The notes beneath the pieces were generated by a model. It searched no databases, was not told the DNA's origin, and was given only the letters and a program-made list of their open reading frames with translations. DNA of 64,000 nt from Gracilariopsis chorda. Lineage: Eukaryota > Rhodophyta > Florideophyceae > Gracilariales > Gracilariaceae. The first letter of the stretch is position 1, and each line of letters starts with the position of its first letter. The position numbers and the translations under genes are program-made. The DNA is taken from NCBI GenBank assembly GCA_003194525.1, contig NBIV01000150.1, positions 1 to 64,000 on the forward strand. The letters run 5' to 3'. This document shows, in pieces, positions 1 through 64,000 of the stretch.

Positions 1-1645
1 TGGCCATTCACTTGGAAGGAGAGCGCACATTTCTGCTGAGAGGTCCCACCAGCTTCTTTTCTGCATCACAGCGTCTACAATGGAGAGATACTTTGCAAGG
101 CCCGACGCATACGCAAACCTCGACTACCTTTCGTACTTTGAAAAAGTTCGATTGTATCGCACGCTTCCAGCCCGCGTGCTTAACCAATACGACGGAGACA
201 GCACCCAGGTGCCCACAGACGACTGCAATCCGCCATGTACGTGATAGAGCGCACGGAAGACGAGCAGTGTGTTGCAAGGATCAGAGGTGTTTCACCGTCC
301 GACATTGAGCTATTTGCTCTGCGCTTGCTGCTCATGAATCACGGCTCGAGCTCTTATGAAGACGCAAGGAATTTCAACGGACAGCAGTATGGAACGTATC
401 GTGAAACTGAGATTGTAAGCGGACTGCTCGCGGACGGATCTGAGTTTGATATTGCATTCCAAGAAGCAGTGCAGATATACAGCACGCCCTCCGAACTACG
501 ACGTCTGTTTGTCACACTATACCAACAAGGCGCAGACCCAGAAAAAATGGCCGTCGAAAACTGGGAGGCATTATGTAGTGACATACATACAGGAGATGAG
601 CAGCAACGAAAGCAAGAAATGTATCGACGTGTGGTGGAGATCTCAGACCGGCATGGAGGACGACTGCTTCGCGATCACAGCTTCTTCTATCAACACCTAC
701 AGCAGGATCATACAGCATTGACTGAGGCGAATCGAGCTACAACAACTCGAGACGCACGAGTGGTGCGAAATTCGTCAACTTTGCAGTCAAGGTACGCCAC
801 CTTAAAACCTAGCCAAATACAAGTCATTGAGACCGTCATTGCCGCATTGTAACAACGACAGGCGCTGCAGGAGCGAACAAGCACTCCTGGAAACGTGTTC
901 TTTGTGCAAGGATCCGCAGGAACCGGGAAGACATACGTGCTCAACCTCCTTCGTGATATCGTTGAGTCGGAAGGAATGCTCGCTGAAATGACTGCTACAT
1001 AATGCGGCAGCGCTGGATCTGTTTCCTGGTGAGCGCTTCACTCTTCCGTCAGCGACAACCGTGCAACCTGTTCGTGGACAGAACCCAGAGTCTGCCTTTG
1101 CCAGTTCTATTGTCCCCGAGTTTGCATATCAGTATGCGCCTACTGGAGTACCGCCTCATAACCTGGACTTGAAGATTGGTGTGCCAGTTATGGTCATTCG
1201 GAACGTGCTGCATCCCGCTGTGGTCAACGCAAAGCCGTTCGTAGTCGTGCGTGTCGATCAATTTACGATGCAGGTGGCTCGATTCGACGAGAACAGACAG
1301 GTGCTCGAACGACAGCTCCTGCATCGTATCGACTTCGAGTTTTCTTTCGCGGATATTTGCATGATTCGAAGGCAGTTTCCCATTCTTCTCGCGTTTGCAG
1401 CTACCGTTCACAAAGGACAGGGAAAGACGTTGGATGGCTTGGTTGTGGATGTGCGATCCAACTTCTTCTGCGCTGGTCAGTTGTATGTCGCATTGTCGCG
1501 CGTTCGAAGGAACGACCATGTGCTGCTCCTGCATGATCCGCAGCTTACACCCTCGAATGCGCACACAATTCATCCCATGCCTGTTCCCATCGCCAACCCA
1601 GTGCTGCCTGAAGCTATTCAGTTCTGCATCCCTCCACAACCGTAA
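1..1645 (+). pseudogene. Copy A: 3' part of Rep-helicase gene, deleted
   Basis: This is the C-terminal part of the Rep-helicase polyprotein of the first array unit, truncated by the window edge. Small indels near 45-90 and 233 break the frame relative to the other copies. One frame is open from about 235 to 852, ending in TAA where copy D has CAA (Gln). Walker A (GSAGTGKT, about 911-934) follows, and then the helicase is cut at about 1002. About 0.66 kb present in copy D, including Walker B, is missing. The C-terminal helicase part (1061-1645) keeps the GQGKT and YVALSRV motifs of PIF1/RecD-like helicases and ends at the shared TAA. Confidence 0.8.
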
Positions 1646-3029
1646 TCATATCTCTTGCATTCTTCTTTCATTGAATTAAACTACTTGCTTTTCTGCTTTT
1701 GCTTTCTCCACCCTCTTTTTTCCTCACCGCTGTTTATCACTCCTCCACCGCGGCGCCCAGCGCCGCCCGCGGCCGAAGGCCGTCTCCACTTGTCTCAACA
1801 CCCCCCACTCTTAATGATTTACACATGTATGAGGGGGGTTGTTGACTGACGGGAGGCGTTGCGCCAATAAACCGCCCTGTATGCCCCTCTACGAGCATGC
1901 AAAACTGCCATTTGGCGCAACGCCTCCCTACCACTTAAAAAATTCAGCAGCAGCAGCAGCAGCAAAGCTTCCTGCTTACTGGCTGGCACTCCATAATGAC
2001 TGCAGTGCCATCCAGTTACACAAAGCAACGTGTCGCGCGTTCTCATCATTGGCTGGCACTGCAGTCAATTTAGGCACCTAATAGGGCACCTAAACACAAA
2101 TCCCTACGGCTCCACATACTCTCGGCGTCGCGGCGCCCCGTGGTTCCACGAGCGCTATTGCGAGCGCAAGCGAGCAAAGTGCTCGGAGAGCCTCCGAATG
2201 CTACTAAACACAACAAGCTACAAAAACAACGCGGCGCGCAGCGCCGCCCACGGCCGAAGGCCGTTTCCACTTGTCTCTCCATTTATAAGTATTTGTTCCT
2301 CTATGAGGGGGGTGTTCTTGATTGAATGGAGGCGTTGCGCCACAGAATGCTCTTGCACGCCCCCGTTTGCCCATGCAAATCGCCCATTTGGCGCAACGCC
2401 TCCATACCATTTAAAAAATTCAGCAGCAGCAGCAGCAGCAAAGCTCCCTGCTTACTGGCTGGCACTCCTATAGTGACTGCAGTTCCACCCAGTTACACAA
2501 AGCAACGTGTCGCGCTTTCTCATCATTGGCTGGCACTGCAGTCAACTTAGACACCTAAACACAAAACCCTAATGGCTCCACATACTCTAGGCGCCGCGGC
2601 GCCCCGTGGTTCTACGAGGGCTATTGCGAGCGCAAGCGAGCAAAATGCTCGGAGAGCCTCCGAACGCTACGAAATACACAAAGCTACAAAAAACACGCGG
2701 CGTGCAGCGCCGCCCACGGCCGAAGGCCGTTTTCACTTGTCTCAACACCCCACTCTTAATGATTTACACATGTATGAGGGGGGTGTTGTTGACTGACGGG
2801 AGGCGTTGCTTCACAAATTCGCTTTGCACGCCCCCGTTTGCGCATGCAAATCGCCCATTTGGCGCAACGCCTCCCCACCATTAAAAACATTCAGCAGCAG
2901 CAGCAGCAGCAAAGCGTTCAGTTCATTAGCTGCTGCTGCTGCATGTTGACTGTGCAATGGCTGCTGAATGGCTTGCAATACAATCAAATTGTAAGTGTTA
3001 GCCACTCAGCAGCAAAACCCCGCCTGTTC

Positions 3030-3189
3030 ATTCCGACACGTGGCAAATTGCACTGCGCCAGTGCAGTGCATTCCGACACGTGGCAAATTGCACTGCGCCA
3101 GTGCAGTGCATTCCGACACGTGGCAAATTGCACTGCGCCAGTGCAGTGCATTCCGACACGTGGCAAATTGCACTGCGCCAGTGCAGTGT
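3030..3189 (+). repeat. 40-bp minisatellite, four copies
   Basis: Four nearly identical 40-bp units start at 3030, 3070, 3110 and 3150, each beginning ATTCCGACACGTGGC and containing the partly self-complementary CACTGCGCCAGTGCAGTG. Spacers B-C (about 10062) and C-D (about 16975) have only one unit, so the array expanded in this copy. This accounts for most of the 109-bp longer first period. Confidence 0.95.
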
Positions 3190-3719
3190 ATACTGAAGTT
3201 TCATTGCAGACATGCCTGCAACAGACGTATATACTGCACTGGCGCAGTGCCAAATGCATGTCGCTTGCTGACCCTAACCACTATTTTGCATCCCATTCAG
3301 GCTTGGCCAATAGCGCAGTGTCGTAACCTTTTGCTACTTTGGGCACTGTTTGCTGGCCTGGGACCTAGGCAAGGCCGAGCTCGTGTGCAGGTCGCCACAA
3401 GAGTAACCCACTAAGTACCACGGATCTGGGAAAAGTCAGGTGCTCCTCTGTGGTATACTGGTCGTTTGACGGCGATCAGGAAGTCTGAGGGTTTACCGGA
3501 CCTAATACCAGCTTGCTGTGCAGGGTCCGGGGCGGCCGCCGTGTCGTACCTCTTGGGGCCGGAAAGCACACTTCGGTGTGTGAGTAAAGGCAGACCAATC
3601 CTTACAACCGGACGCGGGTTAAACATCAAACGGCTTGAAAACCGGCTGGGCACACTCCGCCCGTCATAATCCAACAGGAGTGTGTCGAGAGTTCCTGTGC
3701 TGCACACGACTGCATCGGG

Positions 3720-3729
3720 TAAATATAAG
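3720..3729 (+). promoter_or_regulatory. TATA-like box upstream of copy B coding region
   Basis: TAAATATAAG lies about 190 bp upstream of the first ATG (3919) and recurs at 10631 in copy C; copy D has TAAAGATAAG at 17544. Its position at the end of the conserved 3411-3720 leader makes it the best core promoter candidate. This is inference only; no transcript evidence is visible. Confidence 0.35.
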
Positions 3730-3918
3730 CCTTGCAGCAATTTGCTTTTTTAATTGCTGCATGCGACTAGGCCCGGTGGGTGCAAAGCAACAAACTGCAA
3801 CCAGTTTTTCACTTTCAACTTTGTGGTATATTGGAAATTATTCTAGAACTCTGGCAAAGTTTTTAACAGTTTACAAAAACATAGAATTGTTTTTTTTTCC
3901 TTTTTCTGGTAAATTGAA

Positions 3919-4470
3919 ATGACGAGAAGAGGGCGACATCTAAACTCTGGTGGCGTTCGATCTAACTCAGGAGGTGCCAGAGACAATTCTGGAGGTGCCA
4001 GGTTGAACGCAGGCGGTGCAAGGCAAAACGCTGGTGGTCGTCGCGTCGGCAGTGGTAGAGCACGGGCTGGAGCTGGAAGACCCCGAAGAGCACCAGCTCT
4101 TCCAGCTCCAGATGAGTTGGGAGTAAATGAGAGCGGAGCACACGTTCAAGGACCTATTGTTCCAGTGGTTGAAGAAGACGAAATTACTCCTGCACCTACT
4201 TCGGTTGCAGCAGCAGTTAGCACAAGCGCCGCTGGAGCCAGTGAGTCCGCTGCCACAGATCTACCAACATCGTGCCCAATTCCTGGATTTCTGGAGTTTG
4301 TGAGAGGCCTTCCAAGTCACATTCCACCGCCTCCGATGCCTCCCCCTCTCCCACCGATGCCTGCAGAACAGATGCCTATTGCAATGGAATTGGAAGAGGA
4401 TGAGATCATCCCTGCTCCCTCACAGCCACCGCCATCAGAGCAGCCTGCTATGCCACAAGCTGAACAATAG
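3919..4470 (+). pseudogene. Copy B: N-terminal Arg/Gly- and Pro/acidic-rich segment
   Basis: 183 codons from the first ATG of the unit. Residues about 8-40 are five or six degenerate repeats of the type NSGGAR, giving a basic RGG-like tract likely to bind nucleic acid (inference). The rest is Pro-rich with acidic motifs of the type EEDEITPAP, repeated again in the next frame. It ends in TAG directly after CAA, and the reading continues in the same frame into the next open segment (4480 on). The same TAG is present in copies C and D. The segment is probably the N-terminus of the Helitron polyprotein or a separate leader protein. Confidence 0.6.
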
Positions 4471-4479
4471 GAAGAACAG

Positions 4480-5061
4480 ATGCCAGACCCGATGGAAGTG
4501 GAAGACGATGAGATCACCCCGGCTCCCTCACACCCGCCGCCGCAGCCTGCGTTGCCACAAGCTGAACAGGAAGAACAACAGATGTCCATTCCGATGGAGG
4601 TGGAAGCGGATGAGATCACACCGGCTCCCTCACACCAGCTGCAGCATCAGCCACAGCAACAGCTTGATATGACGGTCATGCACTGTGCTGGGCGTCCTGA
4701 TCGAGGACTCTATCGCGTGTACTATGCGTGCGATTCCGTGGCAGCTCAGGCGAGGAATGATCCGGCCATCCGTGCAAGCGTGCCGGAGTTTGAGACGCTT
4801 CCCACTGCAGGTCAAAGGCGATGCGGAAGATGCGGCGAACACTCACACACGCTCTCCTCCTGCCCGTACGCGGACTGGACATTGAAAATACATAGCTGCA
4901 AGTATTGCGGCTGTGTTTTGCTTGGCACAGAGGTCACTGGAGTGTGCTGTGGAATGAAAAGAATGTCAGGATGGGGCGTCACGTTCCCCAGAAGGCATAG
5001 CAGTGAGTTGGTTCGCAGTCTTTATAGCCTGAGAGCCTTCACAGCCATTTCCTCAACTTGA
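4480..5061 (+). pseudogene. Copy B: acidic repeats and Cys-rich zinc finger
   Basis: In frame with the preceding segment. It starts with further ITPAP acidic repeats, then a Cys/His cluster (CGRCGEH, C, CKYCGC, CCG; about 4822-4957) that can form zinc fingers, as in the N-terminal regions of many Helitron proteins. A one-base deletion near 5037 relative to copies C and D (CCTTC for CCTTTC) shifts the frame, so the protein ends prematurely and the reading resumes in the frame starting at 5058. Confidence 0.65.
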
Positions 5062-6236
5062 ATACGCTCTTCGCGACGACGCAAGCGCTCATGGACATGT
5101 CGTATGTGATGGGAGGCGGTCCCTCCTTTCTCAGACTTGAGGGCAACGCAGCTCTCGCTCTGCCCGCGCAGAACCAGAACAACACGCGCTACAGCTTTCT
5201 GTGGGGTACTCGTCCACCTTCCTTGGATCCCTCTCACTATGCGCGTGCCAATTTGCGTGCGTTCATTCAAGACATCAACGTACGAGACATCGTGCCCAAG
5301 TTGTACGATGTGATCCAGCTCAAGCCAGACGTGGTGCGTGAGCGGTACCGATCCATGCTTAGCACGCAACAACAACAACAAAATGCAGATACCGCCGTCG
5401 ATATCAGCATGCAGGCAGCAGAAGAGGGAGTAGTCGTACGTGGTTACGAAGGAACCCGAAGTGCCACAGTCAGTGCTCCTCACGCAGGTGCTGGGCCTCT
5501 CCCTGAAGATGCTCCTGGTGGCGGGCCAACCATGATGAGAACGCTCGTCGTGGATCCAACTGGCCTGTATCGAGTGGAGTCTCAAGTACCGCGCTTGGTA
5601 GAAGGAACCGTAACCGAAGAGCACGCTGCAGTGACGAGCGCTGCTGCTGCTGGAGCAGGGGCGACTGCGAATGCCGCAAACAATGCGCAAGTGCGGTACC
5701 GACTTCTAAAACCAGCATCCAAACTTGCAGAGAAGGGCACTTTCCCTCTTCTCTACCCGTACGGTGATCAGCACGAACCATTTGACATCGGCCTGTTCCT
5801 GGAGGCAAGGAACTCCACACAGCAAAGCTCAGATCTCAGCGTCAACGAGTGGAAGCTCCGAAAGCTCACCTGGGCTCAGAACGCGAAGCGACGTTTGTAC
5901 TCAGACAACATCCTCCTCAACAGTGGACCGTTGATGCAGATGTGGATGCTCCGCACGCACACAAACATTGAGGACATGCGACTACGTTTCCTGGAGAGAG
6001 AACAACAGGCACGTATTGTACAAGAGCAAGAGATCCAGCAAGCACAGCAGCAAACAGGTCATGTGTCACCATACCAGTTCGCGCAAATGGGACGCATATT
6101 TCTGCCCGATGACTCGGTCAACTCAGCAGCGTACTGGAAGAACAAGCGCATGGATGTACAGGCGATCGTAGCACGGAGAGGACCGCCTTCTCTGTTCATT
6201 ACAATCACCATGAACATCTGGAGAGAGGACATCTAG
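5058..6236 (+). pseudogene. Copy B: Helitron polyprotein middle segment
   Basis: 392 codons, continuing after the frameshift. It covers the linker with a CAA-encoded Gln run (about 5370), a conserved block around LLYPYGDQ, and the beginning of the Helitron helicase-like N-terminal domain (RIFLPDDSVNSAAYWKNK, then RRGPPSLFITITMN). It ends in TAG at 6234-6236, where copies C and D have CAG, so this is a C-to-T nonsense change inside the Rep region. Confidence 0.7.
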
Positions 6237-6245
6237 CGCCTTGGT

Positions 6246-7607
6246 ATGGATACCAGCAATCGGAGTGCATTTACGGCACAGAGTAACCGCCCTCGACCGT
6301 TTGACCGACCTGATCTGATTGCAAGGGTGTACAACCAGTACGCAAACGACTTCATGAAGGACTTGGAGAAGAACTCGGAGCACATCTTCGGATTGAAGTG
6401 CCTGGGGCTTGCATCAAAGCTCGAGTTTCAGGAGCGCAATGTGCCTCATCACCACATGCTCGTGTGGCTCGAAGGAGGCGTGATTGAAGACGTTGATGTG
6501 ATCGACGAGCTGATTCGTGCAGAACTTCCTCTTCCCGGTGAAGACGACGCGTTGCGTGCCCTCATTCGTTCCATGCACAGGCACCGCCACTCCACCTATT
6601 GCCGGAATCGCGCTGGGCGTTGCAAGTTTGCATACGACCGCAACATGATTGTGCCGGAGACGTACATTGAAGAAGGAATGAATCGCGTGGTCTACCGCAG
6701 AAGAAGGCAACATGACCTCAAGATAGTGCCGTACAACCCAACTCTGACCAAGAAGTACCGCTCTCATATCAACGTAGAGCGCACGCAAGGAGGGGGCGCA
6801 GTGGCTTATCTGATGAAGTACGCGTTTAAGCAGCCCAAAGCTCAGGAGGTGGTGCTCAATGTGAGTGATGCTAATGAGACAGGCACACACAACGAGCAGC
6901 AACAAGAGCCACAGGTGCAGAACGACATTCGTGCATACATGCGAGCGCGTGTGGTGGGCGCCGTCAATGCAGCTTGGAGACTTTTCGAGTTTCGACATGT
7001 TCACATCGTACCAAAAGTAGAGCGACTGGCCATTCACTTGGAAGGAGAGCGCACATTTCTGCTGAGAGGTCCCAACCAGCTTCTTTCTGCATCACAGCCG
7101 TCTACAATGGAGAGATACTTTGCAAGGCCCGACGCATACGCAAACCTCGACTACCTTTCGTACTTTGAAAAAGTTCGATTGTATCGCACGCTTCCAGCCC
7201 GCGTGCTTAACCAATACGACGGAGACAGCACCCAGGTGCCCACAGACGACTGCAATCCGCCCATGTACGTGATAGAGCGCACGGAAGACGAGCAGTGTGT
7301 TGCAAGGATCAGAGGTGTTTCACCGTCCGACATTGAGCTATTTGCTCTGCGCTTGCCGCTCATGAATCACGGCTCGAGCTCTTATGAAGACGCAAGGAAT
7401 TTCAACGGACAGCAGTATGGAACGTATCGTGAAACTGCGATTGTAAGCGGACTGCTCGCGGACGGATCTGAGTTTGATATTGCATTCCAAGAAGCAGTGC
7501 AGATATACAGCACGCCCTCCGAACTACGACGTCTGGTTGTCACACTATACCAACAAGGCGCAGACCCAGAAAAAAATGGCCGTCGAAAACTGGGAGGCAT
7601 TATGTAG
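6246..7607 (+). pseudogene. Copy B: HUH Rep endonuclease domain
   Basis: 453 codons. The motif NVPHHHMLVWLEGG is the HUH metal-binding motif of Helitron Rep, and AYLMKYAFKQ supplies the tyrosine region (YxxKY) that nicks DNA and holds its 5' end. Downstream is the Rep-helicase linker. The frame fails at 7569-7575, where seven A residues replace the six in the other copies (slippage +1). Function (rolling-circle nicking and joining of single-stranded DNA) is known for the family; this copy cannot make the full protein. Confidence 0.8.
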
Positions 7608-8674
7608 TGACATACATACAGGAGATGAGCAGCAACGAAAGCAAGAAATGTATCGACGTGTGGTGGAGATCTCAGACCGGCATGGAGGACGACTGCTTCG
7701 CGATCACAGCTTCTTCTATCAACACCTACAGCAGGATCATACAGCATTGACTGAGGCGAATCGAGCTACAACAACTCGAGACGCACGAGTGGTGCGAAAT
7801 TCGTCAACTTTGCAGTCAAGGTACGCCACCTTAAAACCTAGCCAAAGACAAGTCATTGAAACCGTCATTGCCGCATTGTAACAACGACAGGCGCTGCAGG
7901 AGCGAACAAGCACTCCTGGAAACGTGTTCTTTGTGCAAGGATCCGCAGGAACCGGGAAGACATACGTGCTCAACCTCCTTCGTGATATCGTTGAGTCGGA
8001 AGGAATGCTCGCTGAAATGACTGCTACATAATGCGGCAGCGCTGGATCTGTTTCCTGGTGAGCGCTTCACTCTTCCGTCAGCGACAACCGTGCAACCTGT
8101 TCGTGGACAGAACCCAGAGTCTGCCTTTGCCAGTTCTATTGTCCCCGAGTTTGCATATCAGTATGCGCCTACTGGAGTACCGCCTCATAACCTGGACTTG
8201 AAGATTGGTGTGCCAGTTATGGTCATTCGGAACGTGCTGCATCCCGCTGTGGTCAACGCAAAGCCGTTCGTAGTCGTGCGTGTCGATCAATTTACGATGC
8301 AGGTGGCTCGATTCGACGAGAACAGACAGGTGCTCGAACGACAGCTCCTGCATCGTATCGACTTCGAGTTTTCTTTCGCAGATATTCGCATGATTCGAAG
8401 GCAGTTTCCCATTCTTCTCGCGTTTGCAGCTACCGTTCACAAAGGACAGGGAAAGACGTTGGATGGCTTGGTTGTGGATGTGCGATCCAACTTCTTCTGC
8501 GCTGGTCAGTTGTATGTCGCATTGTCGCGCGTTCGAAGGAACGACCATGTGCTGCTCCTGCATGATCCGCAGCTTACACCTTCGAATTCGCACACAATTC
8601 ATCCCATGCCTGTTCCCATCGCCAACCCAGTGCTGCCTGAAGCTATTCAGTTCTGCATCCCTCCACAACCGTAA
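7608..8674 (+). pseudogene. Copy B: deleted PIF1-like helicase
   Basis: The linker reads in a shifted frame to TAA at 7879-7881 (CAA in copy D). Walker A follows, then the about 0.66 kb deletion also seen in copies A and C, with junction near 8031. The C-terminal portion (8090-8674) is intact, with VHKGQGKT and the YVALSRV motif VI. Without Walker B and the intervening motifs the protein cannot be an ATPase. Confidence 0.8.
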
Positions 8675-10829
8675 TCATATCTCTTGCATTCTTCTTTCAT
8701 TGAATTAAACTACTTGCTTTTCTGCTTTTGCTTTCTCCACCCTCTTTTTTCCTCACCGCTGTTTATCACTCCTCCACCGCGGCGCCCAGCGCCGCCCGCG
8801 GCCGAAGGCCGTCTCCACTTGTCTCAACACCCCCCACTCTTAATGATTTACACATGTATGAGAGGGGTGTTGTTGACTGACGGGAGGCGTTGCGCCAATA
8901 AACCGCCCTGTATGCCCCTCTACGAGCATGCAAAACTGCCATTTGGCGCAACGCCTCCCTACCATTTAAAAAATTCAGCAGCAGCAGCAGCAGCAAAGCT
9001 TCCTGCTTACTGGCTGGCACTCCCATAATGACTGCAGTGCCATCCAGTTACACAAAGCAACGTGTCGCGCGTTCTCATCATTGGCTGGCACTGCAGTCAA
9101 TTTAGGCACCTAATAGGCACCTAAACACAAATTCCTACGGCTCCACATACTCTCGGCGTCGCGGCGCCCCGTGGTTCCACGAGCGCTATTGCGAGCGCAA
9201 GCGAGCAAAGTGCTCGGAGAGCCTCCGAATGCTACTAAACACAACAAGCTACAAAAACAACGCGGCACGCAGCGCCGCCCACGGCCGAAGGCCGTTTCCA
9301 CTTGTCTCTCCATTTTAAGTATTTGTTCCTCTATGAGGGGGGTGTTCTTGATTGAATGGAGGCGTTGCGCCACAAAATGCTCTTGCACGCCCCCGTTTGC
9401 CCATGCAAATCGCCCATTTGGCGCAACGCCTCCCTACCATTTAAAAAATTCAGCAGCAGCAGCAGCAGCAAAGCTCCCTGCTTACTGGCTGGCACTCCTA
9501 TAATGACTGCAGTTCCACCCAGTTACACAAAGCAACGTGTCGCGCTTTCTCATCATTGGCTGGCACTGCAGTCAACTTAGACACCTAAACACAAACCCTA
9601 ATGGCTCCACATACTCTAGACGCCGCGGCGCCCCGTGGTTCTACGAGCGCTATTGCGAGCGCAAGCGAGCAAAGTGCTCGGAGAGCCTCCGAACGCTACG
9701 AAATACACAAAGCTACAAAAACCACGCGGCGTGCAGCGCCGCCCACGGCCGAAGGCCGTTTTCACTTGTCTCAACACCCCACTCTTAATGATTTACACAT
9801 GTATGAGGGGGGTGTTGTTGACTGACGGGAGGCGTTGCTTCACAAATTCGCTTTGCACGCCCCCGTTTGCGCATGCAAATCGCCCATTTGGCGCAACGCC
9901 TCCCCACCATTAAAAGCATTCAGCAGCAGCAGCAGCAGCAGCAAAGCGTTCAGTTAATTAGCTGCTGCTGCTGCATGTTGACTGTGCAATGGCTGCTGAA
10001 TGGCTTGCAATACAATCAAATTGTAGTGCCAACCACTCAGCAGCATAACCCCGCCTGTTCATTCCGACACGTGGCAAATTGCACTGCGCCAGTGCAGTGT
10101 ATACTGAAGTTTCATTGCAGACATGCCTGCAACAGACGTATATACTGCACTGGCGCAGTGCCAAATGCATGTCGCTTGCTGACCCTAACCATTATTTTGC
10201 ATCCCATTCAGGCTTGGCTAATAGCGCAGTGTCGTAACCTTTTGCTACTTTGGGCACTATTTGCTGGCCTGGGACCTAGGCAAGGCCGAGCTCGTGTGCA
10301 GGTCGCCACAAGAGTAACCCACTAAGTACCACGGATCTGGGAAAAGTCAGGTGCTCCTCTGTGGTATACTGGTCGTTTGACGGCGATCAGGAAGTCTGAG
10401 GGTTTACCGGACCTAATACCAGCTTGCTGTGCAGGGTCCGGGGCGGCCGCCGTGTCGTACCTCTTGGGGCCGGAAAGCACACTTCGGTGTGTGAGTAAAG
10501 GCAGACCAATCCTTACAACCGGACGCGGGTTAAAAATCAAACGGCTTGAAAACCGGCTGGGCACACTCCGCCCGTCATAATCCAACAGGAGTGTGTCGAG
10601 AGTTCCTGTGCTGCACACGACTGCATCGGGTAAATATAAGCCTTGCAGCAATTTGTTTTTTTAATTGCTGCATGCGACTAGGCCCGGTGGGTGCAAAGCA
10701 ACAAACTGCAACCAGTTTTTCACTTTCAACTTTGTGGTATATTGGAAATTATTCTGGAACTCTTGCAAAGTTTTTAACAGTTTACAAAAACATAGAATTG
10801 TTTTTTTTTCCTTTTTATGGTAAATTGAA
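8675..10829 (+). repeat. Spacer B-C with three satellite monomers
   Basis: Nearly identical to the C-D spacer and very close to A-B. Three monomers have hairpin starts near 8882, 9358 and 9828, CAG runs after each hairpin, a single 40-bp unit near 10062, a conserved leader from about 10320, and the TATA-like box at 10631. I see no gene. Confidence 0.85.
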
Positions 10830-11381
10830 ATGACGAGAAGAGGGCGACGTCTAAACTCTGGTGGCGTTCGATCTAACTCAGGAGGTGCCAGAGACAATTC
10901 TGGAGGTGCCAGGTTGAACGCAGGCGGTGCAAGGCAAAACGCTGGTGGTCGTCGCGTCGGCAGTGGTGGAGCACGGGCTGGAGCTGGAAGACCCCGAAGA
11001 GCACCAGCTCTTCCAGCTCCAGATGAGTTGGGAGTAAATGAGAGCGGAGCACACGTTCAAGGACCTATTGTTCCAGTGGTTGAAGAAGACGAAATTACTC
11101 CTGCACCTACTTCGGTTGCAGCAGCAGTTAGCACAAGCGCCGCTGGAGCCAGTGAGTCCGCTGCCACAGATCTACCAACATCGTGCCCAATTCCTGGATT
11201 TCTGGAGTTTGTGAGAGGCCTTCCAAGTCAAATTCCACCGCCTCCGATGCCTCCCCCTCTCCCACCGATGCCTGCAGAACAGATGCCTATTGCAATGGAA
11301 TTGGAAGAGGATGAGATCATCCCTGCTCCCTCACAGCCACCGCCATCAGAGCAGCCTGCTATGCCACAAGCTGAACAATAG
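10830..11381 (+). pseudogene. Copy C: N-terminal Arg/Gly- and Pro-rich segment
   Basis: 183 codons, almost identical to the copy B equivalent (Arg/Gly repeats, then EEDEITPAP acidic motifs). It ends at the same CAA-TAG and is in frame with the next segment at 11391. Confidence 0.6.
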
Positions 11382-11390
11382 GAAGAACAG

Positions 11391-12446
11391 ATGCCAGACC
11401 CGATGGAAGTGGAAGACGATGAGATCACCCCGGCTCCCTCACACCCGCCGCCGCAGCCTGCGTTGCCACAAGCTGAACAGGAAGAACAACAGATGTCCAT
11501 TCCGATGGAGGTGGAAGCGGATGAGATCACACCGGCTCCCTCACACCAGCCGCAGCATCAGCCACAGCAACAGCTTGATATTACGTTCATGCACTGTGCT
11601 GGGCGTCCTGATCGAGGACTCTATCGCGTGTACTATGCATGGGATTCCGTGGCAGCTCAGGCGAGGAATGATCCGGCCATCCGTGCAAGCGTGCCGGAGT
11701 TGGAGACGCTTCCCATTGCAGGTCAAAGGCGATGCGGAAGATGCGGCGAGCACGCACACACGCTCTCCTCCTGCCCGTACCGGGACTGGACATTGAGAAT
11801 TCATAGCTGCAAGTACTGCGGCTGTGTTTTGCTTGGCAAAGAGACCAATGGAGTGTGCTGTGGAATGAAAAGAATGTCAGGGTGGGGCGTCACGTTCCGC
11901 AGAAGTCATAACAACGAGTTGGTTCGCAGTCTTTATAGTCTGAGAGCCTTTCACAGCCATTTTCTCAACTTGAATACGCTCTTCGCTACGACGCAAGCGT
12001 TCATGGACATGTCGTTTGTGACGGGAGGCGGTCCCTTCTTTCTCAGACTTGAGGGAAACGCAGCTCTCGCTCTGCCCACGCAGAACCAGAACAACACGCG
12101 CTACAGCTTTCTGTGGGGTACTGGTCCCCCTAACTTGGATCCCTCTCACTATGCGCGTGCCAATTTGCGTGCGTTCATTCAAGATATCAACGTACGAGAC
12201 ATCGTGCCCAAGTTGTACGATGTGATCCAGCCCAAGCCAGACGTGGTGCGTGAGTGGTACCGATTCATGCTTAGCACGCAACAACAACAACAAAATGCAG
12301 ATACCGCCGTCGATATCAGCATGCAGGCAGCAGAAGAGGGAGTAGTCGTACGTGGTTACGAAGGAACCCGAAGTGCCACAGTCAGTGCTCCTCATGTAGG
12401 TGCTGGGCCTCTCCCTGAAGATGCTCCTGTGGGGGGCCAACCATGA
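11391..12446 (+). pseudogene. Copy C: acidic repeats, zinc finger and linker
   Basis: 351 codons. Unlike copy B the frame runs unbroken through the Cys cluster (CGRCGEH, CKYCGC, CCG) and the Gln run. It stops after a run of six G residues at about 12432, where copy B has GGTGGCGGG. This one-base loss is shared with copy D and shifts the frame into 12443. Confidence 0.7.
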
Positions 12447-12994
12447 TGAGAACGCTCGTCGTGGATCCGACTGGCCTGTACCGAGTGGAGTCTCAAGTAC
12501 CGCGCTTGGTAGAAGGAACCGTAACAGAAGAGCACGCCGTAGTGACGGCTGCTGGTGCTGCTAATGCTGGAGATGGGGCGACTGCGAATGCCGCAAACAA
12601 TGCGCAAGTGCGGTACCGCCTTCTAAAACCGGCATCCAAAATGGCAGAGAAAGGCACTTTTCCTCTTCTCTACCCATACGGAGATCAGCACGAACCGTTT
12701 GACATTGGCGTGTTTCTGGAGGCAAAGAATTCAACACAGCAAATCTCAGGTCTCAGCGTCAACGAGTGGAAGCTCCGAAAGCTCACCTGGGCTGAGAACG
12801 CGAAGAGACGACTGTACTCAGACAACATCCTTCTGGACAGTGAACCGTTGATGCAGATGTGGATGCTTCGCACCCACACGAACATTGAGGACATGCGACT
12901 GCGTTTCCTCGAAAGAGAACAACGGGCATGCATTGTACAAGAGCAAGAAATGCAGCAAGCACAACAGCAAACCGGTCACGTGCCACAATCCTAG
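12443..12994 (+). pseudogene. Copy C: polyprotein middle segment
   Basis: 183 codons with the LLYPYGDQ block and a Gln-rich helical stretch. It ends in TAG at 12992-12994 where copy B has CAG. The same stop is in copy D, so C and D share a common mutated ancestor here. Confidence 0.65.
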
Positions 12995-12997
12995 TTC

Positions 12998-14131
12998 GTG
13001 CTAATGGGACGCATCTTTCTGCCCTATGACTCCGTCAACTCAGCAGCATACTGGAAGAACATATGCATGGATGTACAGGCGATCGTGGCGCGGAGAGGAC
13101 CGCCTTCTCTGTTCATTACAATCACCATGAACATCTGGCGAGAGGACATCCAGCGTCTTGGGATGGACACCACCAATCGTGGCGCATTTACGGCACAGAG
13201 TAACCGCCCTCGACCGTTTGACCGACCGGATCTGATTGCAAGGGTGTACAACCAGTACGCAAACGACTTCATGAAGGACTTGGAGAAGAACTCGGAGCAC
13301 ATCTTCGGATTGAAGTGCCTGGGGCTTGCATCAAAGCTCGAGTTTCAGGAGCGCAATGTGCCTCATCACCACATGCTCTTGTGGCTCGAAGGAGGCGTGA
13401 TTGAAGACGTTGATGTGATCGACGAGCTGATTCGTGCAAAACTTCCTCTTCCCGGTGAAGACGACGCGTTGCGTGCCCTCATTCGTTCCATGCACAGGCA
13501 CCGCCACTCCACCTATTGCCGGAATCGCGCTGGGCGTTGCAAGTTTGCATACGACCGCAACATGATTTTGCCGGAGACGTACATTGAAGAAGGAATGAAT
13601 CGCGTGGTCTACCGCAGAAGAAGGCAACATGACCTCAAGGTAGTGCCGTACAACCCAACTCTGACCAAGAAGTACCGCTCTCATATCAACGTAGAGCGCA
13701 CGCAAGGAGGGGGCGCAGTGGCTTATCTGATGAAGTACGCGTTTAAGCAGCCCAAAGCTCAGGAGGTGGTGCTCAATGTGAGTGATGCTAATGAGACAGG
13801 CACACACAACGAGCAGCAACAAGAGCCACAGGTGCAGAACGACATTCGTGCATACATGCGAGCGCGTGTGGTGGGCGCCGTCAATGCAGCTTGGAGACTT
13901 TTCGAGTTTCGACATGTTCACATCGTACCAAAAGTAGAGCGACTGGCCATTCACTTGGAAGGAGAGCGCACATTTCTGCTGAGAGGTCCCAACCAGCTTC
14001 TTTCTGCATCACAGCCGTCTACAATGGAGAGATACTTTGCAAGGCCCGACGCATACGCAAACCACGACTACCTTTCGTACTTTGAAAAAGTTCGATTGTA
14101 TCGCACGCTTCCAGCCCGCGTGCTTAACTAA
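12998..14131 (+). pseudogene. Copy C: HUH Rep endonuclease domain
   Basis: 377 codons. It begins within the Helitron helicase-like N-terminal domain (RIFLPYDSVNSAAYW) and includes the HUH motif (PHHHMLLWLEGG, about residues 118-129) and the YLMKYAFK tyrosine motif (about residue 242). It ends in TAA at 14129-14131, where copies A and B have CAA; copy D shares the stop. Confidence 0.8.
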
Positions 14132-14152
14132 TACGACGGAGACAGCACCCAG

Positions 14153-14797
14153 GTGCCCACAGACGACTGCAATCCGCCCATGTACGTGATAGAGTGCACG
14201 GAAGACGGGCAGTGTGTTGCAAGGATCAGAGGTGTTTCACCGTCGGACATTGAGCTATTTGCTCTGCGCTTGCCGCTCATGAATCACGGTTCGAGCTCTT
14301 ATGAAGACGCAAGGAATTTCAACGGACAGCAGTATGGAACGTATCGTGAAACTGCGATTGTAAGCGGACTGCTCGCGGACGGATCCGAGTTTGATATTGC
14401 ATTCCAAGAAGCAGTGCAGATATACAGCACGCCCTCAGAGCTACGACGTCTGGTTGTCACACTATACCAACAAGGCGCAGACCCAGAAAAAATGGCCGTC
14501 GAAAACTGGGAGGCACTATGTAGCGACATACATACAGGAGATGAGCAGCAACGAAAGCAAGAAATGTATCGACGTGTGGTGGAGATCTCAGACCGGCATG
14601 GAGGACGACTGCTTCGCGATCACAGCTTCTTCTATCAACACCTACAGCAGGATCATACAGCATTGACTGAGGCGAATCGAGCTACAACAACTCGAGACGC
14701 ACGAGTGTTGCGAAATTCGTCAACTTTGCAGTCAAGGTACGCCACCTTAAAACCTAGCCAAAGACAAGTCATTGAAACCGTCATTGCCGCATTGTAA
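14153..14797 (+). pseudogene. Copy C: Rep-helicase linker
   Basis: 214 codons between the Rep and helicase domains, ending in TAA (CAA in copy D) just before the helicase P-loop. No catalytic motif lies in this stretch. Confidence 0.6.
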
Positions 14798-15590
14798 CAA
14801 CGACAGGCGCTGCAGGAGCGAACAAGCACTCCTGGAAACGTGTTCTTTGTGCAAGGATCCGCAGGAACCGGGAAGACATACGTGCTCAACCTCCTTCGTG
14901 ATATCGTTGAGTCGGAAGGAATGCTCGCTGAAATGACTGCTACATAATGCGGCAGCGCTGGATCTGTTTCCTGGCGAGCGCTTCACTCTTCCGTCAGCGA
15001 CAACCGTGCAACCTGTTCGTGGACAGAACCCAGAGTCTGCCTTTGCCAGTTCTATTGTCCCCGAGTTTGCATATCAGTATGCGCCTACTGGAGTACCGCC
15101 TCATAACCTGGACTTGAAGATTGGTGTGCCAGTTATGGTCATTCGGAACGTGCTGCATCCCGCTGTGGTCAACGCAAAGCCGTTCGTAGTCGTGCGTGTC
15201 GATCAATTTACGATGCAGGTGGCTCGATTCGACGAGAACAGACAGGTGCTCGAACGACAGCTCCTGCATCGTATCGACTTCGAGTTTTCTTTCGCAGATA
15301 TTCGCATGATTCGAAGGCAGTTTCCCATTCTTCTCGCGTTTGCAGCTACCGTTCACAAAGGACAGGGAAAGACGTTGGATGGCTTGGTTGTGGATGTGCG
15401 ATCCAACTTCTTCTGCGCTGGTCAGTTGTATGTCGCATTGTCGCGCGTTCGAAGGAACGACCATGTGCTGCTCCTGCATGATCCGCAGCTTACACCTTCG
15501 AATTCGCACACAATTCATCCCATGCCTGTTCCCATCGCCAACCCAGTGCTGCCTGAAGCTATTCAGTTCTGCATCCCTCCACAACCGTAA
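14798..15590 (+). pseudogene. Copy C: deleted PIF1-like helicase
   Basis: Walker A at about 14857-14880, then the same about 0.66 kb deletion (junction near 14947). The C-terminal helicase frame at 15006-15590 has GQGKT and YVALSRV and ends at the conserved TAA. Confidence 0.8.
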
Positions 15591-17743
15591 TCATATCTCT
15601 TGCATTCTTCTTTCATTGAATTAAACTACTTGCTTTTCTGCTTTTGCTTTCTCCACCCTCTTTTTTCCTCACCGCTGTTTATCACTCCTCCACCGCGGCG
15701 CCCAGCGCCGCCCGCGGCCGAAGGCCGTCTCCACTTGTCTCAACACCCCCCACTCTTAATGATTTACACATGTATGAGAGGGGTGTTGTTGACTGACGGG
15801 AGGCGTTGCGCCAATAAACCGCCCTGTATGCCCCTCTACGAGCATGCAAAACTACCATTTGGCGCAACGCCTCCCTACCATTTAAAAAATTCAGCAGCAG
15901 CAGCAGCAGCAAAGCTTCCTGCTTACTGGCTGGCACTCCCATAATGACTGCAGTGCCATCCAGTTACACAAAGCAACGTGTCGCGCGTTCTCATCATTGG
16001 CTGGCACTGCAGTCAATTTAGGCACCTAATAGGCACCTAAACACAAATTCCTACGGCTCCACATACTCTCGGCGTCGCGGCGCCCCGTGGTTCCACGAGC
16101 GCTATTGCGAGCGCAAGCGAGCAAAGTGCTCGGAGAGCCTCCGAATGCTACTAAACACAACAAGCTACAAAAACAACGCGGCACGCAGCGCCGCCCACGG
16201 CCGAAGGCCGTTTCCACTTGTCTCTCCATTTTAAGTATTTGTTCCTCTATGAGGGGGGTGTTCTTGATTGAATGGAGGCGTTGCGCCACAAAATGCTCTT
16301 GCACGCCCCCGTTTGCCCATGCAAATCGCCCATTTGGCGCAACGCCTCCCTACCATTTAAAAAATTCAGCAGCAGCAGCAGCAGCAAAGCTCCCTGCTTA
16401 CTGGCTGGCACTCCTATAATGACTGCAGTTCCACCCAGTTACACAAAGCAACGTGTCGCGCTTTCTCATCATCGGCTGGCACTGCAGTCAACTTAGACAC
16501 CTAAACACAAACCCTAATGGCTCCACATACTCTAGACGCCGCGGCGCCCCGTGGTTCTACGAGCGCTATTGCGAGCGCAAGCGAGCAAAGTGCTCGGAGA
16601 GCCTCCGAACGCTACGAAATACACAAAGCTACAAAAACCACGCGGCGTGCAGCGCCGCCCACGGCCGAAGGCCGTTTTCACTTGTCTCAACACCCCACTC
16701 TTAATGATTTACACATGTATGAGGGGGGTGTTGTTGACTGACGGGAGGCGTTGCTTCACAAATTCGCTTTGCACGCCCCCGTTTGCGCATGCAAATCGCC
16801 CATTTGGCGCAACGCCTCCCCACCATTAAAAGCATTCAGCAGCAGCAGCAGCAGCAAAGCGTTCAGTTCATTAGCTGCTGCTGCTGCATGTTGACTGTGC
16901 AATGGCTGCTGAATGGCTTGCAATACAATCAAATTGTAGTGCCAACCACTCAGCAGCAAAACCCCGCCTGTTCATTCCGACACGTGGCAAATTGCACTGC
17001 GCCAGTGCAGTGTATACTGAAGTTTCATTGCAGACATGCCTGCAACAGACGTATATACTGCACTGGCGCAGTGCCAAATGCATGTCGCTTGCTGACCCTA
17101 ACCACTATTTTGCATCCCATTCAGGCTTGGCTAATAGCGCAGTGTCGTAACCTTTTGCTACTTTGGGCACTGTTTGCTGGCCTGGGACCTAGGCAAGGCC
17201 GAGCTCGTGTGCAGGTCGCCACAAGAGTAACCCACTAAGTACCACGGATCTGGGAAAAGTCAGGTGCTCCTCTGTGGTATACTGGTCGTTTGACGGCGAT
17301 CAGGAAGTCTGAGGGTTTACCGGACCTAATACCAGCTTGCTGTGCAGGGTCCGGGGCGGCCGCCGTGTCGTACCTCTTGGGGCCGGAAAGCACACTTCGG
17401 TGTGTGAGTAAAGGCAGACCAATCCTTACAACCGGACGCGGGTTAAAAATCAAACGGCTTGAAAACCGGCTGGGCACACTCCGCCCGTCATAATCCAACA
17501 GGAGTGTGTCGAGAGTTCCTGTGCTGCACACGACTGCATCGGGTAAAGATAAGCCTTGCAGCAATTTGTTTTTTTAATTGCTGCATGCGACTAGGCCCGG
17601 TGGGTGCAAAGCAACAAACTGCAACCAGTTTTTCACTTTCAACTTTGTGGTATATTGGAAATTATTCTGGAACTCTGGCAAAGTTTTTAACAGTTTACAA
17701 AAACATAGAATTGTTTTTTTTTTCCTTTTTATGGTAAATTGAA
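15591..17743 (+). repeat. Spacer C-D with three satellite monomers
   Basis: Near-identical copy of spacer B-C. Hairpin starts lie near 15798, 16274 and 16744, with CAG runs after each, one 40-bp unit near 16975, and a leader from about 17235 with a mutated TATA-like box (17544). No gene seen. Confidence 0.85.
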
Positions 17744-18295
17744 ATGACGAGAAGAGGGCGACGTCTAAACTCTGGTGGCGTTCGATCTAACTCAGGAGGT
17801 GCCAGAGACAATTCTGGAGGTGCCAGGTTGAACGCAGGCGGTGCAAGGCAAAACGCTGGTGGTCGTCGCGTCGGCAGTGGTGGAGCACGGGCTGGAGCTG
17901 GAAGACCCCGAAGAGCACCAGCTCTTCCAGCTCCAGATGAGTTGGGAGTAAATGAGAGCGGAGCACACGTTCAAGGACCTATTGTTCCAGTGGTTGAAGA
18001 AGACGAAATTACTCCTGCACCTACTTCGGTTGCAGCAGCAGTTAGCACAAGCGCCGCTGGAGCCAGTGAGTCCGCTGCCACAGATCTACCAACATCGTGC
18101 CCAATTCCTGGATTTCTGGAGTTTGTGAGAGGCCTTCCAAGTCAAATTCCACCGCCTCCGATGCCTCCCCCTCTCCCACCGATGCCTGCAGAACAGATGC
18201 CTATTGCAATGGAATTGGAAGAGGATGAGATCATCCCTGCTCCCTCACAGCCACCGCCATCAGAGCAGCCTGCTATGCCACAAGCTGAACAATAG
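17744..18295 (+). pseudogene. Copy D: N-terminal Arg/Gly- and Pro-rich segment
   Basis: Same 183-codon segment as in copies B and C, ending at the conserved CAA-TAG and in frame with 18305. Confidence 0.6.
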
Positions 18296-18304
18296 GAAGA
18301 ACAG

Positions 18305-19360
18305 ATGCCAGACCCGATGGAAGTGGAAGACGATGAGATCACCCCGGCTCCCTCACACCCGCCGCCGCAGCCTGCGTTGCCACAAGCTGAACAGGAAGAA
18401 CAACAGATGTCCATTCCGATGGAGGTGGAAGCGGATGAGATCACACCGGCTCCCTCACACCAGCCGCAGCATCAGCCACAGCAACAGCTTGATATGACGT
18501 TCATGCACTGTGCTGGGCGTCCTGATCGAGGACTCTATCGCGTGTACTATGCATGGGATTCCGTGGCAGCTCAGGCGAGGAATGATCCGGCCATCCGTGC
18601 AAGCGTGCCGGAGTTGGAGACGCTTCCCATTGCAGGTCAAAGGCGATGCGGAAGATGCGGCGAGCACGCACACACGCTCTCCTCCTGCCCGTACCGGGAC
18701 TGGACATTGAGAATTCATAGCTGCAAGTACTGCGGCTGTGTTTTGCTTGGCAAAGAGACCAATGGAGTGTGCTGTGGAATGAAAAGAATGTCAGGGTGGG
18801 GCGTCACGTTCCGCAGAAGTCATAACAACGAGTTGGTTCGCAGTCTTTATAGTCTGAGAGCCTTTCACAGCCATTTTCTCAACTTGAATACGCTCTTCGC
18901 TACGACGCAAGCGTTCATGGACATGTCGTATGTGACGGGAGGCGGTCCCTTCTTTCTCAGACTTGAGGGAAACGCAGCTCTCGCTCTGCCCACGCAGAAC
19001 CAGAACAACACGCGCTACAGCTTTCTGTGGGGTACTGGTCCCCCTAACTTGGATCCCTCTCACTATGCGCGTGCCAATTTGCGTGCGTTCATTCAAGATA
19101 TCAACGTACGAGACATCGTGCCCAAGTTGTACGATGTGATCCAGCCCAAGCCAGACGTGGTGCGTGAGTGGTACCGATCCATGCTTAGCACGCAACAACA
19201 ACAACAAAATGCAGATACCGCCGTCGATATCAGCATGCAGGCAGCAGAAGAGGGAGTAGTCGTACGTGGTTACGAAGGAACCCGAAGTGCCACAGTCAGT
19301 GCTCCTCATGTAGGTGCTGGGCCTCTCCCTGAAGATGCTCCTGTGGGGGGCCAACCATGA
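18305..19360 (+). pseudogene. Copy D: acidic repeats, zinc finger and linker
   Basis: 351 codons, differing from copy C at only a few positions (for example Met for Ile after QQLD). Zinc finger Cys residues are kept. It ends at the same six-G frameshift as copy C. Confidence 0.7.
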
Positions 19361-19908
19361 TGAGAACGCTCGTCGTGGATCCGACTGGCCTGTACCGAGT
19401 GGAGTCTCAAGTACCGCGCTTGGTAGAAGGAACCGTAACAGAAGAGCACGCCGTAGTGACGGCTGCTGGTGCTGCTAATGCTGGAGATGGGGCGACTGCG
19501 AATGCCGCAAACAATGCGCAAGTGCGGTACCGCCTTCTAAAACCGGCATCCAAAATGGCAGAGAAAGGCACTTTTCCTCTTCTCTACCCATACGGAGATC
19601 AGCACGAACCGTTTGACATTGGCGTGTTTCTGGAGGCAAAGAATTCAACACAGCAAATCTCAGGTCTCAGCGTCAACGAGTGGAAGCTCCGAAAGCTCAC
19701 CTGGGCTGAGAACGCGAAGAGACGACTGTACTCAGACAACATCCTTCTGGACAGTGAACCGTTGATGCAGATGTGGATGCTTCGCACCCACACGAACATT
19801 GAGGACATGCGACTGCGTTTCCTCGAAAGAGAACAACGGGCATGCATTGTACAAGAGCAAGAAATGCAGCAAGCACAACAGCAAACCGGTCACGTGCCAC
19901 AATCCTAG
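19357..19908 (+). pseudogene. Copy D: polyprotein middle segment
   Basis: 183 codons, identical in layout to copy C, ending in the shared TAG (CAG in copy B). Confidence 0.65.
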
Positions 19909-19911
19909 TTC

Positions 19912-21045
19912 GTGCTAATGGGACGCATCTTTCTGCCCTATGACTCCGTCAACTCAGCAGCATACTGGAAGAACATATGCATGGATGTACAGGCGATCGT
20001 GGCGCGGAGAGGACCGCCTTCTCTGTTCATTACAATCACCATGAACATCTGGCGAGAGGACATCCAGCGTCTTGGGATGGACACCACCAATCGTGGCGCA
20101 TTTACGGCACAGAGTAACCGCCCTCGACCGTTTGACCGACCGGATCTGATTGCAAGGGTGTACAACCAGTACGCAAACGACTTCATGAAGGACTTGGAGA
20201 AGAACTCGGAGCACATCTTCGGATTGAAGTGCCTGGGGCTTGCATCAAAGCTCGAGTTTCAGGAGCGCAATGTGCCTCATCACCACATGCTCTTGTGGCT
20301 CGAAGGAGGCGTGATTGAAGACGTTGATGTGATCGACGAGCTGATTCGTGCAAAACTTCCTCTTCCCGGTGAAGACGACGCGTTGCGTGCCCTCATTCGT
20401 TCCATGCACAGGCACCGCCACTCCACCTATTGCCGGAATCGCGCTGGGCGTTGCAAGTTTGCATACGACCGCAACATGATTGTGCCGGAGACGTACATTG
20501 AAGAAGGAATGAATCGCGTGGTCTACCGCAGAAGAAGGCAACATGACCTCAAGGTAGTGCCGTACAACCCAACTCTGACCAAGAAGTACCGCTCTCATAT
20601 CAACGTAGAGCGCACGCAAGGAGGGGGCGCAGTGGCTTATCTGATGAAGTACGCGTTTAAGCAGCCCAAAGCTCAGGAGGTGGTGCTCAATGTGAGTGAT
20701 GCTAATGAGACAGGCACACACAACGAGCAGCAACAAGAGCCACAGGTGCAGAACGACATTCGTGCATACATGCGAGCGCGTGTGGTGGGCGCCGTCAATG
20801 CAGCTTGGAGACTTTTCGAGTTTCGACATGTTCACATCGTACCAAAAGTAGAGCGACTGGCCATTCACTTGGAAGGAGAGCGCACATTTCTGCTGAGAGG
20901 TCCCAACCAGCTTCTTTCTGCATCACAGCCGTCTACAATGGAGAGATACTTTGCAAGGCCCGACGCATACGCAAACCACGACTACCTTTCGTACTTTGAA
21001 AAAGTTCGATTGTATCGCACGCTTCCAGCCCGCGTGCTTAACTAA
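19912..21045 (+). pseudogene. Copy D: HUH Rep endonuclease domain
   Basis: 377 codons with the HUH motif near residue 121 and YLMKY near residue 242. It ends in TAA shared with copy C. Upstream of about 21,170 it tracks copy C closely; downstream it diverges, so copy D appears to be a mosaic. Confidence 0.8.
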
Positions 21046-21066
21046 TACGACGGAGACAGCACCCAG

Positions 21067-22836
21067 GTGCCCACAGACGACTGCAATCCGCCCATGTACG
21101 TGATAGAGTGCACGGAAGACGGGCAGTGTGTTGCAAGGATCAGAGGTGTTTCACCGTCGGACATTGAGCTCTTTGCTCTGCGCTTGCCGCTCATGAATCA
21201 CGGTTCGAGCTCTTATGAAGACGCAAGGACTTTCAACGGACAGCAGTATGGAACGTATCGTGAAACTGCGATTGTAAGCGGACTGCTCGCGGACGGATCC
21301 GAGTTTGATATTGCATTCCAAGAAGCAGTGCAGGTATACAGCACGCCCTCAGAGCTACGACGTCTGGTTGTCACACTATACCAACAAGGCGCAGACCCAG
21401 AAAAAATGGCCGTCGAAAACTGGGAGGCACTATGTAGCGACATACATACAGGAGATGAGCAGCAACGAAAGCAAGAAATGTATCGACGTGTGGTGGAAAT
21501 CTCAGACCGGCACGGAGGACGACTGCTTCGCGATCGCAGCTTCTTCTCCCAGCACCTACAGCAGGATCATACAGCATTGACTGAGGCAAATCGAGCTACA
21601 ATAACTCGAGACGCACGAGTGGTGCGAAATTCGTCAACTTTGCAGTCAAGGTACGCCACCTTAAAACCTCGCCAAAGACAAGTCATTGACACCGTCGTTG
21701 CCGCATTGCAACAACGACAGGCACTGCAGGAGCGAACAAGCACTCCTGGAAACGTATTCTTTGTCCAAGGATCCGCAGGAACCGGGAAGACATACGTGCT
21801 CAACCTCCCTCGTGATATCGTTGAGTCGGAAGGAATGCTCGCTGAAATGACTGCTACAACAGGCATTGCACCTTCGTTGTACGAAGGTGGCCGCACTTTA
21901 CATAGCCTGCTCGGACTGGGTGTAGCTGATAGGGACAGCACAAGCAGCACTACAGCCATTTTGTCAAAGTACGGTCCCCGATCTCAACGTGCAGAACTGC
22001 TACGTGAAATACAACTGCTCGTCTTGGATGAGGCGTCCATGCTCTCACAAAAGCTCTTCCAACTCATGGATGCGTTGCTCAAAGATCTTCGCTGCAGTGG
22101 AATGAAAAACCCGCCTCCGTTTGGGGGCTTGACCATCATTCTATCCGGCGACTACTCCCAGCTGCTTCCAGTGGTGCCGCAGGTGTACATGGAGGCCGAG
22201 CCAAGTGGTAATGTGAGACGAGTGTACACAAACATTCTCAACGAATTGCCGTGGAAGAGTGATCTGTGGACATTGTGCTCGGTTCAAGTGCTGTACCTCA
22301 CGGAACAAGTACGCCAAGCCGATGATCCGGCATTTGCGTCGCTGTTACGTTCCATTGCACGAAACACAATATCCAACAACGCTCCAATACCACTCAGATC
22401 TACCGGTGGCATGCAAACTGCCTACCAATTCCTGTGGAAGTGGCTCACAACACGACGCAAGGAGGATGTGAATCTCAGCAAAATGCTCATTGCCTCCACA
22501 ATTCAGTTGGTCGATGAACACAATGCGGCAGCGCTGGATCTGTTTCCTGGTGAACGCTTCACTCTTCCGTCAGTTACGACGGTACAACCTGATGGTGTAC
22601 CACACTCAGAGCCCGACGTCACCAATACCTTTGTTCCCGAGTTTGCGTATCAGTATGCACCTACTGGTGTACCTCCTCATAACTTGGATTTGAAGATTGG
22701 TGTGCCAGTTATGGTCATTCGGAACGTGTTGCATCCGGCTGTGGTCAACAGAAAGCTGTTCGTAGTCGTGCGTGTCGATCACTTTACGATGCAGGTGGCT
22801 CCATTCGACGAGAACGGACAGGTACTGGAACGATAG
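21067..22836 (+). pseudogene. Copy D: undeleted PIF1-like helicase
   Basis: 589 codons, the only copy in the window with the full helicase core. It has Walker A GSAGTGKT (about residues 234-241), the TATTGIA motif and Walker B VLDEASM (about 317-323), followed by GDYSQLLPV, typical of PIF1/RecD-like helicases that unwind DNA during Helitron transposition. It ends in TAG at 22834-22836, where copies A-C have CAG; the remaining motifs continue in frame. The segment between about 21,859 and 22,521 is what copies A-C have lost. Confidence 0.85.
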
Positions 22837-23166
22837 CTCCTGCATCGTATCGACTTCGAGTTTTCTTTCGCAGACATTCGCATGATTCGAAGGCAGTTCC
22901 CTATTCGTCTTGCGTTTGCAGCTACCGTTCACAAAAGACAGAGAAAGACGTTGGATGGCTTGGTTGTGGATGTACGATCCAACTTCTTCTGCGCAGGTCA
23001 GTTGTATGTCGCATTTTCGCGCGTTCGAAGGAACGACCATGTGCTGCTCCTGCATGATCCGCAGCTTACACCCGCGAATGCGCACACAATTCATCCCATG
23101 CCTGTTCCCATCGCCAACCCAGTGCTGCCTGAAGCTATTCAGTTCTGCATCCCTCTAAAACCGTAA
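22837..23166 (+). pseudogene. Copy D: helicase C-terminus after the stop
   Basis: In frame with the preceding helicase after its TAG. The motifs are damaged relative to the other copies: GQGKT has become RQRKT and YVALSRV has become YVAFSRV. Copy D is therefore undeleted but mutated. Confidence 0.75.
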
Positions 23167-24270
23167 TCATATCTCTTGCATTCTTCTTTCATTGAATTAA
23201 ACTACTTGCTTTTCTGCTTTTGCTTTCTCCACCCTCTTTTTTCTTCACCGCTGTTTATCACTCCTCCACCGCGGCGCGCAGCGCCGCCCGCGGCCGAAGG
23301 CCCCTTCCTCTTTTCTCTCCATTATAATGATTTGTTCCTCTATGAGGGGGGTGTTCTTGATTGAATGGAGGCGTTGCGCCACAAAATGCTCTTGCACGCC
23401 CCCGTTTGCCCATGCAAATCGCCCATTTGGCGCAACGCCTCCCTACCATTTAAAAAATTCAGCAGCAGCAGCAGCAGCAAAGCTCCCTGCTTACTGGCTG
23501 GCACTCCTATAATGACTGCAGTTCCACCCAGTTACACAAAGCAACGTGTCGCGCTTTCTCATCATTGGCTGGCACTGCAGTCAATTTAGGCACCTAAACA
23601 CAAACCCCTACGGCTCCACATACTCTCGAAGCCGCGGCGCCCCGTGGTTCTACGAGCGCTATTGCGAGCGCAAGCGAGCAAAGTGCTCGGAGAGCCTCCG
23701 AACGCCACGAAATACACAAAGCTACAAAACCAACGCGGCGCGCAGCGCCGCCCATGGCCGAAGGCCGTTTCCACTTGTCTCTCCATTATAAGTATTTGGT
23801 CCTCTATGAGGGGGGTGTTCTTGATTGAATGGAGGCGTTGCGCCACAAAATGCTCTTGCACGCCCCCGTTTGCCCATGCAAATCGCCCATTTGGCGCAAC
23901 GCCTCCCTACCATTTAAAAAATTCAGCAGCAGCAGCAGCAGCAAAGCTTGCTGCTTACTGGCTGGCACTCCCATAATGACTGCAGTGCCACCCAGTTACA
24001 CAAAGCAACGTGTCGCGCTTTCTCATCATTAGCTGGCACTGCAGTCAATTTAGTCACCTAAACAAAAACCCTAACGGCTCCACATACTCTAGGCGCCGCG
24101 GCGCCCCGTGGTTCTACGAGCGCTATTGTGAGCGCAAGCGAGCAAATTGCTCGGAGAGCCTCTGAACGCTACCAAATACACAAAGCTAAAAAAAAGAATG
24201 CGGCGCGCAGCGCCGAACACGGCAGAAGGCCGTTTCCACTTGTCGTGCATTTTAATAATTTCTTAAGGGG
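23167..24270 (+). repeat. Terminal spacer of the array, direct satellite monomers
   Basis: Two direct monomers (hairpin starts near 23365 and 23830) and a third GC-rich block (about 24080-24250), each with CAG runs and the GGCCGAAGGCC-type block. The 40-bp unit and the Helitron leader are absent, so this is the array's right border. Confidence 0.8.
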
Positions 24271-24299
24271 TGCGAAGGTCGTTGTCGCACAAATCCTTA

Positions 24300-24830
24300 G
24301 TTAGGTTAGACAACAAGTGAAAACGGCCTTCGGCCGTGGGCGGCGCTGCGCGCCGCGTGGTTTTTGTAGCTTTGTGTATTTCGTAGCGTTCGGAGGCTCT
24401 CCGAGCACTTTGCTCGCTTGCGCTCGCAATAGCGCTCGTAGAACCACGGGGCGCCACGGTGCCTAGAGATGTGGAGCCGTAGGGATTTTTGTTGAGGTGC
24501 CTAAATTGACTGCAGTGCCAGCCAATGATGAGAAAGCGTGACACGTTGCTTTGTGTAACTGGATAGCACTACAGTCATTATGGGAGTGCCAGCCAGTAAG
24601 CAGCAAGCTTTGCTGCTGCTGCTGCTGCTGAATTTTTTAAATGGTAGGGAGGCGTTGTGCTAAGTGGGCGTTTTGAATGGGCAAACGGGGGCATGCAAGA
24701 CGATTTTGTAGCACAACGCCTCTATTTAATCAAAAATCCCCCCCCCCACATACAGAAACAAGTACTTATAATGGAAAGACAAGTGGAAATGGCCTTTCGC
24801 CGTGGGCTGCGCTGCGCCCCGCTAAGTAGA
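24300..24830 (-). repeat. Inverted satellite monomer
   Basis: A full monomer in reverse orientation: GC-rich block, CTG run (about 24613-24630), then the hairpin with arms 24649-24662 and 24709-24722. Both arms carry matching changes relative to the direct monomers (GTTGTGCTA with TAGCACAAC). It lies head-to-head with the direct monomers across about 24,250-24,300. Confidence 0.85.
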
Positions 24831-25330
24831 GGTGACTTTGGGGGATGTGCAGGCCGCTTATGCTCCCTAACGCTCGCAAACGACCTGCAGACCCATGGGG
24901 GCCGCGGAGCTGAAATTGAATATAAAATATAGTAGCAATCGAGCGCCCATGCGATTGTGATTGGCGCGCACTGCAGTTGTGTATACAGAGTACAGTAAAA
25001 TGTAATTGGCTGGCAATTCAGTCATTTACTGTAGTGCCAGCCATGCCAGCCACTGATACTGTAGTGCCAGCCACTGAGCAGCAGCGGCAGTCAAGATGCA
25101 GCAGCAGCCAATAAGGTTTGAGCTTTCCTGCTGCTGCTGCTGGTGATGCTGCTGCTGCTGCTGCTGGTGGTGGTGAATTTTTTGAATGGCACGGAGGCGT
25201 TGCGCCAATAGAGGTTTATGCATGCGCTGAAGAGGGCGAGCGGTGGTGTTTATTGGCGCAACGCCTCCGTTCAATCAAGATGTAGGTGCTCATACGCTTG
25301 TAAATGGTTATAATGGAGAGATGGTAAGAA
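24831..25330 (-). repeat. Diverged inverted satellite monomer with 20-bp hairpin
   Basis: A more diverged reverse copy: repeated TAGTGCCAGCCA segments (25030-25075), CAG/CTG runs (25078-25170), and a perfect 20-bp inverted repeat, 25191-25210 with 25251-25270 (40-bp loop), ending ACGCCTCCGT. The array ends soon after. Confidence 0.75.
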
Positions 25331-25690
25331 GGGCCTTCGGCCCTACCACTCTTTCCTGCAGTTGTCACCAGCAATATTGATGAAATGTGCACGCAGCTTG
25401 CGCAGAGCTGGCACGAGCTCAGTGATCTTGCGACGTAGTCCAGGTTATAATGAGAGAATAAAGATCAGCGACTGTCTGACGCCTCGTGGATGAAAGAGAA
25501 AGAACAAAGAGATCAGAGAATATGTCTTCGCCATATTTGCTGGCTGTTACTCTCTGCTTAAGTATTGCACGTGATTTTTAAGCACATTAAGAGAGTTCAA
25601 AGCCTCTGTGTTTGCGAATGAACAAATCTGGTCACTGCCACTTACTAAGCATGAGTATGAACGAACGAAAGCCGTTATTTATGAGTTTAG
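25331..25690. other. Non-coding junction region
   Basis: No gene seen. It holds a short palindrome GGGCCTTCGGCCC (25331-25343) and a segment CTACCACTCTTTCCTGCA (25343-25360) that reappears reverse-complemented at 61452-61469. Confidence 0.6.
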
Positions 25691-25697
25691 GGTGCCC

Positions 25698-26440
25698 CTA
25701 CACGGGGTGAGCAGGGATTCCGGTGGCCCCCTGGGGGGACCTAAGACGACGTCGGTTCACTGCAGCTGCTGTTGGTTGCAGGACCATCGTTTCCACGCGC
25801 AGGAGGATGGTGTGGTACTCCGTCCCTGGATTAGACCCGCGTACGCTGCTCGCGTACTCCGCAAGCCGCCGGAAAAAGAGCTTAGCAGCAGGACCCGTGC
25901 CTTCGTGTACGTGGAAACCGATAGGATTGAAGTTAATTCCGTTTTTTCGCGCCCAAAGCGTATTATTTCGTCCGTTTCTGGGCTTATGCTCGTCTCGCAG
26001 CCCCTGCGGCTTCCATTGACGCATACGTCAAGAAGAGGTCGTTTTGAGGGCTAACTAACGTAATATCGAGCCCCACTTGTCTTTCATAGAACCGTACATC
26101 GTCGATGAGAAGATACATACGCTGTTGTGGGACTTCGGGCAAATGTTGCTGCGATGGTAAGGTCCATTCTCTGGTGACATGTAGGCAAAGTGGAGATTGT
26201 TTCAGGGCGGCAAAAAGCACATCCGGCAATGCATTGTGGCGGCGGGTGGCCCCTAAGCCGACCGTGCAAACCATAACGTGATAGCCATGTTCTTCAAAAG
26301 GTCGAACCATGGCGTAGTTTACCGCAGCGCAGAGGGGGCAAGTAGTTGAGCCGCTGAACAATTTCTCGCCCAGGCGCAGGTCAATCATCGTCTTAAAAAT
26401 CTCCGGCGGTGGTGATGGGTTTCGTGTCGGATGGATAAAG
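25698..26440 (-). pseudogene. REL endonuclease C-terminal domain of the LINE
   Basis: After a frameshift near 26,440 the RT frame passes into a zinc-knuckle motif (CPLC, then H and C in EEHGYHVMVCT), RRHNALPDVL, and a block with LIDDVRF and GLDITLVSP. This matches the layout of restriction-like endonucleases in non-LTR elements, where the Asp residues cleave the DNA target. A second frameshift near 26,000 leads into the final block, INFNPIGFHVHEG to the end, typical of the same domain's tail. Confidence 0.65.
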
Positions 26441-29399
26441 GAGATGAAGCATAATGAAGTAATGAAGCTTTCGGCAATGAAGTGGAAAGTAGGCGTGCTC
26501 TTTGCCGTTTGGTGGCTGATTTGTGTGATGTGGGGGAGGGCATATCGGTTTTTGAGAGCCTTGACACGATTGCATGTTTGTGTTGGTGCTGTATGAGAGG
26601 AATGCAACTGGTTTGCTCCGCTCTTGCGGGGAGGTTGTCAAATGTGAAATCCTGGCCCAAGGAAAACGAAGTTTTTATTATACTGGCTAGTTTTGCAAGA
26701 GGAATGAAGTGAGACGGCACCAGATTGTATCTTTGAAGTGCGTTGCTTATGGAGCTGTTGATGATTGACCACGCAGCCATGAAGGAAGACAAATGCGCTG
26801 ATGTTCGCAACCAGGTTGCTTGTATAAGTCCCAATCCACATTTGGGGAATGGTAAGCATGTGCGGTTCCACTCTTGGGTTGGAACACCGCGGTGGATGGC
26901 CTGGAGCACTCCTCGCTGCTGCTTGTCGAAGAACTCGACTTCAGCAATGGTAATACGCGGCGGAGTGGTTCGAAGAGTGTATATCACTTTGCATGCGCTT
27001 GCAAAAAAGCAAAGAAGAGCAAGGTCCATGTTGGTATCGTTGAAACTAGCAAGCGCCTCCAACAGTGTTGTCTGATTTTGTCGTTTAGAAGCTAAGATGT
27101 CGTGGACCGCATTGCCGTGGCCAATTGCTGTCCCTAGTATTGAAATGGCGCGCTCATTAGTGATTAGAGCAGGCAAGCCGGAGATTTGTGGCGCTCGCCA
27201 CCACCAGGATTTGGTTTTCTGCATCTTTGGGACGAAACCGATCTTCGTCCCCTCCTGTAACAGAGCCTTCAAGAATGGATCTGCATCATCCCGGCGGATA
27301 AGAACGTTGCCGTTGTCTGCGTAGAAAAGGTTTAGTATTGGTTTTAAACGCTCCTGGAGGAGCAGAACCAGTGGTTGTAGTGTGAGTGCAAATAACAGAG
27401 GGCTTAGTGGGTCTCCCTGTTCTGTTCCCTTCTTGCCATAGATCGCAAAGTCTCCAAAGTGCAGTGGGATGGGGTGCTGGTAACAGAAGTGGACGAACCG
27501 AGAAATTCTGGGACAATGGGTTGTTACAACCTGTAGGAGCTTCCCTCATTCTATTGAATTGAATGAATTCTTGGCGTCAATGGTAAGCAGCACTAAGTCT
27601 TCTCGACGCAACTTGTCTTTGACTACTCTGAGAATGTGAGCAATTGCTTCTGCTCTACAAGTGGTACCAACCCCGAGCTGATGGGGGCGTACGTATGATT
27701 GCACTTCCGGTGTTTGGGAAACTGGAGCGGCTAAGAGTCTCGCAACAAACCGTCTCCATACCAGTTCTGTGGCCAGTGGTCTGAGTCTCGTGGAGTTGGG
27801 TTTGGGGATTCCGATTAAGGTCCCTGTTGCAAACCATGTTGCTGCGGCCGGCGTTAAGTGTCCTGCCACTATTTTGTTCACGAATGTGGTGACCTGATAT
27901 AGGATCGGGCGGTCCGGCGGTTGGCCTCCTAAAGTGGCTGCGAGGTATTTGAGGAAAACATGCCTCATGCCATTGGGTCCGGGAGAGGAGGTTGTTGGCA
28001 TATGACGTAAGGTTTGCCTCACTTTTTCCTCTTCTATAACGAGCGGGGGTGGGAGGCTACTTACTGTGGAGTGGTGAATTGGGAGAGTCGAGGTCGGGTG
28101 GAGTGCCGTTAATGTGTCTGCCGCTTGGTGTGAGGGGGGCACTGGCGAGGTTTCTGTCGTTACCAGGGCACAGGCTTTTGTATATTCACCTGCCAAGAAT
28201 GCTTTACGTGCCTTCTGCTGGGGGGAGCTACTGTGTGATTGAGCAGAGTTGGAACGATGGTTGGCAACTCGTGCTTCATCCAAGAGCATGTTTCATTTAC
28301 CTGCCTTTGCCATGGAGATACGATGTTTGATCGAGCGGTGGAGGGGTAGAGAATTGCGGTTTCTTGGTTCGCCGCGCCCATTCTTGCAAAGTACTAGCTT
28401 CGGTGTTGCAAAGATGCGCGCTAAAGTGTGAAGCTTAAGTGCTTCAGAGCGGGCTGTGTTATAGTTGTTCAGAATGTGGTAGTACAGCTCGATGTATGGG
28501 AGCCGTAGGCTTCGTAGAAGGAACTCGACGGTCGGTACGAGGAGGTTTAGGATCGTTGTAATCGGGGGGCAGTCGCCAACTGTAGGTGGCACAGGCATTT
28601 TGGTGGTAGTTTGTAGAGCGGGTTTTCTCTCTTTGAAAGACGAATTCTGTACGTCGCTTGGGCCGGCCACATCCATTGGGACAGCGTTGTTAGATGATTG
28701 GGTGATCGGTTGTGGCGTCACAGAAGAGGGCACTGTAGCCGTATGGAACCCGTTTGACTGGTTGAACGGCGTAGCATGTTCTTCTACGTTCGTTTCTTGT
28801 GGGTTTATAATGGGTTCAGGGGATGGATTAACACGGCGGCAGAGGATGCGCGCGGGTCGTGTCTCATCATCATCATTGTTGCGTGTCTGGGCACGGGGTT
28901 CTTTCGGCGGCATGGGGCTCAGATCGCATGACGGATTACTATGCTTTAAGGCTTCAAAGCAGCTCTTCTCGTGTTCACGCAGCGATTCTGCGAAATAGTA
29001 CCGTGGCCTCCAGGTGGTATTGGGGTATTCGAGTCGTTTAATTTCATCACGCAGTTTGAACGTGAAGTTCACTAGTTCCGCTGTAGCTGACGATTCAGGC
29101 AAAAGGTCCAATATGTCGGTCACTGCAGTAACGTTGACTTCTGGAAGCCTTAATACGCCACAATGTCGTAAAGCTGTCTGATAGAAACGTTTATAGGCCG
29201 GCGCAATGAGTGGTACTGCACTCTTGGGTGCGCGAATGAGGAATTTGCTGAGGTCTGGTGTCTTGACTAGCGCCAGTCGCTGCCTGATGCCTGCTTCGGC
29301 AAGTAACCTGGCTATGTTAAATGGGTTCCTCAGGGCGTGGTGGTCAGCTGAGGTTTGAAGCAAGGCAAAAGCTTTCAGTTCGTGGCTGACAGTTTCCAT
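26385..29399 (-). pseudogene. Reverse transcriptase ORF of the LINE
   Basis: One reading frame of about 1000 codons from 29399 down, interrupted by TGA at 28293-28295 and 27546-27548. A Pro/Ser-rich N-terminal part (28293-29399) precedes the RT (27,546-28,289 and on). Motif A is TIDAKNSFNSI, motif B is EQGDPLSPLLFAL and motif C reads YADN instead of the catalytic YADD, so polymerase activity is unlikely. The thumb/linker part follows to 26385. Family membership rests on the RT motifs plus the downstream REL domain. Confidence 0.8.
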
Positions 29400-29454
29400 T
29401 GCGGCGCGGTATATACGAGTTCGCCCTTTCTAAGATAGAGTAAAGGCTTGAGAG

Positions 29455-29922
29455 TCAAAATTTGTCTTCTTCTGGAGAGTAGTTTGGTTCGAAGATTGGC
29501 AGCTTAGAGGGCCTGAGGGTAGCCTTCTTAGTCAGGTGCTGTTTTACTACTTGCGCGTAAGAAAACGTCGATGGACATTCGTTGGTCCTAGCTTGCTTGG
29601 TGGTAGTGTTTGCTTCAGACGGTTCGCTGGTATCGTGTGGGGAAGAGGTATCTTTGCCCGCAATGCTGTGAATGTAGGAGGCCAGTGCACCTATTTGGGC
29701 AAAGTCGCCACGCACTAGGTGTGCAATGCTAGAGAGCTGGCCGTTGTAGGGACCAAGGTTTTGAACAAACTTAGCGATTGCTACGGGATTGTCAAGGTTA
29801 ACTGCTAGGGTGAAAATGTTCTTGACTTTCATTGTGAATTGGAGAAGTGTCACTGCGAACTCACTGGCCATTGTCTGGTACAGGTCAGGTGTGAGTGGGG
29901 AGGAAGGAGAAGTCTCCCACAT
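29455..29922 (-). CDS. Possible ORF1 of the LINE, unrecognised
   Basis: 155 codons upstream of the RT frame with a 55-bp gap, ending in TAG or TGA-type stop before the RT ORF. The first half is predicted helical and hydrophobic; the second half is Ser/Thr/Lys-rich. I do not recognise a domain. Its position is where LINE ORF1 (RNA-binding) proteins lie, and the assignment rests on that alone. Confidence 0.4.
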   Translation of the reverse strand: MWETSPSSPLTPDLYQTMASEFAVTLLQFTMKVKNIFTLAVNLDNPVAIAKFVQNLGPYNGQLSSIAHLVRGDFAQIGALASYIHSIAGKDTSSPHDTSEPSEANTTTKQARTNECPSTFSYAQVVKQHLTKKATLRPSKLPIFEPNYSPEEDKF

Positions 29923-30470
29923 TCTTGGAGGGTGAGGTTGAGCTTTTCTGTTGTACTGTGCGCATGGGTGCCAACTAAGGCCGTGTCTACATTAAGAAAG
30001 ACTCAGGACAGAATGGGGACATTAAACTCTGCTAATTTGTCGCCGCGACATTTTCCACCCGAGCTGACAATTTCCCGCCAATCTAGAAATAGCCAACTTC
30101 CTTGCTGCTCCTTTTTGCGGAAAATCGAAACCCGACTCCCTCCTCCATTCTACGCTCATTGCATATAACGCAATGCCTTCAGTAGCATTCAGTACTATGT
30201 TCTCCATAGATTCACACACGGCTTCGCAGCCTTAGCATGAGCGCCACACCTGACATTCCAAACGTTGCGAGCGCCTTGGCGGTCTGCTCCAAGATAGTCA
30301 ACAATCCCCGACATTGTTCCCGGATGCATCCTTGCATCAATTGACCAAAACACCAGCACACCAGACTGTTTCAGTAGGCAACACCTCACCTTGCAAAATC
30401 AAAAAAAAAAAAACCACAAACATCCCACATTAAGGCCAAGAAACGGTGTAGAAATACTGTTCAAAATCAT
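29923..30470. other. No gene seen
   Basis: AT/GC-balanced sequence with a short A13 run at about 30400-30412. No supported feature. Confidence 0.5.
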
Positions 30471-30955
30471 GTCCAACGCCGGCTATGGAGATCTTAAACA
30501 CTAGAAATAGTCTCAAAGAAGTGTTTGTAGGAATAAAAAAACTAGCAGCACAGGAATATGGGATCAAACACGCGGTCAAAGGATGGCATAAAACGTTTAC
30601 AAGAAATACAGAAGGCTACTCTGATTTCATATCGAATCTCCCATAATCATGCAAAGGTAGACATGACGAGAACATTTTTCAGACACCAGAGTACTTCAAG
30701 TTGATCCATGAGATTGAAGAAGACAAAGCAAGGCACGATACCATGGCTGTTTGTTCCACAGACGCTATAGGTCGATTGGCAAATTTTTTGCTTTCTAGTT
30801 CTTGAAAGGAAGCACATGTTTCTCACAATTCGATGCTGGAATCGTACTTTGAAACTAAACAAAGGCGCCAATCGCTTCTTGTGGACCAACTGAAACGTGG
30901 TAGACAAGAGCGTGCAGAAGTCCGAAATTTTCTAGAAGAGCTTTTGAGCTAGTTC
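30470..30955 (+). pseudogene. Decayed ORF, possibly the Harbinger accessory protein
   Basis: Reading the plus strand gives a broken frame with charged helical stretches (EVFVGIKKLAAQEYG; IHEIEEDKARHD; RRQSLLVDQLKRGRQ). It is interrupted by several stops and lies tail-to-tail with the Harbinger transposase. PIF/Harbinger elements carry a second protein of the Myb/SANT type; this could be its remnant, but no Myb tryptophan pattern is clear. Confidence 0.25.
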
Positions 30956-31019
30956 TAGGCCTTTTTTCCTAGTTCTTTGATGGCACAATAATGCAATGAG
31001 TCTCTCTGTTTCTTTTCCA

Positions 31020-32970
31020 GCACAGTTCCTGACATGATAGTGTCTTCATCCTCAACAAACGCACCTTATGGTAGAACCAAGTCTTCAAATTCGCCATCGT
31101 GCAGGCACATATTGTGCAAGATCATATGCACAACCTTGTACTTTCGTCTTCATGTCGGAGCCAAACGCCTTCTTTTAGTGCCAAAAACCCTATGCTTCAA
31201 AATGCCAAAATTGCACTCTTTATGATTCCTGGTTTGACCGGCGAGGTGTAGCGCGCTGCGCTAATTGCGCAACATATGACCAATGGACATTTATCATATG
31301 TGACTCAAGTGCGACCTACAAAGCGGACTACAGTAGGTCAATCACTATGAATCCTACTCCACCGTTCTGTCCTCCAGGACAGCGCACGACTTCCGGCGGC
31401 CGCCGGTGCCGGCGAGGCTCTGGCAGCAGCCGGGATGAAAGCAGCCCGCCGCTAGAGTAGTATAAATAGTCCATCTGGTCTCTCGCCCCAATAATCTCCG
31501 GGGCATCGATCATCCTCTGTCGATCAACCCTCTGGCCCTTCGGTCAATCTCAGTCTCTCTGACTCCCTCATCCCGAGGCTCGTCACACGAGGTTATCTCA
31601 ATACTTTAGATCAGGCGTTACCGCTTGTTCTCGTACATTACTGATTTTCATCATATTCACCTGTTGGGTAACGGCACAATCTCTCATACAATGCGGGGGC
31701 ACAAAATGTCGAATAGTGGATTCTTGTACCAAAGTGGTGTGCAAAATACCATTTTGGTGTGTCACGTGGTTGCTTGGACCAGGGCGGTATGTCCAGATAT
31801 TTATCATTATTTTTTAGAAAATATTCTAACTGTTAACTACAGTACTGAGGTGCATCTCTATGGTGTACCTCAGATGTGGCACACGTAGCGTGCCATGTCC
31901 ACAGGGAGTCGAGCTCGCCCATCCTTAAGGTGAGCTTCAGCCTCCTCCCCCTTCACGGTAAACGGTAGGCACCTCTTGGATAATTGTGATACCAATTGGT
32001 TTTTACAGTCAACCTTTTTGGTTATACAAGATCTTATCAGTTATTAATAGTCCGCAATTCACGATCCCTAGCCACTACCATGCTGGTACGTAGAACTAGC
32101 CGAGTATTGTGCACCTATAGTGTTTGGTGCGGGAACAGAACCTACCTGTAGCTCTAGTTTACCCTTCTACATCGAGCCCACCCGGGGCTGCCTACAGCCC
32201 AGTTCCACATGAACTACCCACTTGATCATTGACCCTGTTCGGTTATACCACACAGAAATACCTGCGATTCGCAATTTCTGAATGCCGGTTCCCAACCATG
32301 TATCATTGCCTATATTCGCCTTTGGACTGCTTTTGTCAAAAATGGTAGAGTCTCCAAGCAATCCAGGACGTCTAACATCAGCATATGTGAATCTATGGTG
32401 TGCAGTTACAACTCCAAAACTGACAATGCTAGGTTAGTTCTTATAGCAACAGTACTCATAAAGTTGTTCGTTTGGGCAACACAACCACTTCAAATTAGTG
32501 AGCACCGTCAACAGTACCCACACAATAGGGAAGACCAGCAAGGTCTTGAAAGCCCTTCATTGCGGATACGGCTTTCTCCTCTTCAACTGCAAACTTAATC
32601 TTACTTAAGAATGTCAGTGCAATAGCTTCAGAAACCTCAGATACGCTAGAGTTAACAAAGCTGGTTCCAATTACGAGCTGATACGCAGTTTTTTCGCAGG
32701 TCAATCCGACAGCGTACAGAAAAAAGTTGCAATTTTGATCTCTGCGGATAAAGCTTGCCAAAATCTAGTGTGATTACGCTCTATTTCAGGCCTTAGTTCG
32801 TTTTCTAGACGGAAGAATATTGAATGACAAACACGAAACATTCTCTTCCATAAAGCAGACAGCAAGAAGTCTGTAGATAAAGCTTACGTAAAGAACTAGT
32901 CCTCCTTGTTGCGCAATTGTTGCAATATTCGGCAGGGGAATCCGTGTCATTTAAAAAACCCCCTAAAATA
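31020..32970 (-). pseudogene. PIF/Harbinger DDE transposase remnant, interrupted
   Basis: Fragments in order on the minus strand: a helical N-terminal part (32,500-32,970); YCVGTVDGAH with the first catalytic Asp (about 32,500); RRPGLLGDSTIFDKS with the second Asp (about 32,350); then, beyond an insertion, HKECNFGILKHR with the catalytic Glu (about 31,205); and VVHMILHNMC (about 31,120). These are the signature blocks of HARBI1-type nucleases. Stops occur after the first block and within the last one. Confidence 0.75.
31250..32240. mobile_element. About 1 kb insertion inside the Harbinger gene
   Basis: This sequence separates the second Asp block from the Glu block and has no transposase coding. 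It contains a TATA box (AGTATAAATAG, about 31461) preceded by GC-rich sequence, which looks like an LTR promoter. On the minus strand TTGGTATCA near 31,990-32,000 resembles the start of an initiator-Met tRNA primer-binding site. It may be an LTR-retrotransposon fragment. No matched LTR pair or target-site duplication was found. Confidence 0.35.
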
Positions 32971-32984
32971 ATGAGAGTTACATC

Positions 32985-33866
32985 ATGGCTTGTTGCCTGC
33001 GAAAGTGCGCTTACCGTTTGACTGTCGTCATCGACACAAACAAGGGCATGGAGAGCTGCAAGAAGCTTGCCACGCATATTGCGGATGTCCATTGCAAACA
33101 AGTGTGGCATCAGAGTGACCACAGCTTGTACCCGCTGACAGAGCAGCCTCAAGTGTCCATCTATCACGACTTTTCTGGGAAGGATCCCATCACAGCCCTC
33201 AGGTTCTTGAGTTCGTTCCAAGTGCCCTGTGACCAGAACGTTATCCATGAAGGAGCTGCAATGTATTTATTTCAGTTCTTTTCCAGTGGTCAACCAAAAG
33301 ACCATTTGGTTACCAAAATATCTGGCTTGGCCAGTCCTGTAGATCCCCGTGACAGGGAGCCCTTGAGAACCTATCCTGAGTTCGTTCAATATTTATTGGA
33401 GACCTATGCCTCCGATGACCACATAATGGATGCCTATCAGGACGTCATTGGATACCACCATGGTTCCGAGGTGACCGAAACGGACTTCACTGACGACCTT
33501 TTCACACCTGCCCACCATTGCGGAAACGTTTTTTCCGAAGGTTCGCTTAAGCGATATTTTATCGCAGGTCTTTTAACAGCCCTATGGACCCACGTCCGTA
33601 ACCACTACACCGCCCATCCAGACCTTTCGTTACGTCAGCTGGTGACGTTCGCCGAAGGATACGGGAAACCCTATAGGATCTCCCGCCGCGCGAGTGATGC
33701 AGATACCAGCGGACGCACCAGACCCCTGGCGAAGGGAGGAAGTGCCCATCTGGTCGATTTGCAGGCCGATAGGGACTCAGCCTATGGACACTCTGAAACT
33801 GCAGACGCACTTGCAGTGAGCTTCTCTTCGGCCCCATCTGGTGCACCATCGGTTCTGACCTCATAG
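32985..33866 (+). CDS. Ty3/gypsy Gag
   Basis: 293 codons. From about residue 55 (FSGKDPITALRFLSSF) the sequence has the helical capsid-like Gag domain seen in algal and fungal chromoviruses. The first 50 codons may be flanking sequence, since the open frame begins close to the Harbinger remnant. Gag forms the virus-like particle that packages element RNA. A possible zinc knuckle (PCFIC with a later C) follows in another frame at about 33,945-33,990. Confidence 0.7.
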   Translation: MACCLRKCAYRLTVVIDTNKGMESCKKLATHIADVHCKQVWHQSDHSLYPLTEQPQVSIYHDFSGKDPITALRFLSSFQVPCDQNVIHEGAAMYLFQFFSSGQPKDHLVTKISGLASPVDPRDREPLRTYPEFVQYLLETYASDDHIMDAYQDVIGYHHGSEVTETDFTDDLFTPAHHCGNVFSEGSLKRYFIAGLLTALWTHVRNHYTAHPDLSLRQLVTFAEGYGKPYRISRRASDADTSGRTRPLAKGGSAHLVDLQADRDSAYGHSETADALAVSFSSAPSGAPSVLTS

Positions 33867-34878
33867 ACGACCATACTATCCACTCCGGCTACTCCCAGAT
33901 TGTCTCCCGTGGCCCCGGGAAAGGATATCTTTACGAACTCCAATCAACCGTGTTTCATTTGCCTGTACATGATCCGTCCATCTGACTGCGTCAAATTTAT
34001 GCCAGAGGACATCTGTAAGGCCATCATGGTCCGTAGAGAGGAGAACTATCGTGTGCGCTGCGCGGAAGGCTATTACCAAAGGCCAATTAGCCAGAGGACC
34101 ACAGGGACCCGGGGAGTTCAAAGTACGTAACACCCCTTACGACCCCCGTGCAGCAACCTCAGGTCAATATGCTGGACGGGCCTGCCAATGCGGTTGAGTA
34201 CCATGACCATTACAACCATCCCATGGCACTGGAGCCACAGGAAAACGACCCGGGGGACGCATAGAGGCGTGCAGTTCCTCTAATATGAACTGCCTCAGTA
34301 CATCGGACCAGAAGCCAAAAGAGAAGAAGAAGAAATTGGAATCGAGGGACCGAAATCATCGGGACTCCAGTCAGGTGTACGCAGTAGACTAGTGGAAAGA
34401 CCTTGAAGACGCAGTATGTGCCTTACGACAGGAGAATTATAAAGTACACAGGACTCTTGGACTGAAAACAAACACCAAGTGGACTTTCTCTGCGGTGCTA
34501 AACATGTGTGCAGGCCCAAACCTGGTACATCCTAAGGTCTTACCGTTGGGCTGGGAGAGAATGCTGCAGGGAAGGAAGTCGCCAAAGGTGACGGACGCGT
34601 CGCACCGACCAATGGATATCCACGGGGTCGTCCCGCTTTACATCCAATTGGGTCACCTGAACGTTAGGACTTGGTTTCTTGTATGTTCGAACCTGGGGGC
34701 AGAAGGTACCTAAGGGGAGAGCTTCATTGATAGATATGTAAAACCTATTTATCCTGGCCAAAAAAAAGTTGCATTCCATCGAAGACCTCCATCGGCCATT
34801 ATTGGAGCAGGCCCCGGACCCGAAGCCACCCCCTGAAGACCGAGGTTCCCCAAGTGGACGGTATCCAATAAGGTACGC
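33867..34878 (+). pseudogene. Gag-Pol junction, frames broken
   Basis: The region where nucleocapsid and protease should lie. Only short open frames remain (33900-34130 with a zinc-knuckle-like Cys pair). I could not identify the protease DSG/DTG motif. Confidence 0.4.
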
Positions 34879-35820
34879 TTGACCAAGGAGATAGTAATAC
34901 CGCCGATGTCCCAAGTGGTACCGGCTGCAGTATGTGAATCCTCAGATCTTGTGTCGCTGCAGAATCACCCCAAGCTGGTCACGAAGCATTTATCTTTGAT
35001 GGCCAATGGAGTGATGAATGTTGTGCCCAATAGTCCATTCGCGGTTACGATGAGCAATTTCCGCGATAAACCCACCAGGCTGCCCAAAGGTACGGTAGTT
35101 GGCATTACCCTACCTGCCCTAGTGGCCATCATGGCAGTTCAGCTCGGAAACCTGCCGTCGAGCAGTGAACCAGTGGCCAATTGGGAGAACGAAGTTAACC
35201 TCGGTCAGGATTTCGAGCCCTATAGGAAACAGGTCATCGCCCTCCTGAAGGACTTTCCCGGAATGTGGAGTGGCAAGCTGGGACAGATAAATGCGACGAA
35301 ACACCGCATCGACCTCAAGGATGGAGCCACCCCGCAGAACCAGCACCCTTATAGGACAGGCCTGAAAAGATGAGAAATAGTAGCAAAAGAGATGGGGAAA
35401 ATGCGGACCGCCGGAGTAATTGAACGTTCCCCACTCGATGAGGCCGAATGGGCAAGCCCCTTTGTCCTTTTGGCCAAGAATTATGGGAGCGTAAGGTTTT
35501 GTATTGACTACCGTAAGCTAAATGTCGTGACTAAGCGGGACATCTATCCTATTCCGAGGATAGATGACTGTCTTGATTCCATGGGGGAAGCACAATTTTT
35601 TACCACTTTGGACGCAAATTGCGGCTACTGGCAAGTAGCACTGGACGACAAGGCTAAGGCCTTGACTCTCTTTACGACCCATGAAGGACTGTTCTGATTC
35701 ATGTGGATGCCCCTCTGACTGATGAACGCACCGCCGAGCTTCCAGCGGGCAATGGATATCATACTACCTATCCAGGGTCAAATGAAAGTTTGCCCTGGTC
35801 TACTTGGATGAGGTAATCAT
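34879..35820 (+). pseudogene. Ty3/gypsy reverse transcriptase
   Basis: One frame from 34879, interrupted by TGA at 35371 and 35695. It contains the pre-RT block DFPGMWSGKLG and the HRIDLKDGA segment, then RT blocks SPFVLLAK, FCIDYRKLN, DIYPIPRIDD and TTLDANCGYWQV. After another break the catalytic box reads YLDE (about 35800-35811) instead of YLDD, so the second metal-binding Asp is Glu and the enzyme is probably dead. Confidence 0.8.
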
Positions 35821-36140
35821 CTTTTCGAGGTCAGTTGGTGAACACTTCACTCATTTGAAGGCTGTCCTAAGGTTACTCCAGCAGGCCTTTGTCACTCTAA
35901 AGCTGAGGAAACGTTTTTTCTTCCAGCCCTCTGTGGACTATCTTGGCCATAATGGACGAGCAGTTTGAAGTCGACCAGAACCTTAAGGACCATCTTGTAA
36001 ACCCCCCAATCTTGGTTTTGCCCAAAGCAAACAAACCGTACATCCTCGGTAGGGATGCCTCTGCAAACTAGGTTGAATGCGCACTGCTCCATGAGCAGGA
36101 TTCTCCGAAGAACTATCGACCAATTGGATACTGGATCTGT

Positions 36141-36698
36141 GTGTTAATGAACGCCAAAAGGGACTACAGCACGTCTGAGCGGGAATGCTTGGCCATTGTC
36201 TGGTCAGTTTTACACCTGCAGCCTTACCTGGAGGGTACTCGATTTGCCATCAGGACAGACACCAATTCCTTCCGATGGCTTCTGAAGATGACCGATGCGT
36301 CATCCCAATTGGCCGGCTGGAGACTCCGGTTGTCCGAATTTCAGTACGACATTACCTATAGGTCTGGCTTAAAGCACCAAGCCGCTGATGCGTTATCTTG
36401 TGCCCTGACCGATGGCATGGACCAAACCCCATTGGACGATGAGATTCGCACCATATGGGAAGGTCTACAGGATGAAGACGATGATCCGGAAATGGGTGAC
36501 CTGGTAGGAGAAGTTACCACTAGCCAAGGGAATGGAGAAGAACCTAAGGTCATTTTATGCATTATTGACTGGGAGGACCCACCTTGGAGGTCCACGTGGC
36601 CGATACGGAAATGGGAGACCTCACCTCCATATCCCTCGTGGAATTCATCGCGGTCTAGAAGGATGATGAACCGTGTGTCCAGTTGGCTAATGCAGTAG
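36141..36698 (+). pseudogene. Ty3/gypsy RNase H
   Basis: 185 codons with YSTSERECLAIVW, RTDTNSFRWL and the YRSGLKHQAADALS block, the characteristic end of the Ty3/gypsy RNase H domain. The region upstream (35,820-36,140), which links RT to RNase H, is frame-broken. The C-terminal acidic part drifts into a non-conserved linker. Confidence 0.8.
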
Positions 36699-36831
36699 GG
36701 ACCACTGGGCGCTTGTTTGATTATGACCGTCACGGAATATTGTGCCGCCGCTCTCCACTTGATGGGGCAATACAGCGCGCTGTTCCTAGGCCCTTCAGGC
36801 CAGACTTCTATATCTGTCTCATTACCCTCGG

Positions 36832-37368
36832 TTGTCTGGCCACCCAGGCGGGACGAGGATGTATCAGACCTTAAATAGGTTCTTCTATTGGCCCCTCATG
36901 GCCAATGATATAGTGCAGACCGCACTGGAATGCGCTGCATGCGCTAAAATTCGTGTGAAACGAGCGCTGTACCAGGGGAAACTTAAGTTATTCCCTGCGG
37001 GAGGACCTTTGGAATTGGTCGCTATGGACATCCTAGGGGCTTTCCCGAAGTCCACCCATGGGCAATCCTTCATCTTGGTTATTACCGACAGGTTTTCCAA
37101 GATGACGCGTGCTATTCCTCTACAGTCCACCACGGCAACTGATGTTGCTATGGCGTTTCTGGTCCATTGGATATACTCCTATGGTCTGCCTTTATATCTG
37201 TTGCCTGACAATGGCCGAATTTGTCTCCAAGTTCTTTGAACATGTGTCTTCGGCCTTAGGTCTAAAACACCTCCTGGCCACCGCCTATTACCCGCAGACC
37301 AATGGACAAGCTGAGCGTTTTAATAGGACCTTGGCCTCTAGTGTGAGCCACTATGTGGCTGAGCACCA
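36832..37368 (+). pseudogene. Ty3/gypsy integrase, N-terminal part
   Basis: The zinc-binding HHCC domain (GHPGGTRMYQTL with CAACAKIR) is followed by the DDE core: VAMDILGAF (first Asp), LLPDNG (second Asp) and TNGQAERFNRTL (Glu). A frameshift lies near 37,208, directly after the second Asp. The gene ends abruptly at the left terminus of the inserted transposon; its C-terminal part is at 53,734. Confidence 0.8.
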
Positions 37369-37391
37369 CGTCGGTGTTCTCGGAATGCTAG
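37369..37391 (+). repeat. Left terminal inverted repeat
   Basis: Starts CGTCGGTGTTCTC and ends ATGCTAG, matching the reverse complement of 53711-53733 at 20 of 23 positions. A 45-bp hairpin (37603-37647; 21-bp arms with one mismatch) lies just inside. Confidence 0.85.
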
Positions 37392-37602
37392 ATAGAGGTG
37401 CTAGATTGCACGTTTCTTAGCCAAGAGCTCAAAAATACTACGAAAATATTATATTCTGCTAGTCTCTGGCGATTGCCAAGTAATAAGAAAATTTTTTGGA
37501 ATTCACACTTCCATATCTTACAGAGCCTTGCCTCACCTGCACTGTGCATCGCTAGTTTCAAGTTTGGAGCAAGTTCATTCTCCACTAGAAGCTAGATACA
37601 GA

Positions 37603-37647
37603 TCTCGAAATGGCACTGGCCGCGCAGCGGCCAGCGCCATTTCGAGA
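37603..37647. repeat. Subterminal GC-rich hairpin
   Basis: Arms TCTCGAAATGGC(A)CTGGCCGC and its complement flank a 3-base loop, with one mismatch in 21 pairs. Its place near the transposon end suggests a transposase-binding or structural role (inference). Confidence 0.8.
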
Positions 37648-37844
37648 ACCCAACCAAAACTAACATTTTTATTTCCATCTTTTGAATTTCAAACTTCATA
37701 CTGCCCTACTTTGACTTCTAACTCATCCTCAGGAACTCATCTGGGCAGCTCTCTCCGTTCTCACACACCCCACGCACCGCGCATCAGATTCCAATACCAC
37801 CCATTCCGTCGTCCTAATAGCCTCAACGAAACTCCTAAACATAA

Positions 37845-38531
37845 CTAGCCTTCTTCTCCCTCTTCCCTCTTTCTATTCCTCCTCTTCAACCGACTCTTAA
37901 CCTCCAATCCTTCTTCTTTCCTCTCCTCCAACCTCCTCTTCACGACTCCTCTACCTCCAGGAGTAACCGGAGACCCACTCCCGACAGCACCTTCCACCCC
38001 ACCTTCCCCTCCACCTCCATACATCTTGTTCCGCATATCCTCGACTAGATGCATGGCCCTGTCCAAAAGTAAAAGCCGCTTCTCCAACACCAAAATCCAT
38101 CCTTGCAACTCCTCATTCTCCTTCCACAGCCTCTCCAGCTTCTCTCCCACACACGCCACAACCCCATCGACGTGCTGCTCTGCCCACACCCCAGCCTCCC
38201 TCAACCTCCGGCGCAACTCAGCCGCAGCACCCATCGGCACTCCTTCCTCCGACGCACTCAGAACCATCCCTCCCAACTCCACGACAACCTCCTGAATACA
38301 CTCATCCAAACGCTACTTAAGCCCTCCCCCAGCGCTCCTCAATAGTTCCTTCACATCGCGGTAGAACCCATCCATTCGTCTCCCTCCACCTCCCCCTACC
38401 CCTCCTCCTCGACCACTCTCGCCCGCACACCCCTCCCCACCATCCCCTCCCATCATCATCTCAACCCCCAGCTCACTGACCGAAAATTGCAAATAGTAGT
38501 CATGGTGCGTGTGGATGTTTTCAAATGACAT
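37845..38531 (-). pseudogene. Coiled-coil protein of the transposon
   Basis: One frame from 38531 to 37845 (about 228 codons) interrupted once by TAG at 38313-38315. The N-terminal part is Gly-rich; the rest has heptad-like helices (ERLWKENEELQGW, EKRLLLLDRAMHL) and a basic tail (KSRLKRRNRK). No catalytic motif. It is likely an oligomerising, possibly nucleic-acid-binding protein; function unknown. Confidence 0.5.
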
Positions 38532-39163
38532 GAATCTTCAAAAGTCGTGAATGAATTTTCAAGATTCGATAATAAATGTCCCACCTCTTCACTTGAACCA
38601 ACTTCGTCACTGCTTAAATGCACAGCTTATCATCTTCTAATTTGCTCACCCCTTGTCCTTCCCAACACACAAAACAATATTTTGAACCTCTACACGATAA
38701 TGCCGTCACCCTCTTCACTCTTCTTCATACATCAAGCACGCCACAATGCATTCATGTATGAAAAGAACCAGTACTTTCTATATCAACAGAATGGACAATC
38801 GCGGTATTTGGTTATAACAACGGGATCCTTCACACCCATACAATCACCTTCAATTCTCATACATAATCCCATACTCAATTTTACATCCATTCGTGTTTCA
38901 TATGAGCTGCCCCTTCATTCTCCCCTCCAATACACCCATCCCAAGTTTCTTCTCATACTTGTAGACCTTTCTTTATGGAATATAACAAAGCGAAATCTTT
39001 GTAGACATCATCCCTTCATTATTACGCATCATTCGAATGAAGCCGCATAATAAGTAATCCCCATCGTAGTAAACCTCTCCCATTCACTATAAACATTCAC
39101 TATAAAGATCAAAATGCAATCATCAGATTTAACAAACGTATATCACTAGTTTACTTATCATTA
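38532..39163. other. No supported gene
   Basis: AT-rich sequence between minus-strand genes. A 167-codon plus-strand frame is present, but its composition and lack of motifs make it an unlikely gene. Confidence 0.5.
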
Positions 39164-41373
39164 TCAATCGCTTTCATCATCCTCACCTATCAGACCCTCT
39201 GCTCCTTTAGGAACCATTTCACCCTCATCGTCATCCTCCTTTTCATAATCTCCATTAGTGTTCATTTCCGCTGGTTTCAGTATATCCTCATCTTCCTCCT
39301 CATCCGACGGGTTCTCACCTTCAGCTTCTTGCATAAATGCATCTCTATCGTCAGCTTCATCTCCCCGCTCCTCTTCCCCTCCTCCCACCTGACATAAATC
39401 GCCACGGTCCTCTTCATCATTAAAAAAGGGAGGGCCGAAACCGCTTTGCCTATGCAACGCATCCGGGAGATTGTATCCCTCAGGTAAAAAGTACATATGG
39501 TATCGCATGCAATAGCCTTTCGCTATTGCATCATTGTACCCTGCCCCCGCATGAAATACATCCCCTCTTCCAATGAACACAGAAAACGGTAGAACTCTGA
39601 ACTTGCGAACCATCATAGAAGCCGAAAGCTCCTTCAACTTACCCCGTGTCATTGTTAGAGTATGTGACCGTTCACAAACCGAAATCATGAACGCATCCAG
39701 TCCCGATCCCATTGCAAAATACCCCGGGTTCACATTCCTCATCCTGTCATTCTCCGTCAAACCCCTGAAATCCGTGTATAGCACCTGCCTCGGACAATCC
39801 TTTCCAGTCCAAAGGATACGGCCACCCGTGTGAGGGGCATACATCGTTCCACCTTCAGACAACCCGAGAGCAGCTGCAATCTGACCGAGCCTTGCATCCA
39901 ACATGGCTCTCTTTCGAGCAAAAAACGCACCGTTTTCAAGCTCCTCAATTCTGTCCGCAATCCCTCGTTTGGTTGTGATGAAACGCCCCACCACCTTGAT
40001 ACCATTCTTAACATCCTTTACCCCTCCTCCATTGATGATCATATTCCAGAAAACACGATTCGCTTCGTTCGTGAGATCCGGTTGAGAAACAAAGTCGCGT
40101 TCGAAGAAGCCCATCAGTTCTCCTATCACATCTTCTACATTTGCAGTCACCTCTTCGAAGCCTCACTCGCCATGCCTTCATCTGTCCCGAAATTCTCCAG
40201 CACACAAAACCCTCTCTCCGACAGCTCCACTCTCTTCTTCGCAAAGTAAACACAAGCCAAGTCCTCTCTCTCAAAAGTGGCCATCCATAACGCTTCCTCC
40301 TCACTTGATGCCGTTCCTGATCACGGCATCTTCACGCCCAGCACTGCAAGTGTCGTAGTACCCATCTCTTTGTGTATGTTGCGCGACGCACGCCAGTACA
40401 CAGCGTGATGAACCATTCGGAAGTCATCAGGTGATAGGCACTCCGCCCGATGGTGCTTCCTCAGATTTATCCTCTGCATCCATGGATGGGAATGCTTCAC
40501 TGCATTTCCGCTTTCAGGCCCCTCACTCGGCAACGAGTATACCAGGTCCACCCAAGACATGTCCGCTCCCATAGCCAGCTCTCCTGGCGTACTTAAGCCA
40601 GCTGGAAGCTTGTCAGGATTCTTATCGTCAAAGATGCCTGCGGTTTGCTGCTCCTCTGCCTCGTCTTACTCATCTTCCACAAAGTCCTCCTGAGCTTCAT
40701 CCTCGCTTTACTTGAGCACAATGATCTCCTGTGCTGTCAACCACCTCTTCAAATCTCTCCTTTCCATACTACGCAGCACCTCAACCACCTCCTGCAAGAT
40801 ACCAAAGCCAGGTCGCTTCACACCAGGTGCAGTCGGCTTACGATTCGATCGTTTCTGCCACTTCACCGGTGGCTCAAAATCAACTGACTCTTCATATTCA
40901 TCTACGTCCAGGACCTCCACTTTACGCTTCTTTGAGATTCGCTTACTTCTTCGACGCTCCTGGTCAGCGTTTAGAGTCTCCTGAGCAGCTTCCTCATTCA
41001 GAACAAGCAACTCGATCACGTCCACATCGACCGCAGAGGGAGCAGCAGCAGAAGCATCCTGTCCCTGCATTCCCTACAAAGCGCTGGACAACGTCTTATG
41101 AAGCTCTTTCACCTTATTACTCACTCTGGACTCCAGTGAACTGCGTTTCTTTTTCGTATACCACTTCCACAGACGATATATGATATACTCTGACACAGTC
41201 TGGTCAGAATCGCCGATGGTAACCGTGGTATTCATCAATTCCTGTACATTCTTTTTCTCCTTCATGGAACTCCCCAGCTCACTGCAAATGTCATACGTTC
41301 TAGAAGCACAGTCGAAGAAGTACTTTCGGAAATCCTCAAATGGTCCCATCTTCACAGTGGCCGCCGACCTCAC
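39164..41373 (-). pseudogene. Putative double-stranded beta-helix (2OG-Fe oxygenase-like) protein
   Basis: A minus-strand reading of about 735 codons with TAG (41071-41073), two TAA (near 40705 and 40668), TGA (40321-40323) and a frameshift near 40,155. The last, uninterrupted 328 codons contain QVLYTDF and, about 90 residues later, GRGDVFHAGAGY followed by RYHMYF. This resembles the HxD...H...R core of 2-oxoglutarate/Fe(II) dioxygenases. Here the first metal ligand His is Tyr (TAC, one C-to-T step from CAC). The N-terminal half has a basic nuclear-signal-like stretch (RRRSKRISKKRK); the C-terminus is very acidic. Family assignment is by motif only. Confidence 0.5.
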
Positions 41374-41412
41374 TCGAACATGCGCCTGTAGACATTGGAT
41401 AGTAAAACAAAA

Positions 41413-43089
41413 CTAATCCCCTGACATTCCAAGCAGAATATCACTAGACACATGAGTGATTCCAATTTGAGGCGTCTCCTTCCACACCACATCGAGGAAC
41501 TCTAACAGACCGGGATTACGCGCAAACTTCAGAGCAAGAGCAGAATGGCGATTGAAATGACGTATCTTCCCTTCTTTCTCCTTCGTCTTACTGCTCCACA
41601 ACACCCCCGTGATTTGGCTTGGTTTAAGAGTCGACAAATCATACCCATTCTGCTCTACGCCATTACGAATAAACGAAACAGTAGTGTGAATCTTATCTGC
41701 GAAGGACATCACCAGAACATTGGAGCTCAAATCATTCGAAGTCTTCCCCAGCCACAACACCTCATTCAATGTCATTCTCCGGCCGTCGTTCCGTTCCCAA
41801 AACGTGACGTTCAAACCAGCAGTAATCCGTGCCCATTTCGCACCATCATGCTCGAGGTCCAGTAGAACACTCACTCGATGGAAGCCATCCACCAAAACCA
41901 CAGGAACAATCAAACGCCCACTCGCATCAATAGCGTCACGAACCGGCACACCCTCCAACAGGGCCACCGCAGTGGACCCAAGAGAAGGGAGCCATCCGAA
42001 GTTCCTCAGTTTCTTCAAAGTATCTCGAAGATGTTTTTCATTCTTCGAACGAACCATGTTCTTCGGAAATCGAATGTTGTGGATATCGATTACGCATTTG
42101 TGCTGGTCATAATCACCTCGATTGATTTCTAAGGTACCCAAACTGTTACCCAGCTCTTCCGAAAGAACAGCATCACCGTCATCATATAAAACCCTCTCCT
42201 CCGGACCAAGATGGTTTCTGGAGAGTACATGCACCTCTTTGACGTCATCATCGGAGCTTGCTCCGACTTCAGGGCCTCCTCGGTTTCCAGAGCCGCCCGC
42301 GAGAGCACCTGATGTTCCTCCACCGCTCTGACTGGTTTTCACCGGAGCCTCTGCACCGCTCTCAAGGCTCTTCACCGGCGCTTTGGTCACCGAAATGCTT
42401 GATGGTGTACCAGCAACAGCGGGAAGGTGCTTGACTTGTCTTGCAGTGGTCCTGGAAGCTGTACTTCTGTGGAAAGTCTTCACATTTGCTCATGACTGCG
42501 GTGGAACCGACTCATTCCCCTCTCCGCCCTGATTTGTGACACTCATCATCGCAGTGTCCCATGCATATAAACCCGCTGAAACCATCTCCTTGAAAGTTGC
42601 GGGCGGTTCCTCGAGACCTCCGAAAACATAAGGGTACTTCTCATCTTGGTGTGACGAAATATTTGTCTTAAAGATAACCACCAAGTCCTCTCCAGGTCTC
42701 TGCGTAGAGGACAGGGTATAGTTGCGTAGTGAACGACAGAATCTCGTCCCCGGCCCCCCAGCAACCCCCACACCGCGCAATTTCGCCTCTCTTACCTTCA
42801 CCTTCGCATCACTACTCCCAACTCGTACGAACATATTGACCTCCGCATCGCCCTTAAGCACCTGACCCGTATTGCCCCCAATTGATGGCTCAGGGTGGCT
42901 GGCAGTTCGGGTGGCGCCCCGGCTCTTCGCTTTGCCTCGCGTGGTCGGCATGTCGATAGCACGTCTCTTTGGCGAAACAGGCTTCCTCGGAATCCATTTC
43001 TGTGATGGCGCGTTTATCTTATTCCCAGTGGAATCTATGGCTGAGTACTTCAAAGGTCGCGCTTGCGTTTTCTTGGCACCCACTGACAA
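41413..43089 (-). pseudogene. ParB-like nuclease-domain protein
   Basis: One frame of about 560 codons with a single TGA at 42490-42492. The C-terminal 356 codons contain DIHNIRFPKNMVRSKNEKHL, LVDGFHRVSVLLDL and WERNDGRRMTLNEVLWLGK. This matches the ParB N-terminal fold, where the GxHR-like box (here DGFHR) binds nucleotide. The N-terminal 200 codons are basic and Ser/Thr-rich (RKPVSPKRRAID). No ATG occurs at the 5' end of the frame; the first in-frame ATG is near 42,953. The upstream limit touches the duplicated repeat at 43,095. The next gene (41373) follows in the same frame only 40 bp downstream, so the two may once have formed one protein. Confidence 0.6.
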
Positions 43090-43094
43090 CGAAT

Positions 43095-44021
43095 GCTCCC
43101 CTGATCACGTATGCTTGGTTCCAAAGAGATGGACATAAGCACTATATATCGTTTTCATGACATCCATTGTCGTTAACGTAGCATCCCTGCAATTCCCCTC
43201 CTCATTACTTGCATTGGAAAAGAATTTGTTAAATTTCTGGTCAAGGTCCGTGGTCCGGGGTGTCGTGGTGCTCCATCGCGATTTCGATGGAGCGCCAGGA
43301 CGCGAAATTTTAATTAAAATTCATGCCTGGCGCTCCATCGCGATTACGATGGAGCGCCAGGACGCGAAATTTTAATTAAAATTCATGCCTGGCACTCCAT
43401 CGCGATTACGATGGAGCGCCAGAACGCGAAATTTTAATTAAAATTCATGCCTGGCGCTCCATCGTAATCACGATGGAGCACCATGACACCTCGGACCACG
43501 GAGCTCGACCTAAAACGAAGAGAAACATAATCCGTGGCAACCAAGTCAAAAGCGTCTTGCACATTCTTCGCAACCGCATTAGTTGCGTCGGTTTGGGCGA
43601 TTGAAAACTTCTATTGAACCCGAAGAAAAACTTTTGCTTGTTAAACAAAGCACCCGAGTGGTCGTCTCCAACAGGGTTACCCCTTTCTTTTGAAGCTCCC
43701 GTGATCACGCCTGCTTGGTTCCATAGAGATGGACGTAAGCACTATATATCGTTTTCAAGACGTTTCATGACATCCATTGTCGTCAACGTAGCACCCCTGA
43801 AATTCCCCTCCCAATTACTTGCATTGCAGAAAGAATTTGATAATTTTTTGGTCGAGGACCATGGTCCGAGGTGTCTTGATGCTCCATCGCGAACACAATG
43901 GAGCGCCAGGACGCGGAATTTTAATTAAAATTCATTCCTGGCGCTCCATCGTGTTCGCGATGCAGCACCATGACACCTCGGACCACGGTCCTCGACCCAA
44001 AACGAAGAGAAACATAATCCG
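43095..44021. repeat. Divergent intergenic region: duplicated block with 62-bp palindromic repeats
   Basis: A block at 43095-43534 recurs at 43695-44021 in direct orientation (offset 600 at its start). Each holds an array with period exactly 62 bp: unit starts 43270, 43332, 43394, 43456, and 43881, 43943. Every unit contains two palindromes, CGCTCCATCG/CGATGGAGCG and AATTTTAATTAAAATT. Each array is further enclosed by a larger inverted repeat (GTGGTCCGGGGTGTC... with ...GACACCTCGGACCAC). It sits between the minus-strand ParB-like gene and the plus-strand gene at 44043, so it is a promoter, origin or protein-binding region (inference). Confidence 0.9.
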
Positions 44022-44042
44022 AAGGAAACGGGTTCATTCAAG

Positions 44043-45044
44043 ATGCACGGACCCGGAGAAGAGCTTATTGATGCTTATCTTGCAGTTCTTGATGACTACG
44101 CAGCGACGAGGCAAAATGTGGATGAGCCCAGAAGTTTGAAGCACACTGAATTTGTGGAGTTCGCGGTACAAAGTCACAACGTTCATGACTCTGCCAAGAA
44201 AATGTTTCTCACTCTCATTGGACGGGATTACATCTCGTATTCTGACTCCGAGCTCCGTAACATGTCTCTCAGAGGCCCTCCACGTCAACTCTATCTTATG
44301 GCAAGAGTGGTGGACGTAAAGGACCGTGGAGAAGACAGGCTTGTAAGGGACTTTTGGAAGGTTTATTGTAAAAGGGAAGGGCTTAAAGGATTTCCCCGTA
44401 ACGTGTTGCTATCTGTCTTTTGCAGGTTCCGTGTACTGGGAGCACCCAAGAAATTTTCCGCTTTCCACACGGACCCTTGCACCGACTTTGAAATAGTCAT
44501 TGGGTTGTCTATGGTGCAACAGAATGCCGTGGATAAGAAAGGAAGTGGTAGGAAGAGGAAAAGGGGCATGGCAGCTAAGAAGTTCTCGAAAGTGAGTTTG
44601 TCGGACAGGACCCAGAGTCAGAGAGTCGGGTATGGTGTGCAGCTGGTGACCAGAGCTTGGGATTGTTTCGCCCAATTCCTCGGGTATCCCAAAGTTGAGG
44701 TTATGATCTTGCCTTACATTCGACTAGACAGTATCACTGAAGTCGTCACCGATATCGCACAACGCTCCATGGGCTTCCAACACAAAGATTGTTCCAAACA
44801 GTTTGTGGAGGAGAAGAACGTCACCACCGTAGAAGAAAACGTTACCAAATGGGCATGGAATCTGCCGGACTCAGTGGCTACAGCGCTTCGCCTTTGTGCC
44901 AAAGAATACCTTGGTGATCTTTCTAATGTGGTGGTACAAGAGAAACTGTTCGACATCTCTGCTCTAAGCAAATGGGGTGCCCTCAAAAGGTTCATCATCA
45001 CGAGAACGAGACTTTTCCCTCTGCGGTTTGAGAACTTCATTTAA
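44043..45044 (+). CDS. Transposon-encoded protein of unknown function
   Basis: 333 codons from an ATG 21 bp after the end of the palindromic repeat block; the only larger gene of the element without an internal break. It is predicted mostly helical with a basic loop (KKGSGRKRKRGMAAKK, about residues 165-180) that may be a nuclear signal. I recognise no domain. It is the first gene of the plus-strand block, followed by the methyltransferase-SET gene. Confidence 0.65.
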   Translation: MHGPGEELIDAYLAVLDDYAATRQNVDEPRSLKHTEFVEFAVQSHNVHDSAKKMFLTLIGRDYISYSDSELRNMSLRGPPRQLYLMARVVDVKDRGEDRLVRDFWKVYCKREGLKGFPRNVLLSVFCRFRVLGAPKKFSAFHTDPCTDFEIVIGLSMVQQNAVDKKGSGRKRKRGMAAKKFSKVSLSDRTQSQRVGYGVQLVTRAWDCFAQFLGYPKVEVMILPYIRLDSITEVVTDIAQRSMGFQHKDCSKQFVEEKNVTTVEENVTKWAWNLPDSVATALRLCAKEYLGDLSNVVVQEKLFDISALSKWGALKRFIITRTRLFPLRFENFI

Positions 45045-45095
45045 TCTCTTGTCAATACGGTTCAAGAGGCCATAAAGCCTCTGAAGCTCATTTAA

Positions 45096-45330
45096 TTGCA
45101 TGGAAGCAATGTCGAAGTACATCAAGCTGTGAAACCAGAGCCCGCAGAAGACGTTGATATCATTATGGAGCCGGTAGAAACTGGTACGGCTGGTGGTGGG
45201 AACGAATGTGATGAGCGTGTGGAAGGTGGTGATCAGGGTGAGTTGGAAGAAGTGGAAGAGATAGAGATGGTAGAGGATGCGGAAGTGGTACTGCAGAACG
45301 TGGTAATGCACCAAAGGCCACTGAAGGATT
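45096..45330 (+). pseudogene. Acidic N-terminal extension of the methyltransferase gene
   Basis: An open frame rich in Glu/Asp (EELEEVEEIEMVEDAE-like) just upstream of, but in another frame than, the methyltransferase core. Either it is the gene's real N-terminus separated by a frameshift near 45,300 or it is spurious. Confidence 0.35.
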
Positions 45331-47190
45331 GCAGACAACTGCTTTGTCGCAGAACTTATCGTATGATGTCGAAGGCACGGGGATTCGTGCACCACCGTAC
45401 CCTACGACTTTGCATGATGTGATAGCTTACAAGTATTGTGAGAAGGCGATGTCCCGCAAATTCCGTCTCCACAACTGCAAGTTCGAAAATCTCATCGAAG
45501 TTGATGACGACAAGTCTGGCGAAAGCGAGGTATCTATTGAAGGAAGGGTACAGTTCCTGCTTTCCGATCCGCCATATGGGACTCGTTCTGAGCGTCGTTT
45601 AGAGAACAGCGAACACGATATTCTGACAGAGAAGGGCATGAGCAGGTCAGCGACGAGGTCTTCAAAGCTTCTACGTCCTGGTGGACATATTATACAGTTC
45701 TGCTCATGGGATCAGGTACCGTTGTGGCGGGATTTGCTATGGAATTTTACCTACATGGATAACTCTGATACGAAGCGTTACTCCTTCGTAGTCAACGAAC
45801 AGCCCCTCCATTTCTTACGGCCTTTAGGTAATACGACGGGTAACGATGGAGAAGAAATTGCCGGTTGCACCAGACGACAGAATACGCTGTACATTATGTT
45901 CATTCTGGAGTTCCTTATGCACAACAGCACCGGATGGTCAACTATGAGAACTTCAATTATGTTGCTTCACGATACCCAGCGTATCATGCAATCATAGATC
46001 AGGTGCCGCCGATGTCAAATAGTGAGATGCTCATGTGGTCTATGAAAAACCCGGATGGGACGTATACGAGGAAGAGGGTGTGACCAGAACAGAAGTATAG
46101 GGCACTGTTGAAAGAGCTGATTTGCAGGTTCAGTCAGCCAGGAGACCTCGTGGTCGACATGTTTGCCGGAACGTTCTCGACAGCGATGGCGTGCATGGAA
46201 CTGCCCAAGCATGAGAAGTTTGTGGGGTGCGAACCGGACAAAGCTTGCTTTGAACACGCCAGGCATGCCGCTATTGTTCGCTTCGCTTCCATAATACGGG
46301 AAGGACACACGGATATTGAGAAGAGCCAGGAGCTTCGAAAGACGGCCCATTGGATTTCCTCTGCATTCCCAATGGGAAAAAGCAGGCACACCGTGTTATG
46401 GAGGGCTGTCGACGGATTTCCACCGTACCAAATTCTTCCCCCACACCTTGTCGACTTTCTCTCCACTTTGTGGCAAAGTGAAATTCTAGGGAACTTGGGA
46501 AGGAAGAAAGCTATGGATGGATGGCCGAGGGAGCTGCAGGGAAGAATGAATCTGGAGAACACGAAGTCTCTATTGGCAATGGAGGCTGTGCAATATGGGT
46601 TGCGAGTGGACAAGTCTACTATTCGTCACGAAAAGGCTGGTGTTGGAGTGTTTGCAACTCGTCGAATTGCTGCAGGCGAGGTAATGTGCTATTTCTACGG
46701 GATGTTGGTTTATCATGACCTTTCGAATCGGAAAGAAATGCACAAGACCTACGGGGAGCTCATGGATGTGACGAAGGATCGCTTCCGTAAGTATGCGGTG
46801 GAGATAGAAGTCTACGTTCAACAGTTCCAATCACTTCTGCATCGAAAGCAGCTGACGAATTGGTATGGAAAACAAGCAAACCCCATTTTATGGGTGGTTC
46901 CTTCCCCTTTTTGTATTGCGGGATATATCAACGATCCAAAGTACGTGGAAGGGGATAAACAGTTAGATGCCATGGTGGATGGCCTCATGAAAAAAAGGGA
47001 GGCTAATGTGCGAATGAAACGGACACTGGGAGTGGGACGAACACCAGGGGGAATAACGGACTACAAACTTATTAAGATGGAGGCCCCAGCCGAGATAGAG
47101 CAAGGATAGGAACTCTTTGCCAGATACGGTGATGTTTATGACTGGCAAACCCATTTAAATGTGGAGGATGGAACGATAGTCATTGATTAG
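45329..47190 (+). pseudogene. Beta-class DNA amino-methyltransferase fused to SET domain
   Basis: The first part has LLSDPPYG (DPPY, 45566-45577), catalytic motif IV of N6-adenine/N4-cytosine methyltransferases. After a frameshift near 45,860 come PEQKYRALL and DLVVDMFAGTFST (FAGT, 46162-46173), the SAM-binding motif. Motif IV before motif I is the beta-class order. Then follows a SET domain: GVGVFATRRIAAGEVMCYFYG, INDPKY and ANVRM, and finally ELFARYGDVYDW. TGA at 46081 and TAG at 47107 interrupt the frame, the latter within the GEEL-type motif of SET. The protein would methylate DNA and a lysine (likely histone); nuclear action is inferred. Confidence 0.75.
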
Positions 47191-47487
47191 TTTGTTGTTC
47201 TAAACCTTTGTCCACAGCTCGGCCAAAGGGCGACGTTTATTATTTCAACGGATGTGTAGTCCTAACTTAGGAGAACATCAATTTCCAGTAAGGATAGAAG
47301 ATACTAAGCGATATAGATATGATACAGAAACGTCCATTTTCGGTACCACGGAGGATTGTATTCTCAAGATTTCACAAAAAACAAAGATTTTTGTGCGCAT
47401 TGGGTGGCGAGATTCTCCAGGACCACACAAGGCATGCACCATCCCAGAGCGTCACTAGCCACTTGCGCAAGAGGTTTGACTCCAAGA
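47191..47487. other. Intergenic, no gene seen
   Basis: AT-rich spacer between the methyltransferase-SET gene and the next plus-strand gene; it probably holds the promoter of the latter, but no clear element is visible. Confidence 0.4.
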
Positions 47488-49919
47488 ATGGCGCCGAAGA
47501 GAAAGAAGCGAGGCCCGGCAAGGGGTGGTGCGGCGAGTGCGCCTAAGACGCGGCGAAAGGCTATTGAGGAGCGAACCGAGAGTGGAACGAAAGTGAAATC
47601 ATGTGTTCCCAGGAGCGGATTATCGGGGAGGAGGTCAGGAGAAGGTGCTTCGAAGGGAGGGGGAAGAGGTGGGGCAAAGAATGTCGGATCCGAACGCACG
47701 AAGAGTGAGAGCAAGACGAGTGAGCGCACGACGAGTGAGAATTTGAAGGCTGATGCCCATGCGCATTTAGCACGGAGGAGAGATTCGGTTCGGGACAGCG
47801 ATGTATGCCTGGGTCTGGTGGTGGGGTGGAGGGTAAGAAAGGTTCGGTTGCTAGGAGAAGGGAAGAGGTACCAGATCAGGGAGGGTTGAAAGCAAATGTG
47901 CGGGTCGAAGACCAAAATAAAGATGAAGAAATGCCGGAAAGGAAACAAATGGAAGATGTAATTTTGCTGAAGAGAGGTTGGGCCCCAAGGTGAAATCAAT
48001 ATTGAGGAGAGGTATATGTCCCTTTGGTAGAGAGTGATGGGGACAAGGAGGATCACATTGTGAAGGGGAGATGGACGAGAGAGAGAATAAAGGAAGGAGT
48101 GGGACCCCGCTCTGATTGAAAGGAAACGCGAGAATGGAAAGAAGTGGTCAGAGCGACGGATGGAATACAGGAAGCATCGAAAAGCGGAGAACGTACGAGC
48201 ACCCCGGTACAAGCGCGAGAGGTGCAAATGGCTCAAGACTTGGAAAGTGATAAAGGAAGCATAACGACGTGGAATCCGGAAGGAATGCGAGAGAGGAAAC
48301 GAAGTGTTCATCCGTCGCCAAGTGAGCCTGCTGAGAAGCGATAGCTGCCTGTCAATATTTTGGGAGATGCAGGGAATGAAGACATCGGTGTGATATCTAG
48401 ATCTTCGTTAGTTGAGAGGGTCAATATGTTGAAGGCAGAACTCGGGCAGATCAAAGGGGACCACTGCAGCCTAAAGATGTCGCTGAAGCTGACGCAAGAC
48501 GAACTGAAGAGGATGAGAGAGGAGATGAGCGAGAAGCATTTGCTGATATATAGCTTATGGGAAGGGATGAAGGTGAGCCGAGGGGAGAGAAAGGGATCCG
48601 AAGGTGAAAAGAAATTGCGAGGGCGTAGGAAGTATGTGGTTGATGTGCACGAGATTTTTTATGGGTTTGCCAGGGTAGTATATGATAGGTTGATGGACTA
48701 CGCGAAGCTGGAGGTATCGGAGCTTTGTTTTACTTCGGAGGGTGTGGAAAGGAACTGGAAGAATCGATGCAAAGTATTGGGGAAGGGAAAGGAGGGGAGT
48801 GTGTTTGTTGTGGGAGGAAAGGAGATTGTACCTCGATGTCCGTTTGAGACTGCGTCTGAGATGAGGTCATACACGCCTTCGTCGTGAGGAGGAAGTAATG
48901 AACTATTGAAGTACTTGGTTGGCGTTGAAATTGAGGGGGAGAGATGGGAGTCGATTCGTGAAGCGGGTAGGAAGGATCAATGCGTGCGGGAGGTTGTTGC
49001 GGACTGGTGTTTGATGCAACGTATGAACCAGAAGTTGGGTGATGTAATTGGGGTTCGGAAGCGTGTGGCACGGGACAAAATATTATCGTTGCTTGGATAT
49101 GACTTGATAGCCAGACGTGTGAGACCGCGAGAGGGGACGGAGCTAGACATTGAGTTGAAGAAGAAGTTAGAGGAAGTAAAGACGAAGTTCATGGGGGATG
49201 GGGAGGCGAGGAGTGGTAGGCTATGTTCTTGGACGATGAAAACAATCGAAGATCTTACGTATTCTGGATTTCAGGTTGCTGGGCGGCTGAGAGAGTTTAG
49301 TGAAGGGAACATGTACTTCAAGAACGGTGCTGCAGTGGAAGTGTTGGAAGACTTCATGGGATATGAGCTGGGAACGGAAAGGGAGGGAAAGATGGAGTAC
49401 ATTGATGGGACAGTGATGCATTTGGCTCGTTTGGATGCGTGTATCGGATGTGTTTTGACGGCAATGGACACAGATGTGGGGCGTGGAGGAAGACGGCAGT
49501 TGTTATTTTCTATGTTGTACGGTGAGTATCTTCCGCTCGCGCTAGAGAATGTACTTGTTGTTGCGTGGGAGAGGTTGAGAGAGCTACATCATGAAGAATT
49601 GGAGAATGAAGGTTGCGATGAGGGTGACCCGCGTTGTATAGCTCGCAATAGGGATTGGGAAGTGACGGTAGCGCTGTGGATACTTTCAAAGCGGAGGATA
49701 TACTTGGCCGTGAAGGATGAATACTTTTTGGAACATATGACGAAACGGCTGGGAGGGGTGCTGGACTGTTATGTTGCTGCGTGTCGGCCAGAAGATGTGT
49801 GGATGAAGAGGTTGGTGAAAGAGAGTCGAGATGTTGGGAGAGGTGAGGCGACGGATCATGTCGAGGCACAGTGGGAGGAAGGTCTGGGAGGTTATGAAGA
49901 ACAAGTTGAAGAAGAATAG
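47488..49919 (+). pseudogene. Large transposon protein of unknown function
   Basis: A reading of about 810 codons. The ATG at 47488 starts a Lys/Arg/Gly-rich N-terminus (MAPKRKKRGPARGG). A frameshift near 47,790 follows, then one frame to 49919 broken by TGA at 47991, 48003 and about 48117, TAG near 48342, and TGA near 48885. The middle has a coiled coil (48420-48550). The last 337 codons are an uninterrupted, well-composed helical domain with conserved-looking Trp, Cys and Tyr residues but no recognised motif. It ends 22 bp from the convergent transposase gene. Confidence 0.5.
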
Positions 49920-49941
49920 TGTTACTGGTGGAACGGGTGGT

Positions 49942-52900
49942 TTACTGATTTGTTGTAGATTGTGGGGCGTAAGGCTTTGAAGAGGTGTCACGATAGAATC
50001 GGTTGATGTCGAAACGATAGAAGCGCCAGTGAAGACGAGCAGTGAATGGCGGGGCGGGGTAGTTTTCTCGAATGAGGTGGACTGCACCTAGAATGGAGGT
50101 GGAAGGAATGAGGCCGTTACAAGGAGATACGTCGTCGTCGGTGGAAGGTTTGGATATGGGAACTGGATCGGTGGTGTGGTCCCGCTGGTCATCGGTTGAC
50201 CACCGAAGGCAGACGCAGTTGGGGGTGATATCGACATTGTCGCGAGGTGGTACGAGTTCAAGGAATTGTACGAAAGCGAATTCCTTTGTAATGGGGGTGG
50301 AAGAGCTTGAAGAGGGGGAAGGTAGTTTGAAGCGAACTAGGGCAATGAACTTGGAGACCCATACAGTGGGTGTGGATAGAGAGGAGGAGTTGGTTCCTGC
50401 GACAATAATATGGGAGAACTTTGGTGATGTGGAAGGTCCGAATGATGGAACGGCGAAGATGCGATGGAGGAGAGGGACGGAGGGTTCTTGGAGGACGAGT
50501 TCGTTTCGTTCTTGGTTGTAATTGTGTATTGTTGGGATGTAACCGCCGACGACGGATGCGGAGTTGACGAAGGTGAGAAGAGTTTGACGGAGCTTGTTGG
50601 GTGAGGGATTTAGCTTGAGATATTTGATGGAAAGGGAGACGAAGGAATGAAGTGTGGTGTGACCTAGTTGTGAGATGATTGAGAGCGTGTCGGAGGAGAA
50701 GAGTCCTTGAAGATATTTTGGACTTGCGTTGGGGGTGGATGCAAGGTACTTTGCGGCTGTGAAGATGTCGTAGAAGGAAAGATGTTTTCCGTCACGTACG
50801 AAGGAGGGTTTGCGTGGTTGCGGTTGAGTTTGAGGTCGAGCATGGGAGGATAGGGAAGGGTCTGCGGAAAGTGGATTCCAGTCTTTGAAGAGATTGGAGC
50901 GGTCTATAGCACGGATGGTTTCTGTATGGGCGGTGGCTCTTCGCTTGGAAGTTTTGGAGTAATGTGATTTGAAGAGGACGTGGGCGTGGTCGAAGATGCC
51001 TGCGTCGTTGAAGTGGAGACCCCCGTATCGGCGTATGTTCTCGACGATGTGGTCGAGGAGATGGAACTTGAGAGTGCCGAGGTGGGAGGAGTGATAGGGT
51101 CCGAGAATGGATGCGGCTGTGACTTTGAAGGATCTGATGTGTTTTTCGAGAGATAGGAGGGAGGTGTCTGTCCATTCGGGGGAGGAGTTGTATCGCATAG
51201 CGGAGAGAAGGAGGTCTGTGTACTTGGTGAAGACAGAAGTGATGGGCGAAGAGTCTGTTTCTTTGCAGCATCTATCGAAGAAGGCGCTGATGAAGGGGAA
51301 GACCATGTCGAGGGTGCGGTAATCCTTTGCTTCCAGCATTACTCGTAAGCCTTCTGTGGTGAAGAAGCCGTTAAAGGCTTGGGAGTTGTCGGTTGTGGAG
51401 AAGTCGATGTGGAGGCCGGGTGCAGGGGAGTCCTTTTCGATGGCGGCGAGGATGGAGTTGGAGTGTTTGAGGATGGAGGTGCGGATGGAATTGAAGGAAC
51501 GTTTGGTGTTGTTGGGGCCGACTGCGGTGAAGAGGGATTCGGAGCGGAGTCGTTCGATGGCGGTGGCTTTGATGGGCTTTGAGACGCCGAGGTGGAAGTT
51601 GTGAAGGAATTCGAAGGCAAAGATATTGTAAGAGGACAGAAGGAGAGTGATGTTGAAAATGGCATAAGATTCGAAGAGAGGGGGATACTTTGCGAGGGAG
51701 AGGGACTGGAGGGCTCTGGTTGCTTGTACCTTTTTGGTGCGACGACTTTTGGCTTGCGGGCGAGCTGGGCTTCGTCGGACTGGCGAAGGAGAGCGGCTTG
51801 TTCTCTGCGTTTGTTTCCAGTCTGGGATTGTGTGCGGAAGTGGATGGGGTTTGTGTTGAGAGAGAGGTGTTCGCCGGGGACGGTACATCTGGGGCAGGGG
51901 TGCTGTGGTCGTGTTCCGTGCGAAATGGCGAGGATGTCCTTTGCCTTTGGGATGTCTGCGCAGTAGCTGGAGAGGATGGAGTGGCAGTGACGGAGTACAC
52001 CGTGGGCGTCACGGAATGAGAAACCGAGGAGGGCGGAAGAGAGGAGTGGGTTGAGGATTGCAGAGATGGCGCGCTGAATGAGGTCAATTCTTGTTTCGCG
52101 TGGGATGTTGGATGACGAATGTGGGATGAAGTGTGGGTGGTCGGGGGAGGCAGAGGGAGAGAAGGAGGTTGGGAGGTATCCGAGGAGGGTGAGGTTTTCG
52201 GAGATACACTTTCAGCGGAATGCGTCTTAGAAGTTGAGAAGGGTGATGTGAAGGGGATATGAGTTGATGGAGGAGCTCTTGAGTGAGGTGGCGAACTTAT
52301 CGGAGTATAACTGGACGAGACCGACGAAAGATTCCATACCGGTTGTTTCGGGGATGTGCCAGACGATGTCATTGATGTGGCACCGCATGATGGCTTGTTT
52401 GAAGGCAGGAACGACTTTGTTTCCAAAGGCTGCGGCCATAGGATGGGCGAAGGCGGGGGTGCAAGAGGAGGATAGGGAAGATGGGAGACGGGTTGGAAGA
52501 AGGTGTTGTTGAAGTGTGCGAGAGCGAGTTGTTGCTTCAGGACGTCTATGGCGCGTTTTTGGAAGAGGGTTGCGGAGAAGGAGTTGTGCTCGTCGGTGAG
52601 TGTGAGAGGGAGGAAGCCGGTGGAGCTGATGCATTCTTTGAGGAGGTGTTCTTGGAGTGCGAGGCACTGCTTTGCGGAGGAGATGGATTTCTGGAAGGAT
52701 GACTTGGAGACGTCTGGGTGGCTGAGAAGGGAGATGAGTTCGTCGGCTTTGCGTGTGCTGAAGCAGGAAACCATGGTGGAGATGCAGAGGGCGAGTTGAT
52801 CGAGATGGGGGTTGTTGAGGAGAGGGGAGGGGGATTGGGACGAGGTATGGGGAGGTGGTTTTGAGGAGGAGACTGAACAGAGGGCGTGACTTGCCATGTG

Positions 52901-53392
52901 GTGTGCGTCTTGTGTTTGGAGAGAAAGGAAGGCCTGTTGGATGTGGTATGGTTCATCTTCGGAGAGGGGGACGTTGTCGGAAGGGCGGTGTGAGGGTGTG
53001 GGAGGAGGAATTGTGGAGAGGTTTGGAACGGATTTTCGTCGCTTGGTCCTTGGAGGGAACTGGACGGGAGCGTTGGCGGAGGAGGAAGGGCGTTTGTCGG
53101 TGGTGAGTCGATGAGGGCACCTGCGTTGGTGACTCTGGAGAGAGAACACGGTGCGGCCATAGAAAGTGCAACGGGGATGGCAGCAGGGTATCATGGCGGG
53201 GGAAGGAGAACGGAGAACGGGATGCTTGGAAACGGAGAAGGGAGGGTAGTGGCGGAGTAGGATATCGGGGATCGTAATATTACGGCGCATGTAGATGAGG
53301 TGGTGCACGTGATGCAGAGCGTCTTTTCGTAGGGCATGGGGTAGAGCATGCGATGCAGGGAGCAGGTCGGGCAACGGGTGATAGAAAGCCAA
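49942..53392 (-). pseudogene. KDZ/Plavaka-like transposase
   Basis: Coding passes through three frames. Frame 1 (53392 to about 52,490): CCHPRC...HQRRCPH zinc finger and a long Ser/Pro linker. Frame 2 (about 52,500-51,650): GLVQLYSDKFATS, FRDAHGVLRHCHSILSSYC, and HPCPRCTVP. Frame 3 (about 51,650-49,942): AFEFLHNFHLGVSK, HLLDHIVENIRRYGG and HAHVLFKSHYSKTSKRR, continuing 650 codons to TAG. The YSDK segment, the PCPRC motif, the D/H-LGvsK block and the late H-E-like helix follow the layout of Plavaka/KDZ transposases. In frame 2 an extra 27-bp stretch near 52,200-52,230 adds two stops. Frame changes lack GT-AG borders, so they look like mutations, not introns. Confidence 0.7.
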
Positions 53393-53710
53393 AGCTATTT
53401 GGTTATGTAAGCGCTATGTATCTATTCTATCTATTCTATCTATTCTATTTTGCTATTTGAAGGGGCACTCGCTCAGGACCAGTAAGATTTGGATTCCACG
53501 TGCACCAGAGAGGGTAGGTATTAGTGAAGTCTGGCGCTATTTTTACCTCCAAAGAAACTGGGAAATGTCTAGTATACTGCTAGTCTTTTGTCCCAAGCAA
53601 ACTAGCTCTGTGCTATGTATGGAATTATTTTGAGAAATTTGATTCATTCAAAATTGGGTTTCAAGAGTCGTTATTCGTTCATTTTAATTCTTTGCCTTTT
53701 GAATGCCAAA
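53393..53710. other. Right subterminal region of the transposon
   Basis: Non-coding; includes a TCTAT microsatellite (about 53417-53450). No gene seen. Likely carries transposase promoter and end-recognition sequence (inference). Confidence 0.5.
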
Positions 53711-53733
53711 CTAGCATAAAGAGAACACCGACG
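53711..53733 (-). repeat. Right terminal inverted repeat
   Basis: Starts CTAGCAT and ends GAGAACACCGACG; the reverse complement matches 37369-37391 at 20 of 23 positions. It is immediately followed by CA and the resumed integrase reading frame. Confidence 0.85.
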
Positions 53734-54733
53734 CAGTTGGACTGGGACGATTACGTCCAACCTTTGGTCTATGCCTACAATAATCAAGTCCATCGGTCCA
53801 CGCGTACGACACCTTTTGACCTTTCCTTGGTTTGGACGCCCCCACCCTACGTGGTCGACCTACAGGATACAGGCATCCCCCAAGACGTTTCTGGCGAAAT
53901 GACGCCAGCTCAGGCCAAAAGGTATTCATTCGCGTATGCGAATCGATTCTATCCTGAAGGCCACCCAGACCCATTTATACAAAGCGCAGAAGCGCTACAA
54001 AGCGGAATTTGATAAGGCCACCTGGTTTATGCCACAACTTTCTCCAGGGGACTATGTCCATTTGGACCGGCCACCCAAGGAAAATCATGAGGCCGAGGAC
54101 ACTGCGTCCAAGCTGGTACCTCGTTCCATCGGAACATATAGGGTAATCAAGTCCACCCGCCATACGCTTACAATAGACGGAGAGGGTCTTCAGGATATTG
54201 TTTTGACGGACCGCGTGTCCATTGCGCCCCGACAATATTTGGGACCAATGCAACACCCTACCGGAAGTGCGACTTTACCGCACATCTTTGAGCGCACATT
54301 TCCATGCTTCATGACGCCGCCAGCACTGCCGGGCACACGCGCCATTTCCGCCGACCCTCTTGGTCCACAGGTCGATAAAGCGGGTCACCAGGGTGCCGTT
54401 GCCGACGACCTCCGCGGCCGCAAAATCGTCTCATCCGACGACGGCTATGGAGCCTTCGAGGGCATGTATTTACCAGAGGAGGAGCGTCGCAAATATGTCG
54501 TAGACCGCATCGTCCCCGCTGACCTTGACGGAAAAGGTGAAGTGCTTTACAAAGTCAGCTGGTATGAATATGGCTCGGAGGACGACCAGTGGATACAGCC
54601 TGGCATTATCTCGGCGAATTTTATTAATCGCTACTGGTCCATAATGGGCTACACGGAGCGCGATCTCCGAAAAGGGCGTATCCCTGACCACAGGTTCACT
54701 GCCAAGGCGCCTCAAAACGCCACTAGCCAATAG
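53734..54733 (+). pseudogene. Ty3/gypsy integrase C-terminus with chromodomain
   Basis: Continues the integrase cut at 37,368 with LDWDDYVQPLVYAYN and VHRSTRTTPFDL, typical of the integrase end. A frameshift near 53,960 follows, then the GPY/F-like region (LSPGDYVHLDR). A chromodomain ends it: YVVDRIVPADLDGKG, YKVSWYEYGSEDDQW and INRYW (about residues 180-235 of the last frame). Chromodomains guide chromovirus integration to heterochromatin (family knowledge). It ends with TAG at 54731-54733. Confidence 0.8.
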
Positions 54734-55560
54734 GCACGCGCATGTGCCACGGGGCATCAGCAATCCTCCTCCTGGTCGAGCCGGTCGCTCCGTTTTCCTC
54801 CACACGCCCGCATGGAGAACAGTGACAACGCCAAATTCGGACCCACGGAACTGGCCTTAGGAAAGCATACCCGAAGCGTCTGTGATGTGCAAATCGCACT
54901 TTGAGAGCCAAGGTGTATCTCAACCAAAGACCAGTCATGGGGAGCCAACGGTTTGCAACAGCCGCGCTGCGGACGTCCTCGCTAAGCACATCGCGGTTTT
55001 ACCGCACCATGGGCCACACGGAGCATGCCCTTAGGAAGGGGAGGATTATGGCCACAAAGATTATTTCCACCACTCGCCAGAAACCACCTCTGACCAATAG
55101 GATGGCGCGCGTGCCATGGCGCGCCCTTGAACTGCCGTCCACGGTACCGCCTTCACCGTGTTCCTCAGGCCAAACTACGGCCAAATGGGAACCGTAGCGA
55201 CTTCAGAACCCCGTAGTTGAACTTCAAAAAAGGGTCCCAACGGGACTGAAGGGCGCGAATGATGACCGAAGGTGTAAGGATTGACCTCAAAAAACACATA
55301 CCATGGGACTTGAATAAGTACTCAGGCCCTGAAGGACGAATATCAGCGCAAACTAGGACCCATGTGGACAGTATGGAAGACTCGAGGATTTAATTAGTAT
55401 GCCAGCGACCAGTTAGGCCGAAGGGCCAGCGGAAGAACCGACGTGCGCGCGCTTGCGAGCTGGGCTATGGGCTGACGCAGACGTGTGAGCTGGAGAATTT
55501 TGGGTACCCGTCAGGTTCAGACCAATTCGGTTATACATGTCAGCCGCCACGGAAGTTGAA
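54734..55560. other. Gypsy 3' region with partial duplication of the Pol tail
   Basis: No intact gene. A frame around 54,990-55,060 reads FYRTMGHTEHALRKGRI, closely resembling the end of the chromodomain protein (YWSIMGYTERDLRKGRI, 54,625-54,690), so the tail is duplicated. The expected polypurine tract and 3' LTR were not recognised. Confidence 0.5.
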
Positions 55561-57868
55561 AGAAATTTAGCGTTCTACTCCAGAATAGTCGCCAATGCCT
55601 CCTTGTTCCCTTGGTTCCTCCCCACCAGGGACTCGTACCGTGACGCCCTACGGACCCACGACTGCGCCGCACATAAGGCCTCGAAGACCCCAATGGGCGC
55701 AGTTACGCCTGCCAAACGGCAAACCCTGACGAGCTCCTCATAGGCTCGAGTTACAGCTATAGGCATCGTGGGTGGTGGAAGTGGCGCTGACGCAGTGACA
55801 GTCAAAGAACGGAGCGGACTAGTAACGGTGGCCATTGGAGCAATGGAAGACTCGGAAAGCTCGACCACGGGGTGCTCTGAAGGTGGCTCTCAAGAGGAAG
55901 CAGGGACAGGCACGGTTGGCGGACCATCGGAAGGAATTCGAAGGCAAGCGGCATCAAACCAAATGGCCTGTGGATAATAGCCCGGGATGGTCTGACGCGG
56001 TACACTGACTGGGGTATCCAATAAAGGCTTCGCCTCGTAGGCCTTGCCATCTTCGTGACCCAAAAGGTGGTACGGAATGGGCCAGAACTCGTCTGCGTTG
56101 TAGTCGTAACAAACGTATCAAGGGTTCTTTGCCCAATCGACCTGCAGGACATATTCTAAAAGCTGCTCCGTGTGCTCCGCGCTATACGCGATCCCGCAGA
56201 CTATGTTCTGCACTCCTAGCCTGTGAATGAACGCGATGGGGCGGGGAGGCAGGGGCACCAATCGGCCCTCAGGACTCGGAATGATTTCCTCATTCCAAAT
56301 ACGATGGTCGGCCTCACGAATATTCGCATGCACGCCATTACTGGCAGTATCTGAAAAGTCCATGAGGCGAAATACCGCCCATCACACAAAGAAGGCCTGC
56401 TAGGTAAGTCGGGGAAGTCGCTGACGGAAATCGCCCTGGAGTTGGGTGGTGTGGTAACCCGCAATGGACGGAGTAGGGACCATGAGGAGACTAGATACAT
56501 GCCAAATGCACGCCTCTGGGCTTGCAGCGACCGGGGGGCATGAGAAGATAGACGTTGGCTCTACGAGACGGCGGCATGTCGTGGAAGTCGACCTGATGCC
56601 AGCAGAAGGAGTACTTCAAACTCGTCCAGATACGGCCGTCGGGTTCCATCATGTCATCCCAAAAGAACTTGTTGGCAATCCAGTACAGCCAATCAGAAGG
56701 CGGTTTGTAGCACATCAGCTCCAGAAGTTTATTGTCGCCAGTGCGAATGAAGACCAAGGGTCACCGTGTAGGACGTATAGGTCAGCGAGGAGCCGGTTAA
56801 CGCTCCATTTATTATCCTCTTCTTCGTCGTATCGCACGTACGGCATGTCCAGTCGCACCAAGGCACGGCAGCACAGCACCGCTCGCACGTCTGCTGGGAG
56901 ATGTACCCAACGGTTGTATCAAGGAGTCTATCGCGCGTTCTATTTCTAACGGAAATAATTCGGAATTGCCGCGAATCTACGGGCGTCCAAGTATTGGTCC
57001 TGATGGCAGATGAATTCCTCGACTGAACTGGGCAAATGGGTGCTCCTTACGGCCATCGGATTGCGCCCCACGTTATGGTCATACCTCTCCACAGGATAGG
57101 CGTACGCGCTGCTGGCAGGGACTAAAGTTATTGGAGAGGATTCCACAGTGATAGCCGACCACGGGATGCGTTCAATATCGTTGCACAGCGAGAGAGAGCC
57201 CCAAGTGGTTACGTACGAATCTGTTCCAAAGGACATGCCGATCGGAGTGATCGCGAAGCGTAATGGCCAAGGGTCATAATGGGAGGTCTTTGGGTGCACT
57301 ATAACGTGGAGACCAACGGACTCCGCACGCCACCACCGTGGGGATACAAGGGACGACCCGAAAGAACTGGAGCGAACGAAGTGGTTGCAAGTGCGCAGTA
57401 GCAACACTCCGGCCGTAGACGTCGGCGCCTAATGGACCCGCAAGTGATGCAATCATCCCCGTGGCCACTGGAATTTGATACGGCACAGGAACGCAGGCAC
57501 GACCAATGGGCGATCCATGTCCCTTCCCAGCCCTTACTAAGGCCCAGTACGGGGGAGCTGAACGAGTCAATCGACCATTTGGATCGCTTCCAGCGCTAGT
57601 GCAGCTATCCCTACCGGCCTTTACACAGGAGTACACGGAAATGGGCGTCAGGGAGAAATAGGCCGACGTTGAAATCTGCCAAGGCGGCAGAATCTAAGGG
57701 GGGAAGTATGTAGTACGATAGCCTTAGGGTCAGACGGCTGACAACCTGGAGTGCCAAAGAGGTGGACGAACGACCAGAGCACCACTGGCCCGTGTCAATA
57801 TTAGCCACGTGGGTCAGAGATAATTGTGATCTGAAGTGTGAACTCCGGTGGACCTCGCACTGCAACAC
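55560..57868 (-). pseudogene. Antisense decayed gene downstream of gypsy pol, unrecognised
   Basis: Several minus-strand frames read as genuine protein across breaks. 57868-56946 includes HYDPWPLRFAITPIGMSFG and SSVEEFICHQDQYLD. 56757-56491 includes LYWIANKFFWDDMMEPDGR. One frame from 56363 to 55575 includes FIHRLGVQNIVCGIAY, YDYNADEFWPIPYHLLG and GYYPQAIWFDAA, with single TGA/TAA-type stops between them. I recognise no domain. It may be an extra antisense ORF of the chromovirus or an independent gene. Confidence 0.4.
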
Positions 57869-58322
57869 AGTGAACGATAGAACAGTGTAGTATTTAATTT
57901 AACTTTTTAGTAGTAGTTACCGATGGTCTAGAGCGCCTCGCCGACTATATTAGTTGGCTCGAGTGCAGCCGGCCACTGAGGAGTAAAGGCAAGCACCACC
58001 TCCTTCCTCTAGTCGCCCCCAAGCTTCCAGCGGACACAGGCTTTCATTTCAAGCCATGGTTACGAGTGCGCTCAAACTTTAGGGACCTCAGATAACGCCC
58101 ACCCATTGCCCTGCACGTCAGAACGTGCCCAAGACACAACTATACCTCAGTGGATTGTCACCCTAGTGACTGGTACTCTGCCGCCGCTACCCCTAGTAGG
58201 TACTACTTTCCCACTTGGCCTTTGGACTAGTATTCTACTACACGCGCTTTGCGCGTCCCCGCCAGACGATGGCGTTGAATGCTTCTGGCGGGAGCAAGCG
58301 CATTTAAACGACGAATATCAGC
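57869..58322. other. No gene seen
   Basis: Non-coding sequence between two minus-strand pseudogenes. I did not find terminal inverted repeats for the transposase that follows. Confidence 0.4.
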
Positions 58323-59764
58323 TCAGGGCTCTTTGTTTGCCGCAGCAAGCTCCCGGTCTTCAATGACTTTCTGCTTTCCCAATTTGGTTACTATGCGTAG
58401 ATACACTGCTTTGACAACAGAATCAGACGTCAATCGAGACCCACCGGTTGTATCAATTCGAACATGACCGTCTTCCTGGATTACAGCGTCTCGGAGTAAG
58501 GTACGATGCATATTCGCAAACCGTTCAAGAAGCGCTTCCACTGTAACAGAACTGACCTTATTTCTGTTTGTTTCGACCAGGTATTTCTGTAGTGGAGCAA
58601 CGTTCGGTGCCAACAGCTCCATATCCCACACTCCCGTTTTATGGGAACCGGAGCGTATGTTAGTCGCAGTATAAGAGCTTGAAGATGCATTGCTGATGCA
58701 CTGCAAAACATCGAAAGCATTCAGCTTCTGCTTCTGCCGGGCAGCTTTGTACAACTCGTGTTGCAGTTGGGACTTATAGGAGCTAAACACAGATGTGTCG
58801 AGTGGTTGCGTAGTGTGTGACGTGTGCACCGGAAGAGCAATAACAACCACGTGGTTATCTTTGAACAGTTTCAGAGTCTTATGTTGTATATGACCACCGC
58901 GCCCATCGAGCAAAAGAAGCAGTCGCTGTCCATTCTTTCGGAGGTTCTCCGTTTCCTCCACGAAGCCTTTAACCCAGTCGTAAACAATATCCATATCCAC
59001 GCAAGGCGGATTCCCTTGAAACAAGTAACAGGGAGATAGAACCGAGTGCAGAATTTGGATTTCGCCTTGCACTTTGCGGTAGTGCGCCAATTTTCCGGGG
59101 AAGACTATACCACGTTTATAAGCCACACCACACCCTGATACAATCGACATCACGGTAACTCGATCAAGACAGCCTTTTGTGGTGAAAGCTCGCTGAACCA
59201 GTCGCGCACCAATGGATCCAATTCCCTTGCGTAGACTTCTGCCTTTCATATTTTCGAAGGACGGACCGGATTGGTCCGTATTGAACATAAATCGTGGGTC
59301 AGTGATATGGTATCTCTGGATGGCAGCTTTAATTCTGGAAATGTGTTCCGTCAAGTTTTCTGCTGTAATTGCTTGAACACGCTTGTTTTCCCTCATATGC
59401 ACATGTTGAACCTGCAGTTCGTTGCGAGTCGGAAAGGCAGAACCCAGTTGTTTGATGGGCGATTATCAAGAAACGCAATCTTGTTCTGTCCCTCGCTTGG
59501 CAAAGTCGAGACAAAATCTTGGACTAGATCTCTAATTCCCTGTCTAGTCAATGATGTATTGTTATTGGCATAGTATAGGACAGCTTTCCCAACTATTTCT
59601 TCCTTGTCGGCGTTTGGTGCAGGCGGTCGTCCTTTGTTGGGAATGTTAAGATGAATATCTTTCGATTGTTGAGTTTGAGATTCAGGAAAGGTCCTTTTCG
59701 AACTTTTATATGCACGTCGCAGCACTGTAACGCTGATTGTATGTTTTGAGCGAGTGCCTCCCAT
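58323..59764 (-). pseudogene. pogo/Jerky-like (Tc1/mariner superfamily) transposase
   Basis: The N-terminal frame (59764-59393) has a CENP-B/Tc5-like DNA-binding region (KGRPPAPNADKEEIVG, NTSLTRQGIRDL). A one-base change near 59,435 shifts to the catalytic frame (59402-58323, 359 codons). The DDE triad is present: FNTDQSGPSF (first Asp), LLLLDGRGGHIQ (second) and HTSHTTQPLDTSVF (third). The layout matches DDE_1-type transposases of the pogo group. The frame is otherwise intact, so this insertion is comparatively young. Confidence 0.8.
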
Positions 59765-61510
59765 GATATATCGCTTTAAAAGCGTTCAAGTACTGCGGTT
59801 TGCAATACAGCGTAGCGGTTGTCCATTTTGTCTGTTAAAGAGATATCCATCGCGTTGTTTGCGCCACCGCTAAAAGCTCGGGTCTACATGATATGTAGTT
59901 CGAAAGAAAAAAGCGCGCGAATTTTGAATAGGGTTTTACCACACTTAAAGTTAGACTAGTTTGCTTTCTACAAGAGAAGAGATGCTACAATCCTGTTGTC
60001 TTCACCGTTGGATTCACGTAAATCGCTAAAATTGGCGCAAGAACGGACTTGTCGATTTCATGATCTCTGTCGAATTAAGGTTTGAACGGCTACGGTCTAT
60101 AGCTTACGAAGTCTCAAAATATAACTCTCGACGCACAGGATCTTATTACTCCGCAGAACTTCTGCGAGCAATAGCGAGCTAAAGTGGCGTGCAGATCCCT
60201 TAAACTCACCCGTGCTCAGCGGTGCGCAGCACCACCCGTGGCCGAATGCTGCTGTTACTTGTATAAACTTAGTAAGGGCATCTCCACCAGGGCAGGTAAA
60301 AGCGAACCAAAGAAGCAAAACTTCGCATACATGCAAAGATATAATTCGGTACTACGTTTTGCTGTTTAACATGTTTGCTTCGTCGGACTGCCAGCCCCAC
60401 CGGCGGACAAAACTTCTTCCTATATCTCAGCACCTACTCTGCCATGTCTTCGTTCTTCGCAGACAAGGTCTAGACGACGCTCTTGATCACTTCCTGGATG
60501 ATATTTTGAGCAGCTTCGACAGTGAGCAGGACAATCAGCATCGTTGACCTGAACCAGGAAAAGCCCCAAACCTTGACCGCCATAGGCTCAATTGCTTCAA
60601 ACCATTGTATTCAGATTACCTCTGTGCACATCCAGTGTGTCCCAAACACCAATTCAGACGCTGATTTCGTGTCTTACATCGATTGTTCTTTATATTTTGC
60701 AAGAAACTGGGAAAAAAACATATTTATTATTAACAGCGTCTAAGTTGTCGAGGGACACTACGTTTCGCCTCAGAACAAAAAGTGATCGCCCTACTATGCT
60801 TACTAGCATATGCATGCGCTGGCAATAGCGTAGATGAGTACGTGCGAATGGCGGAATCCACAGCATTTGAGTGTTTAAAACTTTGCATTGGTATTGTGGA
60901 AGCATTTGGTGAGGTCTCCTTGAGTTCTCCGGCCGCTCCAGACTTGCACAAATTCTGAAACCTAGTTCGACGCTTGGCTGGAGCGGGAGCCTGAGGTCTA
61001 ATTAGCGTCTTGCACGTGTATGAGTTTTTGCTCCAAGCCTTTTGAACAGGTTCGGATTTTCAAAGCAAATGGGGAGGATTTGCCTGAGATATCTGAACCT
61101 GTTCAAAAATGTGCTCTTTTTCTTGCCCTGGTGAAGATGAACAGGGAACCAAATTACGTCCTTACTTTTTTGCCTCTCCCGGTAGAGATGCTCTAAGGTT
61201 CTGTGCGACAGCGACTTTTGGATCCCCTTAAAAGAAAAGTAAAATGCACGATTTGGTTTTTTGGCGCAATGTGCGCCGGTCTCTAATAGCGTGCTTCACG
61301 TGCATGTTTTGAACCGTTTTGGTGTGCCAACTTTTTGCACCAATGATAATCAAAAGTTTTGGACAACCAAAACGTTTGATGATCATTTTTGTGAGGGCTT
61401 AAGCTCCGGCCTTACCACTCTTTTCTGCAAGCAAGATGCAGACGTCACAAGTGCAGGAAAGAGTGGTAGTGAAGGCCCTTTGTATCTTTTTCTTTTCTAT
61501 AAAGAATAAA
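59765..61510. other. Non-coding region with satellite remnant and inverted repeats
   Basis: No supported gene. 60,140-60,290 resembles the GC-rich block of the Helitron satellite (GCGAGCAATAGCGAGC, GTGGCCGAATG). A 14-bp perfect inverted repeat TTTTGAACAGGTTC flanks 61,040-61,108. A larger one lies at 61408-61429 with 61452-61477 (TACCACTCTTT...), sharing 18 bp with 25343-25360. Confidence 0.5.
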
Positions 61511-61523
61511 TCGATAGTATTTA

Positions 61524-61969
61524 GTGAAGCAAGACTGGAATGCATTTAAGGTGAAGTGTATCTTAGCCACAGATTTCAAAGCCATGTATTTGCCGTTTTT
61601 AGTGTACTCTGCAGACAAGGCACGTCATTCGAGAAAGACCTATACTTTGAGGGTAGATGGGAGAGGAGTCCGGTGCAACAGATGCCGGAGTCCGATTATA
61701 TTTAAGGGTCACATTTCTATTGATGCGCGCAAATTACGAGGCAGTGTCATTGGTGTGTTCATTAAAGGATCCACTTGTATGGGGATATATCGCTTTGGCA
61801 GGGTGTGCCTGCTAAGGGAAGTATATTCTATGTCCTGTATGATGACCTCTGGAGAAAAAGCCTCGGCTGCCAAACCTGCGAAGACTCGCGATACGTTTTA
61901 TTAGGCATTATCTTGCGCGAAGGCAACTACGAAGGAGGCGTGTTGTGGAGTTGGGGGACTAGGGTTTGA
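61524..61969 (+). pseudogene. Possible decayed gene with Cys pair, unrecognised
   Basis: One frame (61524-61904) has VRCNRCRSPIIFKGHISIDARKL. A shift near 61,780 leads to GSIFYVLYDDLWRKSLGCQTC, which reads like protein. A further stretch, 62001-62240, is also open (KDEKDIEPYEMSLLKG). Paired CxxC motifs suggest a zinc ribbon, but I do not recognise the family and the gene may be spurious. Confidence 0.25.
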
Positions 61970-62240
61970 GGGATACATAAGAAGGGGACTGTTTCGTTGG
62001 ATGTTTAATGTGTTATTTGTGATTCAAACAGGTGTGCTCAGAGGCAAACTGTCGGTGGTGTACATGACAAAGACGCTGAATGGATACATACACAATGGAA
62101 GTCAACGAGGGGAGGGGATGCAGCGATTGCACCAACTGAAAGATGAAAAAGACATAGAACCATACGAGATGTCTCTTCTGAAGGGGCAGGTGAGTCTCTA
62201 CAATGTATGCCCCCTGTACGAGGTGTCTGGCGGATATTAA

Positions 62241-63050
62241 ATCCGCTAGTGGGTCAAACGCGCTGTTTGTAAGTTGCGTTTGCTCCCCATGATGAAGCAT
62301 GACGTGTACTTCGGGTCCGTGGAGCAAGGAGAGGATATTGACGAGGAACTCGGGATTGTTCAGATTGTATACGTGTTATTCCACCGGATGTGGTCATGAT
62401 GAGGGTTCAATTCGATACGTTAGGCAGTTTTTCAAGAGTGACTATAGCGGAGGGTCATCATAAGCGCCAATCAGTTAGGGCACATATCAAGTTGAACAGC
62501 ACAAAATGACGTGGTGACTTCACTGATTCGAAGCGGATAACGCTTATCTACCCGGTCTCTTCTTTTAGGTTCTTCGCGAGGAGGAATTGCGCGGCGCGGC
62601 AAGCAACGCGTCATCAGTGGTCATTACACAGCAAGGTAATTTATCCGCTGCAGTTGGTTCCGGAGTTCCCGCTACAAGTATCTCTGAAAGTTAACTTAAG
62701 AGCTACCTGCTGAAAGACTGTCGCATATGCGGAGCTCGGCAGCGAGGACTGTGCATGTGCTGACAGCACAACAAGGTCCTTGAAGACCTGAAGCGCAACG
62801 TCAAAGGGTCTGCGATGGGCCACTAGCAACCAGAATACCCTTTGTTGGAAGGCTACGCTTCCGCTCTTTGAACATACATGTACAGCTTGGAACTTGGCTA
62901 CAGCCAGTTTGAAGCAATACTGACAATATCGACGACCCTCCGACTTCAAAGCCGGCTAGAAATCACTGTCGACAACGGAGAGATAACATGAGAAAGGGTT
63001 CAAAAAAATATCCGTTCTCCGTATAGCAATTACAGGGGTACGATGTTGAA
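62241..63050. other. No gene seen
   Basis: Mixed-composition sequence without a supported gene, repeat or RNA. Confidence 0.4.
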
Positions 63051-63133
63051 GGATATCATGGCAAGAATCGCAGTTACAGAATCTGTACAGATTCTGTACA
63101 GATTCTGTAACTGCGATTCTTGCCATGACATCC
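63051..63133. repeat. 83-bp near-perfect palindrome
   Basis: The sequence equals its reverse complement around T63092; 63058-63126 (69 bp) is perfect apart from the centre base, and one more mismatch lies in the outer 7 bp. The inner part is alternating ACAGAATCTGT and ACAGATTCTGT. It could be a fold-back element or a MITE reduced to its inverted repeats. There is essentially no loop. Confidence 0.9.
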
Positions 63134-63511
63134 GCTATTCAAATCAATCTCGCAATCTCGAGTAACCCTTTACTACGTCCGACAGCGTCGAAACGAATCT
63201 CATGAACGCCCATTCCCTGTGAACAAAAGTAAATTACGACGGTAGGTTAACCCAAGTTACGAAGTTGTACATCCGAAGCCATGTGTGGAGATCGCGGTTA
63301 TCGCTGCCAATTGGTTCAATGGGGCACAAATATCACATAGCTGGCCAATGACCCCAATAGACTAGAAAGCAAGAAACAACATTACTTTCACAAACCCAGC
63401 ATCAGTCCGTGAATGCGTTGCTCGCGACGTTCAAAAGCGGTTCTCACATCAACCAACTTCTGCTCAATAGAAGCATCTATAGCCCTGAACGTCAGCTGAA
63501 TCGGGCAATAG

Positions 63512-64000
63512 ATGATGAAGTCATTCCCGAGCTTACCGCTGCTGTTTGCCGTGTGCATTTTATCGCTATGCGTCCAGCTCACTTCTGCGGAGGGTATGTC
63601 AGCACAGGCGAGCTTCTCCAAACGTTGTGAGGCCGCAGTGCAATGCATTGTATCAAACCCGTCGAATGAAACATGTGGCGTAGTACCAGTTGCTCCAAGC
63701 AAACAAAGGTTTCTCAACGACACCAGCTTTTCACTAAAGCTTCTTCGAGAGGGCGTGTACTTGTACACCGAGATCGCTTACAACACTCTGGTGCTGAAGA
63801 GTGGGCGTCATATAACGCTGATTGATTTCCCGCTAGCGGCTGGAAGCGCTGTTACAAACGACTCTGGCTTATTACGGGCGATTCCGCAGGTGTTGAATGG
63901 CACTATTCCTTACCGTGTGGATATGGTATATTCGCATGCGCACTTTGACCATATCGGGACGTCCAGACTGGTGTTCAACTTCCTGCGAAGGCAATACCCG
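63512..64000 (+). CDS. Secreted metallo-beta-lactamase-fold hydrolase, 5' part
   Basis: An open frame of 163 codons from ATG-ATG-AAG at 63512 to the window end, with no stop. Residues 1-26 form a classic signal peptide: MMKS, a hydrophobic core (LPLLFAVCILSL), and a small-residue cleavage region near TSAEG. Residues about 141-148 read SHAHFDHI, the HxHxDH zinc-binding motif of metallo-beta-lactamase-fold enzymes, placed after the usual strand-rich start (VYLYTEIAYNTLVLKSG...TLIDFPL). The substrate cannot be told from this part. The signal peptide implies export or periplasm-like/vacuolar location. It is the only gene here not tied to a mobile element. Confidence 0.8.
   Translation, partial: MMKSFPSLPLLFAVCILSLCVQLTSAEGMSAQASFSKRCEAAVQCIVSNPSNETCGVVPVAPSKQRFLNDTSFSLKLLREGVYLYTEIAYNTLVLKSGRHITLIDFPLAAGSAVTNDSGLLRAIPQVLNGTIPYRVDMVYSHAHFDHIGTSRLVFNFLRRQYP

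Follow-up and report, generated by a model that had tools for sequence, protein, structure and literature searches.

The 64,000-nucleotide stretch of Gracilariopsis chorda DNA analysed here (the window) carries a Plavaka-type, cut-and-paste DNA transposon in decayed form; its accessory genes include two divergent fusions: a DNA methyltransferase (MTase) joined to a SET domain, and a ParB-like part joined to a dioxygenase-like part. In the reading preferred here, the ParB-like protein would find palindromes of the element, and the enzymes would alter marks on the DNA of the element itself. This partly inferred reading is given, as a whole, a probability of roughly 45%. The features of the window copy are as follows.

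37367..37368, no strand: left target-site duplication, CA
37369..53733, 16 kb: the whole Plavaka-type element, a decayed copy
37369..37391, plus strand: left terminal inverted repeat, 23 bp
37601..37649, no strand: subterminal palindrome with 23-bp arms, a 3-bp spacer, and 2 mismatches
37878..38375, minus strand: small coiled-coil protein gene, truncated, with 1 stop (tblastn with an intact relative, 69% identity)
38472..38531, minus strand: remnant of a multi-pass membrane-protein gene, 20 codons (open copies elsewhere)
39167..43023, minus strand: ParB-like and dioxygenase-like fusion gene, broken by 6 stops and one frame change
39410..40138, minus strand: dioxygenase-like (double-stranded beta-helix, DSBH) part of this fusion, HxD changed to YxD
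41416..42489, minus strand: ParB-like part of this fusion, DGxHR motif
43265..43484, no strand: palindromic repeat array in the divergent promoter, units of about 34 bp whose starts are 62 bp apart
44028..47187, plus strand: N6/N4 DNA methyltransferase and SET fusion gene, broken (two frame changes, 4 stops) but with DPPY retained
47443..49841, plus strand: large coiled-coil protein gene, broken by 5 stops and one frame change
49951..53410, minus strand: Plavaka-type transposase gene, with 2 stops and matches spread over three frames
53711..53733, minus strand: right terminal inverted repeat, 23 bp
53734..53735, no strand: right target-site duplication, CA

The 23-bp terminal inverted repeats (TIRs) that an earlier note on this DNA saw bracketing the element are real. 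The two repeats are identical at 20/23 positions and flanked by CA on both sides, and their pattern (with at most 2 mismatches) is matched 133 + 135 times in the genome, compared with 0 + 0 for a reversed control. An exact 2-bp duplication is present at 12 of the 16 TIR pairs examined, for a chance expectation of about 1/16. The window element is inserted within a Ty3/gypsy-type retrotransposon; when it is deleted in silico together with one CA, all 400 joined flank bases form an open frame. The termini read 5'-CGTCGG at both ends of 13 pairs (29/32 ends); the three other ends, from C1, C3, and a C32 pair, differ by a single base.

The intact sister transposase matches the Pfam family Plavaka (PF18759, E 2.7e-21), the only family reported at E ≤ 1, with no KDZ-type family among the matches. 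The window transposase is 78% identical to this sister over 600 aa, and a Pfam search with its pieces returned no match. Zisupton, of the KDZ superfamily, is known for an 8-bp target duplication. The KDZ superfamily, to which the element had initially been assigned, is rejected, because the transposase matches Plavaka only, the duplication is 2 bp long, and Plavaka itself has been taken out of KDZ and placed in the CACTA-related CMCT group (Kojima 2025, PMC12730594). The element shares a Plavaka transposase domain, TIRs, and a 2-bp target-site duplication with PlavakaA and PlavakaB as treated in that paper, Plavaka duplications being 2 or 3 bp long, but the PlavakaA (TGT..ACA) and PlavakaB (CATCA..TGATG) termini are absent from the 16 TIR pairs, whose ends read CGTCGG or differ from it by one base. 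The MTase-SET and ParB-dioxygenase fusions, the membrane and coiled-coil genes, and the palindrome arrays also set it apart, none of them being found in the parts of PMC12730594 that were available.

The window copy has stops and frame changes in its transposase, MTase-SET, ParB-DSBH, and large coiled-coil genes, and could therefore hardly write or erase marks itself. In a young sister subfamily (99.38-99.75% identity for the 36 pairs among 9 copies), every gene is intact in some copy, with no single examined copy having all of them intact. Six genes are found there, encoding a small coiled-coil protein, a membrane protein, the ParB-like and dioxygenase-like fusion (1417 aa in an intact relative), the MTase and SET fusion (1065 aa), a large coiled-coil protein, and the transposase, 'coiled-coil' being the label of the earlier note and not the output of a predictor. 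The protein classes listed in that note are present in the window element (the ParB-like and DSBH ones by motif), and its count of seven genes becomes six in the relatives. The ParB-like and oxygenase-like DSBH proteins, which it had taken as separate, are the two ends of one gene, because an intact 1417-aa open reading frame in a sister copy spans both; the multi-pass membrane protein, of which the window keeps 20 codons, was missing from it.

Among the matches listed, 82 clusters contain at least two different genes (110 if the ParB and DSBH matches of one gene are counted separately), with a single gene order throughout. Cargo is confined between the same TIRs in 11 TIR-bounded copies, with no listed cargo match outside them within 15 kb. 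In these copies and clusters, transposase and cargo are not seen as separate insertions; the copies and the constant order support the initial proposal of one transposon, with a chromatin and DNA-modification cargo travelling between the same TIRs. Between subfamilies A and B, the dN/dS ratio is 0.170 for the transposase, 0.187 and 0.125 for the ParB and DSBH parts, 0.126 for the MTase N-part, 0.159 for the MTase-SET C-part, and 0.153 for the coiled-coil gene. Cargo and transposase alike are under purifying selection (0.125-0.187), which, like the borders, the 2-bp duplication, the gene content, and the co-travel of the genes, can be read directly from the sequence. As a side observation, one cluster carries an extra inverted transposase match.

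The MTase motifs of the relatives occur in the order DPPY, then FAGT, which is that of beta-class MTases such as CcrM and DpnA; motif IV, (D/S)PP(Y/F), precedes motif I, as in the beta-class N6A/N4C enzymes. On an intact relative from subfamily B, Pfam identifies PF01555 (E 3.6e-18) and the SET domain PF00856 (E 8.9e-5), the latter also being found on the C637 protein (E 7.2e-6). The SET motif reads NDP at the position of the usual NHS. DPPY is retained in subfamilies A and B, with a whole SET domain in B; in the examined C and OrsD-type copies, motif IV is DAPY, DAPT, or DALT, and its aromatic residue is lost in both OrsD-type MTases examined. DPPY is typical of bacterial N6A-MTases, and SPPY of most N4C-MTases (PMC8885841). 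The fusion is a possible double writer, which would methylate DNA bases at an amino group, most likely that of N6-adenine, and also histone lysines.

Partial precedents exist for this fusion. The bdelloid rotifer N4CMT likewise combines a bacterial-type amino-methyltransferase with a chromatin domain in a eukaryote, but it belongs to the host and has SPPY with a chromodomain as reader, whereas the present one is transposon-borne, with DPPY and a SET writer (PMC8885841). A transposon-borne SET domain is also described on HarbingerS and MuDR elements of Phytophthora (via Kojima 2025, PMC12730594); unlike these, the SET domain is here fused to a DNA methyltransferase. In the portions of the literature available, no transposon with an MTase-SET or a ParB-dioxygenase fusion was recognised, a mention in Iyer and colleagues (2014, 2016) being possible.

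In the second fusion, H1223-x-D1225, H1298, and R1314, together with D513-G-x-H-R, are invariant in 6/6 full-length proteins, all of which present the iron-ligand pattern of 2OG-Fe(II) dioxygenases (HxD...H, with a downstream Arg). A Tyr replaces the first presumed iron-ligand His in the window copy, and a Gly replaces the Asp of HxD in a C58 copy. The putative ParB-like and dioxygenase-like (DSBH) identities rest on these motifs, DGxHR being a candidate for the GxxR-type box of a ParB-N fold as in ParB/sulfiredoxin-like proteins; Pfam, PDB-sequence, and fold searches gave nothing firm. The dioxygenase-like domain matched no TET/JBP Pfam model at E up to 10, in a search whose filters drop weak matches, and no PDB sequence, and its predicted structure (mean pLDDT 39.5) is too poor to judge the fold. 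TET/JBP genes are carried by Kyakuja, Zisupton, PlavakaB, and other fungal DNA transposons (Kojima 2025, PMC12730594), which similarly associate a dioxygenase-like gene with more than one transposon backbone; the domain described here differs in being ParB-fused and without a TET/JBP Pfam match.

The DNA methyltransferase and dioxygenase-like genes lie back to back, are kept together, and are both under purifying selection, as might be expected for a sequential hypermodification of bases, where the MTase would methylate the element's DNA and the dioxygenase would oxidise the methyl group into a new base, in the manner of the phage pairs treated in Kojima 2025 (PMC12730594). Such a base could serve as a self mark, protect the DNA, or time transposition. 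This is unlikely, given that no further modifying enzyme is recognised within the element, that both examined OrsD-type copies have a degenerate MTase motif, and that the dioxygenase fold is putative, with a poor structure prediction.

The preferred reading, that of enzymes addressed to the element through its palindromes, also draws on the non-coding parts of these copies. Three sister copies have a 27-bp version of the subterminal palindrome, at 243-244 bp from the end. Long palindromes, which the earlier note does not mention, are found in the promoter shared by both enzyme genes, and their sequence differs for each subfamily, as do their spacing or length: 62-bp spacing in subfamily A, 73-75 bp in C, and 211-255 bp in the OrsD type. 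Those of subfamily B are 86-94 bp long; 7 clusters have a pair of them, spaced by 235-236 bp, and the others listed have one. Searches of both genome strands returned 102 matches for the B palindrome, 48 for A, and 120 for C, each control returning 0. All of the listed B sites (50/50) adjoin B-type genes, and promoter palindromes are almost exclusively located beside element genes. The arrays are, at the sequence level, subfamily-specific.

Bacterial ParB recognises parS, and the element similarly contains a ParB-type motif (DGxHR) and a palindrome array, but its palindromes are longer and subfamily-specific, the ParB-like part is fused to an oxygenase-like domain, and binding is putative. The accessory core consists of the two divergent fusion genes, one for the possible MTase-SET writer and the other for the ParB-like/dioxygenase-like protein, which may edit methyl marks. 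Like bacterial ParB with parS, the ParB-like part would recognise the element's own array within the promoter common to both genes, and bring the dioxygenase to the element, to which MTase-SET would be recruited through the dioxygenase or in competition with it. By re-marking its own DNA and chromatin, the element would stay expressed and mobile despite host silencing. Enzyme activities, palindrome binding, self-targeting, and an anti-silencing purpose are all presumptive, as is the 'self-regulating write/erase' of the earlier note. Transposons with a single chromatin enzyme are already known. A recogniser, a writer, an editor, and an address sequence, possibly forming a complete loop, are here together in one young, many-copy family, and self-marking is therefore directly testable.

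Two other roles can be considered for the palindromes. Their location within the shared promoter is that expected of an operator, through which the ParB-like protein could repress the divergent promoter while MTase-SET wrote silent chromatin on surplus copies, limiting copy number; a transposon-silencing loop has been proposed for the bdelloid N4C-MTase and SETDB1 (PMC8885841). Such self-taming seems improbable, as 268 TIR matches and young copies with 99.4-99.8% identity fit poorly with tight copy-number limits, and an ordinary operator would not need palindromes that are repeated and reach 86-94 bp. The cargo could also serve the mechanics of the element instead of epigenetics: the parS-like architecture would constitute, with the ParB-like part, a partition or synapsis site holding ends or sister copies together, the other domains being degenerate remnants, as the motif IV aromatic missing from the two OrsD-type MTases might indicate. 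This is slightly less likely still, since the presumed catalytic residues of the dioxygenase are invariant in full-length proteins, and subfamilies A and B keep DPPY, with SET whole in B.

The preferred reading, of an element addressing its own DNA, can be extended, in a rather doubtful way, to a portable epigenetic cassette, in which the MTase-SET writer and the ParB-guided dioxygenase editor would surround a parS-like array co-diverging with the proteins. Plavaka transposons and OrsD/helicase elements, two unrelated backbones, would exchange this unit, which would mark the DNA bases and chromatin of its carrier in an element-specific way; the base mark might be an oxidised N-methyl base, new to eukaryotes. 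Of the 37 OrsD clusters, 20 have genes of the divergent enzyme pair beside OrsD genes, always in one orientation, and 3 of these 20 have both enzyme genes, a second point that the earlier note lacks. The occurrence of the same divergent pair in two different gene neighbourhoods, which the sequence shows, hints that the two genes are maintained together as a unit.

The element lies in a transposon-dense region, as seen from the reverse-transcriptase and DDE_1 ORFs nearby.

Features of the window
37369-53733: Plavaka-type element, 16,365 bp, with 23-bp terminal inverted repeats (TIRs) and a flanking CA on both sides
26385-27545: reverse-transcriptase ORF
58323-59462: DDE_1 endonuclease ORF

The two TIRs agree at 20 of 23 positions. 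On both sides the element is bordered by sequence of a Ty3/gypsy-type retrotransposon, which matches RNase H and integrase zinc-binding domains and, weakly, chromo, with the integrase core slightly below the cut-off. When 200 + 200 flanking bases are joined minus one CA, the frame is open across all 400 bases and, to the eye, resembles an integrase; the left piece alone has no Pfam match, and no second copy of the insertion site was found within the window. The Plavaka element interrupts the coding frame of this retrotransposon (window 34000-55000). The TIR pattern has 268 matches in the 91.3-Mb genome versus 0 for the reversed pattern, and exact 2-bp duplications (CA, TA, TT, AT, CT, TG, TC) are found at 12 of the 16 TIR pairs read, the others being those of contigs C50, C134 and C286 and one C32 pair.

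Matches of five queries, merged with a joining distance of 7 kb, form at least 201 clusters. More than one query is found in 110. In 28 of these the queries are only the two ends, ParB and DSBH, of a single gene; the other 82 have at least two different genes. In all multi-gene clusters, the order is DSBH(-) ParB(-) MTase-SET(+) coiled-coil(+) transposase(-), C37 having one additional inverted transposase match. The remaining 91 of 201 have a single query each among the matches listed, a count that includes deleted copies and does not imply a truly solitary share. The earlier note's proposal that the same TIRs bracket the cargo is borne out, none of 11 TIR-bounded copies having a listed cargo match outside, within 15 kb. 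DSBH, ParB, MTase and transposase are all enclosed in four (C1, C50, C114 and the window), six hold a subset of genes, and one (C77, 4.7 kb) holds none.

The window copy belongs to an old subfamily, A. Identity to its transposase is about 80-91% in A, 77-79% in B and 44-48% in C, some copies being intermediate; as 65 of 251 candidates were scored, subfamily and copy counts are lower bounds. A membrane-protein gene, of which 20 codons are left in the window, is found in all three subfamilies (identity up to 70-73% in A-like and 29-36% in C-like copies), in the same orientation as ParB-DSBH in 22 A/B-like clusters having both, and opposite in 11 C-like ones. Six gene parts compared between A and B have dN/dS ratios of 0.125-0.187; because dS is 0.7-1.5 these ratios are rough, yet far below 1. 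Constraint on the cargo about equals that on the transposase, which argues against passenger status.

Nine B copies are 99.38-99.75% identical over 36 pairwise comparisons and are, therefore, young.

Single-frame open ORFs in B copies
Transposase: 1160 aa (C31, C53, C386)
MTase-SET: 1065 aa (C53, C332, C745)
ParB-DSBH: 1417 aa (C550)
Coiled-coil: 821 aa (C550, C31, C53, C48)
Small coiled-coil: 276 aa
Membrane protein: 398 aa, about 5 predicted membrane spans (C14)

None of the copies read has all six genes open: C53 has no open ParB-DSBH, frame breaks affect MTase-SET and the membrane gene in C550, and the same two genes plus ParB-DSBH in C31. Many shorter copies, e.g., of 6.7-7.2 kb, are derivatives that have lost internal sequence but keep good TIRs and duplications. 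Matches elsewhere suggest that some deletions recur across many copies, and the derivatives, therefore, appear to be mobilised in trans. Loci L015-L020 (C187, C32, C14, C34) are such B derivatives of 6.7-9.9 kb, with 99.6-99.8% mutual identity.

In the MTase-SET protein, the C-terminal part matches SET (8.9e-5), and the methyltransferase part has matches to PF01555 (3.6e-18) and to phage family phrog_67 (1.5e-22). Solved sequence relatives of the methyltransferase part are adenine methyltransferases, e.g., DpnA and CcrM, and DPPY suggests N6-adenine as the predicted target, following the rule given in PMC8885841. Database searches with MTase-SET found a single relative, P0006, at 94% identity. 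The putative ParB-DSBH protein has no match in Pfam (E<=1), NCBIfam (E<=1), PHROGs (E<=0.1) or PADLOC (E<=0.01); homology searches retrieve further full-length fusions (P0007-P0011) and a shorter match, P0012. Six full-length fusions share invariant D513-G-x-H-R and H1223-x-D1225 / H1298 / R1314, motifs typical of ParB-type and 2OG-Fe(II) (HxD/H/R) proteins, respectively. In the window copy, Tyr replaces the first His of the presumed iron-ligand set.

In every type read, long palindromes occupy the divergent promoter that separates the two enzyme genes.

Promoter palindromes by type
B: one (C31) or two (C550, 236 bp apart), of 86-94 bp
C: three, at least 28 bp, at 75 bp (C190)
OrsD type (beside OrsD-domain genes; C58, C637): 4 strict, with a repeat spacing of 211-255 bp
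A (window): two strict, inside an array that repeats every 62 bp

Of 30 composition-preserving shuffles of the elements, 27 had no palindrome and 3 had one. Outside the promoter, one subterminal palindrome (37601-37649) was found in the window and none in five other elements scanned, whose ends are in part absent or unknown. A 27-bp version of the subterminal palindrome lies 243-244 bp from the end in three B copies. Genome-wide, core matches number 51+51 for B, 48 for A and 120 for C, palindromes being counted on both strands, and 0 for each control. All 50 listed B sites lie beside B-type genes, and 27/29 A and 21/24 C groups have an element gene no more than 11 kb away. Neighbouring A sites are 62 bp apart in 15/19 intervals, and C sites 73-75 bp in 35/37. 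Of the 57 B-type marker clusters (with C114 entered twice), 44 include a listed B site, many deleted derivatives among them; the 13 others include some cut by contig ends, and C14:325957-332971 is a TIR-bounded B copy without one. From these counts and positions, each subfamily carries an element-specific array of its own in the same position, and the array is not strictly needed for an element to move. In the window's divergent promoter, two stretches (58 and 84 bp) recur about 600 bp on (43104-43236 and 43704-43846), at 91% and 83% identity.

The pair is also found in C58 and C637, with MTase-SET 44% and ParB-DSBH 30-33% identical to the window parts and the divergent layout kept, adjoining an OrsD-domain protein (PF12013, 5.5e-8, on C58) and DEAD-helicase pieces. 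The OrsD protein occurs in at least 37 clusters (46 of 112 candidates scored); among the matches listed, 21 have a cassette match nearby and 16 none. The layout is DSBH(-) ParB(-) MTase(+) OrsD(+) in 20 of the 21, both cassette genes being present only in C58, C378 and C637 and one gene in the others. C232, the one remaining cluster, probably represents a Plavaka derivative with an unrelated OrsD match close by; the other OrsD clusters have no listed match for Plavaka transposase, coiled-coil or membrane gene. Both OrsD-type copies read have DAPT or DALT as the catalytic motif, which makes MTase activity there doubtful. About 13.6 kb are common to C58 and C637, at 94.8-96.6% identity, and we infer from dispersed copies that OrsD-type loci are probably mobile. 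The OrsD/DEAD-helicase loci (L023:6255-9272 in C58 and at least 36 further OrsD clusters) may form a separate type of mobile element.

Anatomy, mobility and selection are shown by the sequence data. A ParB-type protein and a palindrome array specific to the subfamily lie side by side in the same element, and the most economical reading of this is self-recognition: the protein would bind the array of its own element, and the fused oxygenase-like domain, as editor, and the divergent MTase-SET, as writer, could both be addressed to it. The likely benefit would be escape from host silencing, which Kojima 2025 proposes for transposon TET/JBP genes (PMC12730594). The same genes and palindromes may instead serve self-limitation of the element or base hypermodification, or have a purely architectural role. 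A portable self-addressed epigenetic cassette, moving between Plavaka and OrsD/helicase backbones and marking its carrier, is given a chance of roughly one in four. Plavaka and transposon-borne dioxygenase and SET genes are already known (PMC12730594); our literature search found no description of the gene set, the two fusions, the OrsD neighbourhood or the palindrome arrays.

In window 1-23000, a unit of about 6.9 kb that carries Helitron_like_N and PIF1-helicase ORFs is repeated in tandem, in three to four copies (most listed unit pairs 87-100% identical); the array looks like head-to-tail Helitrons.
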